Origin: Clostridia bacterium
GTDB lineage: Bacteria; Bacillota; Clostridia; Acetivibrionales; DSM-27016
Assembly (NCBI GenBank): GCA_026414765.1
Contig: JAOAIJ010000052.1
Coordinates: 1-64,000 of the forward strand
Direction: 5' to 3'
DNA: 64,000 bases
Part shown: piece by piece, positions 1-64,000 of the stretch
Numbering within the stretch: position 1 is the stretch's first letter
How the letters are laid out: every line of letters begins with the position of its first letter
Position numbers and translations under genes: made by a program
The notes under the pieces: generated by a model
Seen by the model: only the letters and a program-made list of their open reading frames with translations
Database searches by the model: none
What the model was told of the DNA's origin: nothing

Positions 1-117
1 AATCGTCAGAAGCGAGTAATGCAAGGAAGACGACTGCCGAGGAACGGAGTTTATGAAATATAAATGAGTACCGGAGGACAGGAAGTCTGACGCAGCAGTA
101 CGAAGCTTATTACGATT
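1..117. other. Element with inverted ends preceding the 5S rRNA
   Basis: No gene is seen here. The segment starts AATCGT and ends ACGATT. The 13 bases at each end (AATCGTCAGAAGC, and the complement of GCTTATTACGATT) match except for a 3-4-base internal block. The interior is purine-rich with several GGA/GGAGG motifs. It directly abuts the 5S gene, so it is probably part of a 23S-5S spacer or a small structured RNA or mobile element lodged in it. The 3' end of 23S rRNA is not recognisable. Identity is unknown. Confidence 0.35.
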
Positions 118-123
118 TGAGCT

Positions 124-241
124 TTCTGGTGGTTATTACGAGAAGGTCACACCCGTTCCCATACCGAACACGGCAGTTAAGCTTCTCAGTGCCAATGATA
201 CTTGGGTGGAAGCGCCCCGGGAAAGTAGGTCTCTGCCAGAT
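124..241 (+). rRNA. rrf: 5S ribosomal RNA
   Basis: The segment has the classic 5S core: a conserved GGTCACACCCGTTCCCAT stretch, CCGAACACGG, AGTTAAGC, and a GAAAGTAGGT loop E/helix IV region. The ends pair (TCTGG near 125 with CCAGA at 236-240). The length of about 118 nt is normal for Firmicutes. It is the last gene of an rRNA operon whose 16S and 23S genes lie before the window. Exact ends are estimated from the terminal helix. Confidence 0.95.
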
Positions 242-250
242 TTATATGAA

Positions 251-281
251 GACTCTATGGTTATACCATAGAGTCTTTTTT
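251..281 (+). terminator. Rho-independent terminator of the rRNA operon
   Basis: A perfect 11-bp stem (GACTCTATGGT with ACCATAGAGTC), a three-base TAT loop and a run of six T follow the 5S gene by 10 bases. This is a textbook intrinsic terminator ending the rRNA transcript. Confidence 0.93.
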
Positions 282-325
282 ACATATACAAAAAAATACT
301 GATAAGTGAACCGGATAATTAATTA

Positions 326-979
326 TTACGGTATAGAATAACTGTAATTATCAGTAAAATTGTTATCCCAATAGGTTATACCATTCATGAGGCAATATAT
401 TGCGAACTTGAGTGATGAACCGCAAGGCACTGTGATTTTATAATCCCAAATTTCTAAATCATCAGATAGACACTGACTAAAAAATGCTGCTTCCTCTTTG
501 CATGTTACCCAATCGTCAGTTGTATAGCGGACTGTTACAAGTTTATCATACACAAGATTTTTTACTACAACCCTGCCTGTGAAGGTTCCGTCAACTATAA
601 TTATTGAATGCAGGTTTAGCACAGATTCTGCTAATATGATTGTAGGTGAGTACCACCTCAAGCTGTAGCAGCTTGATCCAATATTCTTCCCGTAGGATTC
701 ATCAAAACAACTATCAATTGTAAAGCAGCAGCAACTGCTGGAATAAGTAGGCGGAGTGCGGAAATACCACACGTCATAGATACCGTAGACTACCCTCCTG
801 GGGCTGGCAGAAACGGTATTCCATAACACATTATCATAAGTATAATGAACATAAATATTTTTAGCACCATCCGGGTTTTGTACTGCTAAATAGCCTTCAG
901 CAAAAAACGCGGAGCATGGGTTATATTCAGGTGATCTTGCATGTAAAAGCTTAACGGTATTACTGGAAGTAATATACAT
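326..979 (-). CDS. CBM21-like starch/glycogen-binding protein
   Basis: A 217-aa protein of unassigned function. Its C-terminal 85 residues carry the pattern of carbohydrate-binding module family 21: a V-V-V-K-N-L strand, K-x-V-T-V-R-Y-T-x-D-x-W, and the closing G-I-T-Y-W-D-N-N-F-T-D-N-Y. The N-terminal half holds a weaker, similar stretch (V-Q-N then I-Y-V-H-Y-T-Y-D-N), suggesting two tandem modules, the first degenerate. The protein is unusually rich in cysteine and shows no clear signal peptide or catalytic domain. An in-frame TTG lies at 985, but only the ATG at 979 sits a proper distance (8 nt) from GGGGTG. It is divergent from the beta-amylase gene, which fits a role on alpha-glucans, perhaps intracellular polysaccharide. 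The binding-module call is sound; the biological role is inference. Confidence 0.65.
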   Translation of the reverse strand: MYITSSNTVKLLHARSPEYNPCSAFFAEGYLAVQNPDGAKNIYVHYTYDNVLWNTVSASPRRVVYGIYDVWYFRTPPTYSSSCCCFTIDSCFDESYGKNIGSSCYSLRWYSPTIILAESVLNLHSIIIVDGTFTGRVVVKNLVYDKLVTVRYTTDDWVTCKEEAAFFSQCLSDDLEIWDYKITVPCGSSLKFAIYCLMNGITYWDNNFTDNYSYSIP

Positions 980-1303
980 TAACAATGCACCCCATTATTT
1001 ATTTAGTAAATATTTTATTTGCAGAAAACCATATAGTAAATCTTATCATAAAAAAACGTAAGAATCGAAGTAGTAATATAGCTAAATATAATGCTATTAT
1101 ATGTTAATTTATGAAAAAAAGACAAAAATATTTATATCAAAAATGTATTATTTTATATAAAAAGCAAAATTAAGTAAAAATGTTTAAAAAAATATGAAAT
1201 TGTTCAATAAATTATACATAATAGTGTTAAATATTAACAAAAAATTTACAATATGGTAGATTGTATATTAGGGTACCCAAAAAAAAACATAGGAGGATAT
1301 AAT
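980..1303. promoter_or_regulatory. Divergent intergenic region between CBM21-like and beta-amylase genes
   Basis: About 320 bp of very AT-rich DNA without a gene. It must hold promoters for both divergent genes. On the plus strand a possible extended promoter lies near TTGTTC at about 1200 with TACATAAT about 17 bases on. A small palindrome, TGTTAA-ATA-TTAACA, lies at 1225-1239. No catabolite-repression box is obvious. Assignments are tentative. Confidence 0.4.
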
Positions 1304-2941
1304 ATGCAGGTTTTTAGAAAAGATATAAGAAAGTACGGTAAATTAACTTTAGTCGTTATTATAAGTCTCATGCTGATGTTGTCCTCAACATTGATCTCAT
1401 CAGCAACCATGGTATCGGATTATAAGGCATATGTAATGGCTCCGCTGGAAAAGATTACTGACTGGACCGCATTTAAAAACCAGTTGATTACCCTTAAGAA
1501 CAATGGCGTGTATGCACTTACTACAGATGTATGGTGGGGTTATGTAGAACCAAATGCAGACAATCAGTTTGATTGGAGCTACTATAAAACTTATGCAGAT
1601 ACAGTCCGTGCAGCAGGAATAAAGTGGGTTCCGATTATTTCTACACATCAGTGTGGTGGTAATGTAGGCGATAATGTAAATATTCCTCTTCCCGCATGGC
1701 TGTGGACAAAGGATACTGCTGATAAAATGCAATATAAAGATGAAGCGGGAAACATGGATAAGCAGGCTATAGCTCCATGGTGGACAGGCATAGCTCAGCA
1801 GTATGATGAATTGTACGCTTCCTTCGCATCAAATTTCAGCGGATACAAAGATATAATCGCTAAGATTTATCTCTCAGCAGGATCGTCTGGTGAATTAAGA
1901 TACCCTTCGTATAATCCTTCCCATGGCTGGAATTATCCGGGACGCGGATATCTTGAGTGCTATACTGAGACTGCAAAAACAAATTTCCGTAATGCTATGC
2001 AGACAAAATACGGGACAATTGCTGCACTCAATACTGCTTGGGGTACAAGTCTGACAAGTTTCACACAGATAAATCCACCAAGTGATGGAGATACCTTCTT
2101 TATCAACGGGTATAAGAGCAATTACGGTAAAGATTTCTTAACATGGTATCAGGGTTCTCTTACAAAACATCTGGCAACTATAGCTTCAAAGGCCCATGCA
2201 CGTTTTGATACTGTGTTTGGAGTCAGAATCGGTGCAAAAATTTCCGGAGTACACTGGAGATACAGCGATCCTACCATGCCTCACTGTGCCGAATACTGTG
2301 CCGGATATTACAACTACAGTACTATACTTGACCAGTTCAAGACATCAAACCTGGATTTGACGTTTACATGTCTTGAAATGACAGATTCAAATACTTCACC
2401 TAACTACTCTATGCCGAAAACCCTGGTTATACAGGTTGCAAATTTGGCTAAGAGTAAGGGTATAAAAATAAATGGAGAAAACGCTTTGGCAATTTCAAAC
2501 AATCCTACAGCATACCAGAATTGTGCTGAAATGGCGTTTAACTACAATTTCTCAGGCTTTACGCTTTTGAGACTTGCAAATATAGTTAGCAGCAACGGTA
2601 CAGCTACCAGTGAAATGGCACCGTTTAAAGACGCTCTTGTTTTGAAACCTGTACCTGTAACTTTTACTATCAATAATGCTAATGCTGCTACAGGACAGAC
2701 TGTGTATGTATCAGGCAGCAGATGGGAGTTAGGTAAATGGACTACAGGTACTTATCCTTTACAGCTCACCAAAAATGCCAGCGGACAGTGGGTTGGAACC
2801 TGCTATCTCGGAGCAGGTGTCACCTATGAGTTCAAAGGTATTAAAAAGAGTTCAACAGGCGTCGTATGGGAAGGTGGAAACAATAAAGTTTACACAATAC
2901 CTGCCGCTGGCGGTTCTTATACATGGACTTGGACTAACTAA
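1304..2941 (+). CDS. Secreted beta-amylase (GH14) with C-terminal CBM20
   Basis: Exo-acting 1,4-alpha-glucan maltohydrolase, releasing maltose from starch outside the cell. The 545-aa protein has a signal peptide (about residues 1-35: basic start, hydrophobic core, S-S-A). The GH14 catalytic barrel (about 40-445) shows the family motifs D-V-W-W-G-Y-V-E-P and H-Q-C-G-G-N-V-G-D. The two catalytic glutamates are E197 (in S-G-E-L-R-Y-P-S-Y) and E392 (in N-G-E-N-A-L). A CBM20 starch-binding module fills about residues 455-545, with the conserved G-S-R-W-E-L-G-K-W and W-x-W-T-N ends. An upstream in-frame ATG at 1253 is rejected because AGGAGG at 1291-1296 points to 1304. A strong terminator follows, so the gene is probably monocistronic. 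Confidence 0.95.
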   Translation: MQVFRKDIRKYGKLTLVVIISLMLMLSSTLISSATMVSDYKAYVMAPLEKITDWTAFKNQLITLKNNGVYALTTDVWWGYVEPNADNQFDWSYYKTYADTVRAAGIKWVPIISTHQCGGNVGDNVNIPLPAWLWTKDTADKMQYKDEAGNMDKQAIAPWWTGIAQQYDELYASFASNFSGYKDIIAKIYLSAGSSGELRYPSYNPSHGWNYPGRGYLECYTETAKTNFRNAMQTKYGTIAALNTAWGTSLTSFTQINPPSDGDTFFINGYKSNYGKDFLTWYQGSLTKHLATIASKAHARFDTVFGVRIGAKISGVHWRYSDPTMPHCAEYCAGYYNYSTILDQFKTSNLDLTFTCLEMTDSNTSPNYSMPKTLVIQVANLAKSKGIKINGENALAISNNPTAYQNCAEMAFNYNFSGFTLLRLANIVSSNGTATSEMAPFKDALVLKPVPVTFTINNANAATGQTVYVSGSRWELGKWTTGTYPLQLTKNASGQWVGTCYLGAGVTYEFKGIKKSSTGVVWEGGNNKVYTIPAAGGSYTWTWTN

Positions 2942-2966
2942 ACTGAGTTAATACTTGTATTTTACA

Positions 2967-3004
2967 GATGCTGCTGCCCCTAGGGGCAGTGGCATCCTTT
3001 TTTT
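2967..3004 (+). terminator. Terminator after beta-amylase
   Basis: The stem GATGCTGCTGCCCC / GGGGCAGTGGCATC has two mismatches and a TA loop and is followed by CTTTTTTT. It lies 26 bases after the stop codon. Confidence 0.9.
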
Positions 3005-3138
3005 ATTGTTTGTTTCATCATGCTACAAAAACGGCTTTAGTCAACTTTGTTCTAAGCAGCTTGTTTACTAAATGTATTCTATAAAAACTGCTGGCATATT
3101 AACGAAACTATTGATAAATAGATAATTGTTGCTTAAAC

Positions 3139-3167
3139 TTGACATATCCTTACATAATATGTATTCT
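3139..3167 (+). promoter_or_regulatory. Sigma-A promoter for the YjbQ-family gene
   Basis: A consensus -35 TTGACA (3139-3144) is followed by a 17-bp spacer and TATTCT (3162-3167), about 40 bases before the start codon. Seen directly by sequence match; no start-site evidence. Confidence 0.65.
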
Positions 3168-3206
3168 TTAATAGGTACGATAAAATTAAGGAAAAGGTGG
3201 TAAAGA

Positions 3207-3623
3207 GTGAAGAGCTATAGAAAAGAACTTTGGTTTGAAACAGGTAAGAGGAGGGAATTTCAAAATATTACTCCTATAATAGAAGATTGTCTTTCTGAAA
3301 GTGGTATCAAGGATGGAATGCTATTATGCAATGCTATGCATATAACTTCAAGTGTTTTTATAAATGACGATGAAAGCGGACTTCACAAAGACTTTGAAAT
3401 ATTTCTGGAAAGGCTTGCTCCAGAGAAACCGTATAATCAGTATTATCACAATGGGTTTGAAGATAATGCGGATGCCCATTTGAAACGTACTATTATGGGA
3501 AGGGAAGTAGTCGTGGCTATCACTGATGGCAAGCTTGACTTTGGACCTTGGGAACAGGTATTTTATGGCGAGTTTGATGGAAAAAGAAGAAAAAGGGGAC
3601 TGGTAAAAATAATAGGAGAATAA
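3207..3623 (+). CDS. yjbQ: YjbQ/UPF0047 family protein
   Basis: A 138-aa protein of the YjbQ (UPF0047) family, compact cytoplasmic proteins for which a secondary thiamine-phosphate synthase activity has been reported. The family signature is complete: [13 protein letters not shown], then [19 protein letters not shown], and a C-terminal E-F-D-G-K-R-R-K-R. Length is normal for the family. The GTG start is chosen because AAGGTGG lies 6 nt upstream and translation from it gives the usual N-terminus. The gene stands alone between its own promoter and terminator. Physiological role is not settled for this family. Confidence 0.88.
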
Positions 3624-3635
3624 TGTTTTGCAAAG

Positions 3636-3677
3636 ACAGGCGGGTTCAAATTTTTTGAAACCCGCCTGTTTAATTTT
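3636..3677 (+). terminator. Terminator after yjbQ
   Basis: A stem ACAGGCGGGTT / AACCCGCCTGT with additional A-T pairs toward the loop is followed by TTTAATTTTTAT. It lies 13 bases after the stop codon. Confidence 0.85.
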
Positions 3678-3715
3678 TATTTATAAAAGTTTATGAAATT
3701 TTTATATTTGCTTTA

Positions 3716-3743
3716 TTGGCAGTTTATATCCAAGGATTATGAT
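3716..3743 (+). promoter_or_regulatory. Probable promoter of the secreted protein/ABC/two-component operon
   Basis: TTGGCA (3716-3721), a 16-bp spacer and TATGAT (3738-3743) lie about 60 bases before the start at 3803. A reasonable sigma-A match. Confidence 0.5.
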
Positions 3744-3802
3744 AAAAATGTGAAAGGAAATTCACACGCAAAACAAATTTGAATTATGTTAGGAGAGATA
3801 TT

Positions 3803-4714
3803 ATGAAAAAGAAAATCGCATTGACGGTAGCATGTATTGTACTTGGCGTTATGATGCTGGTAACAACAGCTTTTGCCGGTGCAACAGGGAATTCCGGGTA
3901 TGAGGCCTACAAGGATGCATTAAGAAAATCTTTTGAGTCTAAGAGTTTTTCTACAAGACTGGATGCATCAATAAAAGATAATGGTAAAGTGTTGGCAGAA
4001 GCAAGTGCAATTATTAAGTCAAACCATGAAACAATGAGCAGTGTTACATCAGTTAAGACAAATAGTCAGGAAAAAATAATGGAAACTTATGTACAAGCTG
4101 ATAAAACAGTGATAAGAGATGGTGAAAGTGATATTTACTATGTAATCGAACACAAAGAGCACAGTAAGAGACATTCTGACAGAGATTATGAAAATAAATA
4201 TAACTACGAGGATAGCAAAGCAGGAGAGACAATAGTTGATGCTTTAGTAGGAAACATGAAAAATTATTTTAGTCTCAACGAAAAAGCTGACGGATCAAAA
4301 AATGTATCATTTCAACTTTCTGGTACTCAAATACCATCAGTAGTAAATGTACTTGCATCTGTAGGGATCAGGGAAGCTTCAAAAGAGAATTACAGGGATA
4401 GCAAGCATATGACACCTTTTGGCAAAGATTTCAACTTTGAGGACATTGAACTGCCAAAACTTGTTGATGATATCAGAATAAGCAGTGTAGATTTTGATGC
4501 TGATATTAATAAGGATAATATAATAGACAGCCAGTTGACAAACATTACGGTTCAGGGTAAGGATGCATCAGGGGTTGAGCATGAAGTTGTATTAAGCATT
4601 AATATGGATTTTTCAGACTTCGGAATAACTACCCCGGATGTTGTGGATCTGACAGGAAAACAGGTTCAGAATATTGATCCTGAAGAGTTTGAAAGAGAAC
4701 ATCGCAGGGATTAG
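3803..4714 (+). CDS. Secreted protein of unknown function
   Basis: I do not recognise the family. The 303-aa product starts with a clear signal peptide (M-K-K-K, hydrophobic stretch, cleavage after A-F-A near residue 27) and has no lipobox. The rest is hydrophilic and charged with no transmembrane segment or obvious enzyme motif. The C-terminus is rich in D/E (E-E-F-E-R-E-H-R-R-D). ATG 3803 is used rather than an upstream in-frame codon at 3779, because AGGAGAG lies just before it. It sits 75 bp ahead of an ABC exporter and a kinase/regulator pair on the same strand, so it may be an extracytoplasmic sensor or cargo of that system. That role is inference. Confidence 0.75.
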   Translation: MKKKIALTVACIVLGVMMLVTTAFAGATGNSGYEAYKDALRKSFESKSFSTRLDASIKDNGKVLAEASAIIKSNHETMSSVTSVKTNSQEKIMETYVQADKTVIRDGESDIYYVIEHKEHSKRHSDRDYENKYNYEDSKAGETIVDALVGNMKNYFSLNEKADGSKNVSFQLSGTQIPSVVNVLASVGIREASKENYRDSKHMTPFGKDFNFEDIELPKLVDDIRISSVDFDADINKDNIIDSQLTNITVQGKDASGVEHEVVLSINMDFSDFGITTPDVVDLTGKQVQNIDPEEFEREHRRD

Positions 4715-4724
4715 GGCAGGCAAT

Positions 4725-4759
4725 ATTAATAGTGCTCCTTAACAGGGAGCACTATTAAT
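4725..4759 (+). repeat. 14-bp stem-loop between secreted-protein gene and ABC genes
   Basis: ATTAATAGTGCTCC (4725-4738) pairs perfectly with GGAGCACTATTAAT (4746-4759) around a 7-nt loop. No T-run follows on the plus strand, so it is more likely an mRNA-stabilising or attenuating hairpin within an operon than a full terminator. Confidence 0.65.
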
Positions 4760-4789
4760 AAATAGAGCTTTATTAAGGAGATAATGCAT

Positions 4790-5518
4790 ATGGAAAAAGT
4801 GCTGGAAGTAAAAAATCTGACTAAAAAGTACAGGAATTCAAGGGGGATAGAGAGTATAAGCTTTGATATATACAAGGGTGATGTTTTTGGTTTTTTGGGA
4901 CCCAACGGAGCAGGCAAAACAACAACCATGAAAATCATTACAGGTTTGTGCAGGGCGGATGCAGGGGAGGTTAAGGTATTTGGTCATAATATTTCTACTG
5001 ATTATGAAAAGGCTATGAGAAAAGTAGGCTGTATAATAGAGACGGCAGAAGCTTATGACTATATAAGCGGATATAAAAATCTCGTGATAGCTTCAAGATT
5101 TTATAAGGAAGTGAAAAAATCAAGGATTGACGAGGTGCTTGATCTTGTAGGCTTGAGTTCTGTCAAAAATGAAAAGGTGTCGAATTATTCTCTGGGGATG
5201 AAGCAAAGGCTGGGATTGGCTTCAGCAATACTTTCCAACCCTGAACTTGTAATACTGGATGAACCGGTAAACGGTCTGGATATAGAAGGAATGGTAGATA
5301 TAAGAAACATTATCAAAAACCTCGCTGAGGAGCATGGTATTACCTTTTTTATTTCAAGTCATCTTATTCACGAAATGGAAATGGTGTGCAACAGGGTAGG
5401 AATCATAGAAAAGGGTAAATTGATAAAAACAGGAGAAGTGAAGGAACTGCTAAATAACCATTCAACCCTTGAAGATTTTTTCATTGAGCAGGTAAAAGGG
5501 CAAAGGAGGCTAAACTGA
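4790..5518 (+). CDS. ABC transporter ATP-binding protein (ABC-2 exporter)
   Basis: ATPase subunit of about 242 aa energising the permease encoded next. Visible motifs are Walker A G-P-N-G-A-G-K-T-T-T, the signature Y-S-L-G-M-K-Q-R, Walker B L-V-I-L-D-E-P-V-N-G-L-D, and the switch histidine in S-S-H-L-I-H. The size and sequence resemble the BcrA/NatA-type group of lantibiotic- and bacitracin-resistance exporters. Two ATGs are possible (4784, 4790); AAGGAG at 4775-4780 fits 4790 better (9 nt versus 3 nt). The stop codon overlaps the next ATG by one base (TGATG), implying translational coupling. Confidence 0.9.
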   Translation: MEKVLEVKNLTKKYRNSRGIESISFDIYKGDVFGFLGPNGAGKTTTMKIITGLCRADAGEVKVFGHNISTDYEKAMRKVGCIIETAEAYDYISGYKNLVIASRFYKEVKKSRIDEVLDLVGLSSVKNEKVSNYSLGMKQRLGLASAILSNPELVILDEPVNGLDIEGMVDIRNIIKNLAEEHGITFFISSHLIHEMEMVCNRVGIIEKGKLIKTGEVKELLNNHSTLEDFFIEQVKGQRRLN

Positions 5519-6270
5519 TGGAAGCATTAAAAGCTGGTATTTTGAGTGAAATCACCAAGCTGTTATTGAAAAAAAAGAGTGTAATGCTGCTGGTTTTTTC
5601 TGCATTAATTCCGATTTTATCACTGATACTTGTTTCTTTTTTTCAATCCGGGCTCGGCATAAATCCAATCAACGCAATAGATTTTCCTATCACGGTTTTG
5701 GGGTATTTTACGGGACTTTTTTTACCTTTGTTTGTTGTTATGGCAGCTGCTGATTTATTTTCAGGAGAGATAGGCGAAAGGACAATTAAGATCGCACTCC
5801 TCCGTCCAATAACCAGATTTAAGGTTTATATGTCAAAAATCATTTCAATAGCTATATACATTTCGGTTTATTTAGGCATTGTGTATATTGTGTCAACAGT
5901 TCTAGGACTGTTTCTTGAAGGCAGAGAAAATATTTTACAGGCAATACTTAAAAATTTTGCCGCATATATAGTTGCAATTGTTCCTATGCTTTTATTGGGA
6001 ATAGCAGCCGCATTCATTTCGCAATTCTTTAAAAGCAGCAGTGGAACACTAGTAATATCCGTCTTATTATTTATCATAATAAAAATTGCAGCTGTTGCTG
6101 TTCCAGATATATCAGGACTTACACCTATATCAAACATGGATTGGCATTTACTGTGGCTTTCTGGCTCGGTTTCTATCAGTAAGCTGTTTAGCGTATTTAT
6201 GTTTATGTTTTCATATAGTATAATATTTTTAGCTTCAGGTTATCTGATGTTTGAAAGAAAAGAGTTTTAG
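5518..6270 (+). CDS. ABC-2 type permease
   Basis: A membrane subunit of 250 aa with about six hydrophobic segments (near residues 20-40, 60-85, 105-130, 140-165, 175-195, 220-245). The motif G-E-I-G-E-R-T-I-K, followed by a hydrophilic R-P-I-T-R-F-K-V, is typical of ABC-2 permeases of the bacitracin/lantibiotic immunity type. It pairs with the preceding ATPase to form an exporter. The substrate is unknown; the downstream kinase and regulator suggest it answers an envelope signal. Confidence 0.88.
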   Translation: MEALKAGILSEITKLLLKKKSVMLLVFSALIPILSLILVSFFQSGLGINPINAIDFPITVLGYFTGLFLPLFVVMAAADLFSGEIGERTIKIALLRPITRFKVYMSKIISIAIYISVYLGIVYIVSTVLGLFLEGRENILQAILKNFAAYIVAIVPMLLLGIAAAFISQFFKSSSGTLVISVLLFIIIKIAAVAVPDISGLTPISNMDWHLLWLSGSVSISKLFSVFMFMFSYSIIFLASGYLMFERKEF

Positions 6271-6355
6271 TGAAAGTACAGCATGCAAAGAGGGATAGCT
6301 TCTATCTAACGGGGTGTACGGTGAGATGAGGCATAGTAGATATGGAGGGTTTTAG

Positions 6356-7831
6356 ATGTCTATCAGGGTCAGGCTAGTGTTATCATATCTTGCAATGGTA
6401 ATAATACCTATAGCGCTGTCAATAATTGCAGCTTTGATACTTTTTGCATCATTCATGGGAATGATGTATGACAAGCGATTGGGGTCTGATTTCCTGAAAG
6501 ATGTACCTGAAAAGGTTATCGGTCTGGTTTCTGAGATTGACAGGACAGCTTCCTATGATTCCGAAAAACTCAAGGATAAGGAATATGTCGATAAAATAGG
6601 AAAAGAATTTAAAACTGTTAACATTGATTTTCTGGTAAGGCATGGGGAAGACATAATCTACACAAATGGGATAAAGATAGAATCTCTAGTAATTAACAAA
6701 CTTCCGAAGCACAGATCGGGTATAAGCGATCATTTTAGTTCCATAGAAATAGGGGATAAGGAATTAAGCGTAAAGCAGCACGATTTCGTTTTTAAGGATG
6801 GAACAAAAGGGAGTACTTTTATCATTGCCGACTTCAGCAAGATAGGAGAGTTTATAGGTGAGTATATTCACGCACTTGGCTGGGCAGTGCTCATCATATT
6901 GATGTTAACAAATGGCGTAATAACCTATTTCGTTTCAAAAAGTATAATCAAACCTTTGAAAGTTTTAAAGCATGGGACAGAACAGATAAAGGACGGAAAC
7001 CTGAATTTTGAAGTTAAAGTCAGTTCAAGGGATGAGATAGGAGAGGTTTGCGTAGCTTTTGAAGAAATGAGGAAAAAGCTTAAGGATTCTATTGAACTTC
7101 AGCTTCAATATGAGGAAAACAGAAAAGAACTGATCTCTAGTATCTCCCATGACCTGAAAACGCCTATAACAGCAATAAAGGGGTATGTTGAAGGTATTAT
7201 GGATGGTGTAGCCAACTCACCTGAAAAAGTTGACAAATATGTAAGGACTATTTATTCAAAAGCTACAGATATGGATAGGCTTATAGATGATTTATTCCTG
7301 TTTTCAAAACTTGACCTTAAGAAGATACCTTTTAATTTTGAAAAGATTAACATAAAACAGTATTTTGAAGATTGCATTGAAGAATTGCAAATGGATCTAC
7401 AGGAAAGGAAAATGAGACTCGATTTTATTAGTGATTTGCCGGAGAATACGGAAATAACTGCCGACAGGGAAAAACTGAAAAGAGTTGTTACGAATATTGT
7501 ACAGAATGCAATAAAGTACATGGATAAGGATACAGGAGAAATAGCTGTAATTCTCAAAGAGGAAGAAACTGCGGTAAGGGTACAGATAAAGGACAATGGT
7601 CAGGGAATCAGCGAAGAAGACTTACCGTTTATATTTGATAGATTTTACAGAGCTGACCCATCCAGAAACAGAAATACCGGAGGAAGCGGATTGGGATTGG
7701 CTATTGCAAAACAGATAATTGAAGGACATAATGGAGATATATGGGTAGAAAGTAAGTTGGACGAAGGTACCAGTATATTTTTTACTTTGAAGAAAGTACT
7801 AAATCTGGCTCAGGGCGGTGTGAGTACATGA
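6356..7831 (+). CDS. Membrane sensor histidine kinase
   Basis: A 491-aa sensor kinase: transmembrane segment at about 8-32, an extracytoplasmic region to about 170, a second transmembrane segment near 173-195, HAMP, then HisKA with phosphoacceptor H265 (S-S-I-S-H-D-L-K-T-P). The HATPase domain shows the N box (N-A-I-K-Y), G1 (D-N-G-Q-G-I) and G2 (G-G-S-G-L-G-L-A). It overlaps the regulator gene by 4 nt and lies 85 bp after the ABC permease. The system is complete by motif. The ligand is unknown. Confidence 0.93.
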   Translation: MSIRVRLVLSYLAMVIIPIALSIIAALILFASFMGMMYDKRLGSDFLKDVPEKVIGLVSEIDRTASYDSEKLKDKEYVDKIGKEFKTVNIDFLVRHGEDIIYTNGIKIESLVINKLPKHRSGISDHFSSIEIGDKELSVKQHDFVFKDGTKGSTFIIADFSKIGEFIGEYIHALGWAVLIILMLTNGVITYFVSKSIIKPLKVLKHGTEQIKDGNLNFEVKVSSRDEIGEVCVAFEEMRKKLKDSIELQLQYEENRKELISSISHDLKTPITAIKGYVEGIMDGVANSPEKVDKYVRTIYSKATDMDRLIDDLFLFSKLDLKKIPFNFEKINIKQYFEDCIEELQMDLQERKMRLDFISDLPENTEITADREKLKRVVTNIVQNAIKYMDKDTGEIAVILKEEETAVRVQIKDNGQGISEEDLPFIFDRFYRADPSRNRNTGGSGLGLAIAKQIIEGHNGDIWVESKLDEGTSIFFTLKKVLNLAQGGVST

Positions 7832-8517
7832 AAAGAATATTAATAATTGAAGATGAAGCAAGTATTGCAGAACTGGAGAGGGATTATCTCGAAATAAACG
7901 GCTTTTCTGTTATTATTGAGAATAGTGGTGATACAGGTTTAAAGAGAGCTGTTGGTGAAGAATTCGACCTGATTGTATTGGACCTTATGCTGCCTAAAAT
8001 TGATGGGTTTGAAATTTGCAGACAAATCCGGAATGAAAAAAACACACCTATTCTTATGGTATCTGCAAGAAAGGAAGATATAGATAAGATAAGAGGCTTG
8101 GGTCTCGGAGCCGATGACTACATCACTAAACCTTTCAGTCCCAGTGAACTGGTAGCAAGGGTAAAAGCCCACATTACAAGGTATGAACGTCTGGTAGGAA
8201 ATAATAAGCAAAAAGATGAGGAAATAAGGATCAGAGGGTTAAGAATAGATAAAGCTTCAAGGCGTGTTTTCGTTAACGACACTGAAGTTGTTCTTACTAC
8301 TAAGGAATTCGATTTGCTTGTGTTTCTGGCGCTTAATCCCAACAGGGTTTTCAGCAAGGAAGAAATATTTGACAGGATATGGGGTATGGATTCTATAGGT
8401 GATATAGCTACTGTAACTGTCCACATAAAGAAAATAAGGGAAAAAGTAGAGCTTGATTCTTCAAACCCCCAGTATATTGAAACCATATGGGGTGCAGGGT
8501 ACAGGTTTAAGGTTTGA
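7828..8517 (+). CDS. OmpR/PhoB-family response regulator
   Basis: A 229-aa regulator: receiver domain (1-120) with acidic pocket E8-D9, phosphoacceptor D52 (I-V-L-D-L-M-L-P) and the K-P-F lysine, followed by a winged-helix DNA-binding domain (about 130-229) ending W-G-A-G-Y-R-F-K-V. The gene is translationally coupled to the kinase by an ATGA overlap and is the last gene before a terminator. It probably controls the ABC operon just upstream. Control of the biosynthetic cluster downstream is possible but not shown. Confidence 0.93.
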   Translation: MKRILIIEDEASIAELERDYLEINGFSVIIENSGDTGLKRAVGEEFDLIVLDLMLPKIDGFEICRQIRNEKNTPILMVSARKEDIDKIRGLGLGADDYITKPFSPSELVARVKAHITRYERLVGNNKQKDEEIRIRGLRIDKASRRVFVNDTEVVLTTKEFDLLVFLALNPNRVFSKEEIFDRIWGMDSIGDIATVTVHIKKIREKVELDSSNPQYIETIWGAGYRFKV

Positions 8518-8633
8518 GAGCCTTAAGCAAGGTCAAAGATATACGAGCCAGAACACCCCGGGTTTAATAACGGACGAATTATTTGGAAAATGAGAACTAC
8601 TTGATTTGAGAATATATTAGATATAGATGAAAC

Positions 8634-8677
8634 AAGACTTTGCAGGTTTGATTTAAAGAACATGCGAGGTCTTTTTT
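8634..8677 (+). terminator. Terminator after the response regulator
   Basis: AAGACTTTGCAGGTT pairs with AACATGCGAGGTCTT (one mismatch and several G-U pairs) and is followed by TTTT. It separates the two-component operon from the biosynthetic cluster. Confidence 0.75.
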
Positions 8678-8944
8678 GATGCAAAGATTATCCCGAATAC
8701 ATGAGATTGATTTCTGCTATATGTTAAGAGATATTCAATATGTTATGGAAATAATTAACGCACAATTAACCCAATATTGTTTTATTAGTAATATTTCTGT
8801 ATTAAATTATAGGCAAATAATGTAAAATGTGTTGTAATATTGCACGAAATATCTAAAGCATATATGCACATACTTTGAGAACGGCTTGTTATGGTACAGG
8901 CTTTATAAAAAATAAAATGCAAATTAGGATTATGGAGAGTAATT
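8678..8944. other. Leader region of the biosynthetic cluster
   Basis: About 270 bp with no gene, strongly AT-rich. It must contain the cluster promoter, but no -35/-10 pair stands out. GGAGAG ends about 6 bases before the NRPS start. Several TAATATT/AATATTG words recur. No riboswitch fold is recognised. Confidence 0.5.
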
Positions 8945-11900
8945 ATGTTGAAATTAACACGGGATAACATCAAACAGTCGGTTTATGAAATTATATCGAA
9001 GGTTACAGGGCACATAACTGAGGACCTGGATAATGACATGTACCTTGAGGCAGATTTGGGGCTGGATTCAATTAAGATGATAACATTGATGAATGAGATT
9101 ATTAAGCTGGTCCTACCTGAGCAAATGGAAGAATTCAAAGACAGATATCCCCCAGCGTCATTGATGGCAATGCAATCCGTGGGAGATATTGTTGAAATCT
9201 TCGAAAAATGGTATGAGCAGGCTGCCGATGAACAAGCGGGACAAAACAAAGACAGTCCGGGAATGCCTGTTTTAAGTGACAATGATAATGTATTTCATAG
9301 TTATAGTGAAGCAGCACCAGTCAACGCCGACATCAAACAGTCGGTTTATGAAATTATATCGAAGGTTACAGGACACACAACTAAGCATCTGGACAATGAT
9401 ATGTACCTTGAGGCAGATTTGGGGCTGGATTCAATTAAGATGATAACATTGATGAATGAGATTATTAAGCTGGTCCCACCCGAACAAATGGAAGAATTCA
9501 AAGACAAGTATCCAGCAGCGTCATTGATGGCAATGCAATCCGTGGGAGATATTGTTGAAATCTTCGAAAAATGGAAAAAATCAGCAAATATACAAAACAA
9601 GAATCATGTAATAAATTCGGAGGCTGGATCTACCGGAGGAAAGCAGCCTGAGTATCTGCAAATCTTAAATTCCCAGTACCCTTTTCTAATGTGTTATCAG
9701 ACAATATCCACGCTTACAATCAGTTCGGGAGTAATGATATACGGTGAATTAAATATAACCTGCCTGAAAGATGCCTGGAAAGAGTTAATCTTTCGGCATC
9801 CGTCACTACGCGTGATGTTTGAGAAGCTACCGGGGGCTAAAAGCTTTAAGGGATACAGCCAGAAAGTCCTAAACAACTTTCTTCTACCGGATATTCCGGT
9901 AGAGGATGTAAGATATCTTAATAACAGCGAACATGAGCAATTCCTGAAAGAAACATATGAAAAAAGCTTAAATCATAAGTTTGATTTATTTTCATGGCCT
10001 TTACATAAGATAACTGTAATTCGTACAGGAGACAGAAGCTACAATCTTATTCTGTCAATTATACATCTAATTTCAGATGGGCTTGGAAATCAGCAAATAT
10101 TAAAAGAATTACTGGAAATTTATGCAGCAAAGCTTGATGGCAGAATGGCAGACTTGCCGCCGGCTGTTTTAGTGCCCGGGTATAATGATTTAGTGAAAGA
10201 TATGAATTCGTGGAATAGCACTGAAGAGAATAGTGCACTTGAGAGTTACTTAAGGCAGCAAGGAAAGGAAAAATACTTCTTTAACCCATCAGATAAAAAG
10301 CTTGATTTGCCAGAACCGTTTACACCCATTAAAACAAAAGTAAAAAAGTACTGGATTAATGAAACCGTTACTAAGAAGTTTATTTTAAATACTAAAGTAT
10401 GGCACGTTTCGCTATTTGTACTTTTAGTCAGTGCATATTTAAAAACCATCAAACAGCTCGAAGAAAGCACGGAAAAAATAATTATAAACCTGCCTACAGG
10501 CGGAAGGGTATATCCAAATGCTGATGCTACAGGTATTTTAGGATCATTTGCCCAAAATATGGCATTAACTTTCTATGTCGAAAGCGACACTGAAACATGG
10601 AAAGACTTGATTGAAAGAGTAAACACAGAGATAAAGAGCAGATTGGCATCAGGGATAGACAGGGCACAGACATATCAAGCCGCTTTCGCAGCAAAAGAGA
10701 ATGAGATGCTGATAGACGGTGAAATACCTGAAACAGTTGCTTCAATTATACGTTCTTCGGTTAAATCCAACCTATATCTTTCTTTTGTAGGGAATACATA
10801 TATAAAAGAACTTTATGGAAGTCTGGAAGTTAGGGATTATGAAGCATATACATGTACAAATCCCGGAACAATTGATATCCTCGTGGAATTGTTCCATGGA
10901 AGGATATTACTCACTTCAAATTATGACAGTACTTTTTTTGATGAAGCATATATTGATGTACATATGAACAGATTAGTAGACAACATTAATGAACTTGCAG
11001 AGGTGAGTGAAGAAAACGGGGAGGTTAGTCAGACAGTATTAACGCCTGTGACTTGCAGCAAAGAGGTTGAAGCAGAGCTTTGCAGGATAGCAGGAGAGAT
11101 ATGCCAAAGAGAATTCAGAAATTTTGATTTGGACAAAGATATTGATTCAGAGCTCGGCATAGATTCGCTTGAACGCATCCGTATAGTTGCAAGGTTAAGC
11201 AAGGTAAAGAAAAATTTGGATAGAAAGAGTCTGTTTAATTGCAGGACACTTAGGGAAATGTCGTGGCTGCTGGATGAAAATATTACTTCCGCCAACGGAA
11301 AGAATGATAAAACCAATATTCAAATTCCCTATTTGAAAGTAGTTGAACAATGCAGATTAACTCCGGATGCACAAGCAGTACTTTTTGAGGAACAAAGCAT
11401 TTCATATTCAGAGCTGGAACACATCACAAACAAGCTTGCAAATTGTCTTAAAAGTAAAGGGATAGGAAGAGGAACTATTGTCGGAATCATGACTTTGCCC
11501 GGACCTATGATGATTTTAGGCATGCTTGGCATATTAAAATCAGGAGCTGCTTACGTACCGGTAGATGCATCATATCCGACAGGAAGGATTCAATATATCA
11601 TAAACCATTCTGAGCTTAATGTGCTGCTTACAGAAGAAACACTAGCGGAGCAGGTAAAGGGCTTGATAAAAGATTGTCCAGGTATCAAAAGCCTAATTTT
11701 TCTTGACAATCTAACCAAACGTCAGGAATTCCAATCGATCGGACTGGTCGAAAAAGATGCATGGATGGCATTTCCCGCAATTCAGCCAGAGTACGAAAGC
11801 AGCCCGGATGATTTGATGGTAGTCCTCTATACTTCCGGATCAACCGGAAATCCAAAAGGGGTAATGCTTAATCACCTGGGATATATGAACCGTTTGGAAT

Positions 11901-14900
11901 GGCACCAAAAAAAATTCAACTTAAAGCCGGGCGAAAGGGTGGCGCAAAAAACCTCATGCTGCTTTGATATATCTGTATGGGAGCTGTATTGGCCATTAAT
12001 GTACGGTGGTACATTATGTCCTGTCCGAAAGGAGATAGTAAGAAATCCCTGGGAGCTTGCCCAGTGGCTGATAGATACTAAAATAAACATAATGCATTTT
12101 GTACCGTCGCTTTTTGGCGAGTTTGTTCATGCTTTGGAAGATGAAGATTATTATTTTAAAGATTTGCGCTGGCTGATTTTCAGCGGAGAGGCCCTCCCTA
12201 TGTCCTATATACAGGAGTGGATAGACAAACATGGTATGTCCACCAAGCTGGCAAACCTGTACGGCCCGACAGAGGCTTCAATAGATGTTACATATCATAT
12301 CATTGATAAGAGGCCTGGCTCTGACGGGGAAAGCCAGATTCCTATTGGAAAGCCTATAGACAACGTTAATATTCTTAACCTTGATGAAAACATGAGGATG
12401 TTGAGTGAAGGAGAGATCGGGGAGCTATGGATAGGAGGCATACAGCTTGCAAAGGGATATTTAAAAAATCCGGAGAAGACGGCTGAAGCTTTCAAACCCA
12501 ACCCTTTTAAAGAAATACAGGGTGATTATCTTTACCGAACCGGGGATTTGACAAAAAAAAGAGCAGATGGAAGCTTTGAGTATCACGGGCGTATTGATAA
12601 CCAAGTAAAAATACGTGGTTTTAGAGTTGAACTGGGTGAGATAGAGACAGTTTTAAGCAGTCATTGCAATATAAATGAAGCAGCGGTTATTGCAGTTGAA
12701 AGCAGTGAAGGACAAAGTCAGCTTGTGGCTTACTTGTCAGGAAAGATGACTGCGGATTCCGAAATAAAAGATTACATAGGAAATAAACTTCCGTATTACA
12801 TGATCCCTCACAGGATAGAATGGGTGCAGAGCCTTCCCAAGAATCCGAACGGCAAGCTTGACAGAAGGGCGGTTAAGGAGTTGTACTTTAACAAAAGCGG
12901 AGGGGCAAGGGAAATAGAGCCGCTAACAGCTCCGGTCAAAAAAGAAAGTCCTCAGGCTGGCAATAATGAAGAAAAAGAAGTTTTTATACCGCTCGCACCG
13001 GCTCAAAACTGGCTAATGAGCTACTTCGATTACCCCTACAACTGGACAGGATACACTAGATTTTTGTTTAAACAGTCATTGGATTACTGTGCATTCAACA
13101 AGGCAATAACTATGCTTACAAACAGACATGATGCCTTAAGGAGCATATTGTGCCGCAAGGGGTCCAGGTGGGTCCAGAAAATACTGCCTCAGGGCGAATA
13201 CATAAATGTTGAATATCTTGATGCGTCCCACATGAATAAGAAGCAGATTGATGACGCGGTTAATGCACTGATAAGGGATACAATTCAAGTATTTAGTGTT
13301 GACAAATGGCCTCTGTGGAAGATTATAGCGATTAAGACCCCGGACAATCTGCATGACATGGTTATAGTCGGGCATCATCTTATTTCTGACGTAGTAACGA
13401 ATAGCCTGTTGTTTAAAGAGTTATGGCAAATTTACTATCATCTTTTATCGGAAGAGAAAATTAAACTTCAAACTCCTGGATCTTTCAGAGAATTTGTAGA
13501 GCTTGTAGAATCGGAAAAAAGTAGAAAATGGAAGGAATACATTGACTATTGGACGAAAATGTTCCCTTCAAAAGAACAGATATTCAGTATTCCTACAGAT
13601 TTTGCACCGGGCTCTAATGACGAAGGCTCTGCCGATACAGAAAAATTTGTACTTGATAATATGCAAACCGCCAAAATATTAAGCAATGCAAAGAAGTTTT
13701 TTTGCAGCAATGTCTATTCAATCCTGCTTGCTCCCCTTTATAAGATGTTGGGAGAACAATACCGGCAGTCTAAAGTTATAGTAAGCCACAGAGTGCATGG
13801 GAGGGATGTTGGCGGAGATAATACATTTTTCCAGACAGCAGGCAATTTTGCAGTTAACTTTCCATTAGGTATTGAAATTGACCAGAATGAAAACTGGGCA
13901 AGTTTAGTTGAAAAAATTAAGGGAACACTTAAAAAGGTTCCTATGAACGGTATAAGCTATGATGTTGTTTCTGAGAACTTGCCTGTATACATGTGCCCTG
14001 ATATTAAGCTGACCCCTGTCAGGGCAAATTACCTTGGCAACAGGGATGTGCCCCAATTTGACGTTTTTGAGTTTTACAAAAATGGAAAGGATAGAAGGTA
14101 CTCACTACCCCAACAAAAAAGGATATCCATAATTGAATTTTTCTTTTCAATAGTAGACGGAAGCTTGAATGTGGAAATTGAATACTCAAGGAATCTATAT
14201 AGTGCGGATACCATAAAGCAGCTTGGTGAAAAATATATGGAGTCCCTTAAAATGCTTATAGGATTTGTTGAGGGAGTATCATGCGATAAGAACAAGACAG
14301 TCAACAACTCAAAATACAGCAAGGGATTGCTTTCAGACAAAGTTGTAATTGTAACAGGAGGGGGAAGGGGTATTGGTAGAAGCATTGCACTTTCAATGGC
14401 TAGGGAAGGCGCTGAAATAGTTATTGTATCGAGGACTAAGGAAGATTTGGAACAAACGGCAGGTGAAATACAAAAGCTTGGTGGAAGGCCAATGATAATT
14501 CCGGTTGATGTCACTAAGCTGTCTGATGTTAACAGTGCTGTAGAGAAAATTTTGCGCGAGTTCGGAAGAATTGATGTACTGGTAAATAATGCAGGAATCA
14601 CAAAGCTTGCAGCTATTAATGATATTGAACCTGATGAATGGCGGAAAATCATTGAGGTGAATCTCTTTGGGACATATAATTTTTGTAAAGCTGTCATTCC
14701 GCATTTTACAAAGAGAAATCAGGGGAAGATCATCAATATAGGTTCAGATTCGTCCTTTATCGGGTATCCGCTAATGAGTGCCTATAGTGCATCAAAGCAT
14801 GCGGTACTTGGGCTGACAAAATCCCTGGCTGAAGAGCTAAAGCTCCAAAACGTTCAGGTTAATGCTATTTGCCCTGCATTGGTGGATACCGGCATGGCAC

Positions 14901-15094
14901 CGAAAGCATTAAGAAACGGGGCTATTCCTCCTGAGAAGATATCCGATACGGCTGTTTTTCTGGCTTCTTCCATGTCTGATTACATTACCGGAGAAGCCAT
15001 AAAAGTATATGGCAAACAGGATATGTACTGGTTTGGTTCCCGGCAAACGGATATGTTTAAAACAATATTGCAGGATAAGAGGAATGTTACTTGA
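8945..15094 (+). CDS. Nonribosomal peptide synthetase, T-T-C-T-A-C-SDR
   Basis: A 2049-aa multidomain enzyme. Order read from motifs: carrier 1 (about 8-90, Ser42), carrier 2 (129-211, Ser163), condensation (about 240-685; I-H-L-I-S-D-G with catalytic H374), carrier 3 (about 705-780, Ser741), adenylation (about 795-1315; T-S-G-S-T-G-N-P-K-G, Y-G-P-T-E, Y-R-T-G-D, N-G-K-L-D), a second condensation domain (about 1345-1790; H-H-L-I-S-D-V, H1478), and a short-chain reductase (about 1797-2040; T-G-G-G-R-G-I-G, S1936-Y1947-K1951). Pocket residues D1008, I1009, W1012, H1051, I1078, S1080, L1105, I1113, D1114, K1304 are close to the serine code. No carrier follows the A domain, so carrier 3 before it must be loaded. 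There is no thioesterase. It is the first gene of the cluster but probably acts after the PKS protein. Confidence 0.92.
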   Translation: MLKLTRDNIKQSVYEIISKVTGHITEDLDNDMYLEADLGLDSIKMITLMNEIIKLVLPEQMEEFKDRYPPASLMAMQSVGDIVEIFEKWYEQAADEQAGQNKDSPGMPVLSDNDNVFHSYSEAAPVNADIKQSVYEIISKVTGHTTKHLDNDMYLEADLGLDSIKMITLMNEIIKLVPPEQMEEFKDKYPAASLMAMQSVGDIVEIFEKWKKSANIQNKNHVINSEAGSTGGKQPEYLQILNSQYPFLMCYQTISTLTISSGVMIYGELNITCLKDAWKELIFRHPSLRVMFEKLPGAKSFKGYSQKVLNNFLLPDIPVEDVRYLNNSEHEQFLKETYEKSLNHKFDLFSWPLHKITVIRTGDRSYNLILSIIHLISDGLGNQQILKELLEIYAAKLDGRMADLPPAVLVPGYNDLVKDMNSWNSTEENSALESYLRQQGKEKYFFNPSDKKLDLPEPFTPIKTKVKKYWINETVTKKFILNTKVWHVSLFVLLVSAYLKTIKQLEESTEKIIINLPTGGRVYPNADATGILGSFAQNMALTFYVESDTETWKDLIERVNTEIKSRLASGIDRAQTYQAAFAAKENEMLIDGEIPETVASIIRSSVKSNLYLSFVGNTYIKELYGSLEVRDYEAYTCTNPGTIDILVELFHGRILLTSNYDSTFFDEAYIDVHMNRLVDNINELAEVSEENGEVSQTVLTPVTCSKEVEAELCRIAGEICQREFRNFDLDKDIDSELGIDSLERIRIVARLSKVKKNLDRKSLFNCRTLREMSWLLDENITSANGKNDKTNIQIPYLKVVEQCRLTPDAQAVLFEEQSISYSELEHITNKLANCLKSKGIGRGTIVGIMTLPGPMMILGMLGILKSGAAYVPVDASYPTGRIQYIINHSELNVLLTEETLAEQVKGLIKDCPGIKSLIFLDNLTKRQEFQSIGLVEKDAWMAFPAIQPEYESSPDDLMVVLYTSGSTGNPKGVMLNHLGYMNRLEWHQKKFNLKPGERVAQKTSCCFDISVWELYWPLMYGGTLCPVRKEIVRNPWELAQWLIDTKINIMHFVPSLFGEFVHALEDEDYYFKDLRWLIFSGEALPMSYIQEWIDKHGMSTKLANLYGPTEASIDVTYHIIDKRPGSDGESQIPIGKPIDNVNILNLDENMRMLSEGEIGELWIGGIQLAKGYLKNPEKTAEAFKPNPFKEIQGDYLYRTGDLTKKRADGSFEYHGRIDNQVKIRGFRVELGEIETVLSSHCNINEAAVIAVESSEGQSQLVAYLSGKMTADSEIKDYIGNKLPYYMIPHRIEWVQSLPKNPNGKLDRRAVKELYFNKSGGAREIEPLTAPVKKESPQAGNNEEKEVFIPLAPAQNWLMSYFDYPYNWTGYTRFLFKQSLDYCAFNKAITMLTNRHDALRSILCRKGSRWVQKILPQGEYINVEYLDASHMNKKQIDDAVNALIRDTIQVFSVDKWPLWKIIAIKTPDNLHDMVIVGHHLISDVVTNSLLFKELWQIYYHLLSEEKIKLQTPGSFREFVELVESEKSRKWKEYIDYWTKMFPSKEQIFSIPTDFAPGSNDEGSADTEKFVLDNMQTAKILSNAKKFFCSNVYSILLAPLYKMLGEQYRQSKVIVSHRVHGRDVGGDNTFFQTAGNFAVNFPLGIEIDQNENWASLVEKIKGTLKKVPMNGISYDVVSENLPVYMCPDIKLTPVRANYLGNRDVPQFDVFEFYKNGKDRRYSLPQQKRISIIEFFFSIVDGSLNVEIEYSRNLYSADTIKQLGEKYMESLKMLIGFVEGVSCDKNKTVNNSKYSKGLLSDKVVIVTGGGRGIGRSIALSMAREGAEIVIVSRTKEDLEQTAGEIQKLGGRPMIIPVDVTKLSDVNSAVEKILREFGRIDVLVNNAGITKLAAINDIEPDEWRKIIEVNLFGTYNFCKAVIPHFTKRNQGKIINIGSDSSFIGYPLMSAYSASKHAVLGLTKSLAEELKLQNVQVNAICPALVDTGMAPKALRNGAIPPEKISDTAVFLASSMSDYITGEAIKVYGKQDMYWFGSRQTDMFKTILQDKRNVT
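8968..9574 (+). repeat. Tandem in-gene duplication of the carrier domain
   Basis: Bases 8968-9211 recur at 9331-9574 with an exact 363-bp period. By hand comparison they differ at 14 of 244 positions, many of them synonymous. The linker between them (9212-9330) is not repeated. The two encoded carriers both keep the L-G-L-D-S-I-K-M site. Confidence 0.93.
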
Positions 15095-15111
15095 TATGAG
15101 AGGTTGATGGC

Positions 15112-16278
15112 GTGAGAATAGATTATGACAAACTCATTGGAAGCAATAAATGGGTTATGTATTGTGTAGCTTTGATGACAGGGTTTGCAATGGGGGTTAT
15201 AAACCCTCTTGCAACCACCCATATGACAAAAAACAATGTAGGAAACATTTGGGTTGGGGCAATTTCTTCTTCATATTTTCTATTTATGGCTCTTGGTTCA
15301 ATGCTTATTTATAAAAAGCTTAGAGGAAAAGATGTAAGAAGGATGCTGATATCGGGACTATTGCTGACAGCTGCTTCTTCAATAGGTTTTCCCCTGGTAA
15401 ATAACAAGGTTTTATGGTTTTTGCTGATGAGCCTTATGGGGGCAGGTATCAGCCTTAATATGGTGGGTATTCAAACAGTCATGCATAATGTAACTGAAAG
15501 CGGCAGCAAAGCACTGGTCAGCGGTATTTACTCCTTCTGCTTTGCTGTAGGATTTGTTATCAGTGCCGTAATTGGCCCGAGAATTTATGAGAAATCTACA
15601 TGGATGGCTTTCTTAACAGGAGCGCTTTGCCTTTGTATTTCAGCTTTTTTAATCAATTTCAAGCTAAAAAATCTGCTGACAATACCGGCATATAGTGAAG
15701 GAAAGATATTTTCAAAAATAACTGTAGCCCTATTTGGAGCCTTCGCATATGGCTTTTCCGAAACCACTCTGGTGTCACTTTATCCTCTCTTTATGATCCG
15801 GCTTAATTTCGAACTTTCACAGGTGGGATATGCATTAGGTATATTTATAGTAGGAAGTATACTCGGGACTATACCTATAACCTACATGGCAGACAGAATC
15901 GGCCGGAAAAAATGTCTGGGGATAGCTATATTTGCTTCATTGTTTGCTGTTGCAGGTATTATGGCTTTTGACAGTTTCAGCAGCAAATTAATATTTTCAT
16001 TTATTGCCGGCTTTACAATCGGGCCTGTTTATCCACTCTCTCTAGCACTGTCAGTCCAGGACCTTTCCCAGGAGGAACTGTTGTCAGGAACAGCCTTGTT
16101 TACTTTTGCTTATGGCATTGGTTCAACGGCAGGTCCGTTTTTATCGTCTGTTGCAATGAGGTATTTAGGCAACAACTATATATTCAGCATTAGTTTATTA
16201 ATTTTTATAATCATGTTAGCATATATGGTCATACCTAGCATGTATTCTAAGAATTTTATCTCAAAGGGAAAAGCTTAA
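15112..16278 (+). CDS. MFS transporter, probable product exporter
   Basis: A 388-aa membrane protein with about 12 hydrophobic helices and the major-facilitator loop motif A-D-R-I-G-R-K-K between helices 8 and 9. The N-terminal half carries a second small basic loop (Y-K-K-L-R-G-K-D-V-R-R). The GTG start is chosen because GAGAGG lies upstream; it begins 17 bases after the NRPS stop. Its position between the two megasynthase genes argues for export of the product or self-resistance. The substrate is not determinable from sequence. Confidence 0.88.
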   Translation: MRIDYDKLIGSNKWVMYCVALMTGFAMGVINPLATTHMTKNNVGNIWVGAISSSYFLFMALGSMLIYKKLRGKDVRRMLISGLLLTAASSIGFPLVNNKVLWFLLMSLMGAGISLNMVGIQTVMHNVTESGSKALVSGIYSFCFAVGFVISAVIGPRIYEKSTWMAFLTGALCLCISAFLINFKLKNLLTIPAYSEGKIFSKITVALFGAFAYGFSETTLVSLYPLFMIRLNFELSQVGYALGIFIVGSILGTIPITYMADRIGRKKCLGIAIFASLFAVAGIMAFDSFSSKLIFSFIAGFTIGPVYPLSLALSVQDLSQEELLSGTALFTFAYGIGSTAGPFLSSVAMRYLGNNYIFSISLLIFIIMLAYMVIPSMYSKNFISKGKA

Positions 16279-16335
16279 ACTAACTAAAAGTTAAAAGGGT
16301 TATAGCTAATATAGCTGATAAATGGGGGTAACCAA

Positions 16336-19300
16336 ATGAAAAGTTCTAAAATAAACAGGGAATTAAAGTTGTCCCAGTCAAAAGGAGCAGATATTACAGG
16401 AATATTCTGTGACAGGGGCAACATTGCATATTTGCTTATTGATTCTGTGCGAAACGGCAAAGGAATAACATTTATTCAGGAAGATGACTCGGAGCTGTTT
16501 TTGACATATGAAGCAATTCTTCAGAAAGCGCTTCAGCGTTTAGGTGGTATGCAAAAGGCAGGTATAAAGGCAGGGCAGTATGTTTTAGTGTTAATGGACA
16601 ACAGCATTGATTTTGTCACTACCTTTTGGGCATGCATATTGGGAGGTATTATCCCTGCACCTCTCATTTATCCTACTTCTACAAAAGTAATGAATTCAAC
16701 TTTGAAAAAGTTGGAGGCAGTTTGGAACGTTTTGGGGAAGCCATTGGTTTTATCGGACAAAAATTTGTCGGACAGCAAGGAAGAAATTCAAAAAACTATT
16801 GGAAACAGAGAGATTGAAATTGCTGATGTTTATAAATTCGATGGTAGTAGTGAAGCGGGGAAGATGAGCCTTGCTGATAAGAATTCAACTGCATTCATTC
16901 AGTTCAGTTCAGGAAGCACCAGTATTCCGAAAGGTGTTGTTTTAACCCATAACAACTTATTGATCAATATAGAAGCAATTGCTGCAAGTGCTCAGTTAAC
17001 AAGCGAAGATAAATCTCTCGGATGGATGCCGTACCACCATGATATGGGTCTGATTGGTTTTCACCTTACTATGACAGGGGTTGGAATGGACCAGTTCAAT
17101 ATGACGCCCTATAAATTTGTTAAAAAGCCTAATCTATGGCTGCAGCTTATTTCAAAGCACAGAATAACAACTACGGGCTCGCCTAATTTCGGATACAGGC
17201 TAGTATTGAACAGATTAAAACCGGAACTGATGGAAAATTTGGATCTGTCCTGCTTGAAACATTTGTTTAACGGTGCTGAGCCGATAGCTGTATCGCTAAT
17301 GGAAGAGTTTATGGAAAAACTTTCTGTTTATGGGCTGAAGAAAAACGCAATGTACCCTGTTTATGGAATGGCAGAGGCTTGCTTGGCAGTTAGTTTCCCA
17401 ACACCATATGAGGAGCCTCTTATCCACTCTTTGAACAGAAAAAATCTTGTTTCAAAATCAAATGTTACATATATAGACAGGCAGCATAAGGGCGCACTGC
17501 TGTTAGCTGACGAGGGCTACCCTGTAAGCGGTATGGAGATCAGGATAGTGGATCAGAAAGGCGCTGTCATACATGAAGGATATATAGGGGAGATACAGAT
17601 ACGGGGAAACAATGTTACCTCTGGCTATATAAATAATCCTGAGGCAAACAGAGCAGCCTTCCAGGACGGCTGGCTAAAAACCGGGGACACAGGGTTTATG
17701 ATAAATGGACGCCTTACTGTGGTAGGACGTTTGAAGGATATAATATTTGTTAATGGACAGAATTTCTTTGCACATGATATTGAGGCTGTAATAGAAGAAC
17801 TGGAAGGTGTAGAATCTGGAAAGATTATCGCTTGCGGATGGCACGATGAAACGGAAGAAAGAGAAAAGGTGGCTTTGTTTTCAACCCTCCATATTAAGAA
17901 AGAGCGTATAAAAGTATTTTACTCAAAAATTATCAAGCATGTAAACGAAGTGTTTGGAATACCTATAGACCATGTAGTATCAGTACCCACGATACCAAAA
18001 ACAACAAGCGGAAAAATACAGCGTTTTGCGTTGGTAGAATCATTCAGGAATAATGAGTATGCAGGGAAAGTAATAGATGCTGCCGAGCTGAGCTGTGAAT
18101 CCGGAGATGAAGTACGGGAGAAACCTGTAAATACATTAATGCTTGCAGAAACTATCCGAAGTATCTGGTCGAAGGTGTTGGAGAGGTCTGAAAGCACTAT
18201 TTCCTACGATCAGCCCTTTCTTTCCTTAGGTGGCACCTCAGTAAAGGCTATTCAGGTTTTAGGCTTGCTGGAAGAAGAACTTGAATTAAGACTGACCCAT
18301 GATTTATTGATAAAATGCCGTACCGTCAGGGATATGGAGGAGTACATTTCAAATATTTATAACAATAGGGGGGCAAATATACGAAGCCTGCCGGAGGCAA
18401 GGAAAACAGGAGAGGATAATCTGAATGAAAATGATGACGTAGCAGTTATCTCAATGGCATGCCGCTTCCCTGACGCCTCCGGTACCGAAGAATTCTGGAA
18501 CAATATTTTGAATGGCAAATGCAGCATAGGCGATATCCCTCCGGAACGTTGGAATGTTGATGATTATTACAGTCCTACAGCCGAATTTGGAAAAACATAC
18601 TGCCGTACCGGGGCATTCATTAATAATATATATGACTTTGACCATGGGCTTTTTAACATAGAGGAAAAAGAAGCGGAAATCATGGACCCTCAACAAAGGA
18701 TGATTCTTGAATTGGTTTTTGAACTGATTGAAAGAGCAGGATACCCGCGTCATAAGGTTGACGGCAGAAAAATAGCTTTGTATATAGGTGCAAGCACAAA
18801 TTCATATTACGAATATCATCTGAGCACACTGAATAAAGCAAATCTGCAAAACTTTGAAAGCTTTTCCGCACTTTCGAAAGTGCAGCAGGATTCAATTATG
18901 GAAGAGTGGAGGAACAAACTGGGTGTGACGGAAGCCCATCCCAATATACTTGTAGATAATATTCTGAACATGATTGCTGCGAGGGTATCACAGGAATTTA
19001 ACTTCAAAGGTCCGGCCCTGGTTCTGGATACTGCATGTTCATCATCTCTTGTAACTATTCATCTGGCATGTGAATCGTTGAAAAGAGGTGAATGTGAAAT
19101 GGCCATTGCAGGTGGGGTCAACCTTTTGCTTACACCTACACCATATGTATATTTCAGCAGTGCAGGGGCTTTATCCACCAGCGGCTCGTCAAAAGTCTTT
19201 GATGTAGATGCAGACGGTTTTGTTCCGGGTGAGGGTGCCGGTCTTGTTATGCTCAAACCTCTTAAAAAAGCCGTTCAGGATAAGGACGATATTCTTGCTG

Positions 19301-22300
19301 TAATAAAAGCCAGTGCAATAAATAACGACGGGCATTCAATCGGGGTTATGGCTCCGAATCCGGATGGACAAAGAGAGGTTATAGAATCACTATATAACAG
19401 GTGCGATTTAAGTCCTGCCAGTGTCCAGTATGTGGAAACTCACGGCACGGGAACTAAAATTGGAGATCCCAGTGAGATAAGGGCGCTTGATAATGCATTC
19501 AAATATTGGAATTTGGGGAAAAACACCATTGCTGTAGGGTCTGTCAAGGCAAATATCGGTCACCTGTTAAGTGCAGCAGGTGTGGGGAGTTTTATAAAAG
19601 TAGTACTGGCACTTATGAATAAAAAAATTCCGCCTCAGACAAATGTTTCAACTCCAAACCCAATGATAAAATTTACACAGACACCATTTTACATCCTGAA
19701 TGAAGCTAAAAACTGGGACGTTGAAGCTGGTGTTCCAAGGCGTGCAGCAATCAACTCCTTCGGTTTCGGAGGGACAAACTGCCATATTATTGTGGAGGAA
19801 AAACCGGTAGATTCCGGGATTTCTCCGGAAGGATACGTGGAAAAGCCAAAGCACTTGTTATGTTTATCTGCAAACACGCAGGCTTCCTTAAAACGGAAAA
19901 TATGCGAGCTTTCAAATTTCCTTGAGAAGAATGATGATTATTTGATTGGCAACGTATGCTACACCGAGAATTTGCTGAGGTCTTCGTTTAAGCATCGTCA
20001 CTATGTTATCGCCGGCAGTACCAAAGAGCTGGTTGAAAAGTTAAATAAAGCAGATTTGGAAGGAGCTACTCCGGCCATGTCTCCTAAAACTGCTCTCATG
20101 TTTACCGGCCAGGGTTCCCAGTATGCAGGAATGGGAAGGGAATTGTACGAAAAGCTGCCTGCTTTCAGAAAATACGTGGATAGTTGCTCAGATGCGTTCT
20201 TTCCGTATCTTAATACTAGAATAGCAGATCTGATGTATGGCGAAAGTGCTGATGACAGATTTCTGGCTCAGACCAATATAACACAACCTGCAGTATTTAC
20301 AATAGATTATTCCCTGGGAAGCTTGATGCTTGATTTTGGAGTCAAGCCCGCATATATCCTCGGGCATAGCGTGGGTGAGTGGGCTGCCGCCTGTGTTGCC
20401 GGTGTTGTGAGTCTTGAGGATGCTGCTAGACTTGTATCTGCCAGGGGAAGGCTGATGGGCGAGCTAAAAGTTTCAGGGGCAATGGCAGCAGTGTTCACTA
20501 AAGGGTCTGAGATTGAAGCACTGCTTCAGACTTATGAGGGCTCCCTGTGGGTTGCTGCTTACAATATCACACATCAGGTAGTTTCAGGAAAAGCTGATGC
20601 AATGGACGATTTTATAAGAAAACTTCAAAACAGGGGTGTAGCTGTAAAGAAGCTTAATGTTTCACAGGCCTTCCATACTCCGATGATGAACCCTATGCTG
20701 GAGGCCTTTAGAAAGGAGCTTGAAGCAACTACCTTTAATGTACCGAAGATTCCGGTAGTATCAAATATAACGGCTGAAAACTACACCGGGCCGTTTACTG
20801 CGCAATATTGGCTTGACCATATACTGGGAGCCGTGAGATTTGAGCAAAGCATAAAATATATGCTTGATAGGGGTGTAAATATCCTCGTTGAGGCAGGGCC
20901 TGACAAAATTCTAACAGGTATGGCAAGCGGCCTTGCATCTCAAAATAGTCATATCCTGGCCGGCATGGACCGGAAAAAGGATAACTGGGATACGCTTTTA
21001 AGTACCGTTGGAAAGCTGTTCATGCATGGCGTGAATATAAACTGGGATGAGTTTGAAAAAGGGTATGGACATAAGAAAGTACCTCTTCCGGTGTATCCGT
21101 TTGAAAGAAAAACATTAATGCCGGATTTCGGGGACAGGCATTTACTGGGTCTTACAGGCAAGTTTGACAACTGGCTCCATGAATGGTGCTGGAAGCAAGA
21201 AAATATTGCACAGGTAAGCCAAATAAATGACGGAGCTGTTATTATATTTGGTAATGATGAAGGTGCAATGAATGATTTTGAGTTGAGTTTTAATACTGAA
21301 AAAAATACTGTCTATTATGTGACTTACGGCAGAGAATTCGGTTATGACGACAAGCGGAGATTTGTAATAAATCCGGCAAGCCAGGAAGACTATTTCAAAT
21401 TACTTTACAGTGTAGATAAAATATCTTCAATAATACATATGTGGAATTACTGCCAGAATACCGCCCAGCCCTCAGAGTTGTTAGATAATGATGAGGTTTT
21501 ATGCACAAGTACATACAGTGTACTGCTGCTTGGGAAAGCGCTCTCGCAACTGAATTTTGAAAACCTGCGCTTGATGTTTGTTACAAACAAAGCATTCTGG
21601 ATATCCGCGGAATCTGATATACAAAATCCGCACCAATCTTTAGCTGTCGTGCTTGGGCAAGCCCTGGACTTTGAGGTCAAAGGCCTGGTCTCAAGCGTAC
21701 TGGACATTGACAAGGAAGACTATGCTTCAGGGACAGAAGCAGCCAGAACCATAGTCGATGAGCTCAGGCGGAAGCCAAGTGCAGAGGCTGTAGTTGCCAT
21801 ACGGAAAAAGGAGCGGTTTGTAAGAAGCCAGCAAAAAGCTTCCATATCAAAGCATAAGGAGGATATATGCATAAGCGAAGGTGAAACCTACCTGATAACC
21901 GGAGGAACAGGACTCATAGGGGGAGCCATAGCCGGTGCTCTTGTAAAACGTGCCGGAGTAAATCTGGTACTGACAGGAAGGGGAGAACTGCCACCCAGAG
22001 AAGAATGGAATGACAGTTTGCCGGAAGCTGCACCGGCATCAAAAATTGCGCTGATTCAAACCCTGGAGAGTATGGGGGCGAGAGTTGCATATTTCGCAGC
22101 AGACGTATCGGATAAAAAACAGATGACTGAAATGGTCAGAAAGGTAAATGAAGAATTTGGTCCTATTCATGGAGTCGTGCATGCAGCAGGGATACTGGAT
22201 GCTACTTCCTATAAGCTTCTGGAAAAAGACCTGGAATCCTTTAAAAAGGTACTTGGTGCTAAGGTACATGGGACAATAATAACTGACATTGTAACAAAAA

Positions 22301-25300
22301 AAGAGCCGTTGAAATTCTTTGTATCAATTTCTTCCGTCTCTGCCTCCAGGAAGGAATGGAGTGCCGGAATTGCAGACTATGCTGCTGCCAACTATTTTCT
22401 TGACTGTTTCAGCAGTTATAGGGCAAAAACCGGTTCGCCGGGCAAATCACTTGCCATGAATTATTCATTGTGGGAGACAGACGGGAAAGGCATCGTATCG
22501 GGAGATATGTTCACCCTGGCCGTAAAATCTCAGGGTTTAAAGCCTTTGCCTGCCCATGGAGCTGCGGAAATGTTCATTAGGGCTCTTAACTATAAAGACC
22601 AGAATGTTATACATATAATGGATTTGCTGGAATCATACAGAGAGAACAGGTCTTTTAGGGCGGAATCTAAAGCTGCTTTTGAAGAAGGCAAAACGAAAGT
22701 ATTGTGCAAAACGCCAAATGAAATAAGAATTACTGTATATGGTGTTATAGCAGATGAGCTCGGTATTGAGGCAGATAAAATTGATGAGGGGATGAATTTC
22801 CTTGAAATGGGTCTTAATTCTGTGGACGCAACAAAGGTTGTTGCTAAAATAGGCAAATTACTTGATATGGAATTGTATCCAACTTTGATATTTGAATACC
22901 AGACTCCTGAAGCTCTATTAAAGTATATTGAAAAAACTTACACTGTTTCTGAAAGTGAAATAGCTGTAAAAGAAAATTACTATAGGTGCAATGACAGTAC
23001 AAATAAAGATGAGCTTCAGGATATTGCCATTATCGGTATCGGACTTAGAATCCCGGAAGCGAAAACACTGGATGAATACTGGGATATACTGATGAACGGC
23101 AAGTGTACTATAAAAGAGGTTGCGGAAGAAAGGTGGCCGATAGATGAAAACTTCAATACCGATAGAAACTTGCTTCATGCAACTTATTGCAGGCATGGAG
23201 GGTTTCTGGATAAACCCTATGATTTTGACCCTATCTTCTTTGGAATGTCTCCAATAGAAGCTGAAGCGACAGATCCCCAGCAGAGGATATTCCTTCAGGT
23301 CGCATGGGAGGCTGTTCAACAGGCGGGTTACGGAGGAAAATACAAATCAAACAAAATCGGTGTTTTTGTAGGTTCTGAGCAAAATACATATATGGAGCAT
23401 TTTGCCGGCTACCGTACATATATGATCATTAAAAATAAGATGGAAAAAAGTCAGGCATTAATAAATATGAATCCAAAAGAGCGTAAGGAAGTAATGTCAA
23501 ACATTTTGAAAGTGATCAAACCCGGAAGGTTGATAGCAGATGCGGTAGCTGGAAACGGGCTGAATGAGATTGCTGCAAGAGTAAGCCATTGCCTGAACCT
23601 TTCAGGCCCAAGCCTTATTGTCAACTCGGCTTGCTCTTCCTCCCTTGTAGCTCTTCATATGGCGTGTGAAAGCTTGAGAACAGGCCAGGCAGATATGGCT
23701 ATAGCCGGAGGGGTGAATCTGAATCTGAGTCCGACACCTTTTGTAAGCCTAAGCAGGGTCACAGCATTATCTCCAACAGGAGCATGTTATCCATTTGATA
23801 AAAGGGCTGACGGAATGGTATTGTCAGAAGGGGCAAGCGCAGTACTTCTTAAGCCATTGAAATATGCGTTGAAAGATAACGACAATATTTTTGCTGTAAT
23901 AAAGGGTTCTGCTATAAACAATGACGGGCATTCCCAGGGACTAACGGCACCAAGGCCACAGGGGCAAGCTGAAGTAATAAGGGATGCTTATATCAGGTCA
24001 GGAATAAATCCCGAAACGGTTTCATATATTGAAACTCATGGTACAGCTACTCCTTTGGGAGATCCGATAGAAATTGAAGGAATGACTCATGCGATGCGTT
24101 CATTTACCTCAAAGAAGTATTTTTGCGGGATAGGATCAGTAAAGTCTTCGGTGGGTCATATGCTGTCGGCAGCAGGACTTGTAAGCCTTATAAAAGTTGC
24201 TTTAGCTTTAAAGTTTAAGACCATTCCACATACTATAAACTTTGAAGAGCCAAACCCTAATATTGACTTTAGCAATTCACCATTTTATGTAGTGAGTAAG
24301 GAGCCAAAGGAATGGAAAACAGAGGGTACACCTTTAAGAGCAGGGGTAAATGCTTTTGGCTTCGGCGGAACAAATGCTCACATAATACTTGAAGAGGCAC
24401 CTGGAATAAAAAGCATATCTACTGAATTGACGGATGCGAGGCAGCATAACATAGTTTTCTTGACAGGCAGGAATGAAAAAGTACTGAAAACTATTGCCAG
24501 GAACATCAGAGAGCATATGGAAAAGAAGACTGAGCTTAATTTGTCCTCCGTATGCTTTACAATAAATAATTCCCAGAAGGATTTTTCGTTGAAAAACGCA
24601 TTTGTTACTGATTCAAGGGAGCACTTTATAAGCATGCTATCAAAGATTGAAAGCAGCGGAGAATGTCCTGAGATAATCCAGGGACGTTCAAATCCTAACA
24701 GAGTAACGCCTCTGAGTATGATATTGGATAACAGTTTTGAATTGTCTGGAAATGACGTAGATGAAATAATTAAACGGTTTGAAGTTTTTGGTCGTGCATA
24801 CATAGAGTGCAAGCAAATATTTGAAAATGAAAACTGCGGTGATGGAAGCAACCCTATGGCAAAAACTATAGAAAGTTTTGCATTGCAATATGCTTTTGGT
24901 GCAATGATGAGTAGTTTTGAAATCAGATTCAAGAGTATAATCTGTGAAGAAACTGCAATTTTAGTTGGAGCTGCATTAACCGGGATTATTACTATGAAGC
25001 AGGCTGCCAGATTCCTTATGAACAGGAGTGATTATAAGGATAATGATATTGGGGGAAGCACCGGCAGCATACTTATGTGTCCTGTCATTACACCTTTGGG
25101 AACAGCCGATAAGGAAAATGTATTTGATTTAGTTACACATACATATAAGGCAACTGGTGAAAAATCATCTGTAGATTATTGCAGAGAAACTTTTAATAAG
25201 GATGAAGCTGTCGTTTATTTAGGTAGTAATAAGTCTAAAGGTATTGAATTTGAAAAAATGAAGGTTAAAAACTTGCAATGGATAGAAATGGATATGGGAA

Positions 25301-25656
25301 GGAATTCTATTGAATCAATACTGATTGTTATGGCAAAGCTTTATACTACAGGTGTCGGTTTTAATCCTTCAAAGCTAAGCGCAGGTGCACCGGGAAGGGT
25401 GCCGTTACCCACGTATCCTTTTGAAAATGCCGAGTACAGAGTTTCTTTTGAGGATGAAGCAATAGAGGTAACCGGTGAAGCTGAATTTGCCGGCGAAAAA
25501 TACTATCAATCAGTTACCGGAAATCAAAATGATACTTCAAGTGTAATTTTAACAAAGCCAGGACTGAAAAAAATTAATGTTCTTGAAAGCATAAACGATA
25601 CTGAAAGAATATCCTGTATAGAACAGTTAAGAAGGGATCTGAGTAAAATCAGCTAA
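16336..25656 (+). CDS. FAAL-PKS megasynthase with decayed terminal AT
   Basis: A 3106-aa protein. Domains: fatty acyl-AMP ligase (1-575; F-S-S-G-S-T-S-I-P-K-G, H-H-D-M-G-L), carrier (about 600-675, Ser635), ketosynthase 1 (700-1155; C901, H1036, H1076), acyltransferase (1250-1590; G-H-S-V-G with S1345, and Q-A-F-H, the malonyl-type motif), ketoreductase (1850-2050; T-G-G-T-G-L-I-G-G, Y2015, N2019), carrier (2125-2200, Ser2162), ketosynthase 2 (2228-2690; C2433, H2568, H2608), then an AT-like remnant (about 2790-3050) in which G-H-S-x-G is replaced by C2870-E-E-T-A. No carrier or thioesterase follows. The final ~25 charged residues could be a docking segment. FAAL activity loads a free fatty acid as the acyl-adenylate. 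GGGGG precedes ATG 16336. Confidence 0.93.
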   Translation: MKSSKINRELKLSQSKGADITGIFCDRGNIAYLLIDSVRNGKGITFIQEDDSELFLTYEAILQKALQRLGGMQKAGIKAGQYVLVLMDNSIDFVTTFWACILGGIIPAPLIYPTSTKVMNSTLKKLEAVWNVLGKPLVLSDKNLSDSKEEIQKTIGNREIEIADVYKFDGSSEAGKMSLADKNSTAFIQFSSGSTSIPKGVVLTHNNLLINIEAIAASAQLTSEDKSLGWMPYHHDMGLIGFHLTMTGVGMDQFNMTPYKFVKKPNLWLQLISKHRITTTGSPNFGYRLVLNRLKPELMENLDLSCLKHLFNGAEPIAVSLMEEFMEKLSVYGLKKNAMYPVYGMAEACLAVSFPTPYEEPLIHSLNRKNLVSKSNVTYIDRQHKGALLLADEGYPVSGMEIRIVDQKGAVIHEGYIGEIQIRGNNVTSGYINNPEANRAAFQDGWLKTGDTGFMINGRLTVVGRLKDIIFVNGQNFFAHDIEAVIEELEGVESGKIIACGWHDETEEREKVALFSTLHIKKERIKVFYSKIIKHVNEVFGIPIDHVVSVPTIPKTTSGKIQRFALVESFRNNEYAGKVIDAAELSCESGDEVREKPVNTLMLAETIRSIWSKVLERSESTISYDQPFLSLGGTSVKAIQVLGLLEEELELRLTHDLLIKCRTVRDMEEYISNIYNNRGANIRSLPEARKTGEDNLNENDDVAVISMACRFPDASGTEEFWNNILNGKCSIGDIPPERWNVDDYYSPTAEFGKTYCRTGAFINNIYDFDHGLFNIEEKEAEIMDPQQRMILELVFELIERAGYPRHKVDGRKIALYIGASTNSYYEYHLSTLNKANLQNFESFSALSKVQQDSIMEEWRNKLGVTEAHPNILVDNILNMIAARVSQEFNFKGPALVLDTACSSSLVTIHLACESLKRGECEMAIAGGVNLLLTPTPYVYFSSAGALSTSGSSKVFDVDADGFVPGEGAGLVMLKPLKKAVQDKDDILAVIKASAINNDGHSIGVMAPNPDGQREVIESLYNRCDLSPASVQYVETHGTGTKIGDPSEIRALDNAFKYWNLGKNTIAVGSVKANIGHLLSAAGVGSFIKVVLALMNKKIPPQTNVSTPNPMIKFTQTPFYILNEAKNWDVEAGVPRRAAINSFGFGGTNCHIIVEEKPVDSGISPEGYVEKPKHLLCLSANTQASLKRKICELSNFLEKNDDYLIGNVCYTENLLRSSFKHRHYVIAGSTKELVEKLNKADLEGATPAMSPKTALMFTGQGSQYAGMGRELYEKLPAFRKYVDSCSDAFFPYLNTRIADLMYGESADDRFLAQTNITQPAVFTIDYSLGSLMLDFGVKPAYILGHSVGEWAAACVAGVVSLEDAARLVSARGRLMGELKVSGAMAAVFTKGSEIEALLQTYEGSLWVAAYNITHQVVSGKADAMDDFIRKLQNRGVAVKKLNVSQAFHTPMMNPMLEAFRKELEATTFNVPKIPVVSNITAENYTGPFTAQYWLDHILGAVRFEQSIKYMLDRGVNILVEAGPDKILTGMASGLASQNSHILAGMDRKKDNWDTLLSTVGKLFMHGVNINWDEFEKGYGHKKVPLPVYPFERKTLMPDFGDRHLLGLTGKFDNWLHEWCWKQENIAQVSQINDGAVIIFGNDEGAMNDFELSFNTEKNTVYYVTYGREFGYDDKRRFVINPASQEDYFKLLYSVDKISSIIHMWNYCQNTAQPSELLDNDEVLCTSTYSVLLLGKALSQLNFENLRLMFVTNKAFWISAESDIQNPHQSLAVVLGQALDFEVKGLVSSVLDIDKEDYASGTEAARTIVDELRRKPSAEAVVAIRKKERFVRSQQKASISKHKEDICISEGETYLITGGTGLIGGAIAGALVKRAGVNLVLTGRGELPPREEWNDSLPEAAPASKIALIQTLESMGARVAYFAADVSDKKQMTEMVRKVNEEFGPIHGVVHAAGILDATSYKLLEKDLESFKKVLGAKVHGTIITDIVTKKEPLKFFVSISSVSASRKEWSAGIADYAAANYFLDCFSSYRAKTGSPGKSLAMNYSLWETDGKGIVSGDMFTLAVKSQGLKPLPAHGAAEMFIRALNYKDQNVIHIMDLLESYRENRSFRAESKAAFEEGKTKVLCKTPNEIRITVYGVIADELGIEADKIDEGMNFLEMGLNSVDATKVVAKIGKLLDMELYPTLIFEYQTPEALLKYIEKTYTVSESEIAVKENYYRCNDSTNKDELQDIAIIGIGLRIPEAKTLDEYWDILMNGKCTIKEVAEERWPIDENFNTDRNLLHATYCRHGGFLDKPYDFDPIFFGMSPIEAEATDPQQRIFLQVAWEAVQQAGYGGKYKSNKIGVFVGSEQNTYMEHFAGYRTYMIIKNKMEKSQALINMNPKERKEVMSNILKVIKPGRLIADAVAGNGLNEIAARVSHCLNLSGPSLIVNSACSSSLVALHMACESLRTGQADMAIAGGVNLNLSPTPFVSLSRVTALSPTGACYPFDKRADGMVLSEGASAVLLKPLKYALKDNDNIFAVIKGSAINNDGHSQGLTAPRPQGQAEVIRDAYIRSGINPETVSYIETHGTATPLGDPIEIEGMTHAMRSFTSKKYFCGIGSVKSSVGHMLSAAGLVSLIKVALALKFKTIPHTINFEEPNPNIDFSNSPFYVVSKEPKEWKTEGTPLRAGVNAFGFGGTNAHIILEEAPGIKSISTELTDARQHNIVFLTGRNEKVLKTIARNIREHMEKKTELNLSSVCFTINNSQKDFSLKNAFVTDSREHFISMLSKIESSGECPEIIQGRSNPNRVTPLSMILDNSFELSGNDVDEIIKRFEVFGRAYIECKQIFENENCGDGSNPMAKTIESFALQYAFGAMMSSFEIRFKSIICEETAILVGAALTGIITMKQAARFLMNRSDYKDNDIGGSTGSILMCPVITPLGTADKENVFDLVTHTYKATGEKSSVDYCRETFNKDEAVVYLGSNKSKGIEFEKMKVKNLQWIEMDMGRNSIESILIVMAKLYTTGVGFNPSKLSAGAPGRVPLPTYPFENAEYRVSFEDEAIEVTGEAEFAGEKYYQSVTGNQNDTSSVILTKPGLKKINVLESINDTERISCIEQLRRDLSKIS

Positions 25657-25709
25657 GGCCTTATCAGGCGTTACAATATAAATAAAAATTTAGAAAAGAG
25701 TGTGAAAAT

Positions 25710-26105
25710 ATGTATAAAAAAATTATCATCGGAATAATCTGTGTTGTTCTATTATCCGGAGCCGCCCTTGGGGGCAGATACTTGTACCAAACATGGAAGT
25801 ATAAAAAAATCATTTCAGAGATAGTTATTGCAAATCCAGATTTGTCAAAGCTCAAAGACGGTGTTTACAACGGGTCATTCGATGCTATACTGGTTGCTGT
25901 AGATGTAAGTGTCACAATTGAAAATAAAAAGATTAAGGAAATAAAAATCGACAGGCATAAAAATGAGAGAGGCAGTAAGGCCCTGAATATTATTAGTAAA
26001 GTAGTATCAGCACAGTCACTTGAGGTCGATACTGTTTCAGGTGCTACAAACAGCAGCAAGGTCATATTGAAAGCAATTGAGAACGCATTAGATTCTGGCA
26101 ATTGA
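25710..26105 (+). CDS. Membrane-anchored FMN-binding domain protein
   Basis: A 131-aa protein with one N-terminal membrane anchor (about 4-25) followed by an FMN-binding domain like that of RnfG/NqrC. Seen directly: D-G-V-Y-N-G-S-F-D-A near 50, and V-D-T-V-S-G-A-T-N-S-S near 110, where a Ser/Thr of the S-G-A-T motif carries covalently bound FMN in this family. The flavin would face outward. It starts 53 bp after the PKS stop without a convincing terminator, so co-transcription with the cluster is possible. The next gene encodes a likely heme membrane protein. No ApbE flavin transferase is present in the window. Confidence 0.88.
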   Translation: MYKKIIIGIICVVLLSGAALGGRYLYQTWKYKKIISEIVIANPDLSKLKDGVYNGSFDAILVAVDVSVTIENKKIKEIKIDRHKNERGSKALNIISKVVSAQSLEVDTVSGATNSSKVILKAIENALDSGN

Positions 26106-26150
26106 GCAAGTCCGGTATTATAAATGTTAGGTGTATTTTGGAGGGCCGGT

Positions 26151-26498
26151 ATGTCTTTATCTACAGGATTTCTCGCATTAGTCCTTTTTATTGCGGGCAT
26201 AGCTTATGGTATATTAAAATCGCACAAAAAACAAGGGATAAAGCTTTTTGCAATAAAATCACATTGTTATTTAGGGTATTCTATTTTATTAATCGCCTTG
26301 TTCCATTTAGTGCCGGCCTTCTCAGGAATATTTACATCCGGATTTTTATCTTTGTTTTTTCTGCTTTTAAGCACAGCTTCCGGTATATTGATAAAATATA
26401 CAAAACCAAACCTGTATAAAAGGCATATTCATATAGTGGTATGCCTTTTTACTTCACTGATTATACTGTTTCATGTTTATTGCAAGCTGCTATTCTAA
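26151..26498 (+). CDS. Four-helix membrane protein with paired HX13H motifs (putative heme b)
   Basis: A 115-aa membrane protein with four hydrophobic helices. Helix 2 and helix 4 each carry two histidines exactly 14 residues apart (the HX13H spacing of ferric-reductase-like b-heme proteins), placed near opposite membrane faces. This would suit two stacked hemes passing electrons to the neighbouring extracytoplasmic FMN protein. ATG 26151 is preferred over 26124 because GGAGGG lies five bases before it. The heme assignment is inference from spacing; no family name is claimed. Confidence 0.7.
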   Translation: MSLSTGFLALVLFIAGIAYGILKSHKKQGIKLFAIKSHCYLGYSILLIALFHLVPAFSGIFTSGFLSLFFLLLSTASGILIKYTKPNLYKRHIHIVVCLFTSLIILFHVYCKLLF

Positions 26499-26741
26499 TC
26501 GTACTATGATATATTGTAAAGGAGAACAATTGACATTTCCATAAAATACATCTTTCTGATGCTATCGAAAACAGGCCTGCAAGACATTGTTTTTCCTATT
26601 TAGCACAGAACTATTAGTTTGTGTATATCAGGAACTTTGCATAACCTCCCTTGATTTTACCCGCTCCTATATGTATAATCTTTTTATCAAAAACAAGTAA
26701 AAAGCTGGAAGTGGATTTCATATAAAGCGGAGGAGACTGTA

Positions 26742-28025
26742 ATGGCAGAAGTGAAAATCGGTTTTTTAGGATTTGGCAATATAGGAATGGGAGTATTTAA
26801 GATATTTCAGGAAAATGGTCAGGAAATATTTCACAGAGAAGGTTTGAAACTAAAGGTTGGTAAGGTATTGGTCCGGGATTTGCATAAACCCAGGAAAATT
26901 CCCGTAGAACCCAAATTGTTGACTGATAACATTGAGGATATAATTAACGATCCTGAAATTTCTATTGTTACAGAGTTTTTAGGTGGTGTTGAACCCGCCA
27001 GGGAGTATATTATTAAAGCTTTAAACAAAGGTAAGAGTGTGGTGACTGCAAACAAGGAGGTTATGGCAAAACACTGGCATGAGCTTGAAAGAGCAGCGCA
27101 GCAGAATGGTGCAGGGCTATATTATGAAGCCAGTGTTGCAGGAGGCATCCCTGTGATAAAGGCTGTGAAGGAATCTTTGCAGGCAAATAAGATATATGGG
27201 TTAATGAGTATAATCAACGGAACTACCAATTATATACTAACAAAGATGTCTGAAGAAGGGCGCAGCTTTAGTGATGTACTGGCGGAAGCGCAAAAGCTCG
27301 GGTATGCGGAGCCTGATCCAACTGCTGACATAGAGGGCTGGGATGCAATGTATAAGCTCTCTATCCTGTCATCAATATCATTTCATACACGGGTACATTT
27401 GGACAGTATTTTCAGAGAGGGAATTACAGGTATTTCTGTTGAAGATATAGAGTATGGAAAAGAACTGGGGTATTCTATCAAGCTTCTGGCTATAGCAAAG
27501 AAGAACGGGGATACTATAGAAGCAAGAGTTCATCCTACATTCATACCTCTCAATCATCCGCTTGCAGCAGTGAGGGATTCATACAATGCTGTTTTCATAA
27601 AAGGTGATGCTGTAGGAAACCTGATGTTCTATGGAAGAGGTGCAGGGGATCTGCCTACAGGAAGCGCAATAATTTCTGATATTATAACAGCTTGTCACCA
27701 GACCGGAAAACACAGGTATAATACCTTTTACAACGGTATAAACGCCTCTGATAAGGTTGATTTCGAAAGAAACTGGGAAACGGAATTTTTTGTGCGTATG
27801 ACAGTGAAGGACAAACCCGGGGTACTGGCAAAGATTTCGGGAATATTCGGCAAATATGGGGTCAGCATAGCATCAGTGATCCAAAAAGGTCACAATAAGG
27901 CTGAAGTACCTCTGATCTTTGTCACACATCATGCAAATGAACTATCAATGATAAATGCCATTAATGATATAAGAAATGAATGCGATGTAGTCAGCATAGA
28001 AAACACTATACGAGTAGAACAGTAA
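26742..28025 (+). CDS. hom: Homoserine dehydrogenase
   Basis: Reduces aspartate semialdehyde to homoserine, the branch point to threonine and methionine. The 427-aa protein has an N-terminal NAD(P) fold (G-F-L-G-F-G-N-I-G near residues 7-15), the T-A-N-K-E segment, a catalytic domain with N-G-T-T-N-Y and G-Y-A-E-P-D-P-T-A-D-I-E-G-D-like signature (here I-E-G-W-D), and G-R-G-A-G-D-L-P-T-G-S-A. A C-terminal ACT domain (about 350-425; D-K-P-G-V-L-A-K-I) suggests feedback control by an amino acid. Length is usual for the Firmicutes enzyme. GGAGGAG lies before the ATG, and a terminator follows. Confidence 0.96.
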   Translation: MAEVKIGFLGFGNIGMGVFKIFQENGQEIFHREGLKLKVGKVLVRDLHKPRKIPVEPKLLTDNIEDIINDPEISIVTEFLGGVEPAREYIIKALNKGKSVVTANKEVMAKHWHELERAAQQNGAGLYYEASVAGGIPVIKAVKESLQANKIYGLMSIINGTTNYILTKMSEEGRSFSDVLAEAQKLGYAEPDPTADIEGWDAMYKLSILSSISFHTRVHLDSIFREGITGISVEDIEYGKELGYSIKLLAIAKKNGDTIEARVHPTFIPLNHPLAAVRDSYNAVFIKGDAVGNLMFYGRGAGDLPTGSAIISDIITACHQTGKHRYNTFYNGINASDKVDFERNWETEFFVRMTVKDKPGVLAKISGIFGKYGVSIASVIQKGHNKAEVPLIFVTHHANELSMINAINDIRNECDVVSIENTIRVEQ

Positions 28026-28038
28026 TTATTAATTGATG

Positions 28039-28077
28039 AGCAGGCTTAAATCAACATAAGCTTGCTTTTTTGTTTTT
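28039..28077 (+). terminator. Terminator after hom
   Basis: AGCAGGCTTA pairs with TAAGCTTGCT (one G-T pair) around an eight-base loop and is followed by TTTTTGTTTTTT. It lies 13 bases past the stop codon. Confidence 0.85.
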
Positions 28078-28158
28078 TAGCGGATTAATATCCAGTTAAA
28101 GCTCCTGAAACGCAATGACTCAAGAGAGAAAAAGGAAGTTGCGAAAGCAGGGCTGATG

Positions 28159-28188
28159 TTGTAGACTGGCATAGCTTGCTGTTATAAT
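28159..28188 (+). promoter_or_regulatory. Promoter of the second two-component operon
   Basis: TTGTAG (28159-28164), an 18-bp spacer and a perfect TATAAT (28183-28188) lie about 30 bases before the response-regulator start. Confidence 0.55.
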
Positions 28189-28221
28189 TGTTTTATTAGT
28201 ATAAATTCAGGGGGAATGTCT

Positions 28222-28923
28222 GTGTCACAAGAGAGAATAATGGTAGTAGATGATGAAAAAGAGTTGGCAGAAATAATGCGTGATTATCTTCAAACAGAAG
28301 GCTTTACCGTACATATGGCTTTTGATGGAGAGGATGCGCTGAAGGGATTTAAGCTTTTTGACCCCCAGCTTGTAATACTTGATGTTATGCTTCCTAAAAT
28401 AGATGGAATGGAAGTATGCAGGATGATACGTTCCCAGTCAAGCATACCCATACTGATGCTAAGTGCAAAAAGCAGTGATATTGATAAAATACTGGGTCTT
28501 GGACTGGGAGCAGACGACTATATATCAAAGCCTTTCAGCCCAGGTGAAATGGTTGCGAGGGTAAAAGCCCAATTAAGGAGATATATCCACCTGTCTGCTC
28601 CAAACCAGCAGTCATGTACATTAAAGTTTGGAAGTATGATAATAGAAGATAAATCATATACAGTAATGATTGACGGCAGGAAGGTTGAACTGGCTGCCAA
28701 GGAATTTGAATTGTTAAGCTATATGGCGCATCATCCGATGCAGGTTTTTACAAGGGAACAATTATTCAACCAGATATGGGGCTTTGATGAGTATGGTGAT
28801 ATTAACACTGTAACTGTGCATATAAGAAAGATAAGGGAAAAAGTAGAAAAAGACCCTTCAGAACCAATATATATAAAGACTGTATGGGGAGTCGGATATA
28901 AATTTGATGGCGGTGAGGCATGA
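28222..28923 (+). CDS. OmpR/PhoB-family response regulator
   Basis: A 233-aa regulator: receiver with D10-D11, phosphoacceptor D54 (V-I-L-D-V-M-L-P) and K-P-F, then a winged-helix domain ending W-G-V-G-Y-K-F-D-G. An ATG at 28216 lies only one base after GGGGG, whereas GTG 28222 has a 7-nt spacing, so GTG is chosen. It overlaps the kinase gene by 4 nt. The kinase and this regulator precede an ABC exporter whose promoter carries 11-bp-spaced repeats, suggesting a sense-and-export module. Confidence 0.92.
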   Translation: MSQERIMVVDDEKELAEIMRDYLQTEGFTVHMAFDGEDALKGFKLFDPQLVILDVMLPKIDGMEVCRMIRSQSSIPILMLSAKSSDIDKILGLGLGADDYISKPFSPGEMVARVKAQLRRYIHLSAPNQQSCTLKFGSMIIEDKSYTVMIDGRKVELAAKEFELLSYMAHHPMQVFTREQLFNQIWGFDEYGDINTVTVHIRKIREKVEKDPSEPIYIKTVWGVGYKFDGGEA

Positions 28924-30347
28924 AAATAAACACAAAGGCCAAGCTGTATTATGCTTTTATATTCATTTTCATTTTGCTTGCACTATCCTTAGCATTTACT
29001 TACAAGCTGGCTGCTGATGCTTTTGACAGCAATAAGGAGATTTTCAGGTTTAATGAAGCAAGAGTGCTGACCAGCGGTATCATGTCAAAAATAGAGTCAA
29101 GCTATAGCTTTTTAGGAAAAGACAATGAACTAAAAAAATCAATAGAGGCAATGCTTGAAGAAATCGGTTCAAAGCTGCAAGTTGTCGATACAGACGGAAT
29201 CGTGGTTTTTGATTCTGAAGAAAATGAGGCTAACCTAAATGGGAAAAAGATTGATATAAAAACTTTTGTTCACTTTGATGCGGCATTTGGTGCAGAGAAT
29301 CCAGGAAATATACGGTTTGCTTTTCCTATAGTAATAGAAGGGAAGCAGGCAGCAAATGCGATATTCTCAATACCGGTCAAGTCTGTTATGAGCATGAAAC
29401 GGGAAAATAAAGCAGCTTATATTTTAAGTCCTGTTTTTATAGGTTTTTTTTGTCTTATTGTTTTTATACTATTATTTATTATTAAGGTATCGCAGGGAAT
29501 TATAGATCCATTGAATAGCCTTAACAGGTCAGCAAGGCAGATAGCTGTAGGCGATCTTGATTTTAGTATCAGATATGATAAGGATAATGAATTGGGAGCT
29601 TTCACTAAGGCCTTTGATATGATGAAGGAGGAGCTTAAAGAGTCTTTGCGCAAGCAATCAGAATATGAAAAAGCAAGGAAGGAACTGATTGCCAGTATAT
29701 CTCACGAACTGAAAACACCCGTAGCATCCATTAAGGCATATGTGGAAGGTTTACAGGATGGAATAGCCAAGGACAAGGAGACTACAGACAGGTATCTGTC
29801 GGTTATAAAAAATAAAACAGACAGTCTGACAAAGCTGATTGAAGATTTATTGCAGCATTCATTAAAGGAACTTGGAAAGTTCAAAATGAATATGGAAGAA
29901 ATGTACTGTAGACAGATATTGAGAAAAGTTATGGAACCGCTGAAAGTTCAGTTTGAAAACAGTCCTATAGCACTGACAGTAGATGAACCGTTTCCAGATG
30001 TTCTGGTTAATATGGACAGTTCAAGAATCGAACAGGTAATAGTGAATCTAATACAAAATGCAAAGAAGTACACACCTCCAGGAGGGAATATCCGGTTTAA
30101 GGCATTTTTAGAAAAAGAATATCTTAAGATTACCGTAAGTGATACGGGTTATGGTGTTTCCCAGGAAGAGCTGCCACACATTTTTGACAAGTTTTACAGG
30201 GGTGAAAGGTTTACAAGAGATTTTGAAGGCTCAGGACTGGGTTTATCCATATGCAGATATATTGTAGAGCAGCATGGAGGAGAGATTTTTGTAGAAAGCA
30301 GTATAAATGAAGGAAGTACATTTACATTTACGATTCCAAAGGTTTAG
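28920..30347 (+). CDS. Membrane sensor histidine kinase
   Basis: A 475-aa kinase with transmembrane segments at about 8-28 and 165-190 enclosing a ~135-residue extracytoplasmic sensor. HAMP (about 190-245) leads to HisKA with H262 (A-S-I-S-H-E-L-K-T-P-V-A-S-I-K), then a HATPase domain with N-A-K-K-Y, D-T-G-Y-G-V and G-S-G-L-G-L-S. It has a large extracytoplasmic domain, unlike the short intramembrane BceS sensors, even though the downstream exporter is of the MacB/FtsX class. The signal is unknown. Confidence 0.92.
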   Translation: MKINTKAKLYYAFIFIFILLALSLAFTYKLAADAFDSNKEIFRFNEARVLTSGIMSKIESSYSFLGKDNELKKSIEAMLEEIGSKLQVVDTDGIVVFDSEENEANLNGKKIDIKTFVHFDAAFGAENPGNIRFAFPIVIEGKQAANAIFSIPVKSVMSMKRENKAAYILSPVFIGFFCLIVFILLFIIKVSQGIIDPLNSLNRSARQIAVGDLDFSIRYDKDNELGAFTKAFDMMKEELKESLRKQSEYEKARKELIASISHELKTPVASIKAYVEGLQDGIAKDKETTDRYLSVIKNKTDSLTKLIEDLLQHSLKELGKFKMNMEEMYCRQILRKVMEPLKVQFENSPIALTVDEPFPDVLVNMDSSRIEQVIVNLIQNAKKYTPPGGNIRFKAFLEKEYLKITVSDTGYGVSQEELPHIFDKFYRGERFTRDFEGSGLGLSICRYIVEQHGGEIFVESSINEGSTFTFTIPKV

Positions 30348-30361
30348 CCGATTTATTTACG

Positions 30362-30393
30362 GGGATGTAGTCCGGTTAGGGATACATCCCTTT
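30362..30393 (+). terminator. Probable terminator after the kinase
   Basis: GGGATGTA pairs with TACATCCC around a 13-base loop, followed by TTTATG. The T-run is short, so some readthrough is possible. Confidence 0.55.
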
Positions 30394-30400
30394 ATGTATG

Positions 30401-30461
30401 CTTAATAAATTCTTAATATTTGTATAAGGACTTGTTAAGTTTTATTTTCTATCATTAGTAT
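30401..30461 (+). promoter_or_regulatory. Promoter with 11-bp-spaced repeats ahead of ABC exporter
   Basis: CTTAATA occurs at 30401-30407 and 30412-30418 (11-bp period). Weaker copies in phase follow at 30423 (TATAAGG) and 30434 (GTTAAGT). A promoter follows: TTGTTA (30432-30437), an 18-bp spacer and TAGTAT (30456-30461). OmpR/PhoB-type regulators commonly bind head-to-tail repeats with this period, so the adjacent regulator is the likely binder (inference). Confidence 0.5.
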
Positions 30462-30506
30462 TGTAGGCAGTAAGCTAACAAAAAGTCTTAAGGAGAGTGC
30501 ATATAG

Positions 30507-31265
30507 ATGAAAAATGCAATAATGAAAACCAATAATTTATGCAAAACCTATGTAAGTGACGGAGAGCAGTTCCACGCAATCAGAAATATGAATCTTGAAA
30601 TTTTTGAAAAGGATTTTACCGTAATTATGGGTAGTTCAGGTTCGGGAAAATCCACACTTTTGTATCTGTTAAGCGGACTGGATAGCGTTACTGCCGGAGA
30701 AGTATGGTTTGAAGAAAAACGTGTGGATGCTTTAAACGAAAGAAAGACAGCACAATTTAGAAGAAAAAATATAGGCTTTATTTTTCAGGCAATAAATCTT
30801 GTACCGAATCTGTCACTATTGGAAAATATAACAATAACAGGTTATCTTGCCGAAAAAGACAGAAAGAAAGTTGATGAAAGAGCAAAAGAACTTCTGAAAA
30901 TAATGGGATTAGGCGACCAGGTCAACAGATTGCCTTCTCAGGTATCAGGAGGGCAGCAGCAGAGAGCAGCCATAGCAAGAGGATTGATCAACTCACCCCA
31001 GATACTTTTTGCAGATGAGCCTACAGGCAGTCTGAACTCATCCCAGGGTCAAAATGTTCTGGATATTCTTACCGGTATCAATTCCAAAGGACAGACAATC
31101 GTTATGGTTACTCATGATATAAAAGCGGCTTGCAGAGCAGACAGAATCATATTTATCAAAGATGGAAGAATCGGTGGAGATTTAAGGCTTGAGAAATACT
31201 CAGAAAGCAGTCTGGAGAAGAGAGAAAAAGAAATATTTTCATACCTGACTGAAAAGGGGTGGTAA
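30507..31265 (+). CDS. ABC transporter ATP-binding protein (MacB/LolD type)
   Basis: A 252-aa ATPase with Walker A (G-S-S-G-S-G-K-S-T-L), Q loop (F-Q-A-I-N-L-V-P), signature V-S-G-G-Q-Q-Q-R and Walker B (I-L-F-A-D-E-P-T-G-S-L-N). This is the pattern of the MacB/LolD/FtsE group that works with FtsX-like permeases by mechanotransmission. It is followed one base later by its permease. AGGAGAG precedes the ATG. The module is typical of envelope-stress or antimicrobial-peptide exporters. Confidence 0.93.
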   Translation: MKNAIMKTNNLCKTYVSDGEQFHAIRNMNLEIFEKDFTVIMGSSGSGKSTLLYLLSGLDSVTAGEVWFEEKRVDALNERKTAQFRRKNIGFIFQAINLVPNLSLLENITITGYLAEKDRKKVDERAKELLKIMGLGDQVNRLPSQVSGGQQQRAAIARGLINSPQILFADEPTGSLNSSQGQNVLDILTGINSKGQTIVMVTHDIKAACRADRIIFIKDGRIGGDLRLEKYSESSLEKREKEIFSYLTEKGW

Positions 31266-31266
31266 G

Positions 31267-33630
31267 ATGAGAAGCATAATGCTGATGGTGTTAGCAAACA
31301 TAAAGAAAAAGAAAGTACAGAGTATCTTGATTCTTATTACGATAATGGTGTCCTCACTTCTGTTCTCAACTGCCATAGGTCTGATGAGCAGTATGAATAA
31401 GCCATATGAAGCTATGTGCAGTAAGCTTAACTCATCCCAGGATTTATTAAGATTTGGAAGCAGTATGCATGATGAGAAGAAAGTAATGGAATGGTGGAGG
31501 AAACAGGAGGGGGTTACAACTACTGAATTGCTGCCTTTCTATGACATGCAGGACAAGATGGTTTTCAAAGGGAAAAAGGTTTCCAATAGTACACAAGTTA
31601 CAGAAAGACCCTCGGTAAAAGTACTACAGGATAAACTCGACATAGTACAAGGAGAAAGTAAAGAAAATCCTTCAAAGGGAGAAATATGGGTACCGACTAC
31701 CTTTGCATCTACAAATAATATCCGGGTTGGGGATACAATATCTATACCTACAAAAAACGGAAACGCAGACATGAAAGTGTCTGCAATAGTAGTAGACCCA
31801 CAGTTCAGCTCAGGATTGATTAACCCTGTGAGGGTATGGGTTGCACCTGGGGAGTTGGAAAGAATTATTCCTGATTTTGAGATGAATGCTTACATGCTTG
31901 GTATAAGGTTTGAGGATTATTCTACAGAACCTGCGCTGTGGAAAAAGTTTGAGGAATTTCTCGGAAGTCCTTTCATGGGAAGCAAGCTTGACCTTGAGGC
32001 ACTGGAATTTATTTATACATTCATACTGAAAATCATAGGAACCATAATGCTGATATTCTCTATTGTAATCGTCGTAGTTGTATTATTTGTTATGTCCTTT
32101 ACTATTTCAGGGGCAATATTGGCAGACTATAAAACTATCGGAATACTTAAATCCCAGGGTTTTTCATCAAAGAACGTGATTATGGCTTATTCAGGCCAAT
32201 ATTCACTCCTTGCTGTACTGGCAACTCCATTTGGAATCGGGTTCAGCTATTTAACTATAAGGATGCTTATGCAAAGTCTTATTATTTCACTTGGTTTCAA
32301 TACTGGCTTTTCTATGCTTCTGCCGATAACTTTGACGTTTGTTACAATCGTTTCTCTTACTACCATAACAGCATTTAGTATTTCACTGAAGGCGGGAAAA
32401 ATAAAGCCGGCAGAATCAATACGCTTTGGTGCGCCTGAGAAGCAGTATTCGTTTAAGAAGAATAAAACCCTGCCGTTTATAAAAATTCTTCCTGTAACGT
32501 TGATTCTGGGAATAAAGCAAATGGCAGCAAATAAAAGACAATCACTGTTTATGCTTGCTTCTACTATAATTACTGTCTTTGTCCTGGTGTTTTCGGTAAA
32601 TATTTACAACTCTTTGATTAATATGGGAAAGGACTCATCTTACTGGGGATTTGACAACAGTCAGATGTATATATACCGTAATTCAGGAATGAATCAGCTT
32701 TCCCATGATGAGCTTGTGAAAAAACTGAAGGACGACAGACGTGCGGAAACAGTAGTTCCGGTAGGTTATGTCACAGCATCTGCAACTCCGTCATCAAAGA
32801 ATAAATCCAGCAGGAATCTCTATGGGAATATATATGACGGAGATATGCACAGTATAGGCCTGGTAAACATAGAAGGAAGAAACCCTGAAAGCGATAATGA
32901 GATATCTATCGCAGTCAATACCAGTAAACACTATGGCAGGACAGTGGGGGATTACCTGGACATGTATCTGTATGGGAAAAAGATAACATTTCTGATTACA
33001 GGTGTTTACCAAACAATTTCAAACTCAGGACAGGGATACAGGCTGCAGGCCTCATTAATAAGGGAGCTTGACAAAGACTTTCAGTTTTCAAGTTATGCGG
33101 TGAACCTAGTGGAGGGGGTAGACTCGAGGAAATTTGCGGAAGAATATGAAGCGCAATATGGAGAGGCACTTGACATACAATTTTCGGAAAACGGATTTAC
33201 TTCTACAATGAGCAGCATAACCTCAAATATGACAATTCCTGTGGTATTTGTTTGCGTAATGTTTATGGCGGTTTCATTCATAATTATTTTCAACTCCACG
33301 CTTATGAATATTTTTGAGAGCAGGAAGAGCTTTGGAATATTCAAATCTATCGGGATGACTCCGAAGCAGATAAGGGCGTCGATGGTATATAAGGTTTTGA
33401 TACTGGCAGTTTTAAGTTTATTAATCGGAATACCTATCGGGCTTGCAGTTTCTCCTCATATTCTTGGTGCAATGCTTGTGAGCCAAGGTGTAGTAAAATT
33501 TCCATTCAATATATCAGCTATAGGAACAATAGCTTCAATTCCTTTATGCTTGATATTGACAGGGATAAGCACATGGATTCCTTCGGGCAGAATACTCGGG
33601 ATAAGTCCGAGAAGCCTTATAGTAGAGTAA
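31267..33630 (+). CDS. FtsX-like ABC permease
   Basis: A 787-aa membrane protein with two FtsX/MacB_PCD halves: an N-terminal helix (about 15-37), a large extracytoplasmic region, three helices (about 255-380), then a second unit with a helix near 425, another extracytoplasmic domain and three C-terminal helices (about 655-775). This duplicated eight-helix plan fits Firmicutes FtsX-like exporters. It starts one base after the ATPase stop. A terminator follows the gene. The substrate is unknown. Confidence 0.9.
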   Translation: MRSIMLMVLANIKKKKVQSILILITIMVSSLLFSTAIGLMSSMNKPYEAMCSKLNSSQDLLRFGSSMHDEKKVMEWWRKQEGVTTTELLPFYDMQDKMVFKGKKVSNSTQVTERPSVKVLQDKLDIVQGESKENPSKGEIWVPTTFASTNNIRVGDTISIPTKNGNADMKVSAIVVDPQFSSGLINPVRVWVAPGELERIIPDFEMNAYMLGIRFEDYSTEPALWKKFEEFLGSPFMGSKLDLEALEFIYTFILKIIGTIMLIFSIVIVVVVLFVMSFTISGAILADYKTIGILKSQGFSSKNVIMAYSGQYSLLAVLATPFGIGFSYLTIRMLMQSLIISLGFNTGFSMLLPITLTFVTIVSLTTITAFSISLKAGKIKPAESIRFGAPEKQYSFKKNKTLPFIKILPVTLILGIKQMAANKRQSLFMLASTIITVFVLVFSVNIYNSLINMGKDSSYWGFDNSQMYIYRNSGMNQLSHDELVKKLKDDRRAETVVPVGYVTASATPSSKNKSSRNLYGNIYDGDMHSIGLVNIEGRNPESDNEISIAVNTSKHYGRTVGDYLDMYLYGKKITFLITGVYQTISNSGQGYRLQASLIRELDKDFQFSSYAVNLVEGVDSRKFAEEYEAQYGEALDIQFSENGFTSTMSSITSNMTIPVVFVCVMFMAVSFIIIFNSTLMNIFESRKSFGIFKSIGMTPKQIRASMVYKVLILAVLSLLIGIPIGLAVSPHILGAMLVSQGVVKFPFNISAIGTIASIPLCLILTGISTWIPSGRILGISPRSLIVE

Positions 33631-33635
33631 GGATG

Positions 33636-33667
33636 GCCTGTATACCCCAATTGGTATACAGGCTTTT
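33636..33667 (+). terminator. Terminator after FtsX-like permease
   Basis: A perfect 11-bp stem (GCCTGTATACC / GGTATACAGGC) with a six-base loop is followed by TTTTG. Confidence 0.82.
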
Positions 33668-33683
33668 GAATTATGAATATATT

Positions 33684-33731
33684 TTAACTATTTGTTAATT
33701 ATTTGAGTTAACGAAGAAAGTATTATATAAG
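33684..33731 (+). promoter_or_regulatory. TTAA-repeat region and promoter ahead of the sigma-2 gene
   Basis: TTAA(C/T) words occur at 33684, 33695 and 33708, the first pair 11 bp apart. TTGAGT (33704-33709), a 16-bp spacer and TATAAG (33726-33731) make a plausible promoter. The layout resembles the repeat array at 30401 and may be read by the same or a related OmpR-type regulator. Confidence 0.4.
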
Positions 33732-33797
33732 TGGAATAAATTTTAATTGTGTGAGTTTGTGTAAAAACAGTTCATGCGGTTAAAGAAGGGTTCACTT

Positions 33798-34103
33798 ATG
33801 AAAAACGATAAGAAGAGTTTATTTTTTATGGCTCAAAAAGGTGATGTTGCTGCTTATGAAAAGCTTATAGAATCCTATGAAAAGAAAATCTTCAGTCTTG
33901 TTTTTGCTGCAACCGGTGACAGAACAGAAGCCAGCGAACTTACTCAGGATATATTTATAAAAGTATACAAGGAATTGAGAAACGAGAAAAGCGACAGCAG
34001 ACTTGCAATGCTTATTTATAAAACAACCCACAAAATGCTTTTTGCAGCGCCAAAAAGTTTTCAATCAGCAAATATGAAAGAACATGGTCTGAATATGATA
34101 TGA
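33798..34103 (+). CDS. Sigma-70 region 2-only protein
   Basis: A 101-aa protein whose residues 10-90 match the sigma-70 region 2 pattern of ECF sigma factors: a Y-E-K-L-I-E-S-Y-E-K-K-I-F stretch, then A-S-E-L-T-Q-D-I-F-I-K-V-Y-K-E-L, the -10 recognition helix. The protein stops about where a linker to region 4 should begin, and no region 4 is seen downstream before the next gene. ATG 33798 is preferred over 33774 because GAAGGG precedes it. It may be a truncated relic or a small protein that competes for core polymerase. It stands alone between a terminator and a stem-loop. Confidence 0.6.
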   Translation: MKNDKKSLFFMAQKGDVAAYEKLIESYEKKIFSLVFAATGDRTEASELTQDIFIKVYKELRNEKSDSRLAMLIYKTTHKMLFAAPKSFQSANMKEHGLNMI

Positions 34104-34163
34104 CATAAATCTGGAAACATTAATTAATAGAATATTTTAGAATTTTATTATAAAATATGTATT

Positions 34164-34199
34164 AACGGCTCTGAAACAACCATTAAATTTAGAGCCGTT
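34164..34199 (+). repeat. Stem-loop after the sigma-2 gene
   Basis: AACGGCTCT (34164-34172) pairs perfectly with AGAGCCGTT (34191-34199) around an 18-base AT-rich loop. No T-run follows on the plus strand; this is possibly a weak terminator. Confidence 0.5.
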
Positions 34200-34264
34200 A
34201 AGTATATATTAAAGGAATTTACATCCTGATTTTGCTTATATATTGAATCAAATGGAGTGATAAT

Positions 34265-34966
34265 GTGAGTGAGGTTGGAGCAAAAGTTTTAGTTGTCGAG
34301 GATGAGGCTTCCATAAGAAAATTTATTACCATTAATCTCGAAAGAAATGGCTTTCATGTTATTGAGGCTGATTCAGGTGAAAAAGCTATCGTTATGGTTA
34401 AAACGTTCAATCCGGATATAGTTGTCCTTGATATTATGCTCCCTGGTATTGATGGTTTTGAGGTATGCCGCAAAATCAGGGAGGACATGCCTGGAATGGT
34501 TATAATAATGCTTACAGCAAAAAGTCAGGATATGGATAAGATTACAGGGCTTGAATTGGGTGCGGATGACTATATGGTAAAACCTTTTAATCCTCTTGAA
34601 CTGATTGCCAGAATCAGGACGATACTAAGAAGATCTGTCAATGTAAAAAATAATCTATCCGAAACGATTTTCTTTAAAAACCTGTCACTGGATTTAAAGG
34701 CACAAAAATTCTTTAAGAACAGTGAAGAGATAGAACTCACCCCTACGGAATTTTCTATAGTCAAAGTTTTTATGAAAAACTCCGGAAAGGCTATTAGCCG
34801 GAATGAGCTTCTTAACGAAGTCTGGGGGAAGAATTATTTCGGAGATCTGAAAACTGTTGATGTTTATATCAGAAGATTAAGAGAAAAGATTGAGGATAAT
34901 CCATCTGAGCCTGCTTTTATAGAAACAGTTTGGGGATTTGGATACAGGTGGCAGGGCTTATCATGA
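34265..34966 (+). CDS. OmpR/PhoB-family response regulator
   Basis: A 233-aa regulator with receiver residues E12-D13, phosphoacceptor D56 (V-V-L-D-I-M-L-P) and K-P-F, then a winged helix ending W-G-F-G-Y-R-W-Q. The GTG start is set by GGAGTG six bases upstream. Its stop overlaps the kinase start by 4 nt. It is the first gene of a three-gene unit with a kinase and a lipoprotein. Confidence 0.92.
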   Translation: MSEVGAKVLVVEDEASIRKFITINLERNGFHVIEADSGEKAIVMVKTFNPDIVVLDIMLPGIDGFEVCRKIREDMPGMVIIMLTAKSQDMDKITGLELGADDYMVKPFNPLELIARIRTILRRSVNVKNNLSETIFFKNLSLDLKAQKFFKNSEEIELTPTEFSIVKVFMKNSGKAISRNELLNEVWGKNYFGDLKTVDVYIRRLREKIEDNPSEPAFIETVWGFGYRWQGLS

Positions 34967-36357
34967 TAAGTATAAAGAGAAAACTCGCTTTGAACTCGAT
35001 TTTTGTTGTTATTATTACTGTAATAATATTGGAAATACTTATTGCAAACATTGTAAAACAGAATTACTATAAAAATCTTGAAGGCAACATGTACAGCCAG
35101 ATAAAGATAGCCAGCGGTTTGTATAACAAGTACTTTTCCGATGCAAGCCTGCAGGATAATGTCATGAATGACGTAGACACATTCTGGAAGTCCTCTACTG
35201 CTCAAGTCCAGATTGTTGACAGTGCAGGTAAGATTCTTATGGATTCCATCGGTGTGATCCCCGAAAAGCAGGTGGAAATGCCGGATGTAAAGGATGCGTT
35301 AAGTGGGAAAAAAGGGTTTTGGGTGGGTAAGGTTGATTATGATAAGGAAGAAGTTATGGTAGTGTCATACCCACTGAAGTCACAGGATGAGGTCGTAGGG
35401 GCTTTAAGGTTTATTAGTTCCCTGAGACTGGTAAATGAAGATGTAGGGAGGGTAGAAAGCGTTTTTCTCATGATAGGTGCTATTGTCATCATCATATCAA
35501 GCATTGTAAGTCTTCTGCTCTCGAACTCAATCATTTATCCACTGAAAGAAGTTACGCAGGTAGCAGAAAAAATGGCTGCAGGTAACTTTAATGTTCAGAG
35601 CGTTAAGAAAAATGACGATGAGATAGGCAAGTTGTCAGACACTCTAAACTACATGGCAGATGAGATACAAAAACGGGAGCAGCTGAAAAACGAATTTATT
35701 TCTTCAGTATCACATGAGCTCAGAACTCCTCTCACTTCTATCAAGGGGTGGGCTGTTACTTTAAAAGAGGGAAGCTTGGACGATAAAGAGATGCTGCAGG
35801 ATGGCTTGGAGATAATTGAGAAGGAGGCAGACAGGCTTACTTCAATGGTAGAGGAACTGCTTGATTTCTCAAGATTTGTTTCTGGGAAAATAGCTATGAA
35901 AAAAGAGAAAGTGAATATCAAGAGTATTGTGGAACATGTAAGTAAACAGCTAAAACCTAGAGCTGACAGAGAAAAAATTGAATTTGTGGTCTCATGTGAG
36001 GAAAACCTTCCGGATATCTATACTGATGAAAACAGACTAAAACAGGTATTTATCAACATCCTGGATAATTCACTCAAATTTACCTCAGCAGGCGGCAGGG
36101 TGATGTTTAAAGCATATATAGGAGAAAATGAAATGCTTTTCTATATCTCAGATAATGGCTGCGGCATATCGGAAGAAGAGCTTCCGAAAGTAAAAGAAAA
36201 GTTTTATAAGGGGAAGAACAGTAAATCAAGAAATGGTATAGGGCTTTCCGTTTGCGATGAAATTATTAAGCTTATGAACGGCTCTTTTGAAATCAGGAGT
36301 GAATTGAATAAAGGAACGGAAACCTTTATTTCTTTACCTATAATGAAGGAGGATTGA
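34963..36357 (+). CDS. Membrane sensor histidine kinase
   Basis: A 464-aa kinase when started at ATG 34963 (ATGA overlap with the regulator); an in-frame TTG at 34930 lacks a ribosome site. Transmembrane segments at about 8-30 and 165-188 flank a Cache/PAS-like extracytoplasmic sensor. HAMP precedes HisKA with H251 (S-S-V-S-H-E-L-R-T-P-L-T-S-I-K-G-W), resembling the WalK/PhoR kind. The ATPase lobe has N-S-L-K-F, D-N-G-C-G-I and a shortened G2 (R-N-G-I-G-L-S). The lipoprotein that follows could be its sensing partner (inference). Confidence 0.92.
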   Translation: MISIKRKLALNSIFVVIITVIILEILIANIVKQNYYKNLEGNMYSQIKIASGLYNKYFSDASLQDNVMNDVDTFWKSSTAQVQIVDSAGKILMDSIGVIPEKQVEMPDVKDALSGKKGFWVGKVDYDKEEVMVVSYPLKSQDEVVGALRFISSLRLVNEDVGRVESVFLMIGAIVIIISSIVSLLLSNSIIYPLKEVTQVAEKMAAGNFNVQSVKKNDDEIGKLSDTLNYMADEIQKREQLKNEFISSVSHELRTPLTSIKGWAVTLKEGSLDDKEMLQDGLEIIEKEADRLTSMVEELLDFSRFVSGKIAMKKEKVNIKSIVEHVSKQLKPRADREKIEFVVSCEENLPDIYTDENRLKQVFINILDNSLKFTSAGGRVMFKAYIGENEMLFYISDNGCGISEEELPKVKEKFYKGKNSKSRNGIGLSVCDEIIKLMNGSFEIRSELNKGTETFISLPIMKED

Positions 36358-36358
36358 A

Positions 36359-37897
36359 TTGAGGAAGTTTTTTTTATTAACGGTTATTGTTTTGATATTT
36401 GCAAACTTTACTGGATGCGGTAGCACATCACTGGATACCAGTAACAGGATTGTTGCTCCGCAAAACAGCTTAATACCTATTCAGGGGAAATGGCTAATCG
36501 AAGAATGCATAAACAAGAGTGATGATAAGGCAATAAACAAATCAGATGATTGGATAGGAAAAACGGCTAAATTTTCGCAGGACTCAATTACTGTTGGCGA
36601 TGCGGCTTTTAACAATATCAGTTATAAGGTTAAGCAGGTAAACGCGGAAGAATACTTCCTTCATAAGTTTAGTGGGCCTGTAGAAAAGCTGGGAATAAAG
36701 GATTCAAATACACAGATAGTTACCGTGTTTTCTCAGGATAAATTCCTGTATGAATTTGCGAAAATTGGAAAAGACAGATTTGTTGCTAATATTGATAATG
36801 ATTATTTCTGGCTGAGAAAAATAGACTCCGATGTTGATGGGAGCCTGACCAGAGAGGCACTAAGCAGGAGTGAAACCATAATAAAGCGAGGAGCAGAAGA
36901 AAGGCAATCCTTAAGGTCAGGTATTTTGCTTGGGATACGTACGCCTGTTAAGACAGAAAGAAATGAACAGTCAGACAGTATAAATGCATACACATATAAA
37001 ACCCTTTGGATAGCATACGATAACGGTTATGTACGTCCGGTACTGGAAGCAAAGAATTTATTTCTTCCACGTAAAAATGGCTTTTGGAAGTTGGAAGTAC
37101 ATGAAAAAGCAGGCAAAAAAAGTTTGGAAGACATACTTGTTGCTTACAGCATATCAAAAAACGTTTTGGTTGAAAAGGCAGAAGATGTGGAGGAAAATGA
37201 GTTTTGGGTAGATAAGGATGGAGTTATCCGTAAAGCTATTCAGTATGCAGGCAACGATTATGTTGCTATAGAAAATGCAGGCAGCGGAGGGTATAAAAAT
37301 AATACAAAAACATGGAGCCATAATAAACTTCAGGTATTACCTGTTGACAGTATAGCAAACACAGAGGGAATTGACATAACTGATATTGCGGGAGAAAATG
37401 GAAGAATGGCTATGGAAAGAGCAGTAAATAACCTGCTTGAAACCTATGGTGATCCGCAATTAAGGGATATTGACAAAGAAAGCTATAAGAATAATTTTGG
37501 ATTATACAGAAAGACTGGTCATTGGTTCTTTAAGGGAAGGTTGAATTTTGGCCAGAAAGCGCAAATTCCCTTTATAGATTTCAATATAAATTTAATACCG
37601 CCAACGGAGCTGATTGCCTATGATATTCTTAATCTGCAATGGACGCATGTAAAAGACCGGATACCGGAAGCTGTAGATGCTTTCACCTCACCAAACAATG
37701 ATATGGCTGTTATTCAGACAAAAGACCAGATTCTTATATACGGGATCTCAGGTGAGAAACTGTCGGAAGTTCCTCTGAAAAAAGTCAATCTTGGTAAGGG
37801 AGAATCAGTAGTAATGGCAGAATGGGCTGTTGATTATTATGTAAACAGATGGGAAAGCATATTTATCAAGAATAACATAACAAAAGAAGCAAGGTAA
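36359..37897 (+). CDS. Lipoprotein of unknown function
   Basis: I do not recognise the family. The 512-aa product begins with a lipoprotein signal (hydrophobic stretch then F-T-G-C, cysteine at residue 20). The mature part is soluble and extracytoplasmic, and the middle part (about 35-150) looks like a small beta-rich module. The TTG start lies one base after the kinase stop, with AAGGAGG six bases before it, so it is translated with the two-component system. It is likely the target or accessory of that system. A convergent terminator separates it from the parvulin gene. Confidence 0.75.
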   Translation: MRKFFLLTVIVLIFANFTGCGSTSLDTSNRIVAPQNSLIPIQGKWLIEECINKSDDKAINKSDDWIGKTAKFSQDSITVGDAAFNNISYKVKQVNAEEYFLHKFSGPVEKLGIKDSNTQIVTVFSQDKFLYEFAKIGKDRFVANIDNDYFWLRKIDSDVDGSLTREALSRSETIIKRGAEERQSLRSGILLGIRTPVKTERNEQSDSINAYTYKTLWIAYDNGYVRPVLEAKNLFLPRKNGFWKLEVHEKAGKKSLEDILVAYSISKNVLVEKAEDVEENEFWVDKDGVIRKAIQYAGNDYVAIENAGSGGYKNNTKTWSHNKLQVLPVDSIANTEGIDITDIAGENGRMAMERAVNNLLETYGDPQLRDIDKESYKNNFGLYRKTGHWFFKGRLNFGQKAQIPFIDFNINLIPPTELIAYDILNLQWTHVKDRIPEAVDAFTSPNNDMAVIQTKDQILIYGISGEKLSEVPLKKVNLGKGESVVMAEWAVDYYVNRWESIFIKNNITKEAR

Positions 37898-37902
37898 AAA
37901 AT

Positions 37903-37932
37903 AGAGGCAGTTCCGTTAATTGGACTGCCTCT
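37903..37932. terminator. Bidirectional terminator between convergent genes
   Basis: AGAGGCAGT(T)CC pairs with GGACTGCCTCT. On the minus strand the hairpin is followed by ATTTTTTAC, the better T-run, so it serves the parvulin gene best and may also stop the plus-strand operon. Confidence 0.75.
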
Positions 37933-37936
37933 CCTG

Positions 37937-38686
37937 CTACTCGCAAATCTTTACTTCATACTTTTCCTTCAGTTCATTGACCTTGGTAAAGAAAACCGAC
38001 TCCTGTTTATCAGCGATCAATTGCTGATTAATTTGTCCTTTTACTTCATCGAGAGATTTTTCAGACACAGGGCTTTTATCCAGAACCTTGATAATGTGGT
38101 AGCCAAATTGTGTTTTTACTGGTCCGCTTACTTGACCTATATCGGTTTCAAATGCCGCCTTTTCAAACTCAGGTACCATTCTGCCACGTGTGAAGAAACC
38201 AAGATCACCGCCATTGGATTTTGAAGGACAACTTGAATATCTTTCAGCTGCTTCCTCAAATGAAAGTCCGCCGTTTATTTCACTTAAGATTTCCGATGCC
38301 TTTTCCTCCGAACTAACCAGAATATGACTTGCTTTTATACTTTCCTGATTAACGAATAGTTGCTTGTTTTGCTCGTAATAGTCAGATATTTCCTTATCAC
38401 TTACTGTGATATTGGCAAGTAACTTGCTTATGGCATATTGCTTTAGGTAGCTTGTTTTCATTTTTTCAATTTCTGCTTTGTATGCAGCATCATTATCGAT
38501 ACCCTTTTCAATGGCGTCAAGAAAGAACAGCTCCTGATTGATAAGCTCCTGCAATACCCTCTTTCTTCCGTTAGGTGAATCGAGCCTCTTTGAAGATTGG
38601 GGGTCAAGAGTTTTGAGTAAAAATTCCACGTCGCCTTGGGTAATCTGTCTGTCTCCCACTGTTGCCAGAACCTGATTGTTGCTCAT
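37937..38686 (-). CDS. PpiC-type (parvulin) peptidyl-prolyl isomerase
   Basis: A 249-aa protein with an N-terminal chaperone-like helical part (SurA_N-like, about 1-110) and a rotamase domain (about 112-220). Its parvulin motifs are A-S-H-I-L-V, A-x-x-Y-S-x-C-P-S, G-G-D-L-G-F-F and F-G-Y-H-I-I-K-V. There is no signal peptide or lipobox, unlike PrsA, so it is probably cytoplasmic. AAAGGAG stands before the ATG. It is a single gene transcribed opposite to its neighbours. It is a folding helper by family; clients are unknown. Confidence 0.93.
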   Translation of the reverse strand: MSNNQVLATVGDRQITQGDVEFLLKTLDPQSSKRLDSPNGRKRVLQELINQELFFLDAIEKGIDNDAAYKAEIEKMKTSYLKQYAISKLLANITVSDKEISDYYEQNKQLFVNQESIKASHILVSSEEKASEILSEINGGLSFEEAAERYSSCPSKSNGGDLGFFTRGRMVPEFEKAAFETDIGQVSGPVKTQFGYHIIKVLDKSPVSEKSLDEVKGQINQQLIADKQESVFFTKVNELKEKYEVKICE

Positions 38687-38853
38687 GATTTAGTCTCCTT
38701 TATAAAAATAGTTGCCTACAGTTAAACGTCTATATTGAATAATAACAATTAATACTGCGTCGGATTAAATGTAGATGCGGTGTATATCATATCAAAAAAC
38801 CAGCTATATGTCCAATAAACATATTTTACTCTTATGACTTTTACGCATGGAAA

Positions 38854-38900
38854 AAACTCTGTTAAGATGTTATATTAAATATAACATCTTAACAGAGTTT
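38854..38900. repeat. Perfect 21-bp inverted repeat
   Basis: Bases 38854-38874 (AAACTCTGTTAAGATGTTATA) pair perfectly with 38880-38900 around a five-base loop, only 25 bases before the next gene's start. Read on the minus strand it is followed by TTTTTCC, so it could end antisense transcripts. On the plus strand it would sit in the leader of the kinase mRNA or act as an operator. Confidence 0.85.
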
Positions 38901-38925
38901 AATCTTGTAATAGTGGGGGATGATG

Positions 38926-40068
38926 ATGGGAGCAGGTAAATTTAAATCTGAGGTCTTTGCGCGCTTGTTTATCATTTCTATGGCTGCTTCAGGTACTGTA
39001 TGGGGTAACGCTGATCTCTCTACTTCTGCCTATATGGCTTTAATGCTGCTTTTTATCATTAATTCCCAAGTAAGAGTAAACTTTCTTAGGGATAAGCTGA
39101 TCATTATCTCGATTTTTGTTGACCTGGGTCTGATATACTATTTGAACAACAGCTATACCGGTCTTTCGTATCTGCTTCTGCTGGTAACCATACTGGACAG
39201 CCTGACTTTGCTGCAAGGTGAAGCATACATTATTATTACTATTATTCTGGGTATGCTGGGGTATTTCATCAAGTCAAAAAGTATTGAATCCGTTTTTCTT
39301 ATTACAGCAGTGTTCGTGATTGCATTCGTCTTTGCCATGCAGTTAAAGAAGCTGCACAGTAGTTTTAAAGAGGTTGAAGAGCTATATGATCAAAACAGAA
39401 AATACAGTTATCAGGTGGAAGATGCCAAGAAAAGGCTTGAAGAGTATATGAAAAAGATTGAAAGTGTATCACAGCTTGAGGAAAGAAACCGGATTTCGCA
39501 GGAAATACACGATACACTGGGACATAAGCTTACAGGAGTGCTAATGCAACTGGATGCCGCTATCAGGGTAGCGGAAGTGGATAGCGAAAAGGGAAAACAT
39601 ATAATTTATTCTGTGAGGGAGAACATGGAAGCATGTGTGGAAATTCTGAGACAGACAGTAAGAAATATAAATCCCAAAGATTATACAAACAGGATATTAT
39701 CAATTCAGCAAATGATTGAAGATTTCAGGAGAGCAACCGGTATAGATGTCACCTTTAGTATTGCAGGAGCACCAGTAAAACTATATCCAAGCGCGGAAAT
39801 TGCGCTGTATAAAAACTGTCAGGAAGCAATAACAAATGCAGTAAGGCATGGAAATGCGAAAAAAATTGAAGTAGTGCTGAAATACCTGGAAAAAAGTGTA
39901 GAGATGACAGTTAAGGATGATGGGAGCGGCTGTAAGGAGGTAATAAATGGGATAGGCATAAAGGGAATGGAGGAGAGAGTATCACTTCTGGGAGGAAAGC
40001 TCATGATTTCCGCAGCCAATGGCTTTGAGGTGAGAACGGTTATACCTGTCAGCAATGAATGTATATAA
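38926..40068 (+). CDS. NarL-type sensor histidine kinase (HisKA_3)
   Basis: A 380-aa kinase with about five to six N-terminal transmembrane helices (10-145), a coiled coil (about 150-185), a HisKA_3 domain with H195 (E-R-N-R-I-S-Q-E-I-H-D-T-L-G-H) and a C-terminal HATPase domain (N-A-V-R-H-G, D-D-G-S-G, G-I-G-I-K-G-M-E-E-R). The architecture resembles DesK/LiaS-type sensors that read membrane state. Three ATGs lie in frame (38920, 38923, 38926); GGGGG at 38915-38919 best fits 38926. It is followed by its regulator and an ABC exporter. Confidence 0.9.
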   Translation: MGAGKFKSEVFARLFIISMAASGTVWGNADLSTSAYMALMLLFIINSQVRVNFLRDKLIIISIFVDLGLIYYLNNSYTGLSYLLLLVTILDSLTLLQGEAYIIITIILGMLGYFIKSKSIESVFLITAVFVIAFVFAMQLKKLHSSFKEVEELYDQNRKYSYQVEDAKKRLEEYMKKIESVSQLEERNRISQEIHDTLGHKLTGVLMQLDAAIRVAEVDSEKGKHIIYSVRENMEACVEILRQTVRNINPKDYTNRILSIQQMIEDFRRATGIDVTFSIAGAPVKLYPSAEIALYKNCQEAITNAVRHGNAKKIEVVLKYLEKSVEMTVKDDGSGCKEVINGIGIKGMEERVSLLGGKLMISAANGFEVRTVIPVSNECI

Positions 40069-40109
40069 ATCTAATATTTCTTTATTGAAGGGCCGGGAGG
40101 AATTAACAG

Positions 40110-40760
40110 ATGCCAATAAATGTATTACTTGTAGATGATGAAGATCTGATAACCAACAGCTTAAAAATCATTCTTGAATTGGAGCAGGACATAAAGGTTG
40201 CAGGTACTTGCAGCAATGGTGATGAGGCTTACCGCAGGGTTTTATCGGTACCGGAAACGGATGTGATTCTGATGGATATCAGAATGCCGGTATGCGATGG
40301 GGTACTTGCCACAAAAAAGATAATCGAAGTGCGGCCTGATGTTAAGATAATAATACTCACCACTTTTAATGATGATGAATATATATTCGAGGCATTGAAA
40401 AATGGAGCAAAAGGATATCTGCTGAAAAGTATCTCCCCTGATAAAATCATAGAAGCAATAAAGATAGTATATCAGGGAAATCTTTTAATACATCCGGATG
40501 TAGCTCTGAAGCTGTCAGGTATGCTTAATAAGGAAAATCAGAGTAAGGTCATGGATAATCTAAGCATTTGCGATTTGACGGATATGGAAAAAGATATTGT
40601 AAAGCTGATATCAGATGGGATGACTAATAAGGAAATTGCAGATAAAGTATATTTAAGTGAAGGTACGGTTAAGAACAAAATATCAGATATACTTGAAAAG
40701 CTTGGACTAAGGGATAGGACTCAGATAGCAATTTTTTATCTGAAAGGTGGGAGGCTGTAA
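40110..40760 (+). CDS. NarL/FixJ-family response regulator
   Basis: A 216-aa regulator: receiver (1-125) with D9-D10, phosphoacceptor D56 (I-L-M-D-I-R-M-P) and K105-region lysine, then a LuxR-type HTH (about 150-210; L-T-D-M-E-K-D-I-V-K-L-I, M-T-N-K-E-I-A-D, V-K-N-K-I-S). It works with the preceding kinase. A terminator follows, and then a perfect palindrome ahead of an ABC exporter operon, which is the likely target of this dimeric regulator (inference). Confidence 0.93.
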   Translation: MPINVLLVDDEDLITNSLKIILELEQDIKVAGTCSNGDEAYRRVLSVPETDVILMDIRMPVCDGVLATKKIIEVRPDVKIIILTTFNDDEYIFEALKNGAKGYLLKSISPDKIIEAIKIVYQGNLLIHPDVALKLSGMLNKENQSKVMDNLSICDLTDMEKDIVKLISDGMTNKEIADKVYLSEGTVKNKISDILEKLGLRDRTQIAIFYLKGGRL

Positions 40761-40791
40761 GGTAGCTTCATAAAAATAAATCAATGATGTG

Positions 40792-40830
40792 GGTTAAAGT
40801 GAAACAAAAAATCGCTTTAACCTTTTTTTT
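40792..40830 (+). terminator. Terminator after the NarL-type regulator
   Basis: GGTTAAAGTGA pairs with TCGCTTTAACC (one mismatch) and is followed by eight T residues. Confidence 0.88.
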
Positions 40831-40850
40831 GCTAAGCTTTGTTAGAATGA

Positions 40851-40878
40851 CTCAAGTCATTTCATGAAATGACTTGAG
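40851..40878. promoter_or_regulatory. 28-bp perfect palindrome, candidate operator
   Basis: The half-site CTCAAGTCATTTCA (40851-40864) is followed at once by its exact complement to 40878 with no spacer. It lies between the regulator's terminator and the ABC operon start at 40951. A spacer-free palindrome is more like a protein-binding operator than an RNA hairpin. Confidence 0.7.
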
Positions 40879-40950
40879 GGCATGGAAGGTAAGTGGAGGG
40901 AGAGTTATTATATAATTGTAAGGGAAAGTTTTGAAAGGACGGGGGATAGT

Positions 40951-41886
40951 ATGGCATTGATAATGATAAAAGATCTGGTAAAAAGATATGGAAATTACCT
41001 CGCTGTAGATAATATTAATCTGACTATTGAGGAAGGAGAGATATTCGGACTCCTTGGCCCTAACGGTGCGGGCAAAAGTACCACTATAAAAATGATGATG
41101 GGACTTCTGAAACCAAATAGCGGAGAGATAAGCATAAACCGAATGGATATCCGAAAGGAATCATTAGAGGTTAGAAGGATACTCGGGCTAGTACCGCAGG
41201 ATATAGCTGTATATGAGGATATATCTGCAAAAGAAAATATTGAATACTTCGGAAAACTCTACGGTATAAGAGGAAGGCTGCTGAAAGACAGGGTAGATGA
41301 AGCTTTGGAGTTTTGTGGTCTGACAGATAAAAGAAAAGAAAAACCAAAGAAATTTTCTGGTGGTATGAAAAGAAGACTAAATATAGCATGTGCCATAGTC
41401 CATCAGCCAAAGATCATTATTATGGATGAGCCGACTGTGGGTATCGATCCTCAGTCAAGAAACCATATACTTGAGTCTGTTAAAGAGCTTAATAAGAGAG
41501 GCTCGACAATCATATATACAAGCCACTATATGGAAGAAGTCGAGAGCTTGTGCGATAGAGTCGGAATTATTGACCATGGCAAGCTGATAGCCTGCGGAGT
41601 AAAGAACGAACTTAAAAAGCAGGTGGCTTCAGATGAATTAATTGCCATTGAAGCTACCGATATACGTTTTAATCCTATTGAGGAGCTTAAAAAGGTTCAT
41701 GGGGTAAAAAATGTAGTATTGAATGAGAATATGATAGAAATCAGTACGTCAAATACCCAGGAAAATCTGCAGGATGTGCTGTATGTCCTCTCTAAAGGCA
41801 ATGTCAGGGTGAAGAGCATAAGTCTTAAGGAACCTGACCTGGAAAGTGTGTTTTTAGCACTAACCGGAAGAAATCTAAGAGATTGA
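40951..41886 (+). CDS. ABC transporter ATP-binding protein (NatA/DrrA type)
   Basis: A 311-aa ATPase: Walker A G-P-N-G-A-G-K-S-T-T, signature F-S-G-G-M-K-R-R, Walker B I-I-I-M-D-E-P-T-V-G-I-D-P-Q-S-R, H-switch in T-S-H-Y-M, plus a ~90-residue C-terminal regulatory tail as in DrrA/NatA ATPases. GGGGGA sits just before ATG 40951; longer readings from 40882 lack a ribosome site. It drives the two permeases that follow as one operon. Regulation by the adjacent NarL-type pair is likely. Confidence 0.92.
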   Translation: MALIMIKDLVKRYGNYLAVDNINLTIEEGEIFGLLGPNGAGKSTTIKMMMGLLKPNSGEISINRMDIRKESLEVRRILGLVPQDIAVYEDISAKENIEYFGKLYGIRGRLLKDRVDEALEFCGLTDKRKEKPKKFSGGMKRRLNIACAIVHQPKIIIMDEPTVGIDPQSRNHILESVKELNKRGSTIIYTSHYMEEVESLCDRVGIIDHGKLIACGVKNELKKQVASDELIAIEATDIRFNPIEELKKVHGVKNVVLNENMIEISTSNTQENLQDVLYVLSKGNVRVKSISLKEPDLESVFLALTGRNLRD

Positions 41887-41898
41887 GAGGTGAAAGGG

Positions 41899-42678
41899 AT
41901 GGCCGTATGGCATATAGCTGTTAAAAAGATAAAAACGATGCTGCTAAATCCTGTAATGATGCTGATTTTAGTAGGCTTACCTTTATTTCAGATGTTTATT
42001 ATGAAAACCATACTGGGAAGTTTTAATGTTGACAATTCAGGGCAAAAAGCAGAGGGTTTTGTGGAAGTGACACTGGTAGGTTTAAAGATTTCGCTGACAA
42101 GTCTGAATGCAGCTTCGACACTGGTACAGTTCTTGTTAGTTACCGGAGTTATTGGGGCATCTCTTTTTATTCAGGAAAGGGAAAAAAATATTTTGGTCAG
42201 GATTTTTTCTGTACCTGTAAGGAAAAGCCATATAGTTCTGGGAAACCTGATAGGGCAGGTATTAGTGACTGCACTGGTTGCAGCAGTTATAATTACTCTC
42301 AGCAGAATTGCTTTGGGAATCGACTGGGGTGAATCCTGGTTGGGGGTATTTGTGGTAACATTATTTGTTTTATATGTATCAACAGCTTTGGGATTTATAT
42401 TTTCCGGGTTGTTTAGAAGCTTTAAAGTAGCCAATGGTGTCATGATTTTCCTTATAATGTTTATGACGTTTTTATCCGGGGGGTTCAGCCTTGATGAGCA
42501 GTTTGACGCTACAAGCAGGTTTACCATAAATAAGTGGGCTTTTGACGCATATGCCAAGCTGATGGATGGGCAACCCATATGGAATGTTGTAACAAACCTT
42601 GCAGTACTGGCTGTGATCGGGACCGTATTATTGATTGCGGCATGTATAGTAAACAGGAGGGAAAATATATATGAATAG
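41899..42678 (+). CDS. ABC-2 type permease
   Basis: A 259-aa membrane subunit with about six helices and the ABC-2 hallmark R-E-K-N-I-L-V-R-I-F-S-V-P (E-R-E hydrophilic loop after helix 2), followed by a conserved F-L-S-G-G-F-S segment. The GTG at 41890 is in frame, but GAGAGG fits ATG 41899. It overlaps the next permease gene by 8 nt, indicating coupled translation of a heterodimeric exporter. Confidence 0.9.
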   Translation: MAVWHIAVKKIKTMLLNPVMMLILVGLPLFQMFIMKTILGSFNVDNSGQKAEGFVEVTLVGLKISLTSLNAASTLVQFLLVTGVIGASLFIQEREKNILVRIFSVPVRKSHIVLGNLIGQVLVTALVAAVIITLSRIALGIDWGESWLGVFVVTLFVLYVSTALGFIFSGLFRSFKVANGVMIFLIMFMTFLSGGFSLDEQFDATSRFTINKWAFDAYAKLMDGQPIWNVVTNLAVLAVIGTVLLIAACIVNRRENIYE

Positions 42679-43729
42679 CATAATTATTGCTTTAAACATA
42701 ATAAGAAGATTGGTTAAAGAAATCCCTGCTATAGGGTTCCTGATAATTTTCCCCATAATAGGTGCAATACTTGCTGTAGCCATGTCAGGATCAAAAACAG
42801 TATACAAGATAGGGATTGCCAATGTCTCTGCACCCGGGCATCAGCTCATACAGGCAATTGAAAATACAGGTAAATTCAGTGTGGTAACTTTAGATGAAAA
42901 TACTATAGAAAGCCAGGTGAAAAATAAAGGAATAAAAGCCGGCATTATTCTGCCTGAAGATTTTGCCAATAAGCTTGAAAACAAAAATGTGGGTAAAGTA
43001 AAGCTGATAGGCCGTCAGAATGAAAGTGTAATTATGGAACTGGACGGACTTATAAACGGATACATCGGAAGAATATATTCCGGTGAAAAGGTGGAGATAG
43101 AAAATAAGCCGGAGGCTAAAATAAACAATACTGATACCCCGAGAATGGCAATGGGATTCTTGACGATGTTTATGCTGCTGTTTCTGGGAAATGGGATGGG
43201 AATAATACTGGAAGACAAGGGGAAGAAGACCTTTATGAGAACTTTTTGTGCTCCTTTAAAAGAGTATGAAATGGTTCTTGGAAACGTACTTGCAAATATA
43301 GTACTGGGAGTTGTACAAATCATCCTGTTTCTGGTTGCTACTAAGTACCTTCTGGATATTGACTGGAAGATGCCTGTAATCTATGTGTTTGTAATAATGT
43401 TTGCATTCCTTATATCAGTAATGGGACTAAGCATAGGACTTATTGGTTTTATCAGAAGCAGCCAGATATACGCAGTAGCTAACTCACTGCTTGCAACAAT
43501 GACATGCATGCTGGGAGGAAGTTTTTTCAACATACAGTTCATGAATGATACGATGAAAAAGATTGCTAACTTCATGCCTCAAAAATGGGTGATGGAAGCA
43601 TTTGATAAGCTTGCGGCAGGCGGAACACTTGTGAATGTTAAGATTAACCTGCTAATACTACTGCTTTTTGGAGCTGCATTTTTCACATTCGGTGTGAAAG
43701 TGCTGAAACCTGTTGAGGAAGATCTATAA
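42671..43729 (+). CDS. ABC-2 type permease (ABC2_membrane_3 like)
   Basis: A 352-aa permease: N-terminal helix (about 15-38), a ~130-residue extracytoplasmic region, then five C-terminal helices (about 160-345). The loop G-K-K-T-F-M-R-T-F-C-A-P matches ABC-2 permeases of the YhgE/LinF-type exporters. GGAGGG precedes the ATG inside the previous gene. Together with the preceding ATPase and permease it forms a complete exporter. Confidence 0.9.
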   Translation: MNSIIIALNIIRRLVKEIPAIGFLIIFPIIGAILAVAMSGSKTVYKIGIANVSAPGHQLIQAIENTGKFSVVTLDENTIESQVKNKGIKAGIILPEDFANKLENKNVGKVKLIGRQNESVIMELDGLINGYIGRIYSGEKVEIENKPEAKINNTDTPRMAMGFLTMFMLLFLGNGMGIILEDKGKKTFMRTFCAPLKEYEMVLGNVLANIVLGVVQIILFLVATKYLLDIDWKMPVIYVFVIMFAFLISVMGLSIGLIGFIRSSQIYAVANSLLATMTCMLGGSFFNIQFMNDTMKKIANFMPQKWVMEAFDKLAAGGTLVNVKINLLILLLFGAAFFTFGVKVLKPVEEDL

Positions 43730-43742
43730 TATAAACAGTAAG

Positions 43743-43772
43743 AAAGCCTGACACTATTAGCCAGACTTTTAT
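43743..43772. terminator. Stem-loop between convergent genes
   Basis: AAAGCCTG (43743-43750) pairs with CAGACTTT with one non-Watson-Crick position that becomes a G-U pair on the minus strand. It overlaps the stop codon of the minus-strand gene. A modest terminator. Confidence 0.4.
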
Positions 43773-44413
43773 ACTGGTATTCCGTTTCTCAAACATAATA
43801 GACTTTTGAAGAAGATATTTTTGATATAGCGCACATTATTGCTTATCTCATTTAGTAATCTGAAAATCAGCTTAGTATACGAATCAGTATCGGAAGCCAT
43901 TAGTGAGGATAATAAGAAATCGGATATGAAGTAAATAATGATAAGATATATTATAATAGGCTTAATTGTTTTTGAGATTTCACGGGCAGTATATCTGATA
44001 ATAGGATGAATTGCATATATCATTATGACAGCAATTGTTCCCCAGATAAGTGCATTTCTCAAACATACCCTTCCTGCAATATTGAAAGGTTCATTACTAT
44101 AATTCCACAGGATTTGATTAAAAGCCTTTTCCATTATATATGCCGACACATATTCTACTAGCGTGGTGGATATGGCGGCGCAGGAGAAAAGTAAGAATAT
44201 ATTGTGTTTGCACCGTCTTAAAAGCATAATTACGGACAATGCTCCAAATCCATATACACAACAGAAAGGGCCTGTCAGGAATCCTCTGTTTACCAGACGG
44301 CCCTCGCTGAGGGATACGTATATGACCTCTATACACCATCCTACGAAGGAATAGACTAAAAAGTAAATAATCAATTTATAAAATCTGTTACCGGAAAAAC
44401 TGGTATCTGACAT
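43769..44413 (-). CDS. CmpB-like putative ABC transporter membrane protein
   Basis: A 214-aa protein with about five helices, matching the Firmicutes family annotated as putative ABC-transporter type IV (CmpB, PF06541). Seen: F-V-G-W-C-I-E-V-I-Y near residue 20, then N-R-G-F-L-T-G-P-F-C-C-V-Y-G-F-G, both strongly conserved in the family, and a later L-V-E-Y-V-S-A. No ATPase is encoded with it and function is unknown. It lies 136 bp downstream of the minus-strand ABC-2 genes. The ribosome site is weak (AGGATG). Confidence 0.82.
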   Translation of the reverse strand: MSDTSFSGNRFYKLIIYFLVYSFVGWCIEVIYVSLSEGRLVNRGFLTGPFCCVYGFGALSVIMLLRRCKHNIFLLFSCAAISTTLVEYVSAYIMEKAFNQILWNYSNEPFNIAGRVCLRNALIWGTIAVIMIYAIHPIIRYTAREISKTIKPIIIYLIIIYFISDFLLSSLMASDTDSYTKLIFRLLNEISNNVRYIKNIFFKSLLCLRNGIPV

Positions 44414-44549
44414 GGGGACACATCCTGCCTGAAGACCTCTTCTATATCTTATGAGTTAAAACAAAGTGATGTTACTGATAGAAAAGGTGGACAGATTCCA
44501 TATCATTTTGCAGCCTGAAGCTCCGTGACTTAAGAAATGAATCTGTATA

Positions 44550-45341
44550 TTAGTTGCCTGTGCTTTCGTAAATAGACATACCCTTTCGCCAAACCATGTA
44601 TGCCACAGCAAATAACACTACTGATACAATAATAGTACCTCCGGCAGCCACCAGAAGGCTGCTTTTCCCGATAAAGTAACTGGCTGGGAAAAATGCCGTA
44701 AAAGCAAAAGGGACTATGAAGGTAATCGTCCATTGTATTACTCTTGAATATATACTTATTGGGTATTTTGCAAAGTCACTGGTGGTATATGCCATCCACA
44801 TGATAGAATGGCTTTGCTTTATCCAGAATGCAAATGACCCAAAAAGCAGCTTTACTGATGTATAAATTAATGCACCAAATAAAACTAAAACTATAAAAAG
44901 TAATATATTTAAGGCACTCATATCTATATCCATATTTGAAGCAGACCAGAAAACCAGTATTGTACCAACTATCAATTCGCCGAAAGCATCCGGCTGAAAA
45001 ATCTCTGCGATAATTTGGAATAATGGATTTAGCGGGCGCAGGAGATATCTGTCAAAGTCTCCGCGGAGTACTAACCTGATACCTAAATGCCAGATGTTAT
45101 CCGTTAATAGATGGTCAACACCTCTCGGAAGTTGTGCAAAGCCATAGATAAACATTATCTGGTAAAAGTTCCACCCATTCAGATGAGGAATCCTCTGGAA
45201 AATTATATAAATAAAAATTATACCTGAAGCCTGTATAACAAAGAAGGATGCTAATCCTATAAAAAAGTCACCTTTATACTCCATCAATATTTTTAAATAT
45301 TGCAGTAGAAATTTGAAATACAACCGGATATATTTTTTCAT
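44550..45341 (-). CDS. ABC-2 type permease (PF06182 type), subunit 2
   Basis: A 263-aa membrane protein with about six helices. It has the pattern of PF06182 ABC-2 permeases: F-D-R-Y-L-L-R-P-L-N-P-L after helix 2, then a late W-x-I-T-F-I-V-P-F segment. An in-frame TTG at 45356 is rejected because TTGGAGG is the ribosome site for ATG 45341. It follows the partner permease by four bases. These ATPase-plus-two-permease sets are putative exporters with undefined substrate. Confidence 0.88.
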   Translation of the reverse strand: MKKYIRLYFKFLLQYLKILMEYKGDFFIGLASFFVIQASGIIFIYIIFQRIPHLNGWNFYQIMFIYGFAQLPRGVDHLLTDNIWHLGIRLVLRGDFDRYLLRPLNPLFQIIAEIFQPDAFGELIVGTILVFWSASNMDIDMSALNILLFIVLVLFGALIYTSVKLLFGSFAFWIKQSHSIMWMAYTTSDFAKYPISIYSRVIQWTITFIVPFAFTAFFPASYFIGKSSLLVAAGGTIIVSVVLFAVAYMVWRKGMSIYESTGN

Positions 45342-45345
45342 GTCT

Positions 45346-46173
45346 TTAACCTCCAAGAACAGTGAGTCTGCGTATTACTCTGCTCCATACCCATCTGCTG
45401 AGTAACAACATAATAATAACCCAAACTGATTGTATGCCAATTGCAGCCAGTGCCCTCATACCGGTGAACTTTTCAAGATAAATCATGACAGGAGTATAAT
45501 TCATCGAACCGAATGGCAGAAAATTCATTGTATTTTGCAGCCATAAAGGAAAGAAAGCAATAGGTATCAGTTCTCCTGAAAAAAATCTCAAAATACCGAG
45601 TTTGAGGTTACTCAGACCCCATGTCGCAGTTGTGTAAAAAGCCAGCATTCCAAAACAGAAATTTAGCATGAATAGTATTAGGAAGCTCAGCACAATACTG
45701 AATACATATAAAGTAACTGTAAGTATATCAGGTGGAAGGTGACCTCCAGATGCATACCTTACTACAGCAAAGCCCAACCAGATAGGCAGGCATATCATGA
45801 TAAACTGCCAGGCAACTGTTCCTATAGCTTCTGATAACAGTCTTGAGCTATAATTTATAGGGCGTACAAGATTTATTGCAATAGAACCCTGCTTGATTTC
45901 TTCTGATACAGTTCTGTCAGCCTGGGATGAAACAAGTCTGCCGGTAATATCGCTTATGAAAATGTATGAGATCATTTCATCCAGTGTGAAACCTGCTATG
46001 GTAGAGCTGGTTGAATTGGTGAAAACTGCTTTCCACAGGTAATAAAATACAAATACCCTAAATAAGCCTCCAAATACGAATAAAAAGAAATCAATCCTAT
46101 AAGAAAGCCGTGCTTGTATTACACTCCTTCCAAAGGGCAGGTAGAGACGTATGAATTTTTTTAGTGCATTCAT
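45346..46173 (-). CDS. ABC-2 type permease (PF06182 type), subunit 1
   Basis: A 275-aa membrane protein with about six helices and the paired PF06182 features: K-Q-G-S-I-A-I-N-L-V-R-P-I-N near 95 and F-F-S-G-E-L-I-P-I-A-F-F-P near 195. Its start overlaps the ATPase stop by 4 nt. The two permeases are diverged paralogs that should form a heterodimer. No terminator is visible between the genes. Confidence 0.9.
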   Translation of the reverse strand: MNALKKFIRLYLPFGRSVIQARLSYRIDFFLFVFGGLFRVFVFYYLWKAVFTNSTSSTIAGFTLDEMISYIFISDITGRLVSSQADRTVSEEIKQGSIAINLVRPINYSSRLLSEAIGTVAWQFIMICLPIWLGFAVVRYASGGHLPPDILTVTLYVFSIVLSFLILFMLNFCFGMLAFYTTATWGLSNLKLGILRFFSGELIPIAFFPLWLQNTMNFLPFGSMNYTPVMIYLEKFTGMRALAAIGIQSVWVIIMLLLSRWVWSRVIRRLTVLGG

Positions 46174-47177
46174 GATTTTACCCCATCCTTATAGATTTTC
46201 TTTACAATTTCTTCTATCTCGGTTTCTTTTATATTCATATCTACAACTTGTGCCTGTGTCATCACATGAGAAACGATTTCTGGAATAAGAACTTTATTTT
46301 TATTAAATTCAACAAAGAGGCTGTTACCATCTATCCAGGTTCTTGCATCCTCCGGATCCAGCTTAAATTCTCTTGCTATATCAATATTTCTTGCAGAGTT
46401 GGCATTTGTCACATCCATCTGAAGTGTACGCATAAATCCGTATTGGTTTTTGATTTCCTCGATGCTGCCGTCATATATCTTAGAACCTTTGTCTATAATG
46501 ATCATTCTGCTACAAAGTTCTTCTATATCAAACATATCATGTGTAGTCAGTATTACTGTTGTTTTAAATTCACGGTTGATATCCTTTATGGCATTACGCA
46601 TTTTTTCCTTTACCATTACATCAAGGCCAATAGTCGGTTCGTCAAGAAACAGAACTCTTGGATTATGTATGAGTGCTGCAGCAAGGTCGGCACGCATCCT
46701 TTGCCCCAATGAGAGGGTTCTGACAGGGCTGGATATAAAGCTCCCGATATCGAGAACTTCATTCATAAAGGACATTCTGTATTTATAGGAGTTATCATCA
46801 ACATCGTATATTTCCTTAAGAATAGAAAAGGTTTCGGTAAGCGGTAGATCCCACCAAAGCTGAGTCCTTTGACCAAATACTACTCCGATGTGTTTTGCAT
46901 TCTGCTTACGGTTTTCATAGGGGACAATACCATTAACGTTGCATGTTCCGGCAGTAGGCGTCAATATACCTGTCATCATTTTTATAGTGGTAGATTTTCC
47001 GGCTCCGTTTGCTCCTATGTATCCTACCATTTCACCTTTTTCTATATCGAAACTGATATTGTCAACAGCTCTCTTGATTTTTACTTCCCTGCTGAACAGT
47101 CCCTTTACCGTTCCTAAAAAGCCAGGCTGCTTTATGTAAGTTTTGAAATCCTTTGTCAGATTTTCTACATGTATCAT
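46170..47177 (-). CDS. ABC transporter ATP-binding protein
   Basis: A 335-aa ATPase: Walker A (G-A-N-G-A-G-K-S-T-T), a Q-loop region F-G-Q-R-T-Q-L-W-W-D-L-P typical of the partners of PF06182 permeases, signature L-S-L-G-Q-R-M-R, Walker B (V-L-F-L-D-E-P-T-I-G-L-D), and T-T-H-D-M-F-D-I-E-E. A C-terminal tail of ~90 residues is present. GGGGG lies upstream of the ATG. It is the first gene of a minus-strand operon divergent from the large hybrid sensor. Confidence 0.93.
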   Translation of the reverse strand: MIHVENLTKDFKTYIKQPGFLGTVKGLFSREVKIKRAVDNISFDIEKGEMVGYIGANGAGKSTTIKMMTGILTPTAGTCNVNGIVPYENRKQNAKHIGVVFGQRTQLWWDLPLTETFSILKEIYDVDDNSYKYRMSFMNEVLDIGSFISSPVRTLSLGQRMRADLAAALIHNPRVLFLDEPTIGLDVMVKEKMRNAIKDINREFKTTVILTTHDMFDIEELCSRMIIIDKGSKIYDGSIEEIKNQYGFMRTLQMDVTNANSARNIDIAREFKLDPEDARTWIDGNSLFVEFNKNKVLIPEIVSHVMTQAQVVDMNIKETEIEEIVKKIYKDGVKS

Positions 47178-47285
47178 AATGTGCCCCCATATATTTTTGT
47201 TGATATAAAAATACTGAAAAAGTTATCTTGATGCCTAATTAGTATGTAATGCAAACTACCTGGGACAAAATTTGAGTATTAGAAT

Positions 47286-47313
47286 ATTTTACTATAAATT
47301 AACAGAATGTCAA
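47286..47313 (-). promoter_or_regulatory. Promoter of the minus-strand ABC operon
   Basis: On the minus strand TTGACA (47313-47308), a 16-bp spacer and TAAAAT (47291-47286) lie about 110 bases before the ATPase start. A good sigma-A match. Confidence 0.5.
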
Positions 47314-47395
47314 TATGTATGTATAAAGTTAATATATATGGTCTAAATATGGTAGGGTTTATGTTCTGAACAATGCTAAATACAGCCTTGTCTTA

Positions 47396-47424
47396 TTGTA
47401 TTTTACTGCTTAAGATGATAAAAT
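47396..47424 (+). promoter_or_regulatory. Promoter of the hybrid sensor gene
   Basis: TTGTAT (47396-47401), a 17-bp spacer and TAAAAT (47419-47424) lie about 78 bases before the start codon. The rest of the 47178-47501 intergenic region shows no gene. Confidence 0.45.
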
Positions 47425-47501
47425 TCATAGTAAGGAAGTTTTTATGTAACTTTTCTGACCAAATAGCAAACAGCAAAGCAAACTAATCAGGGGTGATCTT
47501 T

Positions 47502-50500
47502 TTGGACATAAGTTTGAAAAAGATAGTAACAAAGCTTTCTGTTATTCTTTTGACGAGTATTGTTTTGTTAATGCTCAGTTTCAGTGGCTGCACATCAAAT
47601 ATAACGGAAAAAAATAAACAACCCTATGCAAAAAATGGTATTCTTGACCTTTCACAATGGGATTTTAATAAGAACGGAACTGTTAGGCTCGATGGGGAAT
47701 GGGAATTCTACTGGGAGCAGTTATTGACTCCTGAAGATTTCGGCAATAAAAAAACTGGTATGATTCCGCAATATTTCAGTGTTCCTGCCCCTTGGAACGG
47801 CATGACAGTAAACGGGCAGAAAATCAAAGGTTCGGGATATGCTACATTTCGTTTGGTTATCAATTTAGAAGATGGGGAGCATCTTCTGTCAATAAAAGCT
47901 GCCAGTATATCTTCAGCCTTCAAACTGTGGGTAAACGGAGTACTTATAACCTCGGCAGGCAAGGTGGGAAGAAATGCTGCAGAAGCTGTGCCTGAATTTA
48001 AACCAGGGGCGTATCCTTTTCTGATAAAGGGAAAAAATGTAGAGCTGGTTATGCAAATAGCCAACTACTGGTATGATAAGGGAGGACCTTGGATAGGCTT
48101 TGTATTCGGATCGCAGCAGCAGGTCAATTCGACCAGAGAAAAATGGCTGGCTCTTGAGTTGTTTTCTATCGGCTCTTTGGCAATTATTGCTTTCTATTAT
48201 ATATGCTTTTATATGATGAGGAGAAAAGACAAGGCAATGCTGTACTTCGGCCTTACATGTCTGACAATTGCAGTAAGAAGTCTGATTGTCTCTGAAATAT
48301 ACTATAGCGACATTTTTTATGGTGTAGGGTGGGGGGTTGCCCGTAAGATTGAATTCATAAGCTTCTATTTATGTACACTTTTCTTTGTGTTACTTTTTAA
48401 AACTCTCTTTCCACATGAGTTTCCCAAAAACCATGTAGCAATTACCAAGATTATGGCAATATGTTTTGTAGCTCAGGTTATTGTGCTTCCGCTTCGTATT
48501 TATTCGGTTACAATAATTTTTTACCAGGCATTTGTCCTGTATCTTGTGATAGCTTCCACTATCTGGATAGTACTTGCATATATAAGGAAGCGGGAAGGTG
48601 CGCTGGTATCGCTTATAGGAATGACAATATTTTATATCACTGTGGTCAATGATATTCTGGCTGCTATGCAAGCCATCCAGACAATAACCTTAACCCCATT
48701 CGGACTTATTGTTTTTGTGTTTTTTCAAGCGGTTATACTGGCTAAAAGGGTTTCTCACGCATTTAGCGGTATAGAAGACCTGTCTGAGCGGCTGATACGG
48801 CTTGATAAAATGAAGGATGATTTTTTGGCTAATACCTCCCATGAACTGAAAACCCCATTGAACGGAATTTTGGGAATAGCCGAATCCATGCTGGAGGGTG
48901 CTGGGGGACCGTTAAACAAGCAGCAGGTCCATAACCTGTCCATAATTGTTTCAAGCGGTAAGAGGCTTGCAAATCTGGTCAAGGACATACTGGACTTTTC
49001 CAGGCTCAAAAACCATGATTTGGAGCTTCAATACAAACCTGTAGACTTGCGTCAGGTAGCAGAGCTTGTATTAAATCTGACCAAACCTCTTTCATCAGGA
49101 AAGCCTATTGAGCTGCAGAATAACATTCCTGAAGATATTCCACTGGTATTTGCTGATGAGAGCAGGGTGGAGCAAATTTTGCATAACCTCATTGGAAACG
49201 CAGTGAAATTTACTGAGTCCGGGAAGGTTGGAGTATCTGCACAGAAGAAGGATGGAATGATAGAAGTGGGCATATACGATACAGGCATAGGTATACCTGA
49301 AGAAAGGTTTGAGGATATATTCAAGCCATTTGAGCAAGTAGACAGCTCCGTCTCAAGGAAGTACGGAGGAACGGGATTGGGATTGCATATTACAAAATTG
49401 CTTGTAGAATTGCATGGTGGCAAAATATTTCTTGAAAGCAAGCCGGGAACGGGCTCAACCTTTTACTTTACTTTGCCGGTTTGCAATGATATACGGGAAT
49501 ACAGTCCCAAAGATGATTTTAGTGACAGATATAAAAAGCGGCCTGAACTCATACATGTACATGAGGATGTTTTGGTAACGCCAAACTCAATGATATCGGA
49601 AAACTCCTATAAGATTCTTATTGTTGATGATGAACCTGTTAATCTTCAGGTATTAACAAATCAGCTTTCACTGAAAGAATATTCGGTAACAGCTGTAAGT
49701 AATGGTATAGAGGCTCTTAATCTTATCCATGGAGCAGATCCGGGTTTTGACCTGGTGATTCTTGACATCATGATGCCAAGAATGTCAGGCTACCAGGTTT
49801 GCCGCATTATTAGAGAAAAGCATTCGCTTTTGGAGCTTCCTGTACTGATGCTTACTGCAAAAAGCCAACTGGAGGATATAACGGCGGGCTTTGAAGCCGG
49901 AGCTAATGACTATTTGGCAAAGCCTTTTGATAAAGCTGAACTGTTGGCGCGCGTAAATACATTGCTGACATTGCGGTCTTCTGTAAAGTTTTCAATTACA
50001 AATGCACGCAAATTGGAGATGGAATGGACAAGCCGCTTGCTGGCAGAAAGGTTGAACGATTTTACAAGGACACTTTCCTCAACATTGGAAGTAGGAGAGG
50101 TGGCAAAGCGTGTTCTGGAAAGTATACAGGATATAGTTCCTTTCGAACAGGCCTTGATTGTTTTAAAAGATCGGGGACGGTTCGCTGTGATTGCAAACAG
50201 GGGCTGGGTTGATTCAGAAAAGAATGCGCAAAATGGTTTCGAAATAAATGAAAGCCATGTTCTTAAAGCGGTTTTGGATAGCGAGAAACCTGTAATTATA
50301 GGAAACACTGAAAATGATGCTGCTTACCGGGACTTTGTCCTTAATACAGGCATCCGTTCCTTTATCTGTATTCCGATGATTTACAATTATCAGGTATCCG
50401 GTATCATTGCATTGGGACACAGTCAGGTCAATGTCTTTAGTGATTACCTGGGAGAGCTTGTATTCAACTTTGCTGGTCAGGCAGGTATTGCCTTTGAAAA

Positions 50501-51023
50501 CGCGAAGCTGTTTGAAGATATAAGGAAACTTGCGACTACTGATGGCCTTACAGGATTGTTCAACCGCAGGCACTTTTTCGAACTGGCAGAAAATGAGTTT
50601 GAAAGAAGCTGCAGAGAACACCAACCTCTTTCTCTGATTATGATGGATATAGATAATTTTAAGAAGATAAATGACAATTATGGCCACCGTTTTGGCGACC
50701 AGGTTCTGAAATCCGTAGCACAGTTATGTATTGAAAGTATGAATAATAATGGACTTATAGGCCGGTATGGAGGAGAGGAGTTCATAATACTGCTATCCGG
50801 TATGACAGCAGAGGAAGCATTACAGTTTGCGGAAAAAATCAGAAAGTCTGTTGAATATCACAGAATACAGAATGAAAAGGATGAAAACATAAAGGTAACT
50901 GTCAGCTTGGGACTATGTTCTCTCAAAGAGTCCACCGGCAGTTTGAATACAATAATCGAAGCGGCAGATAATGCCTTGTATGAAGCAAAAAAAGCAGGGA
51001 GAAACCGTGTTGCTGTAGCGTAG
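47502..51023 (+). CDS. Hybrid histidine kinase / receiver / GAF / GGDEF sensor protein
   Basis: A ~1173-aa signalling protein. Order: lipoprotein-like signal with F-S-G-C, a 7TMR-DISMED2-like carbohydrate-binding fold (about 45-205), seven membrane helices (about 210-415), HisKA with H447 (N-T-S-H-E-L-K-T-P-L-N-G), HATPase (N-A-V-K-F, D-T-G-I-G-I, G-T-G-L-G-L), receiver (about 700-820; V-D-D-E, I-L-D-I-M-M-P), GAF (about 860-1000), and a diguanylate cyclase domain (about 1005-1173; G-G-E-E-F at 1090-1094). The inhibitory RxxD before GGEEF is absent (N and G instead), so product inhibition is probably lost. TTG 47502 is chosen because GGGGTG lies six bases upstream; GTG 47493 is inside that site. 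It links a surface signal to cyclic-di-GMP. Confidence 0.9.
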   Translation: MDISLKKIVTKLSVILLTSIVLLMLSFSGCTSNITEKNKQPYAKNGILDLSQWDFNKNGTVRLDGEWEFYWEQLLTPEDFGNKKTGMIPQYFSVPAPWNGMTVNGQKIKGSGYATFRLVINLEDGEHLLSIKAASISSAFKLWVNGVLITSAGKVGRNAAEAVPEFKPGAYPFLIKGKNVELVMQIANYWYDKGGPWIGFVFGSQQQVNSTREKWLALELFSIGSLAIIAFYYICFYMMRRKDKAMLYFGLTCLTIAVRSLIVSEIYYSDIFYGVGWGVARKIEFISFYLCTLFFVLLFKTLFPHEFPKNHVAITKIMAICFVAQVIVLPLRIYSVTIIFYQAFVLYLVIASTIWIVLAYIRKREGALVSLIGMTIFYITVVNDILAAMQAIQTITLTPFGLIVFVFFQAVILAKRVSHAFSGIEDLSERLIRLDKMKDDFLANTSHELKTPLNGILGIAESMLEGAGGPLNKQQVHNLSIIVSSGKRLANLVKDILDFSRLKNHDLELQYKPVDLRQVAELVLNLTKPLSSGKPIELQNNIPEDIPLVFADESRVEQILHNLIGNAVKFTESGKVGVSAQKKDGMIEVGIYDTGIGIPEERFEDIFKPFEQVDSSVSRKYGGTGLGLHITKLLVELHGGKIFLESKPGTGSTFYFTLPVCNDIREYSPKDDFSDRYKKRPELIHVHEDVLVTPNSMISENSYKILIVDDEPVNLQVLTNQLSLKEYSVTAVSNGIEALNLIHGADPGFDLVILDIMMPRMSGYQVCRIIREKHSLLELPVLMLTAKSQLEDITAGFEAGANDYLAKPFDKAELLARVNTLLTLRSSVKFSITNARKLEMEWTSRLLAERLNDFTRTLSSTLEVGEVAKRVLESIQDIVPFEQALIVLKDRGRFAVIANRGWVDSEKNAQNGFEINESHVLKAVLDSEKPVIIGNTENDAAYRDFVLNTGIRSFICIPMIYNYQVSGIIALGHSQVNVFSDYLGELVFNFAGQAGIAFENAKLFEDIRKLATTDGLTGLFNRRHFFELAENEFERSCREHQPLSLIMMDIDNFKKINDNYGHRFGDQVLKSVAQLCIESMNNNGLIGRYGGEEFIILLSGMTAEEALQFAEKIRKSVEYHRIQNEKDENIKVTVSLGLCSLKESTGSLNTIIEAADNALYEAKKAGRNRVAVA

Positions 51024-51142
51024 GAACCTTTCCACACAGAGTTTTAACTTTACTTTAATCTTTGCCCCTCTAAGATTTGATATGCTTAGTATGAGTTATC
51101 ACTAAATGGATTAATCAAACAGAAACAATGGGGGGTGATCGA

Positions 51143-53263
51143 ATGAAATATACTGTTGGCATACTGTTATGTTTAGTCTTGGCAAGCTGCAGCAGTTTTC
51201 AGACACAAGAGCCCTCAATTGCTTCAGAGTCTACAACGAGGAAGGTACAAACACCATATCCGGCCCCAGTAAGCACTGCCGATCTAAAAGGGATAGCGTA
51301 TAGCGAAAAAGGTGTTTATGTTGCTGTAGGCTTTATGGGTGAAATACTTAATTCTGCTGACGGCATCACATGGAATAAAGTACAGTCCGGTACCGATAAG
51401 GGGCTATGGGGAATTGTATGGGGAAGAAACCGGTTTGTAGCAGTGGGTGACCAGGGGACAGTGTTACTTTCGGAAAACGGTGAAAGCTGGGAAGCTGTAA
51501 AGTCGGGTACAAATTCTTGTATTCAAAGGATTATATGGGATGGCAAGCAGTATGTTGCAATCAGTTTTGGAAGTATTCTGGTCTCAATTGATGGCAGGAA
51601 GTGGTCTGTAAAAGAGTTTCCTGATGCAGCTTTAAATAATAACACGGATAGAGGATATTCATATTCTATGTCAAGCGTCTTATGGGATGGGAAAAAATAT
51701 ATCACTGCAGGGAGCGGCAACAGCATATTGTCTTCTGCAGATCTGAACAAGTGGCAAATTAATGTTTCGCACTCTTTGGGTACGGGTATGTTTTTTGATC
51801 TTGCATGGAGCGGCAAACGATATGTTGCTGTTGGAGACCATCTGGCTTTGATGGTGTCTGAGGATGGGATAAACTGGGTAGATAAAGGTTTAAAGATTGA
51901 TATGATTGAAAGAGTGGATGATTACTACACTCTATATATTTCGGGTGTTGTCTGGGGTGGGAATAAGTTTGTGGCTGTAGGCCAAAAGGGGATAATACTA
52001 GCCTCAGCTGACGGGATGGCGTGGACTCCTGCACCACGCATAACAAGGTCGGTTTTAAGTCAAATTATATGGGATGGAAATAAATATATTGCTGTTGGCG
52101 ATGCTGGTACAATAATCACCTCCAATGATGCGTTGAAGTGGAATAAGTTATATCCGAAGAGTCTGGCTCCGCTAGAAGAGGGGTTCAACCCGGAACAGTC
52201 AAAGAAAGCTTTCGAAAGAGTAAGAAAGCTTGCTGCTGAAGGCCGGAAAACCATAGTGGAACCATGGAGGATTCAGTATCCTGATACTGCCGGGGAGAGA
52301 TATTTATTCATAAAGCCAAAGAATGAAGCTGATTTTTACCTTGCGGAAGAGAAGTTTTTCAATGCTTTCAGATATATTCTCGATTGGGCTGAAGAGTATG
52401 CTGCAGAGAACAGTGATAAGGAAATTTACGATGAGTATGATTTCACTATCAGGACAAGCGATTCACACGACATACATTACAATTCGAAGACCAATATTTT
52501 CTATTTTGAAAACAACAGAAAACTCTATAAACTATGGAGCGAAAAGGATAATCTATGGACCAGCTTGAGATTTGATAAGAATAATGCTTCCGTGGATTTC
52601 ACGCAGGAAGGATTGATATTGGATACTGCGGAATTGCATGAAGATTTGGACGGTGATAAGATTTATGAAAATATTTTCCTCAGACGGAATATTGATATGG
52701 ATTATTCTGGTATTAGTCCTGTCTTGAGTATTGTTATCGGTGATAAAGAGGAAGTTTTATTTGATAATGCCCAAAGTGGTATCAGGACAAAACCGGTAAT
52801 TAATATGCTTCGTTCAGTTGACAATGAAACAAAAGCTGCAATTGTTAGTTCTGCAATAAAACCCGCAGACTGGGCTCCATATGAAGAATTCTATCCGTAT
52901 GAATATAAAGCTGACAAGCTTCTTAAATTATCAGTGGAAAGGCCTGACAAAAAGGTAAAAGTGAGTGGGAGAAGGGTTGATGTTGGTTATCCTGAGTTTG
53001 GTAAAAAAATCAGTTTTACTGTAAATGACAATACTATAAGGTTTTACGGGGAACCTAAGGAATTATTCTCTAAAGAGGTCCCTTTACATTTGAGGTCTGT
53101 AGAGTTTGGGCAAAATAATTCAGGGATGCAGACACTTGTGACAAAAGAAAATGCAGAGCTGTTCAAAGGAGGCTACTTCTATACGCAGAAAACCGGATAT
53201 GTGCTGAAAGAAGGAAAACTGATTCCGGTATATCTGGAACTTACCAAAAGTGGAAACCCATAG
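51143..53263 (+). CDS. BNR-repeat lipoprotein
   Basis: A 706-aa lipoprotein with signal peptide ending L-A-S-C (cysteine about residue 16). Residues ~45-340 hold about seven repeats of ~45 aa with the motif S-x-D-G-x-x-W followed by a G-x-x-Y/F-V-A-V-G strand, the pattern of BNR/photosynthesis-stability-type beta-propellers (Asp-box). The C-terminal ~360 residues are not recognised. GGGGGGTG fits ATG 51143, not the in-frame ATG at 51128 that lies within that site. It follows the hybrid sensor by ~120 bp on the same strand, so a link in surface sensing is possible. Confidence 0.82.
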   Translation: MKYTVGILLCLVLASCSSFQTQEPSIASESTTRKVQTPYPAPVSTADLKGIAYSEKGVYVAVGFMGEILNSADGITWNKVQSGTDKGLWGIVWGRNRFVAVGDQGTVLLSENGESWEAVKSGTNSCIQRIIWDGKQYVAISFGSILVSIDGRKWSVKEFPDAALNNNTDRGYSYSMSSVLWDGKKYITAGSGNSILSSADLNKWQINVSHSLGTGMFFDLAWSGKRYVAVGDHLALMVSEDGINWVDKGLKIDMIERVDDYYTLYISGVVWGGNKFVAVGQKGIILASADGMAWTPAPRITRSVLSQIIWDGNKYIAVGDAGTIITSNDALKWNKLYPKSLAPLEEGFNPEQSKKAFERVRKLAAEGRKTIVEPWRIQYPDTAGERYLFIKPKNEADFYLAEEKFFNAFRYILDWAEEYAAENSDKEIYDEYDFTIRTSDSHDIHYNSKTNIFYFENNRKLYKLWSEKDNLWTSLRFDKNNASVDFTQEGLILDTAELHEDLDGDKIYENIFLRRNIDMDYSGISPVLSIVIGDKEEVLFDNAQSGIRTKPVINMLRSVDNETKAAIVSSAIKPADWAPYEEFYPYEYKADKLLKLSVERPDKKVKVSGRRVDVGYPEFGKKISFTVNDNTIRFYGEPKELFSKEVPLHLRSVEFGQNNSGMQTLVTKENAELFKGGYFYTQKTGYVLKEGKLIPVYLELTKSGNP

Positions 53264-53286
53264 GTATATCTGTTTTTTTACAGTAA

Positions 53287-53322
53287 AGGTGTTCAACAAG
53301 TCTATTTCCCTGATGAACACCT
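53287..53322. terminator. Stem-loop between convergent genes
   Basis: AGGTGTTCA pairs perfectly with TGAACACCT around an 18-base loop between the lipoprotein and yyaL stops. T-runs are short on both strands, so it is a weak bidirectional terminator. Confidence 0.5.
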
Positions 53323-53342
53323 CGATTTACAGCACACGTGAG

Positions 53343-55370
53343 TTATTGCAGCATATCCCTAAACTGTCCTATGTCAGTAGTTGGTGCCTGGCATGCAAAA
53401 TTTTCACAAACGTAAGCTGTTGCTCCGCCACCGATTGCTTTGTAATCCTCAATAAAAGGAGCCAGTTCTTTTATCTCCTTGTATTCATCGGAGTAAACCA
53501 TAGTTAGCATAAAGGGCCTGTATTCTTCACGAATGATTTCTACCATCTTGTCAATATCATGTGTTTCCTTATCACTTACCAATACAACCTCCTTAGCTGA
53601 TGATTGGGCAAATAACAGCGCTGTAAGGAAAAAGGAGTAGCCTCTGGGTACTCTGGATACGTTGGCACCAAAAGTTTTAAACTGCTGCTGGGCTTTGTCC
53701 TCCAGTTGATGATTGCCTGTGAGCCTTGCAAGACGCAGGAAGTTCATTGTTGCTACAGAATTTCCCGATGGTGTTGCACCGTCATAGATTTCCTTTGGTC
53801 TTACAATCAACTGTTCACTGTCGTTTCCATATATGAACAGGCCTCCGTTTTCGTTGTCCCAGAAGAGGCTCAAAAGATCATCATTGAGTTTTACCGCCTT
53901 CTTTAGATAATCCGGGTTGTACGTAGTCTCATAAAGCTCAATCAAGCCCCATATGAGAAAGGCATAATCGTCGACATAGCCAAGATGGGCTGATTCCCCG
54001 TCACGGTATCTTGCAAGTAATCGTCCGTCTTTTCTGACAAGCTTTGAGTAGGTAAATTCAACAGCCTTCTCAGCAGCCGCTGTATATCTTTTTTCTGCAG
54101 TGATACGCCCTCCCATGGCCAAAGCTGCAATCATCATACCGTTCCATGACGTTAATATCTTATCATCCTTATAGGGGTGTATACGGGTGTCCCTATAATC
54201 GAAAAGCTTTTGTCTGCATATTTCCATCAACCACTTATCTTCGTCAGGAATTGTACTGTCAATAAGGTTTGGTATATTAAGACCTTCAAAGTTACCCTTT
54301 TCTGTTATGCCATAATACTCGCTGTATTTACCGGAATCCTCACCAAGGACTTTTTTAATTTCATCAAGGGTCCATACATAATATTTACCTTCTTCGCCCT
54401 CTGAATCAGCGTCTTCTGCAGAATAAAAACCACCTTCTGCAGAGGTCATGTCCCTCAGAACATAGGTGAATATTTCTTTTGCGGTTTCTACATACCTGGT
54501 GTCCTTGGTTGCCTGATAAGTCTCCAGATAAGCTATTGCTAAAAGCGCGTTATCATACAGCATTTTCTCAAAGTGAGGAACCAGCCATTTTCTGTCGGTA
54601 GAATACCTGCTGAAGCCAAATCCTATGTGGTCGTAGATTCCTCCCCTGTGCATAGAGTCCAGAGTCTTTTCTACCATTTCTAGTGCTTGCTTTTCCTTAG
54701 TCATATACCAATAACGTAAAAGAAAATACAGGTTGTGGGGAGTAGGGAACTTGGGTGCTCCACCAAACCCTCCATAAATACTGTCGAAATCCGAACGAAA
54801 ATCCGAGTAAGCTTCACGACCTATATTTTCCGGGATTTTTTCTTCATTATTAGTGTGATCGTCCTTTATTGAGTCTGTAATTTGTTCGCCTGAGCGTATC
54901 AGTGCATCCCTGTCATTTGTCCAGGCATGGATAACCCTGTCTAATAGAGTTAGGAGTCCGGGCATTCGCATCTTATCTTGTTTGGGAAAATAAGTGCCTG
55001 CATAGAAGGGTTTTTTATCGGGTGTCATAAAAATTGTAAGCGGCCATCCGCCGTGACCCGTGAGAGCCTGGCATACAGTCATGTATATATGATCTACATC
55101 TGGACGTTCCTCGCGGTCTACTTTTATAGATATAAAATGGTTGTTAAGTACTTCTGCCACTTCTTCATCCTCAAAGGATTCACGCTCCATAACGTGGCAC
55201 CAATGGCAAGTACTATAACCTATGGAAAGAAATATCGGTTTGTCTTCCTGTTTTGCCTTGTCAAAAGCTTCCTGGCTCCACGGATACCAATTTACTGGAT
55301 TATGGGCATGCTGGAGCAGGTAGGGGGATTTTTCATTAATTAATTTGTTTGTATATTTATGTTCGCTCAT
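53343..55370 (-). CDS. yyaL: YyaL family (DUF255) thioredoxin-domain protein
   Basis: A 675-aa protein of the YyaL/SSP411 (spermatogenesis-associated 20) family. An N-terminal thioredoxin-like domain (about 1-165) has [20 protein letters not shown] (a CxxC pair) and G-G-W-P-L-T-I-F. The remaining (alpha/alpha)6-barrel-like part shows [10 protein letters not shown] and T-S-W-N-G-M-M. Length is normal and the frame is intact. The molecular function is unproven in bacteria. TAGGAG precedes the ATG. Decayed copies of its 5' part lie further right in this window. Confidence 0.95.
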
Positions 55371-55575
55371 TTGTTTTCAACTCCTAAAAAGTTATTCATT
55401 TTACTATTCCCCAATTGTCAAAGTTCGATTTAACGAAAAATCAGATTACCAGCAAAAAACATTATTTATTGTAATTAAAGTTGTAATTGTTTAATTTGAT
55501 AATCTAATATGTATAGAAAACTAAATTAATCTTTAGAATATTAAAATACAGTTCCATAATGGGAGGTTTAACTAC

Positions 55576-56040
55576 ATGCAGCAAATAATCTTGTGGTCAT
55601 TACTTATAGTGCCCTGGTTCACATTAATTTTTATCGGACAAACCAATTTACGAAGGTTTATGCCTGTAGCTTTGTTTGTAACAGTTATCAATACACTTAT
55701 TTATCAAGCAGCATATTACTACAATTGGTGGAGAGAATCCGGGCTTTTTGGATGGGACAAGGTTGCAAATGTACCTTGGGTTTTCAGTGCATATTTAGTG
55801 ATAACAATTTGGATTTTCAGGTTTACATATGGCAGGTTCTGGCTATATTTAGCTACTAACCTGATATTGGACGCATTATATATATGGGGATGGTATCCTA
55901 TTCAACGAAGACTCGGAATGGCAACAGGCTGGTTGTCGGCCTTTACAACCTACCTTATAATGACAGGGGTAGCAATTTTGATTTATTTATATCAAAAATG
56001 GCAAGAAGGCGAATTATTTAATAAAAAGCATGGAGATTAA
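55576..56040 (+). CDS. Small multi-pass membrane protein (CBO0543-like)
   Basis: A 154-aa membrane protein with about five hydrophobic helices (5-22, 30-50, 70-90, 95-118, 125-148), many aromatic residues and a short charged C-terminus. The layout and W/Y-rich loops recall the CBO0543 family of Bacillota membrane proteins, but this is a tentative match and the function is unknown. GGGAGG stands before the ATG, and the gene is divergent from yyaL. Confidence 0.65.
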   Translation: MQQIILWSLLIVPWFTLIFIGQTNLRRFMPVALFVTVINTLIYQAAYYYNWWRESGLFGWDKVANVPWVFSAYLVITIWIFRFTYGRFWLYLATNLILDALYIWGWYPIQRRLGMATGWLSAFTTYLIMTGVAILIYLYQKWQEGELFNKKHGD

Positions 56041-56069
56041 TAATTTTTTACCTTAATATTTTTTTAGAT

Positions 56070-56170
56070 ACCATGACCGTTGTGGAACCAATGACAAGTT
56101 CTTTGAATACAGGTCAGCTATAGCCAATAGACAGGAAGATAGGTTTATCTTCCTGTCTATTGGCTTTCTG
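56070..56170 (-). pseudogene. yyaL remnant A
   Basis: The minus strand from about 56160 to 56075 encodes [13 protein letters not shown], identical to YyaL's N-terminal motif. A short insertion containing a stop follows, then T-C-H-W-F-H, where YyaL has T-C-H-W-C-H. The DNA differs at most third codon positions from the intact yyaL, so this is an old paralogous fragment, not a recent copy. It lies beside the broken end of the IS3 remnant. Confidence 0.75.
56124..56167. repeat. 20-bp perfect inverted repeat inside yyaL remnant
   Basis: Bases 56124-56143 pair perfectly with 56148-56167 around GGTT (inner arm begins TATCTTCCTGTCTATTGG). One arm is the yyaL-like coding stretch; the other is its inverted copy. 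This suggests local inverted duplication. It could act as a transcription terminator for the upstream plus-strand gene (followed by TTTC). Confidence 0.85.
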
Positions 56171-56225
56171 AAAAGTGGCCTTACTCCGCAATTGTAGACA
56201 ATGAGAATCTCTCAATCTCACTCTT

Positions 56226-56906
56226 TCACCTAATTGCTATTATGCCGGTTCCTTTTAATTTACCCCAGAAGGATTCCATTGGAGCGTTATCATAGCAATT
56301 GCCTTTTCGGCTCATACTGCATATAATACCGTGCTTTTCAAGAAGCTTCTGGTATTCCTTGCTAGCATACTGGACGCCACGGTCTGAATGTACTAATAAT
56401 CCCTTTGATGCTCTTGTTCTTCCAATAGCTTGTTTTAAATCAGATACTACAAGTTCTGTTTTCATACGGCTGTCCATCGACCAACCAATCAACTTCCGTC
56501 CATAAAGATCCATAACTCCTGCAAGATATAGCCAGCCTTCCTCAGTCCAGATATATGTAATATCACTTACCCATTTTTGATTTGATTTTTCTGCTGTAAA
56601 ACACTGGTTTAATAGATTTTCTGCTACCGGAAGGTTGTGCTTAGAGTTTGTAGTTGCCTTGTACTTCTTGACTGTCTTTGAACGAATCCCGTTAGCTCGC
56701 ATAATCCTTGCTACACGCCCTAAACTTACATTCTGATCATCAGGTAAATTCCTCTTAATCTGTGGTGCACCATAGATTTTATGACTGCCCTCATGAATCT
56801 GCTTGATAGTTTCAAGAAGCTTTTTGTTTTCTTGGCTGCGCCTGCTTTCAGGCCTATTCAAATATGCATAATATCCGCTTCTTGACACATTAAGGGCCTT
56901 ACACAT
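56226..56906 (-). pseudogene. IS3 transposase OrfB, truncated
   Basis: A 226-aa open frame with an HTH_21-like start (M-C-K-A-L-N-V-S-R-S-G-Y-Y) and an rve integrase core whose DDE residues are visible: W-V-S-D-I-T-Y, V-H-S-D-R-G-V-Q-Y and A-P-M-E-S-F-W-G-K-L-K. Normally some 45 further residues follow that glutamate; here the frame ends after ten. The reading frame stays open upstream of the ATG (R-F-K-F-R-I-A-K), as expected for an orfB made by frameshifting from orfA. Probably inactive. Confidence 0.82.
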
Positions 56907-56934
56907 CTTTGCAATCCGAAATTTGAAGCGGTGT

Positions 56935-57180
56935 TCATGGATAAATCTTAACTTTGTTATTTCTGATTTTTCGCAAAGTAGGCCGCAGCTTTTTTAATAT
57001 CTCATTCTCCTCTTTGAGATCTGCAAGCTCACGACGAAGCCTTCTAAGTTCTTCATCTTCAGGTTTCAAGTTGCCACTGCCAGGGAAGGCATTACTGTCA
57101 TCCTGCTTATAATACTTTACCCAGTCTCTTACTGTAGAATAGTGGGTATCAAGTTCTTCAGCCATTTTACTAAATGCGAC
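56935..57180 (-). pseudogene. IS3 OrfA fragment fused to PIN gene
   Basis: The ~80-residue tail of a 196-aa chimeric frame: an HTH end (M-A-E-E-L-D-T-H-Y-S-T-V-R-D-W-V-K-Y-Y-K), then a leucine-rich coiled coil (E-E-L-R-R-L-R-R-E-L-A-D-L-K-E-E-N) as in IS3 OrfA. The first ~40 residues of OrfA are missing. At the A6G run (56990-56995 complement) the frame continues L-R-P-T-L, while the neighbouring frame gives the family-typical A-A-A-Y-F-A-K-N-Q-K-stop. One A seems to have been lost. Confidence 0.75.
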
Positions 57181-57568
57181 AGGACTTAATATCTTAATCC
57201 AACGGTATGGGTCTAATATGAGTAAATCTTCATCACCCGTTATAATGAAATCGGCATTTCCATAAACCGTTGCTTCCAGTATCATATTATCCTTTTCATC
57301 TCGACAGTCATTTATCCTTCCGTAGTTTGAAGGTACGATGGTTTTTAAGCTTAACAGGCTAATAAATTCGTCAAGCTCATGGGGATGAATATATTTACTA
57401 AACTTAGGACGTTGCAAAACGGTCTTTACTTCCTGTAATTGCTCATGGGACATGATAAGTGAATACTGCCCCGTAAATACGTCCCTGACAATCAGTTTTG
57501 CATTTTTTACTTCCGAGGAATGCACTCACAAATATATTTGTATCAACTACGACTTTATATTTTTCCAT
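57181..57568 (-). pseudogene. PIN-family toxin gene, frameshifted and IS-truncated
   Basis: Starts at ATG (57568) with M-E-K-Y-K-V-V-V-D-T-N-I-F-V-S-A-F-L-G, the metal-binding N-terminus of PIN RNases. It shifts frame at a six-A run (57503-57508 complement). In the second frame it continues N-A-K-L-I-V-R-D-V-F, then I-M-S-H-E-Q-L-Q-E-V, C-R-D-E-K-D-N-M-I-L-E-A and F-I-I-T-G-D-E-D-L-L. Removing one A restores the family sequence. The C-terminus runs into the IS3 OrfA fragment. The toxin is most likely dead, or the frameshift is a sequencing error in a homopolymer. Confidence 0.8.
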
Positions 57569-57770
57569 GGTTGTTGCTCCTGACTTCTTCAACCTCTTTT
57601 GTGATTTCATCCATTGAAATGGAGAACTTTTCAGCCCTTTCATTCACGGTATCAAGGAAGTCAAGCAGCTTGCCGTTGATTTCATCATTCATTTTCTTAT
57701 ATATTATCTTTTTCTCATCTGGGGTCAGCGTATCAATAAGCTCCATTACCTTCTGTACATTGCTTTCCAT
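57555..57770 (-). CDS. Putative antitoxin of the PIN toxin
   Basis: A 71-aa acidic helical protein (V-Q-K-V-M-E-L-I-D-T-L-T-P-D-E-K-K near the start). It is of the kind encoded directly before PIN-family toxins in Firmicutes and overlaps the toxin start by 14 nt. The frame is intact, with AAAGGTGAT before the ATG and an extended -10 upstream. It may remain expressed although the toxin is broken. The antitoxin role is inferred from position and size. Confidence 0.65.
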   Translation of the reverse strand: MESNVQKVMELIDTLTPDEKKIIYKKMNDEINGKLLDFLDTVNERAEKFSISMDEITKEVEEVRSNNHGKI

Positions 57771-57802
57771 GGGTCAACATCACCTTTCACAATCTTGTTA
57801 AT

Positions 57803-57811
57803 AGTATACCA
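57803..57811 (-). promoter_or_regulatory. Extended -10 promoter of the toxin-antitoxin unit
   Basis: On the minus strand TGGTATACT gives TATACT with an upstream TG, about 33 bases before the antitoxin start. No good -35 is visible. Confidence 0.45.
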
Positions 57812-57835
57812 CTAATCAGGTAATTTAGCGATAAA

Positions 57836-57861
57836 GAAAACGCCAGCTTTACGCTGACGCC
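57836..57861 (-). terminator. Terminator overlapping the stop of the small 57849 gene
   Basis: On the minus strand GCGTCAGC / GCTGGCG(T) pairs around GTAAA and is followed by TTTTCTTT. It includes the stop codon of the small gene, supporting that gene as transcribed. Confidence 0.6.
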
Positions 57862-58031
57862 CTTTTATTTGCGATGTCTGTGACGATATCGTAAACTTTA
57901 TTCGCAAACCTTTTTAGTGCAATATTTGACGGTTTGTTGAAAACTACGGTAAAGTTTTGATTTCCATTTCTGTATTTAGTGGTTGTATTAGCGTCTGCAG
58001 TCTGTTCGCTTAACCATATATCTATATCCAT
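57849..58031 (-). CDS. Small protein of unknown function
   Basis: A 60-aa frame that I do not recognise. It has a polar N-terminus (Q-T-A-D-A-N-T-T-T-K-Y) and a C-terminal amphipathic stretch (I-A-L-K-R-F-A-N-K-V-Y-D-I-V). There is no clear ribosome site before ATG 58031. The main support is the terminator that overlaps its stop codon, and it lies just upstream of the toxin-antitoxin remnant on the same strand. It may be a remnant of a mobile or plasmid-type gene. Confidence 0.4.
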   Translation of the reverse strand: MDIDIWLSEQTADANTTTKYRNGNQNFTVVFNKPSNIALKRFANKVYDIVTDIANKRASA

Positions 58032-58397
58032 AACTATACTTTAAAAGCATTGCAAAGCAATATAACGGAATTTTAAAAAGATAAACGGAGTAATATAGGG
58101 AAATAAGCGCTATAATACTTCTGATTTCCACTTTAAAGGGCGATATATCCACCATAAATTGTTTACCGTTGGTATTAACTATAATAAAAAGATTGAAAGG
58201 CTTTAGGGAATAACCATCCATGAAAAGGTTCCTTCATAACTCTTGATAATAAAAACGGTGTCGGCTGACCTTGTAATGGTAAGACTTGTGAGTGAAATGA
58301 GCCAAGCTTGAATAATTAATTATGGAAACGTGGTACTAACAGTTAATGACCTTCATATTATGCAGTAGTAAATATTACATGATTTGAGGGATAATCT
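58032..58397. other. Intergenic region, nothing recognised
   Basis: About 365 bp, AT-rich. A possible minus-strand frame here lacks a ribosome site and family resemblance. It presumably holds the promoter of the 58398 gene, for which no clear -35/-10 pair is seen, although GAGGGA precedes its ATG. Confidence 0.4.
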
Positions 58398-59102
58398 ATG
58401 ATAATAGATATGAAAGTCGGAGATGTAAATGGTGATATGATTCCAGATAGGGTGTACCTGACTGGAAATAAGGATCAAAACTCCTTCTATAAGGATTTCA
58501 TGCTGGTCATTGATGACGGAAAATCCGGGTATAGATATTCCATACCGCTTTCACCCGATTATAACTACAGTGCAGCTCCATGGATTTTTCTCGGTGACTT
58601 CACCGGCGACAGGGTGGAGGATATTTTTATAAGCTTGCCCTTAGGAGGAGCCAGGGCTGTTTACTATTTGGTCTCCTTTTTAAATAACCGGGCTGTTTTT
58701 CTAATTGCTCCTGATAAATTTCCTGTAGACTATGATACGCTTTCAAAAACGCTGGGTTTTGATGTAATTTATAAGGATTTTTACAAGGTTGATATCACCA
58801 GCAAAACATTAAATCAAACTATTACTCTTGATGTAAGCGACAGGAAAGAAGTCTATGAGGGCGTGATATACAACAAGGACGGGACATTGATTAGGCCATA
58901 TAACGGATTTGTTCTTTACTCGCCGTATCTTTATCCAATCAAAATTGATAGAAGTGTGCCATATAAACTGATGGCAATGGATGACATCGCAGGAATGTCA
59001 CACGCAGACTCACTTGGTGAACTGGTATATTACTGGAGATATTCAGGCAGTCAGCAAACATGGATACTTGATCCGGAACAGGCGCAAGTGTTGATTGAGT
59101 AG
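58398..59102 (+). CDS. FG-GAP/VCBS-like repeat protein
   Basis: A 234-aa protein without a signal peptide. The N-terminus has a Ca-binding-loop-like V-G-D-V-N-G-D-M-I-P-D and a second F-L-G-D-F-T-G-D-R-V-E-D-I-F-I, the spacing seen in FG-GAP/VCBS beta-propeller blades. The rest is not recognised. Such short, unsecreted VCBS-like proteins occur in clostridia with no known function. GAGGGA lies before the ATG. The downstream small gene is on the same strand, 98 bp away. Confidence 0.65.
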   Translation: MIIDMKVGDVNGDMIPDRVYLTGNKDQNSFYKDFMLVIDDGKSGYRYSIPLSPDYNYSAAPWIFLGDFTGDRVEDIFISLPLGGARAVYYLVSFLNNRAVFLIAPDKFPVDYDTLSKTLGFDVIYKDFYKVDITSKTLNQTITLDVSDRKEVYEGVIYNKDGTLIRPYNGFVLYSPYLYPIKIDRSVPYKLMAMDDIAGMSHADSLGELVYYWRYSGSQQTWILDPEQAQVLIE

Positions 59103-59200
59103 TAAGAGTTTATATTTCAATATACTTTTATAAAGATATGACCTTATACTGGCGATATCTTATGTTAATCTGAATACACTGTAACAGGAGGTGATTCCAT

Positions 59201-59425
59201 ATGCCTTGGCAGCAAAAACTTCAGTTTTTAATAAACCAACCTGTAGGTGTGTCTCTAATGAACGGACAAGGTGTTTCAGGTATACTTTGCTACGTTGCCA
59301 ACGGAGAAATATACTTACTTGAGTATTTATACCAATCCCAATTTGCAACAAAACATTATTCCTTTAGCCAGATTCGGGATATAAATCCATTTCCACCATG
59401 TCATAATGGGCCATGGGTCTATTAA
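59201..59425 (+). CDS. Small conserved-looking protein, possibly Sm-like
   Basis: A 74-aa protein with a very strong ribosome site (AGGAGGTGAT) before the ATG. The central strand pattern V-S-L-M-N-G-Q-G-V-S-G-I-L-C-Y-V followed by E-I-Y-L-L-E-Y-L-Y resembles a small five-stranded Sm/Hfq-like barrel. The C-terminus is F-P-P-C-H-N-G-P-W-V-Y. The fold is a guess from strand pattern only and no family is claimed. A terminator follows, so it is a real transcription unit. Confidence 0.6.
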   Translation: MPWQQKLQFLINQPVGVSLMNGQGVSGILCYVANGEIYLLEYLYQSQFATKHYSFSQIRDINPFPPCHNGPWVY

Positions 59426-59451
59426 CTTCATCACAGTACTAAGTCATTTAA

Positions 59452-59490
59452 GAAGGAGTGTTCCAGGACACTCCTTCAATATTATCTTTT
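59452..59490 (+). terminator. Terminator after the small protein gene
   Basis: A perfect 10-bp stem GAAGGAGTGT / ACACTCCTTC with a six-base loop is followed by AATATTATCTTTT. The T-run is interrupted. Confidence 0.65.
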
Positions 59491-59544
59491 AATAAAACGT
59501 GAGGCTGTTTTTGTAAACCTTGTAAATCACGTATTTTCTAATTA

Positions 59545-59700
59545 CTGTTCATAACGTAAATGGCACTAGTGGCATGAGTAATAGCCTATGTTTAGAAGTA
59601 TTGGCTTATCTTCCTCCTTAGCCTTTTCAGAAGCTTAACTTACCCATGGACACCAGCCTGCCTTACAAAGCAGATTATTGATAGGATAACGTATGTAAGG
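59545..59700 (-). pseudogene. yyaL remnant B
   Basis: Minus-strand translation gives W-C-P-W, then (after a stop) A-S-E-K-A-K-E-E-D-K-P-I-L-L-N-I-G-Y, then S-C-H-stop-C-H. These correspond to Yya[22 protein letters not shown] and T-C-H-W-C-H. At least two in-frame stops make it a dead fragment. Its upstream part (59631-59744) is the left copy of a 114-bp repeat. Confidence 0.78.
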
Positions 59701-59744
59701 CTAAAGTAGGACACAGAAATTAAGATTGACTTTCTATAAGGCTC
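59631..59744. repeat. 114-bp direct repeat, left copy
   Basis: From AAGCTTAACT to AAGGCTC this stretch recurs at 61561-61674 with four differences by hand comparison, all transitions. The first ~30 bases overlap yyaL remnant B; the rest has no assigned identity. It flanks the sigma/anti-sigma pair on the left. Confidence 0.93.
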
Positions 59745-59870
59745 GAGGGAGAGCTTCCTTGGGCATTATTTTTTAATGTTTTTATGATATGATATAACCA
59801 TATTTGGCATTTACAGGATAATGCGAAGTTAAGAAAACTTGTATTAGCTTCTAAGGGATGTCTGCTTTGA

Positions 59871-59898
59871 TTGACAGCCTTCCTAAATATTTTATACT
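59871..59898 (+). promoter_or_regulatory. Promoter of the sigma/anti-sigma operon
   Basis: Consensus TTGACA (59871-59876), a 16-bp spacer and TATACT (59893-59898) lie about 70 bases before the sigma gene. It looks like a housekeeping promoter; an ECF self-promoter may also exist but is not evident. Confidence 0.6.
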
Positions 59899-59967
59899 AG
59901 TGCAACCAGTAGTAAAATTTGTTGTACATATAGTTAGAGGCTATAAACTATAAAAGGGGGTGGTTAT

Positions 59968-60528
59968 GTGGAAGACAGTGAAATTGTACAGTTGTATTGG
60001 AATCGCATAGAAACTGCTATATTAGAAACATCATTGAAATATGGGAAGTACTGCAGGAAGATTGCTTTTAATATTCTTTCCAATGATGAAGATGCTGAAG
60101 AATGTGTAAATGATACATACCTTAAGGCATGGAACTCGATTCCACCGAATAAGCCTTTTGCTCTTTCATCCTACCTGGGAAAGATCACACGTAACTTATC
60201 TCTAAATAAATATAAGCAAAGCAATGCAAAAAAGCGTGGTAATGGTGAAGTGGCTCTTGCACTTGATGAACTACAGGAATGCATACCGGCTGTGGGTAGT
60301 ATCGAGCAGGAACTGGAGAACGACATAATAGCTCAGGCAATTAACTGCTTTCTCTGGACACTTGAAAAGGTGGAATGCAATATCTATCTGCGACGATATT
60401 GGTATCTGGATTCGATTTCGGCGATATCTGAGCAGTATAAAATCAGTAAGAGCAAAGTAAAGTCTATGCTATACCGCACTCGTAAAAAAATGAGATGTTA
60501 CCTTGAGAAAGAAGGGATTACATTATGA
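59968..60528 (+). CDS. ECF-type RNA polymerase sigma factor
   Basis: A 186-aa sigma factor with region 2 (about 20-90; D-A-E-E-C-V-N-D-T-Y-L-K-A-W and Y-L-G-K-I-T-R-N-L) and region 4 (about 125-180; Y-L-D-S-I-S-A-I-S-E-Q-Y-K-I-S-K-S-K-V-K-S-M-L as HTH). This group is common in Clostridia and is paired with DUF4179 anti-sigma proteins. The GTG start follows GGGGGTGG. It overlaps the next gene by 4 nt. It probably responds to envelope stress or a peptide signal. Confidence 0.92.
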   Translation: MEDSEIVQLYWNRIETAILETSLKYGKYCRKIAFNILSNDEDAEECVNDTYLKAWNSIPPNKPFALSSYLGKITRNLSLNKYKQSNAKKRGNGEVALALDELQECIPAVGSIEQELENDIIAQAINCFLWTLEKVECNIYLRRYWYLDSISAISEQYKISKSKVKSMLYRTRKKMRCYLEKEGITL

Positions 60529-61508
60529 AAAATGAAAGACTGCTTGATATTATTGGAATGGTCGATGATAAACTAATTAGCAGAGCGGATGAAGATAATG
60601 TGGGAATAAAATCCCATCATAAATATAAATGGTCAAAATGGACTGTACTAGCTGCAAGTCTAACATTGATTTTTGTAGCAAGTCTAACTGCATTTGCTGC
60701 TTCTTCTGAATTTAGGGCACTTCTGGCTGAAGTACTTCATTTAAATAGAGAAGACACGCATTACATAGGACTCTCGGATAGTGATAATGGTGTAACCATG
60801 AGAGTTGTTTCTTCGCATGTATGTAATAACACAGCTGTTGTATTGTTCACCTTTAAGAAAGATAACGGTAAGGCATTTGGAAATGGTATAAATCCCAGTA
60901 TTAATCTCTGTGATAAAAAAGGGAAAAACATTTTTGATTCTGGTATGGCTGGAGGTATTTATACAGAACTTTCAGAAGATCATAAAACTTTACTTTGCTT
61001 CTACACATGGAGCTTTCCAAGAGGTTTTTCCGAAAAGGCTGTCAGCCTAAAGGTTGATGAACTACGCTGCAACTGGTCCGAGATAGCAGGCAAGACGTGG
61101 CCTGATGAGCTTATTCGTGGTAATTGGTCTGTGGAATTCGAACTAATGGAAGATATAGATAACACGGTAACCATACTAAATTCCAATAAATCAAAAACTG
61201 TTGCAATGTGCGGTAAGACTCTGCAGATTGACAGTATCTCGATGACAGATATGCTCTTAATTGTCAATACTACTACTCTGAGTGATTCCGGTATGCCCGT
61301 TGACATTTTAAGTAATGTAAGTACAGCTAGCGGCTCATATTATGGAGTATATATCCAGCTAACTTATGCTGATGGAAGTGTGTCCGAACGAAAAGACTGC
61401 TCCCTTGATGAAAATGGAAACATAATCGCTTGGTTCCCTGAAACAATCCTAATGGATAAAGTTGAGAAGATACATGTTGGCGAACTAATTGTGAATATTG
61501 CAAAGTAG
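60525..61508 (+). CDS. DUF4179-type membrane anti-sigma factor
   Basis: A 327-aa protein with a short cytoplasmic N-terminus (1-45), a single membrane helix (about 47-67, V-L-A-A-S-L-T-L-I-F-V-A) and a ~260-residue external domain. The L-L-A-E-V-L-H-L-N-R-E-D-T stretch after the helix is usual in DUF4179 proteins. It overlaps the sigma gene (ATGA), the standard layout for an anti-sigma that holds its partner at the membrane. A terminator follows about 160 bp later inside the right repeat. Confidence 0.88.
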   Translation: MKNERLLDIIGMVDDKLISRADEDNVGIKSHHKYKWSKWTVLAASLTLIFVASLTAFAASSEFRALLAEVLHLNREDTHYIGLSDSDNGVTMRVVSSHVCNNTAVVLFTFKKDNGKAFGNGINPSINLCDKKGKNIFDSGMAGGIYTELSEDHKTLLCFYTWSFPRGFSEKAVSLKVDELRCNWSEIAGKTWPDELIRGNWSVEFELMEDIDNTVTILNSNKSKTVAMCGKTLQIDSISMTDMLLIVNTTTLSDSGMPVDILSNVSTASGSYYGVYIQLTYADGSVSERKDCSLDENGNIIAWFPETILMDKVEKIHVGELIVNIAK

Positions 61509-61560
61509 ATTGTCTGCTGTGATTATATGAGTGATTGTCAATACAATACTTGATAGTCAA

Positions 61561-61674
61561 AAGCTTAACTTGCCCATGGATACCAGCCTGCCTTGCAAAG
61601 CAGATTATTGATAGGATAACGTATGTAAGGCTAAAGCAGGACACAGAAATTAAGATTGACTTTCTATAAGGCTC
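61561..61674. repeat. 114-bp direct repeat, right copy
   Basis: Same orientation as 59631-59744, offset by exactly 1930 bases. Unlike the left copy it is not followed on the left side by further yyaL-like sequence. Its right end is part of a terminator hairpin. Confidence 0.93.
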
Positions 61675-61703
61675 AGAGAACAATACCATTGAGCTTATTT
61701 TTT
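61666..61703 (+). terminator. Terminator at the end of the right repeat
   Basis: ATAAG(G)CTCA pairs with TGAGCTTAT (one bulged G) and is followed by TTTTT. It closes the sigma/anti-sigma operon. Confidence 0.7.
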
Positions 61704-61820
61704 GAAAAATATATTAAAGATATTGATTTCAGAATTGACCTATAAATTGTAATAGGGCAGTGTAAGTCAAGACATTTTTAGGGATATCCTGTTATGATTG
61801 TAGCAGGAGGTGTACATACT

Positions 61821-62711
61821 ATGGAATCATGGGAATCAGTACAACAAACGATAGAATTTATTGAAAAGAACTTATCTGAGGAAATTGGAGCTAAAAAATT
61901 GTCACAGATAGCAAATTTATCGCCCTTTTATTATCAGAGATTATTTAGACGTTTGGTAGGAAAACCCTTAATGGAGTATGTGAAGCTGCGCCGGTTGGCA
62001 AAAGCAGCTGAATCTTTAATTAATGGGAATGAGCGGATAATTGATGTTTGCTTGGCATTTGGCTTTGAAAATCATGAAACCTTTACACGTTCATTTAAGG
62101 AAGCCTATGGTTTAGCGCCTGATACTTACCGTAAGCAACCAAGACCCTTATCGCATTTTATCAAGCCGGACTTATCTATGAAATACCGATTGATAGATGA
62201 AAATGTACCATTGGTAGCTGATGGCATTATTCTGGAAGCGAGCCGCCGCAATTTACTTGAGTCTCGAGGTTTTGCAGGATTATTCATTGATACCGTATTT
62301 TCCAATAACCCAAGTATAGACTTCTTAGCGGAGTTATGGCAAAATTTTCACAGTAAAAAACGTAATATTGTCAATATAAAAGAAGGTGGAAAAGAAATAG
62401 GTGTTGGAAGTCCAAGTGAAATTGATGGCCAACTCCGGTATTTTGTAGGTGTAGAGACAGACGGTGCAAAAGTTCAGGATGAATTTGCCTATTTTGAAAT
62501 GCCTATTGGGAACTATGTGATCTGTGCTTTTGAAGCAGAGGATTTAAACCTTCTTACGACAGATGCATTGGATAAAGCAGTTAAGTATATGTATGGTACT
62601 TGGCTTGTAAACAAAAAAATAAAGACAGACCCGTTCATGGTAGAGGTATATTCTGATACATTACAGGAAGAAGCTGCTATGGAACTATGGTTTAAAATAG
62701 CAAGTAACTAA
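61821..62711 (+). CDS. AraC-family regulator with GyrI-like effector domain
   Basis: A 296-aa regulator. The N-terminal two-helix-turn-helix AraC domain (about 8-105) has L-S-Q-I-A-N-L-S-P-F-Y-Y-Q-R-L-F-R and V-C-L-A-F-G-F-E-N-H-E-T-F-T-R-S-F-K. The C-terminal ~160 residues follow the GyrI/AraC_E_bind plan (effector-binding SHS2 fold; G-N-Y-V-I-C-A-F-E-A near 235). AGGAGGTG sets the start at ATG 61821; an earlier ATG at 61794 lacks a ribosome site. Likely a small-molecule-sensing activator; the neighbouring DUF3788-like gene, six codons on, may be co-expressed. Confidence 0.9.
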   Translation: MESWESVQQTIEFIEKNLSEEIGAKKLSQIANLSPFYYQRLFRRLVGKPLMEYVKLRRLAKAAESLINGNERIIDVCLAFGFENHETFTRSFKEAYGLAPDTYRKQPRPLSHFIKPDLSMKYRLIDENVPLVADGIILEASRRNLLESRGFAGLFIDTVFSNNPSIDFLAELWQNFHSKKRNIVNIKEGGKEIGVGSPSEIDGQLRYFVGVETDGAKVQDEFAYFEMPIGNYVICAFEAEDLNLLTTDALDKAVKYMYGTWLVNKKIKTDPFMVEVYSDTLQEEAAMELWFKIASN

Positions 62712-62731
62712 TTAAGGTGGATAAAATAATT

Positions 62732-63154
62732 ATGTGGAGTGAGCTTTATAGCATAGATAATAAACCAACATTGGAAGGTATAAATGATTTTGTTAATAGT
62801 GAACTGTGGAAGGAGTTCTGTATATTTTTAGAAGATAATTACACTGTGCTACCCAGGATAGAATACAGTAAATGTTCGATTCAGAAAGGTTGGAACGTAA
62901 AGTATAAAAAGGCTAGTAAATCACTGTGTACTCTTTATCCTATGAAGGGCTATTTTATTATACTTATCGTCATTGGTGAAAAGGAGCAAATAGAGTCAGA
63001 ATTGATTATGCCAACTTGTACAGTGTATGTTCAACAATTATTTCTTGAAACAGCGTCTGCGTTAGGTGGTAAATGGCTTATGATAGAAGTAAGAGATAGA
63101 GATGTTTTGGAAGATGTATTGAAGTTAATAAGAATTAGAGTAAATAAAAAGTAA
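62732..63154 (+). CDS. DUF3788-like protein
   Basis: A 140-aa cytoplasmic protein with the DUF3788 look: an N-terminal P-T-L-E-G-I-N-D-F-V-N-S stretch, W-N-V-K-Y-K-K-A-S-K-S-L-C-T-L-Y-P in the middle, then F-I-I-L-I-V-I-G-E-K-E, and L-G-G-K-W-L-M-I-E-V near the end. Function is unknown, but in Clostridia such proteins often lie beside AraC/GyrI regulators. AAGGTGG supports ATG 62732; GTG 62717 falls inside that ribosome site. Confidence 0.8.
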   Translation: MWSELYSIDNKPTLEGINDFVNSELWKEFCIFLEDNYTVLPRIEYSKCSIQKGWNVKYKKASKSLCTLYPMKGYFIILIVIGEKEQIESELIMPTCTVYVQQLFLETASALGGKWLMIEVRDRDVLEDVLKLIRIRVNKK

Positions 63155-63429
63155 TTCTGTAAAAAAAGAAGTTTATTTATATAGAGTGTATAGAAAAGGA
63201 TGAAAACATGAGAGCTGAAGATTAGAAGCAGGATTAGGAAAAAACCGTACAATTCATTCAGAAAGCGCAGAACGCTCCTCTGAGGTATTTATATGAAGAA
63301 CAGATTTGTGCAAAGGCTTACCTAGCTATACCACACACTGTGGGAATACTATAAATTCAGGGAAGCATAAATACTTCCCTGATAAACCAATACCTGCCTT
63401 CATCATTGCCAGACATGCTGGCAGTAAGT
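63155..63429. other. Intergenic region with two small hairpins
   Basis: About 275 bp with no supported gene. CAGGGAAG / CTTCCCTG pair at 63358-63381, and GCCAGACATGCTGGC lies just right of it near 63409. Either may help end the converging transcripts, but neither has a strong T-run. Confidence 0.5.
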
Positions 63430-64000
63430 TTAATCTATTATAGCCGGAATAATGAATTCCTTAATCAGTGTCCATCTATCACGGGGATTAATGATGAATC
63501 CTGATGCAATTACTACGACCAGGTCTTTTTCTGGAATACAACAAATAACATTACCGCCATCACCTCGTGCCATGCATGCAGAAGTTCCATCCTCTTCGTG
63601 CAACCACCAGAGATAGCCGTATTTGGCTATAGACCCGTCTATCAGTGTCTCGGAATGTGGAGCTGTAGACTCATCAATCCATCCCTCTGAAATAACCGGT
63701 TTGTTTTCCCAAAAACCGCGATTTATATACAGAAATCCGAAACGTGCCATATCACGGGGAATCAGTGTAAGTCCCCAGCCTCCTGTGGAGTTGCTGCCCG
63801 GGTCTTTGACCCATCCTTTGACGTTTTTGCCGAATAAATCCTCAAACCCGAACGAGTTCATTTCATAATCCGGAATTTCTTTTATGCCGATGTGCTTAAA
63901 TAAGTGTTCATTGGCAAATTGACGGGCACTTTTTCCCGTACTGCGGGTGATTATGGCTGAAAGCAGATGAACTCCTGAGGTGGAATACTTAAAGGTTCCA
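63430..64000 (-). CDS. Serine hydrolase, beta-lactamase/PBP class C family (partial)
   Basis: The gene runs off the right edge; only the C-terminal ~190 residues are in the window. Translation remains open to base 64000, beginning G-T-F-K-Y-S-T-S-G-V-H-L-L-S, the region of the Y-x-N/T catalytic motif in class C beta-lactamase-like serine hydrolases. It continues with G-G-W-G-L-T-L-I-P-R-D-M-A-R-F-G and a G-Y-L-W-W, then A-R-G-D-G-G-N-V-I at the usual H/K-x-G position. The SxxK nucleophile lies outside the window. Substrate is unknown: peptidase, esterase or transpeptidase-like. Confidence 0.88.
   Translation of the reverse strand, partial: GTFKYSTSGVHLLSAIITRSTGKSARQFANEHLFKHIGIKEIPDYEMNSFGFEDLFGKNVKGWVKDPGSNSTGGWGLTLIPRDMARFGFLYINRGFWENKPVISEGWIDESTAPHSETLIDGSIAKYGYLWWLHEEDGTSACMARGDGGNVICCIPEKDLVVVIASGFIINPRDRWTLIKEFIIPAIID

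Follow-up and report, generated by a model that had tools for sequence, protein, structure and literature searches.

A conserved clostridial FAAL-PKS-NRPS cluster with a predicted split module, an epimerization-type domain lacking the catalytic glutamate and an adjoining FMN_bind gene

Among the described systems closest to the locus reported here, the mutanoclumpin cluster mcg of a facultative anaerobe follows a similar scheme, with a fatty acid loaded by a fatty acyl-AMP ligase (FAAL), malonate extension and amino acid incorporation by a PKS-NRPS hybrid; mcg incorporates several amino acids and ends in a terminal R domain, according to the portion of its report covered here (PMC12403116). 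The celluxanthene cluster cex of cellulolytic clostridia likewise contains a type I PKS and has hosts that overlap with those considered below (C./A. straminisolvens), and is described, in the portion of the report covered, as holding an iterative PKS, two KASIII, a free ACP, a PPTase, an AMP-dependent synthetase and a hydrolase (PMC12144888). On the redox side, flavinylated extracytosolic redox proteins have been surveyed in eLife (PMC8238504); five classes of transmembrane partner appear in the portion of the survey covered, with no megasynthase cluster among them, and the term "polyketide synthase" occurs 0 times in its text. The epimerization (E) domains of the NRPSs GrsA, TycA, TycB, PvdL and BacC resemble one domain of our locus in whole-domain sequence and fold, as well as in their HHxxxD motif.

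Our analysis considered a window of 64,000 nucleotides from a Clostridia bacterium (assembly GCA_026414765.1, contig JAOAIJ010000052.1, positions 1 to 64,000). In the list of open reading frames (ORFs) of the window, three genes follow each other on the + strand, with the placement and the shared strand that a first-pass annotation had given them: an NRPS-like protein of 2049 aa (P0001, 8945-15094), an MFS transporter of 388 aa (P0003, 15112-16278; PF07690, 1e-35), which is present in 9/9 loci and is a presumed exporter, and a FAAL-PKS of 3106 aa (P0002, 16336-25656). At a Pfam threshold of 0.001, P0001 contains two condensation domains, PP-binding, AMP-binding and SDR, P0003 contains MFS_1, and P0002 contains AMP-binding, two PP-binding, two KS, one AT and one KR. 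When the ORFs and Pfam matches were combined with alignments for P0001 and with NCBIfam for P0002, the former read as ACP-ACP-C1-PCP-A-E*-SDR and the latter as FAAL-ACP-KS1-AT-KR-ACP-KS2-AT remnant. The conserved unit extends beyond position 25656, to at least 26105, where the gene of an FMN_bind protein ends (P0004, 25710-26105, + strand), followed by that of a small membrane protein (P0005, 26151-26498, + strand). The intergenic gaps, of 17, 57, 53 and 45 bp, suggest a single operon reaching 26498; promoter and terminator scans stayed at chance level and have no bearing on this, the operon being read from the short gaps. Our main reading, to which we assign a probability of roughly 60%, is that this operon specifies a hybrid assembly line whose product is a serine-tipped fatty acyl compound, along with the exporter of that compound and a membrane redox protein bearing flavin. 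It builds on the domains present, their active-site residues, and the conservation and linkage of the genes, with the enzymatic steps deduced from family knowledge.

As to the neighbourhood, a pair of ABC transporter genes lies directly upstream of the NRPS gene (4784-8517) together with a HAMP histidine kinase and an OmpR-type regulator, and downstream of the cluster, 28216-43729 holds a series of additional two-component systems and ABC transporters, the latter of FtsX and ABC-2 types. Three relatives have response regulators from this broad family nearby; the upstream ABC pair does not recur. A 5S rRNA gene lies at the edge of the window (125-241).

The NRPS, MFS and PKS genes are contiguous and in the same order, with the NRPS gene first, in all nine genomes in which they were found (the source genome included). 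As homologues spanning most of the NRPS length occur in eight further genomes, a chance assembly of these domains is excluded. Homologues of the E*-SDR half were found in 8 of 58 genomes of the order (source included), representing four families. In wider samples, a match was obtained in 2 of the 391 genomes taken from the class and in 1 of the 398 taken from the phylum, all three being the source genome or G040 (Ruminiclostridium hungatei); no further carriers were thus found in these samples, which can miss rare carriers. A scan of named genomes yielded seven loci, five of which are the cluster, with the other two being partial matches of 23-32% identity. The five carriers are R. hungatei, Anaerobacterium chartisolvens, a Clostridia MAG, Acetivibrio straminisolvens and Halalkalibacter hemicellulosilyticus. 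Most of these five are plant-biomass degraders. A plasmid search using a C1-to-E* query returned 536 records, none of which covered 80%. It should be noted that frame breaks interrupt the NRPS and PKS of G056 and the PKS of Halalkalibacter in the draft assemblies; for A. straminisolvens (L024; G056:C191:58600-75400), sequencing error and decay are indistinguishable as the origin of the split NRPS and PKS frames.

The flanks were compared all against all at 35% identity over 60% of the length, with window ORFs ending beyond 46000 excluded and G049 and G051 counted as one. Beyond the core and FMN_bind, the families in common were response regulators in four loci, ApbE and the small membrane protein in three loci each, and a single pair of ABC ATPases; apart from the response regulators, no further flank family occurs in more than three loci. 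Separate pathways for the two megasynthases were rejected, as the two are adjacent in all nine genomes while their flanks are mostly unrelated, and the single pathway proposed at first pass is thereby favored. The same annotation had described the gene order as opposite to the likely assembly order. The placement of NRPS before PKS is indeed conserved throughout, but in G049 and G051 the FAAL-ACP part forms a separate first gene, and the order there runs FAAL-ACP, FMN_bind, NRPS, MFS, PKS (gaps in G049 of 60, 40, 17 and -35 bp). In these two genomes, the flavoprotein gene thus lies inside the operon.

P0004 possesses an N-terminal hydrophobic stretch, recognized by eye, and an FMN_bind domain (PF04205, 3e-10) with a [ST]GAT-type flavin-attachment motif, SGATNSS. 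This motif is invariant in all eight aligned rows (seven cluster proteins and one from G021) and is also present in the G056 protein, and P0004 is expected from its sequence to carry a covalently bound flavin. Proteins of this family, of 124-147 aa, adjoin the cluster in 8/8 clostridial genomes in three arrangements. Five genomes have the gene 3' of the PKS; in G001 it lies divergently ahead of the NRPS, and G049 and G051 carry it between the separate FAAL-ACP gene and the NRPS. For Halalkalibacter, no FMN_bind was found in the 10 kb upstream, and the contig stops at the PKS; the gene preceding its NRPS (L025:7946-9643) resembles, by eye, a secreted glycoside hydrolase that carries a lectin-like part at its C-terminus. 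ApbE, with matches passing the Pfam cut-off, adjoins FMN_bind in G040, G054 and G056, that is, in only 3/8 clostridial loci, and the source genome holds two ApbE genes, both away from the cluster. P0005 itself has no Pfam match at E 1 and its G033 relative matches PF01292 (cytochrome b561) only below the cut-off (1.3e-4), such that the label cytochrome b561-like is tentative; the family is found in three loci, and four His are invariant across the four aligned rows.

FMN_bind and the small membrane protein could be neighbors with an unrelated, household redox role beside an ordinary orphan FAAL-PKS-NRPS cluster. FMN_bind homologues do occur elsewhere in these genomes, with 34 matches in the genomes scanned, of which 8 are cluster members. 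In 10 of the other 26 neighborhoods, which were inspected, no ORF exceeds 900 aa, though L059, one of these ten, has a free-standing FabF-like gene (412 aa). On this basis, we discarded the idea that FMN_bind belongs to a wider PKS habit; relatives of the flavoprotein occur elsewhere without a megasynthase, and this kind of flavoprotein is not specific to the pathway. In G021 (L053:3713-4558), FMN_bind and a relative of the His-rich membrane gene are paired after a TetR-like gene (by eye), with no PKS, and the pair is perhaps a free-standing redox module. Nonetheless, the FMN_bind gene is tied to the megasynthases in every clostridial locus, in each of its arrangements, while nearly all other flanks differ, and in two genomes it lies within the operon itself. 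We thus consider a household role unlikely, although it should be kept in mind.

Returning to the main reading, the line would start on P0002, all features of which lie on the + strand. Here, a FAAL domain (16423-18060; PF00501, 6e-51, with all NCBIfam fatty acyl-AMP ligase models below their cut-offs) is followed by ACP 1 (18133-18360; PF00550), and would activate a fatty acid and load it onto this carrier. Next come KS1 (18427-19851; Pfam, alignment), an AT (20083-21045; PF00698, 5e-53), a KR (21223-22485; PF08659, 2e-41, and alignment) and ACP 2 (22708-22965; second stretch of PF00550, alignment), which together are predicted to add one malonate and reduce the result to a 3-hydroxyacyl chain. 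The motifs of the KS, AT and amino acid A domains are kept in all eight aligned sequences, namely the window sequence and seven relatives. Specifically, both KS domains retain Cys-His-His in 8/8, and the intact AT, which reads GHSVG and QAFH in the window, retains GHS[VLI]G and [QH]AFH. We take QAFH to denote a malonyl-type AT. The two KS domains with one intact AT are consistent with the two malonate extensions proposed at first pass.

KS2 (23038-24255; Pfam, alignment) is followed by a remnant of a second AT (24571-25515) and by a C-terminal tail (25588-25653; alignment) that, by eye, is a possible docking element. The region behind KS2 aligns with the intact AT of the same protein with an hhalign probability of 99.5%, lacks the GHSxG serine and diverges fast, its identity to the window sequence being 24-60% vs 67-87% for KS2. 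A PKS that ends in a KS and a decayed AT, without a carrier, had been noted at first pass and is borne out by these data. As KS1 and KS2 are only 41-44% identical, a recent copy of the module is excluded.

The carriers that KS2 lacks are presumably those at the N-terminus of P0001, where the first-pass annotation had seen two. Neither is reported by Pfam at 0.001; both were found by motif. ACP a (residues 1-90, 8945-9214, + strand) contains DLGLDSIKM, with DLG[LM]DS found in 7/8 aligned sequences, and ACP b (residues 126-210, 9320-9574, + strand) is of the form DLG[LI]DS in 8/8. The exception is G033, which shows the second ACP alone; as a draft MAG, its repeat could have been collapsed. In the source genome, the two carriers are 88% identical over 86 aa and their DNA (8945-9574) is 91% identical over 258 bases, while in the other relatives the pair is 54-74% identical. 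Between species, ACP identity is 38-73%, mostly near 50, when the near-copies G049 and G051 are set aside. The pair thus seems to have been kept alike, by concerted evolution or repeated duplication, as would be expected for parallel carriers. As KS2 is on the PKS and its presumed carriers are on the NRPS, one module would be split over two proteins, consistent with the first-pass proposal. KS2, its own AT being decayed, would extend the chain with a second malonate borne on the tandem ACPs, with the malonyl group provided by the intact AT or by a separate AT.

The only PCP of the NRPS (11057-11284, + strand; PF00550, E 2e-18, alignment) stands before the adenylation domain (11327-12880, + strand; TIGR01733, 397 bits, cut-off 317), rather than after it, and only about 35 residues separate the latter from the next domain. 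The pocket, D-I-W-H-I-S-L-I-D-K, reads as serine-like when its positions and the serine code are set against what we take to be the EntF and GrsA residues. The A motifs and pocket residues are alike in 8/8 aligned sequences, except for I/L at one place in Halalkalibacter, agreeing with the serine predicted at first pass. The A domain would accordingly charge serine onto the PCP preceding it.

C1 (9647-11014, + strand; alignment, PDB search, model, tree) is a divergent condensation domain with HxxxDG, that is, HHxxxDG minus the first His. It gave weak matches in the PDB, and its branch is long in a tree that also holds 24 C or E domains from elsewhere in the source genome. Megasynthase domains abound in this genome (67 KS matches and 31 condensation matches); for the tree, 24 of the 31 were used, the two of the cluster were entered with their relatives and five partial matches were dropped. 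The model of C1 (mean pLDDT 74) is nearest to AzeD (Z 37.1, rmsd 3.0 over 411 residues), followed by the first C domain of CDA (Z 32.4, rmsd 3.1 over 400). C1 would couple the acyl chain to serine, yet as it is very divergent, its condensation role is not certain.

The rank of AzeD, which is titled a dehydratase and is also a weak sequence match to C1 (27 bits, E 2e-5), raises a variant in which C1 dehydrates serine to give a dehydroalanine product, with the reductases or the flavoprotein acting on the unsaturated product. Transient Dha in azetidomonamide-type pathways and dehydrating C domains are described in the portion covered of a review (PMC10880069). However, AzeD is absent from the 30 matches at 1e-5 of the C1 profile search and ranks only 15th of 31 in the C1 sequence search, while the modest confidence of the model weakens the structural match. 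Moreover, rows 2-5, 14, 15 and 17 of the structural matches are the CDA first C domain, which we take to be of the lipo-initiating type, or the rhizomide starter C domain, likewise lipo-initiating, and these fit plain acyl transfer. A dehydrating C1 is thus improbable.

In the C-terminal half of P0001, E* (12980-14260, + strand; PDB profile scores, Foldseek, tree, alignment) precedes the reductase. Against PDB chains, E* scored 125-152 bits with chains matched through their E domain alone, up to 193 (summed) with chains holding E and C domains, and at most 74 with E-less chains; within single chains holding both, the E part scored 81-86 bits vs 31-37 for the C part. The ten best Foldseek matches of the E*-SDR model (mean pLDDT 71) all contain an E domain. 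In VIA-align, all of the best 50 matches of this model are reductases, as the SDR filled the list. The NCBIfam model TIGR01720 scored 47.6 on E*, below its cut-off of 74.2, and in the tree E* stands beside two E domains of the source genome with weak support (84/73). By the PDB search and Foldseek, E* is thus closest to E domains across its full length, and the assignment as a plain terminal condensation domain was replaced by that of an E-type domain. The Glu of EGHGRE is the catalytic residue of epimerases. In E*, this motif reads [HQ]R[VLM]HGR[DE], with Arg in place of Glu in 9/9 genomes, while HHxxxD is retained. As the condensation-type His is kept but the epimerase Glu is gone, E* is unlikely to be an active epimerase. 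It also differs from the NRPS E domains named above in following an A domain rather than a PCP.

The C-terminal domain (14327-15064, + strand) is a FabG-like short-chain reductase (PF00106, 5e-65; FabG 4jro, Z 31.7, rmsd 2.5 over 228) that most likely provides the ketoreduction that the split module lacks. Its S-Y-K catalytic set is intact in 7/8 aligned sequences and lost in G054, where ketoreduction must then be absent or performed elsewhere. Among the Pfam matches of the megasynthases at 0.001, there is neither a thioesterase nor a terminal reductase or dehydratase family, and accordingly no dedicated release domain (TE or R); PF13561, which bears the name enoyl-ACP reductase, hits the SDR and KR regions alone, a consequence of overlap among SDR families. 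As no thioesterase or reductive domain was found, release would have to be carried out by E* or by an outside enzyme, our strongest guess being E*, given its condensation fold, intact His, missing epimerase Glu and late position in the line. That a 3-oxoacyl-serine thioester is instead released from the PCP by Dieckmann cyclisation, as a metal-binding 3-acyl tetramic acid whose metal complexes the flavoprotein reduces, is very improbable, since the intact SDR set in seven of the aligned sequences would remove the oxo group and no known Dieckmann cyclase domain was seen, even if the split module lacks its own KR, Pfam finds no release domain, the reductase loss in G054 would keep the 3-oxo group, and mutanocyclin is, in the portion of the report covered (PMC6694145), a tetramic acid that a PKS-NRPS cluster of Streptococcus mutans, a facultative anaerobe, produces.

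For the product of the hybrid line, a fatty acid with two malonates and serine is the best prediction of the core. The pathway, split module, malonates and serine of the first-pass annotation are thus retained, while the PCP before A, the loss of Glu from an E-type domain, the SDR, the gap in release and the FMN_bind/ApbE association had been missed. The MFS protein would export the product, and the FMN_bind protein, flavinylated by ApbE, would serve a product-linked redox function on the external side of the membrane. A more specific idea, which we regard as doubtful, is that product and flavoprotein are functional partners, the product being an assembly-line lipid that works in or with an extracytosolic electron-transfer chain, as a membrane redox carrier, metal ligand or flavin substrate, in anaerobes of a kind that commonly lacks quinones.

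The cluster represents a conserved, uncharacterised assembly line, spread over four families of one clostridial order and H. hemicellulosilyticus. Its layout tests the working rules that the carrier follows the A domain, that release needs a TE or R domain and that E domains epimerize. The constant flavoprotein neighbor would connect extracytosolic electron transfer with natural-product lipids, and no paper on such a connection was found in the open-licence literature. As R. hungatei DSM 14427 and A. chartisolvens DSM 27016 are available in culture, the product is open to direct search.

In comparison with known systems, no described cluster of matching domain layout was found in the open-licence literature, which is consistent with the first-pass remark that no characterised product matches; nor did that literature yield a megasynthase cluster accompanied by a flavinylated redox protein of its own. 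Compared with mcg, as far as the covered portion of its report goes (PMC12403116), our cluster has one A domain, a PCP before it, an E-type domain, a FabG-like SDR and a flavoprotein, with no R or TE domain found. Identity with the celluxanthene/YAS cluster was rejected on gene content, as the window cassette lacks the KASIII, free ACP, PPTase and hydrolase genes that accompany the iterative PKS of cex in the portion of the cex report covered (PMC12144888). With the flavinylated extracytosolic redox proteins, as presented in the covered portion of the survey (PMC8238504), the locus has in common an FMN_bind domain with SGAT, a likely membrane anchor and ApbE. If the doubtful partnership of product and flavoprotein were true, this would be the first case known to us of a megasynthase cluster joined by its own flavinylated redox protein, and one in which an E-fold domain has been repurposed for release.
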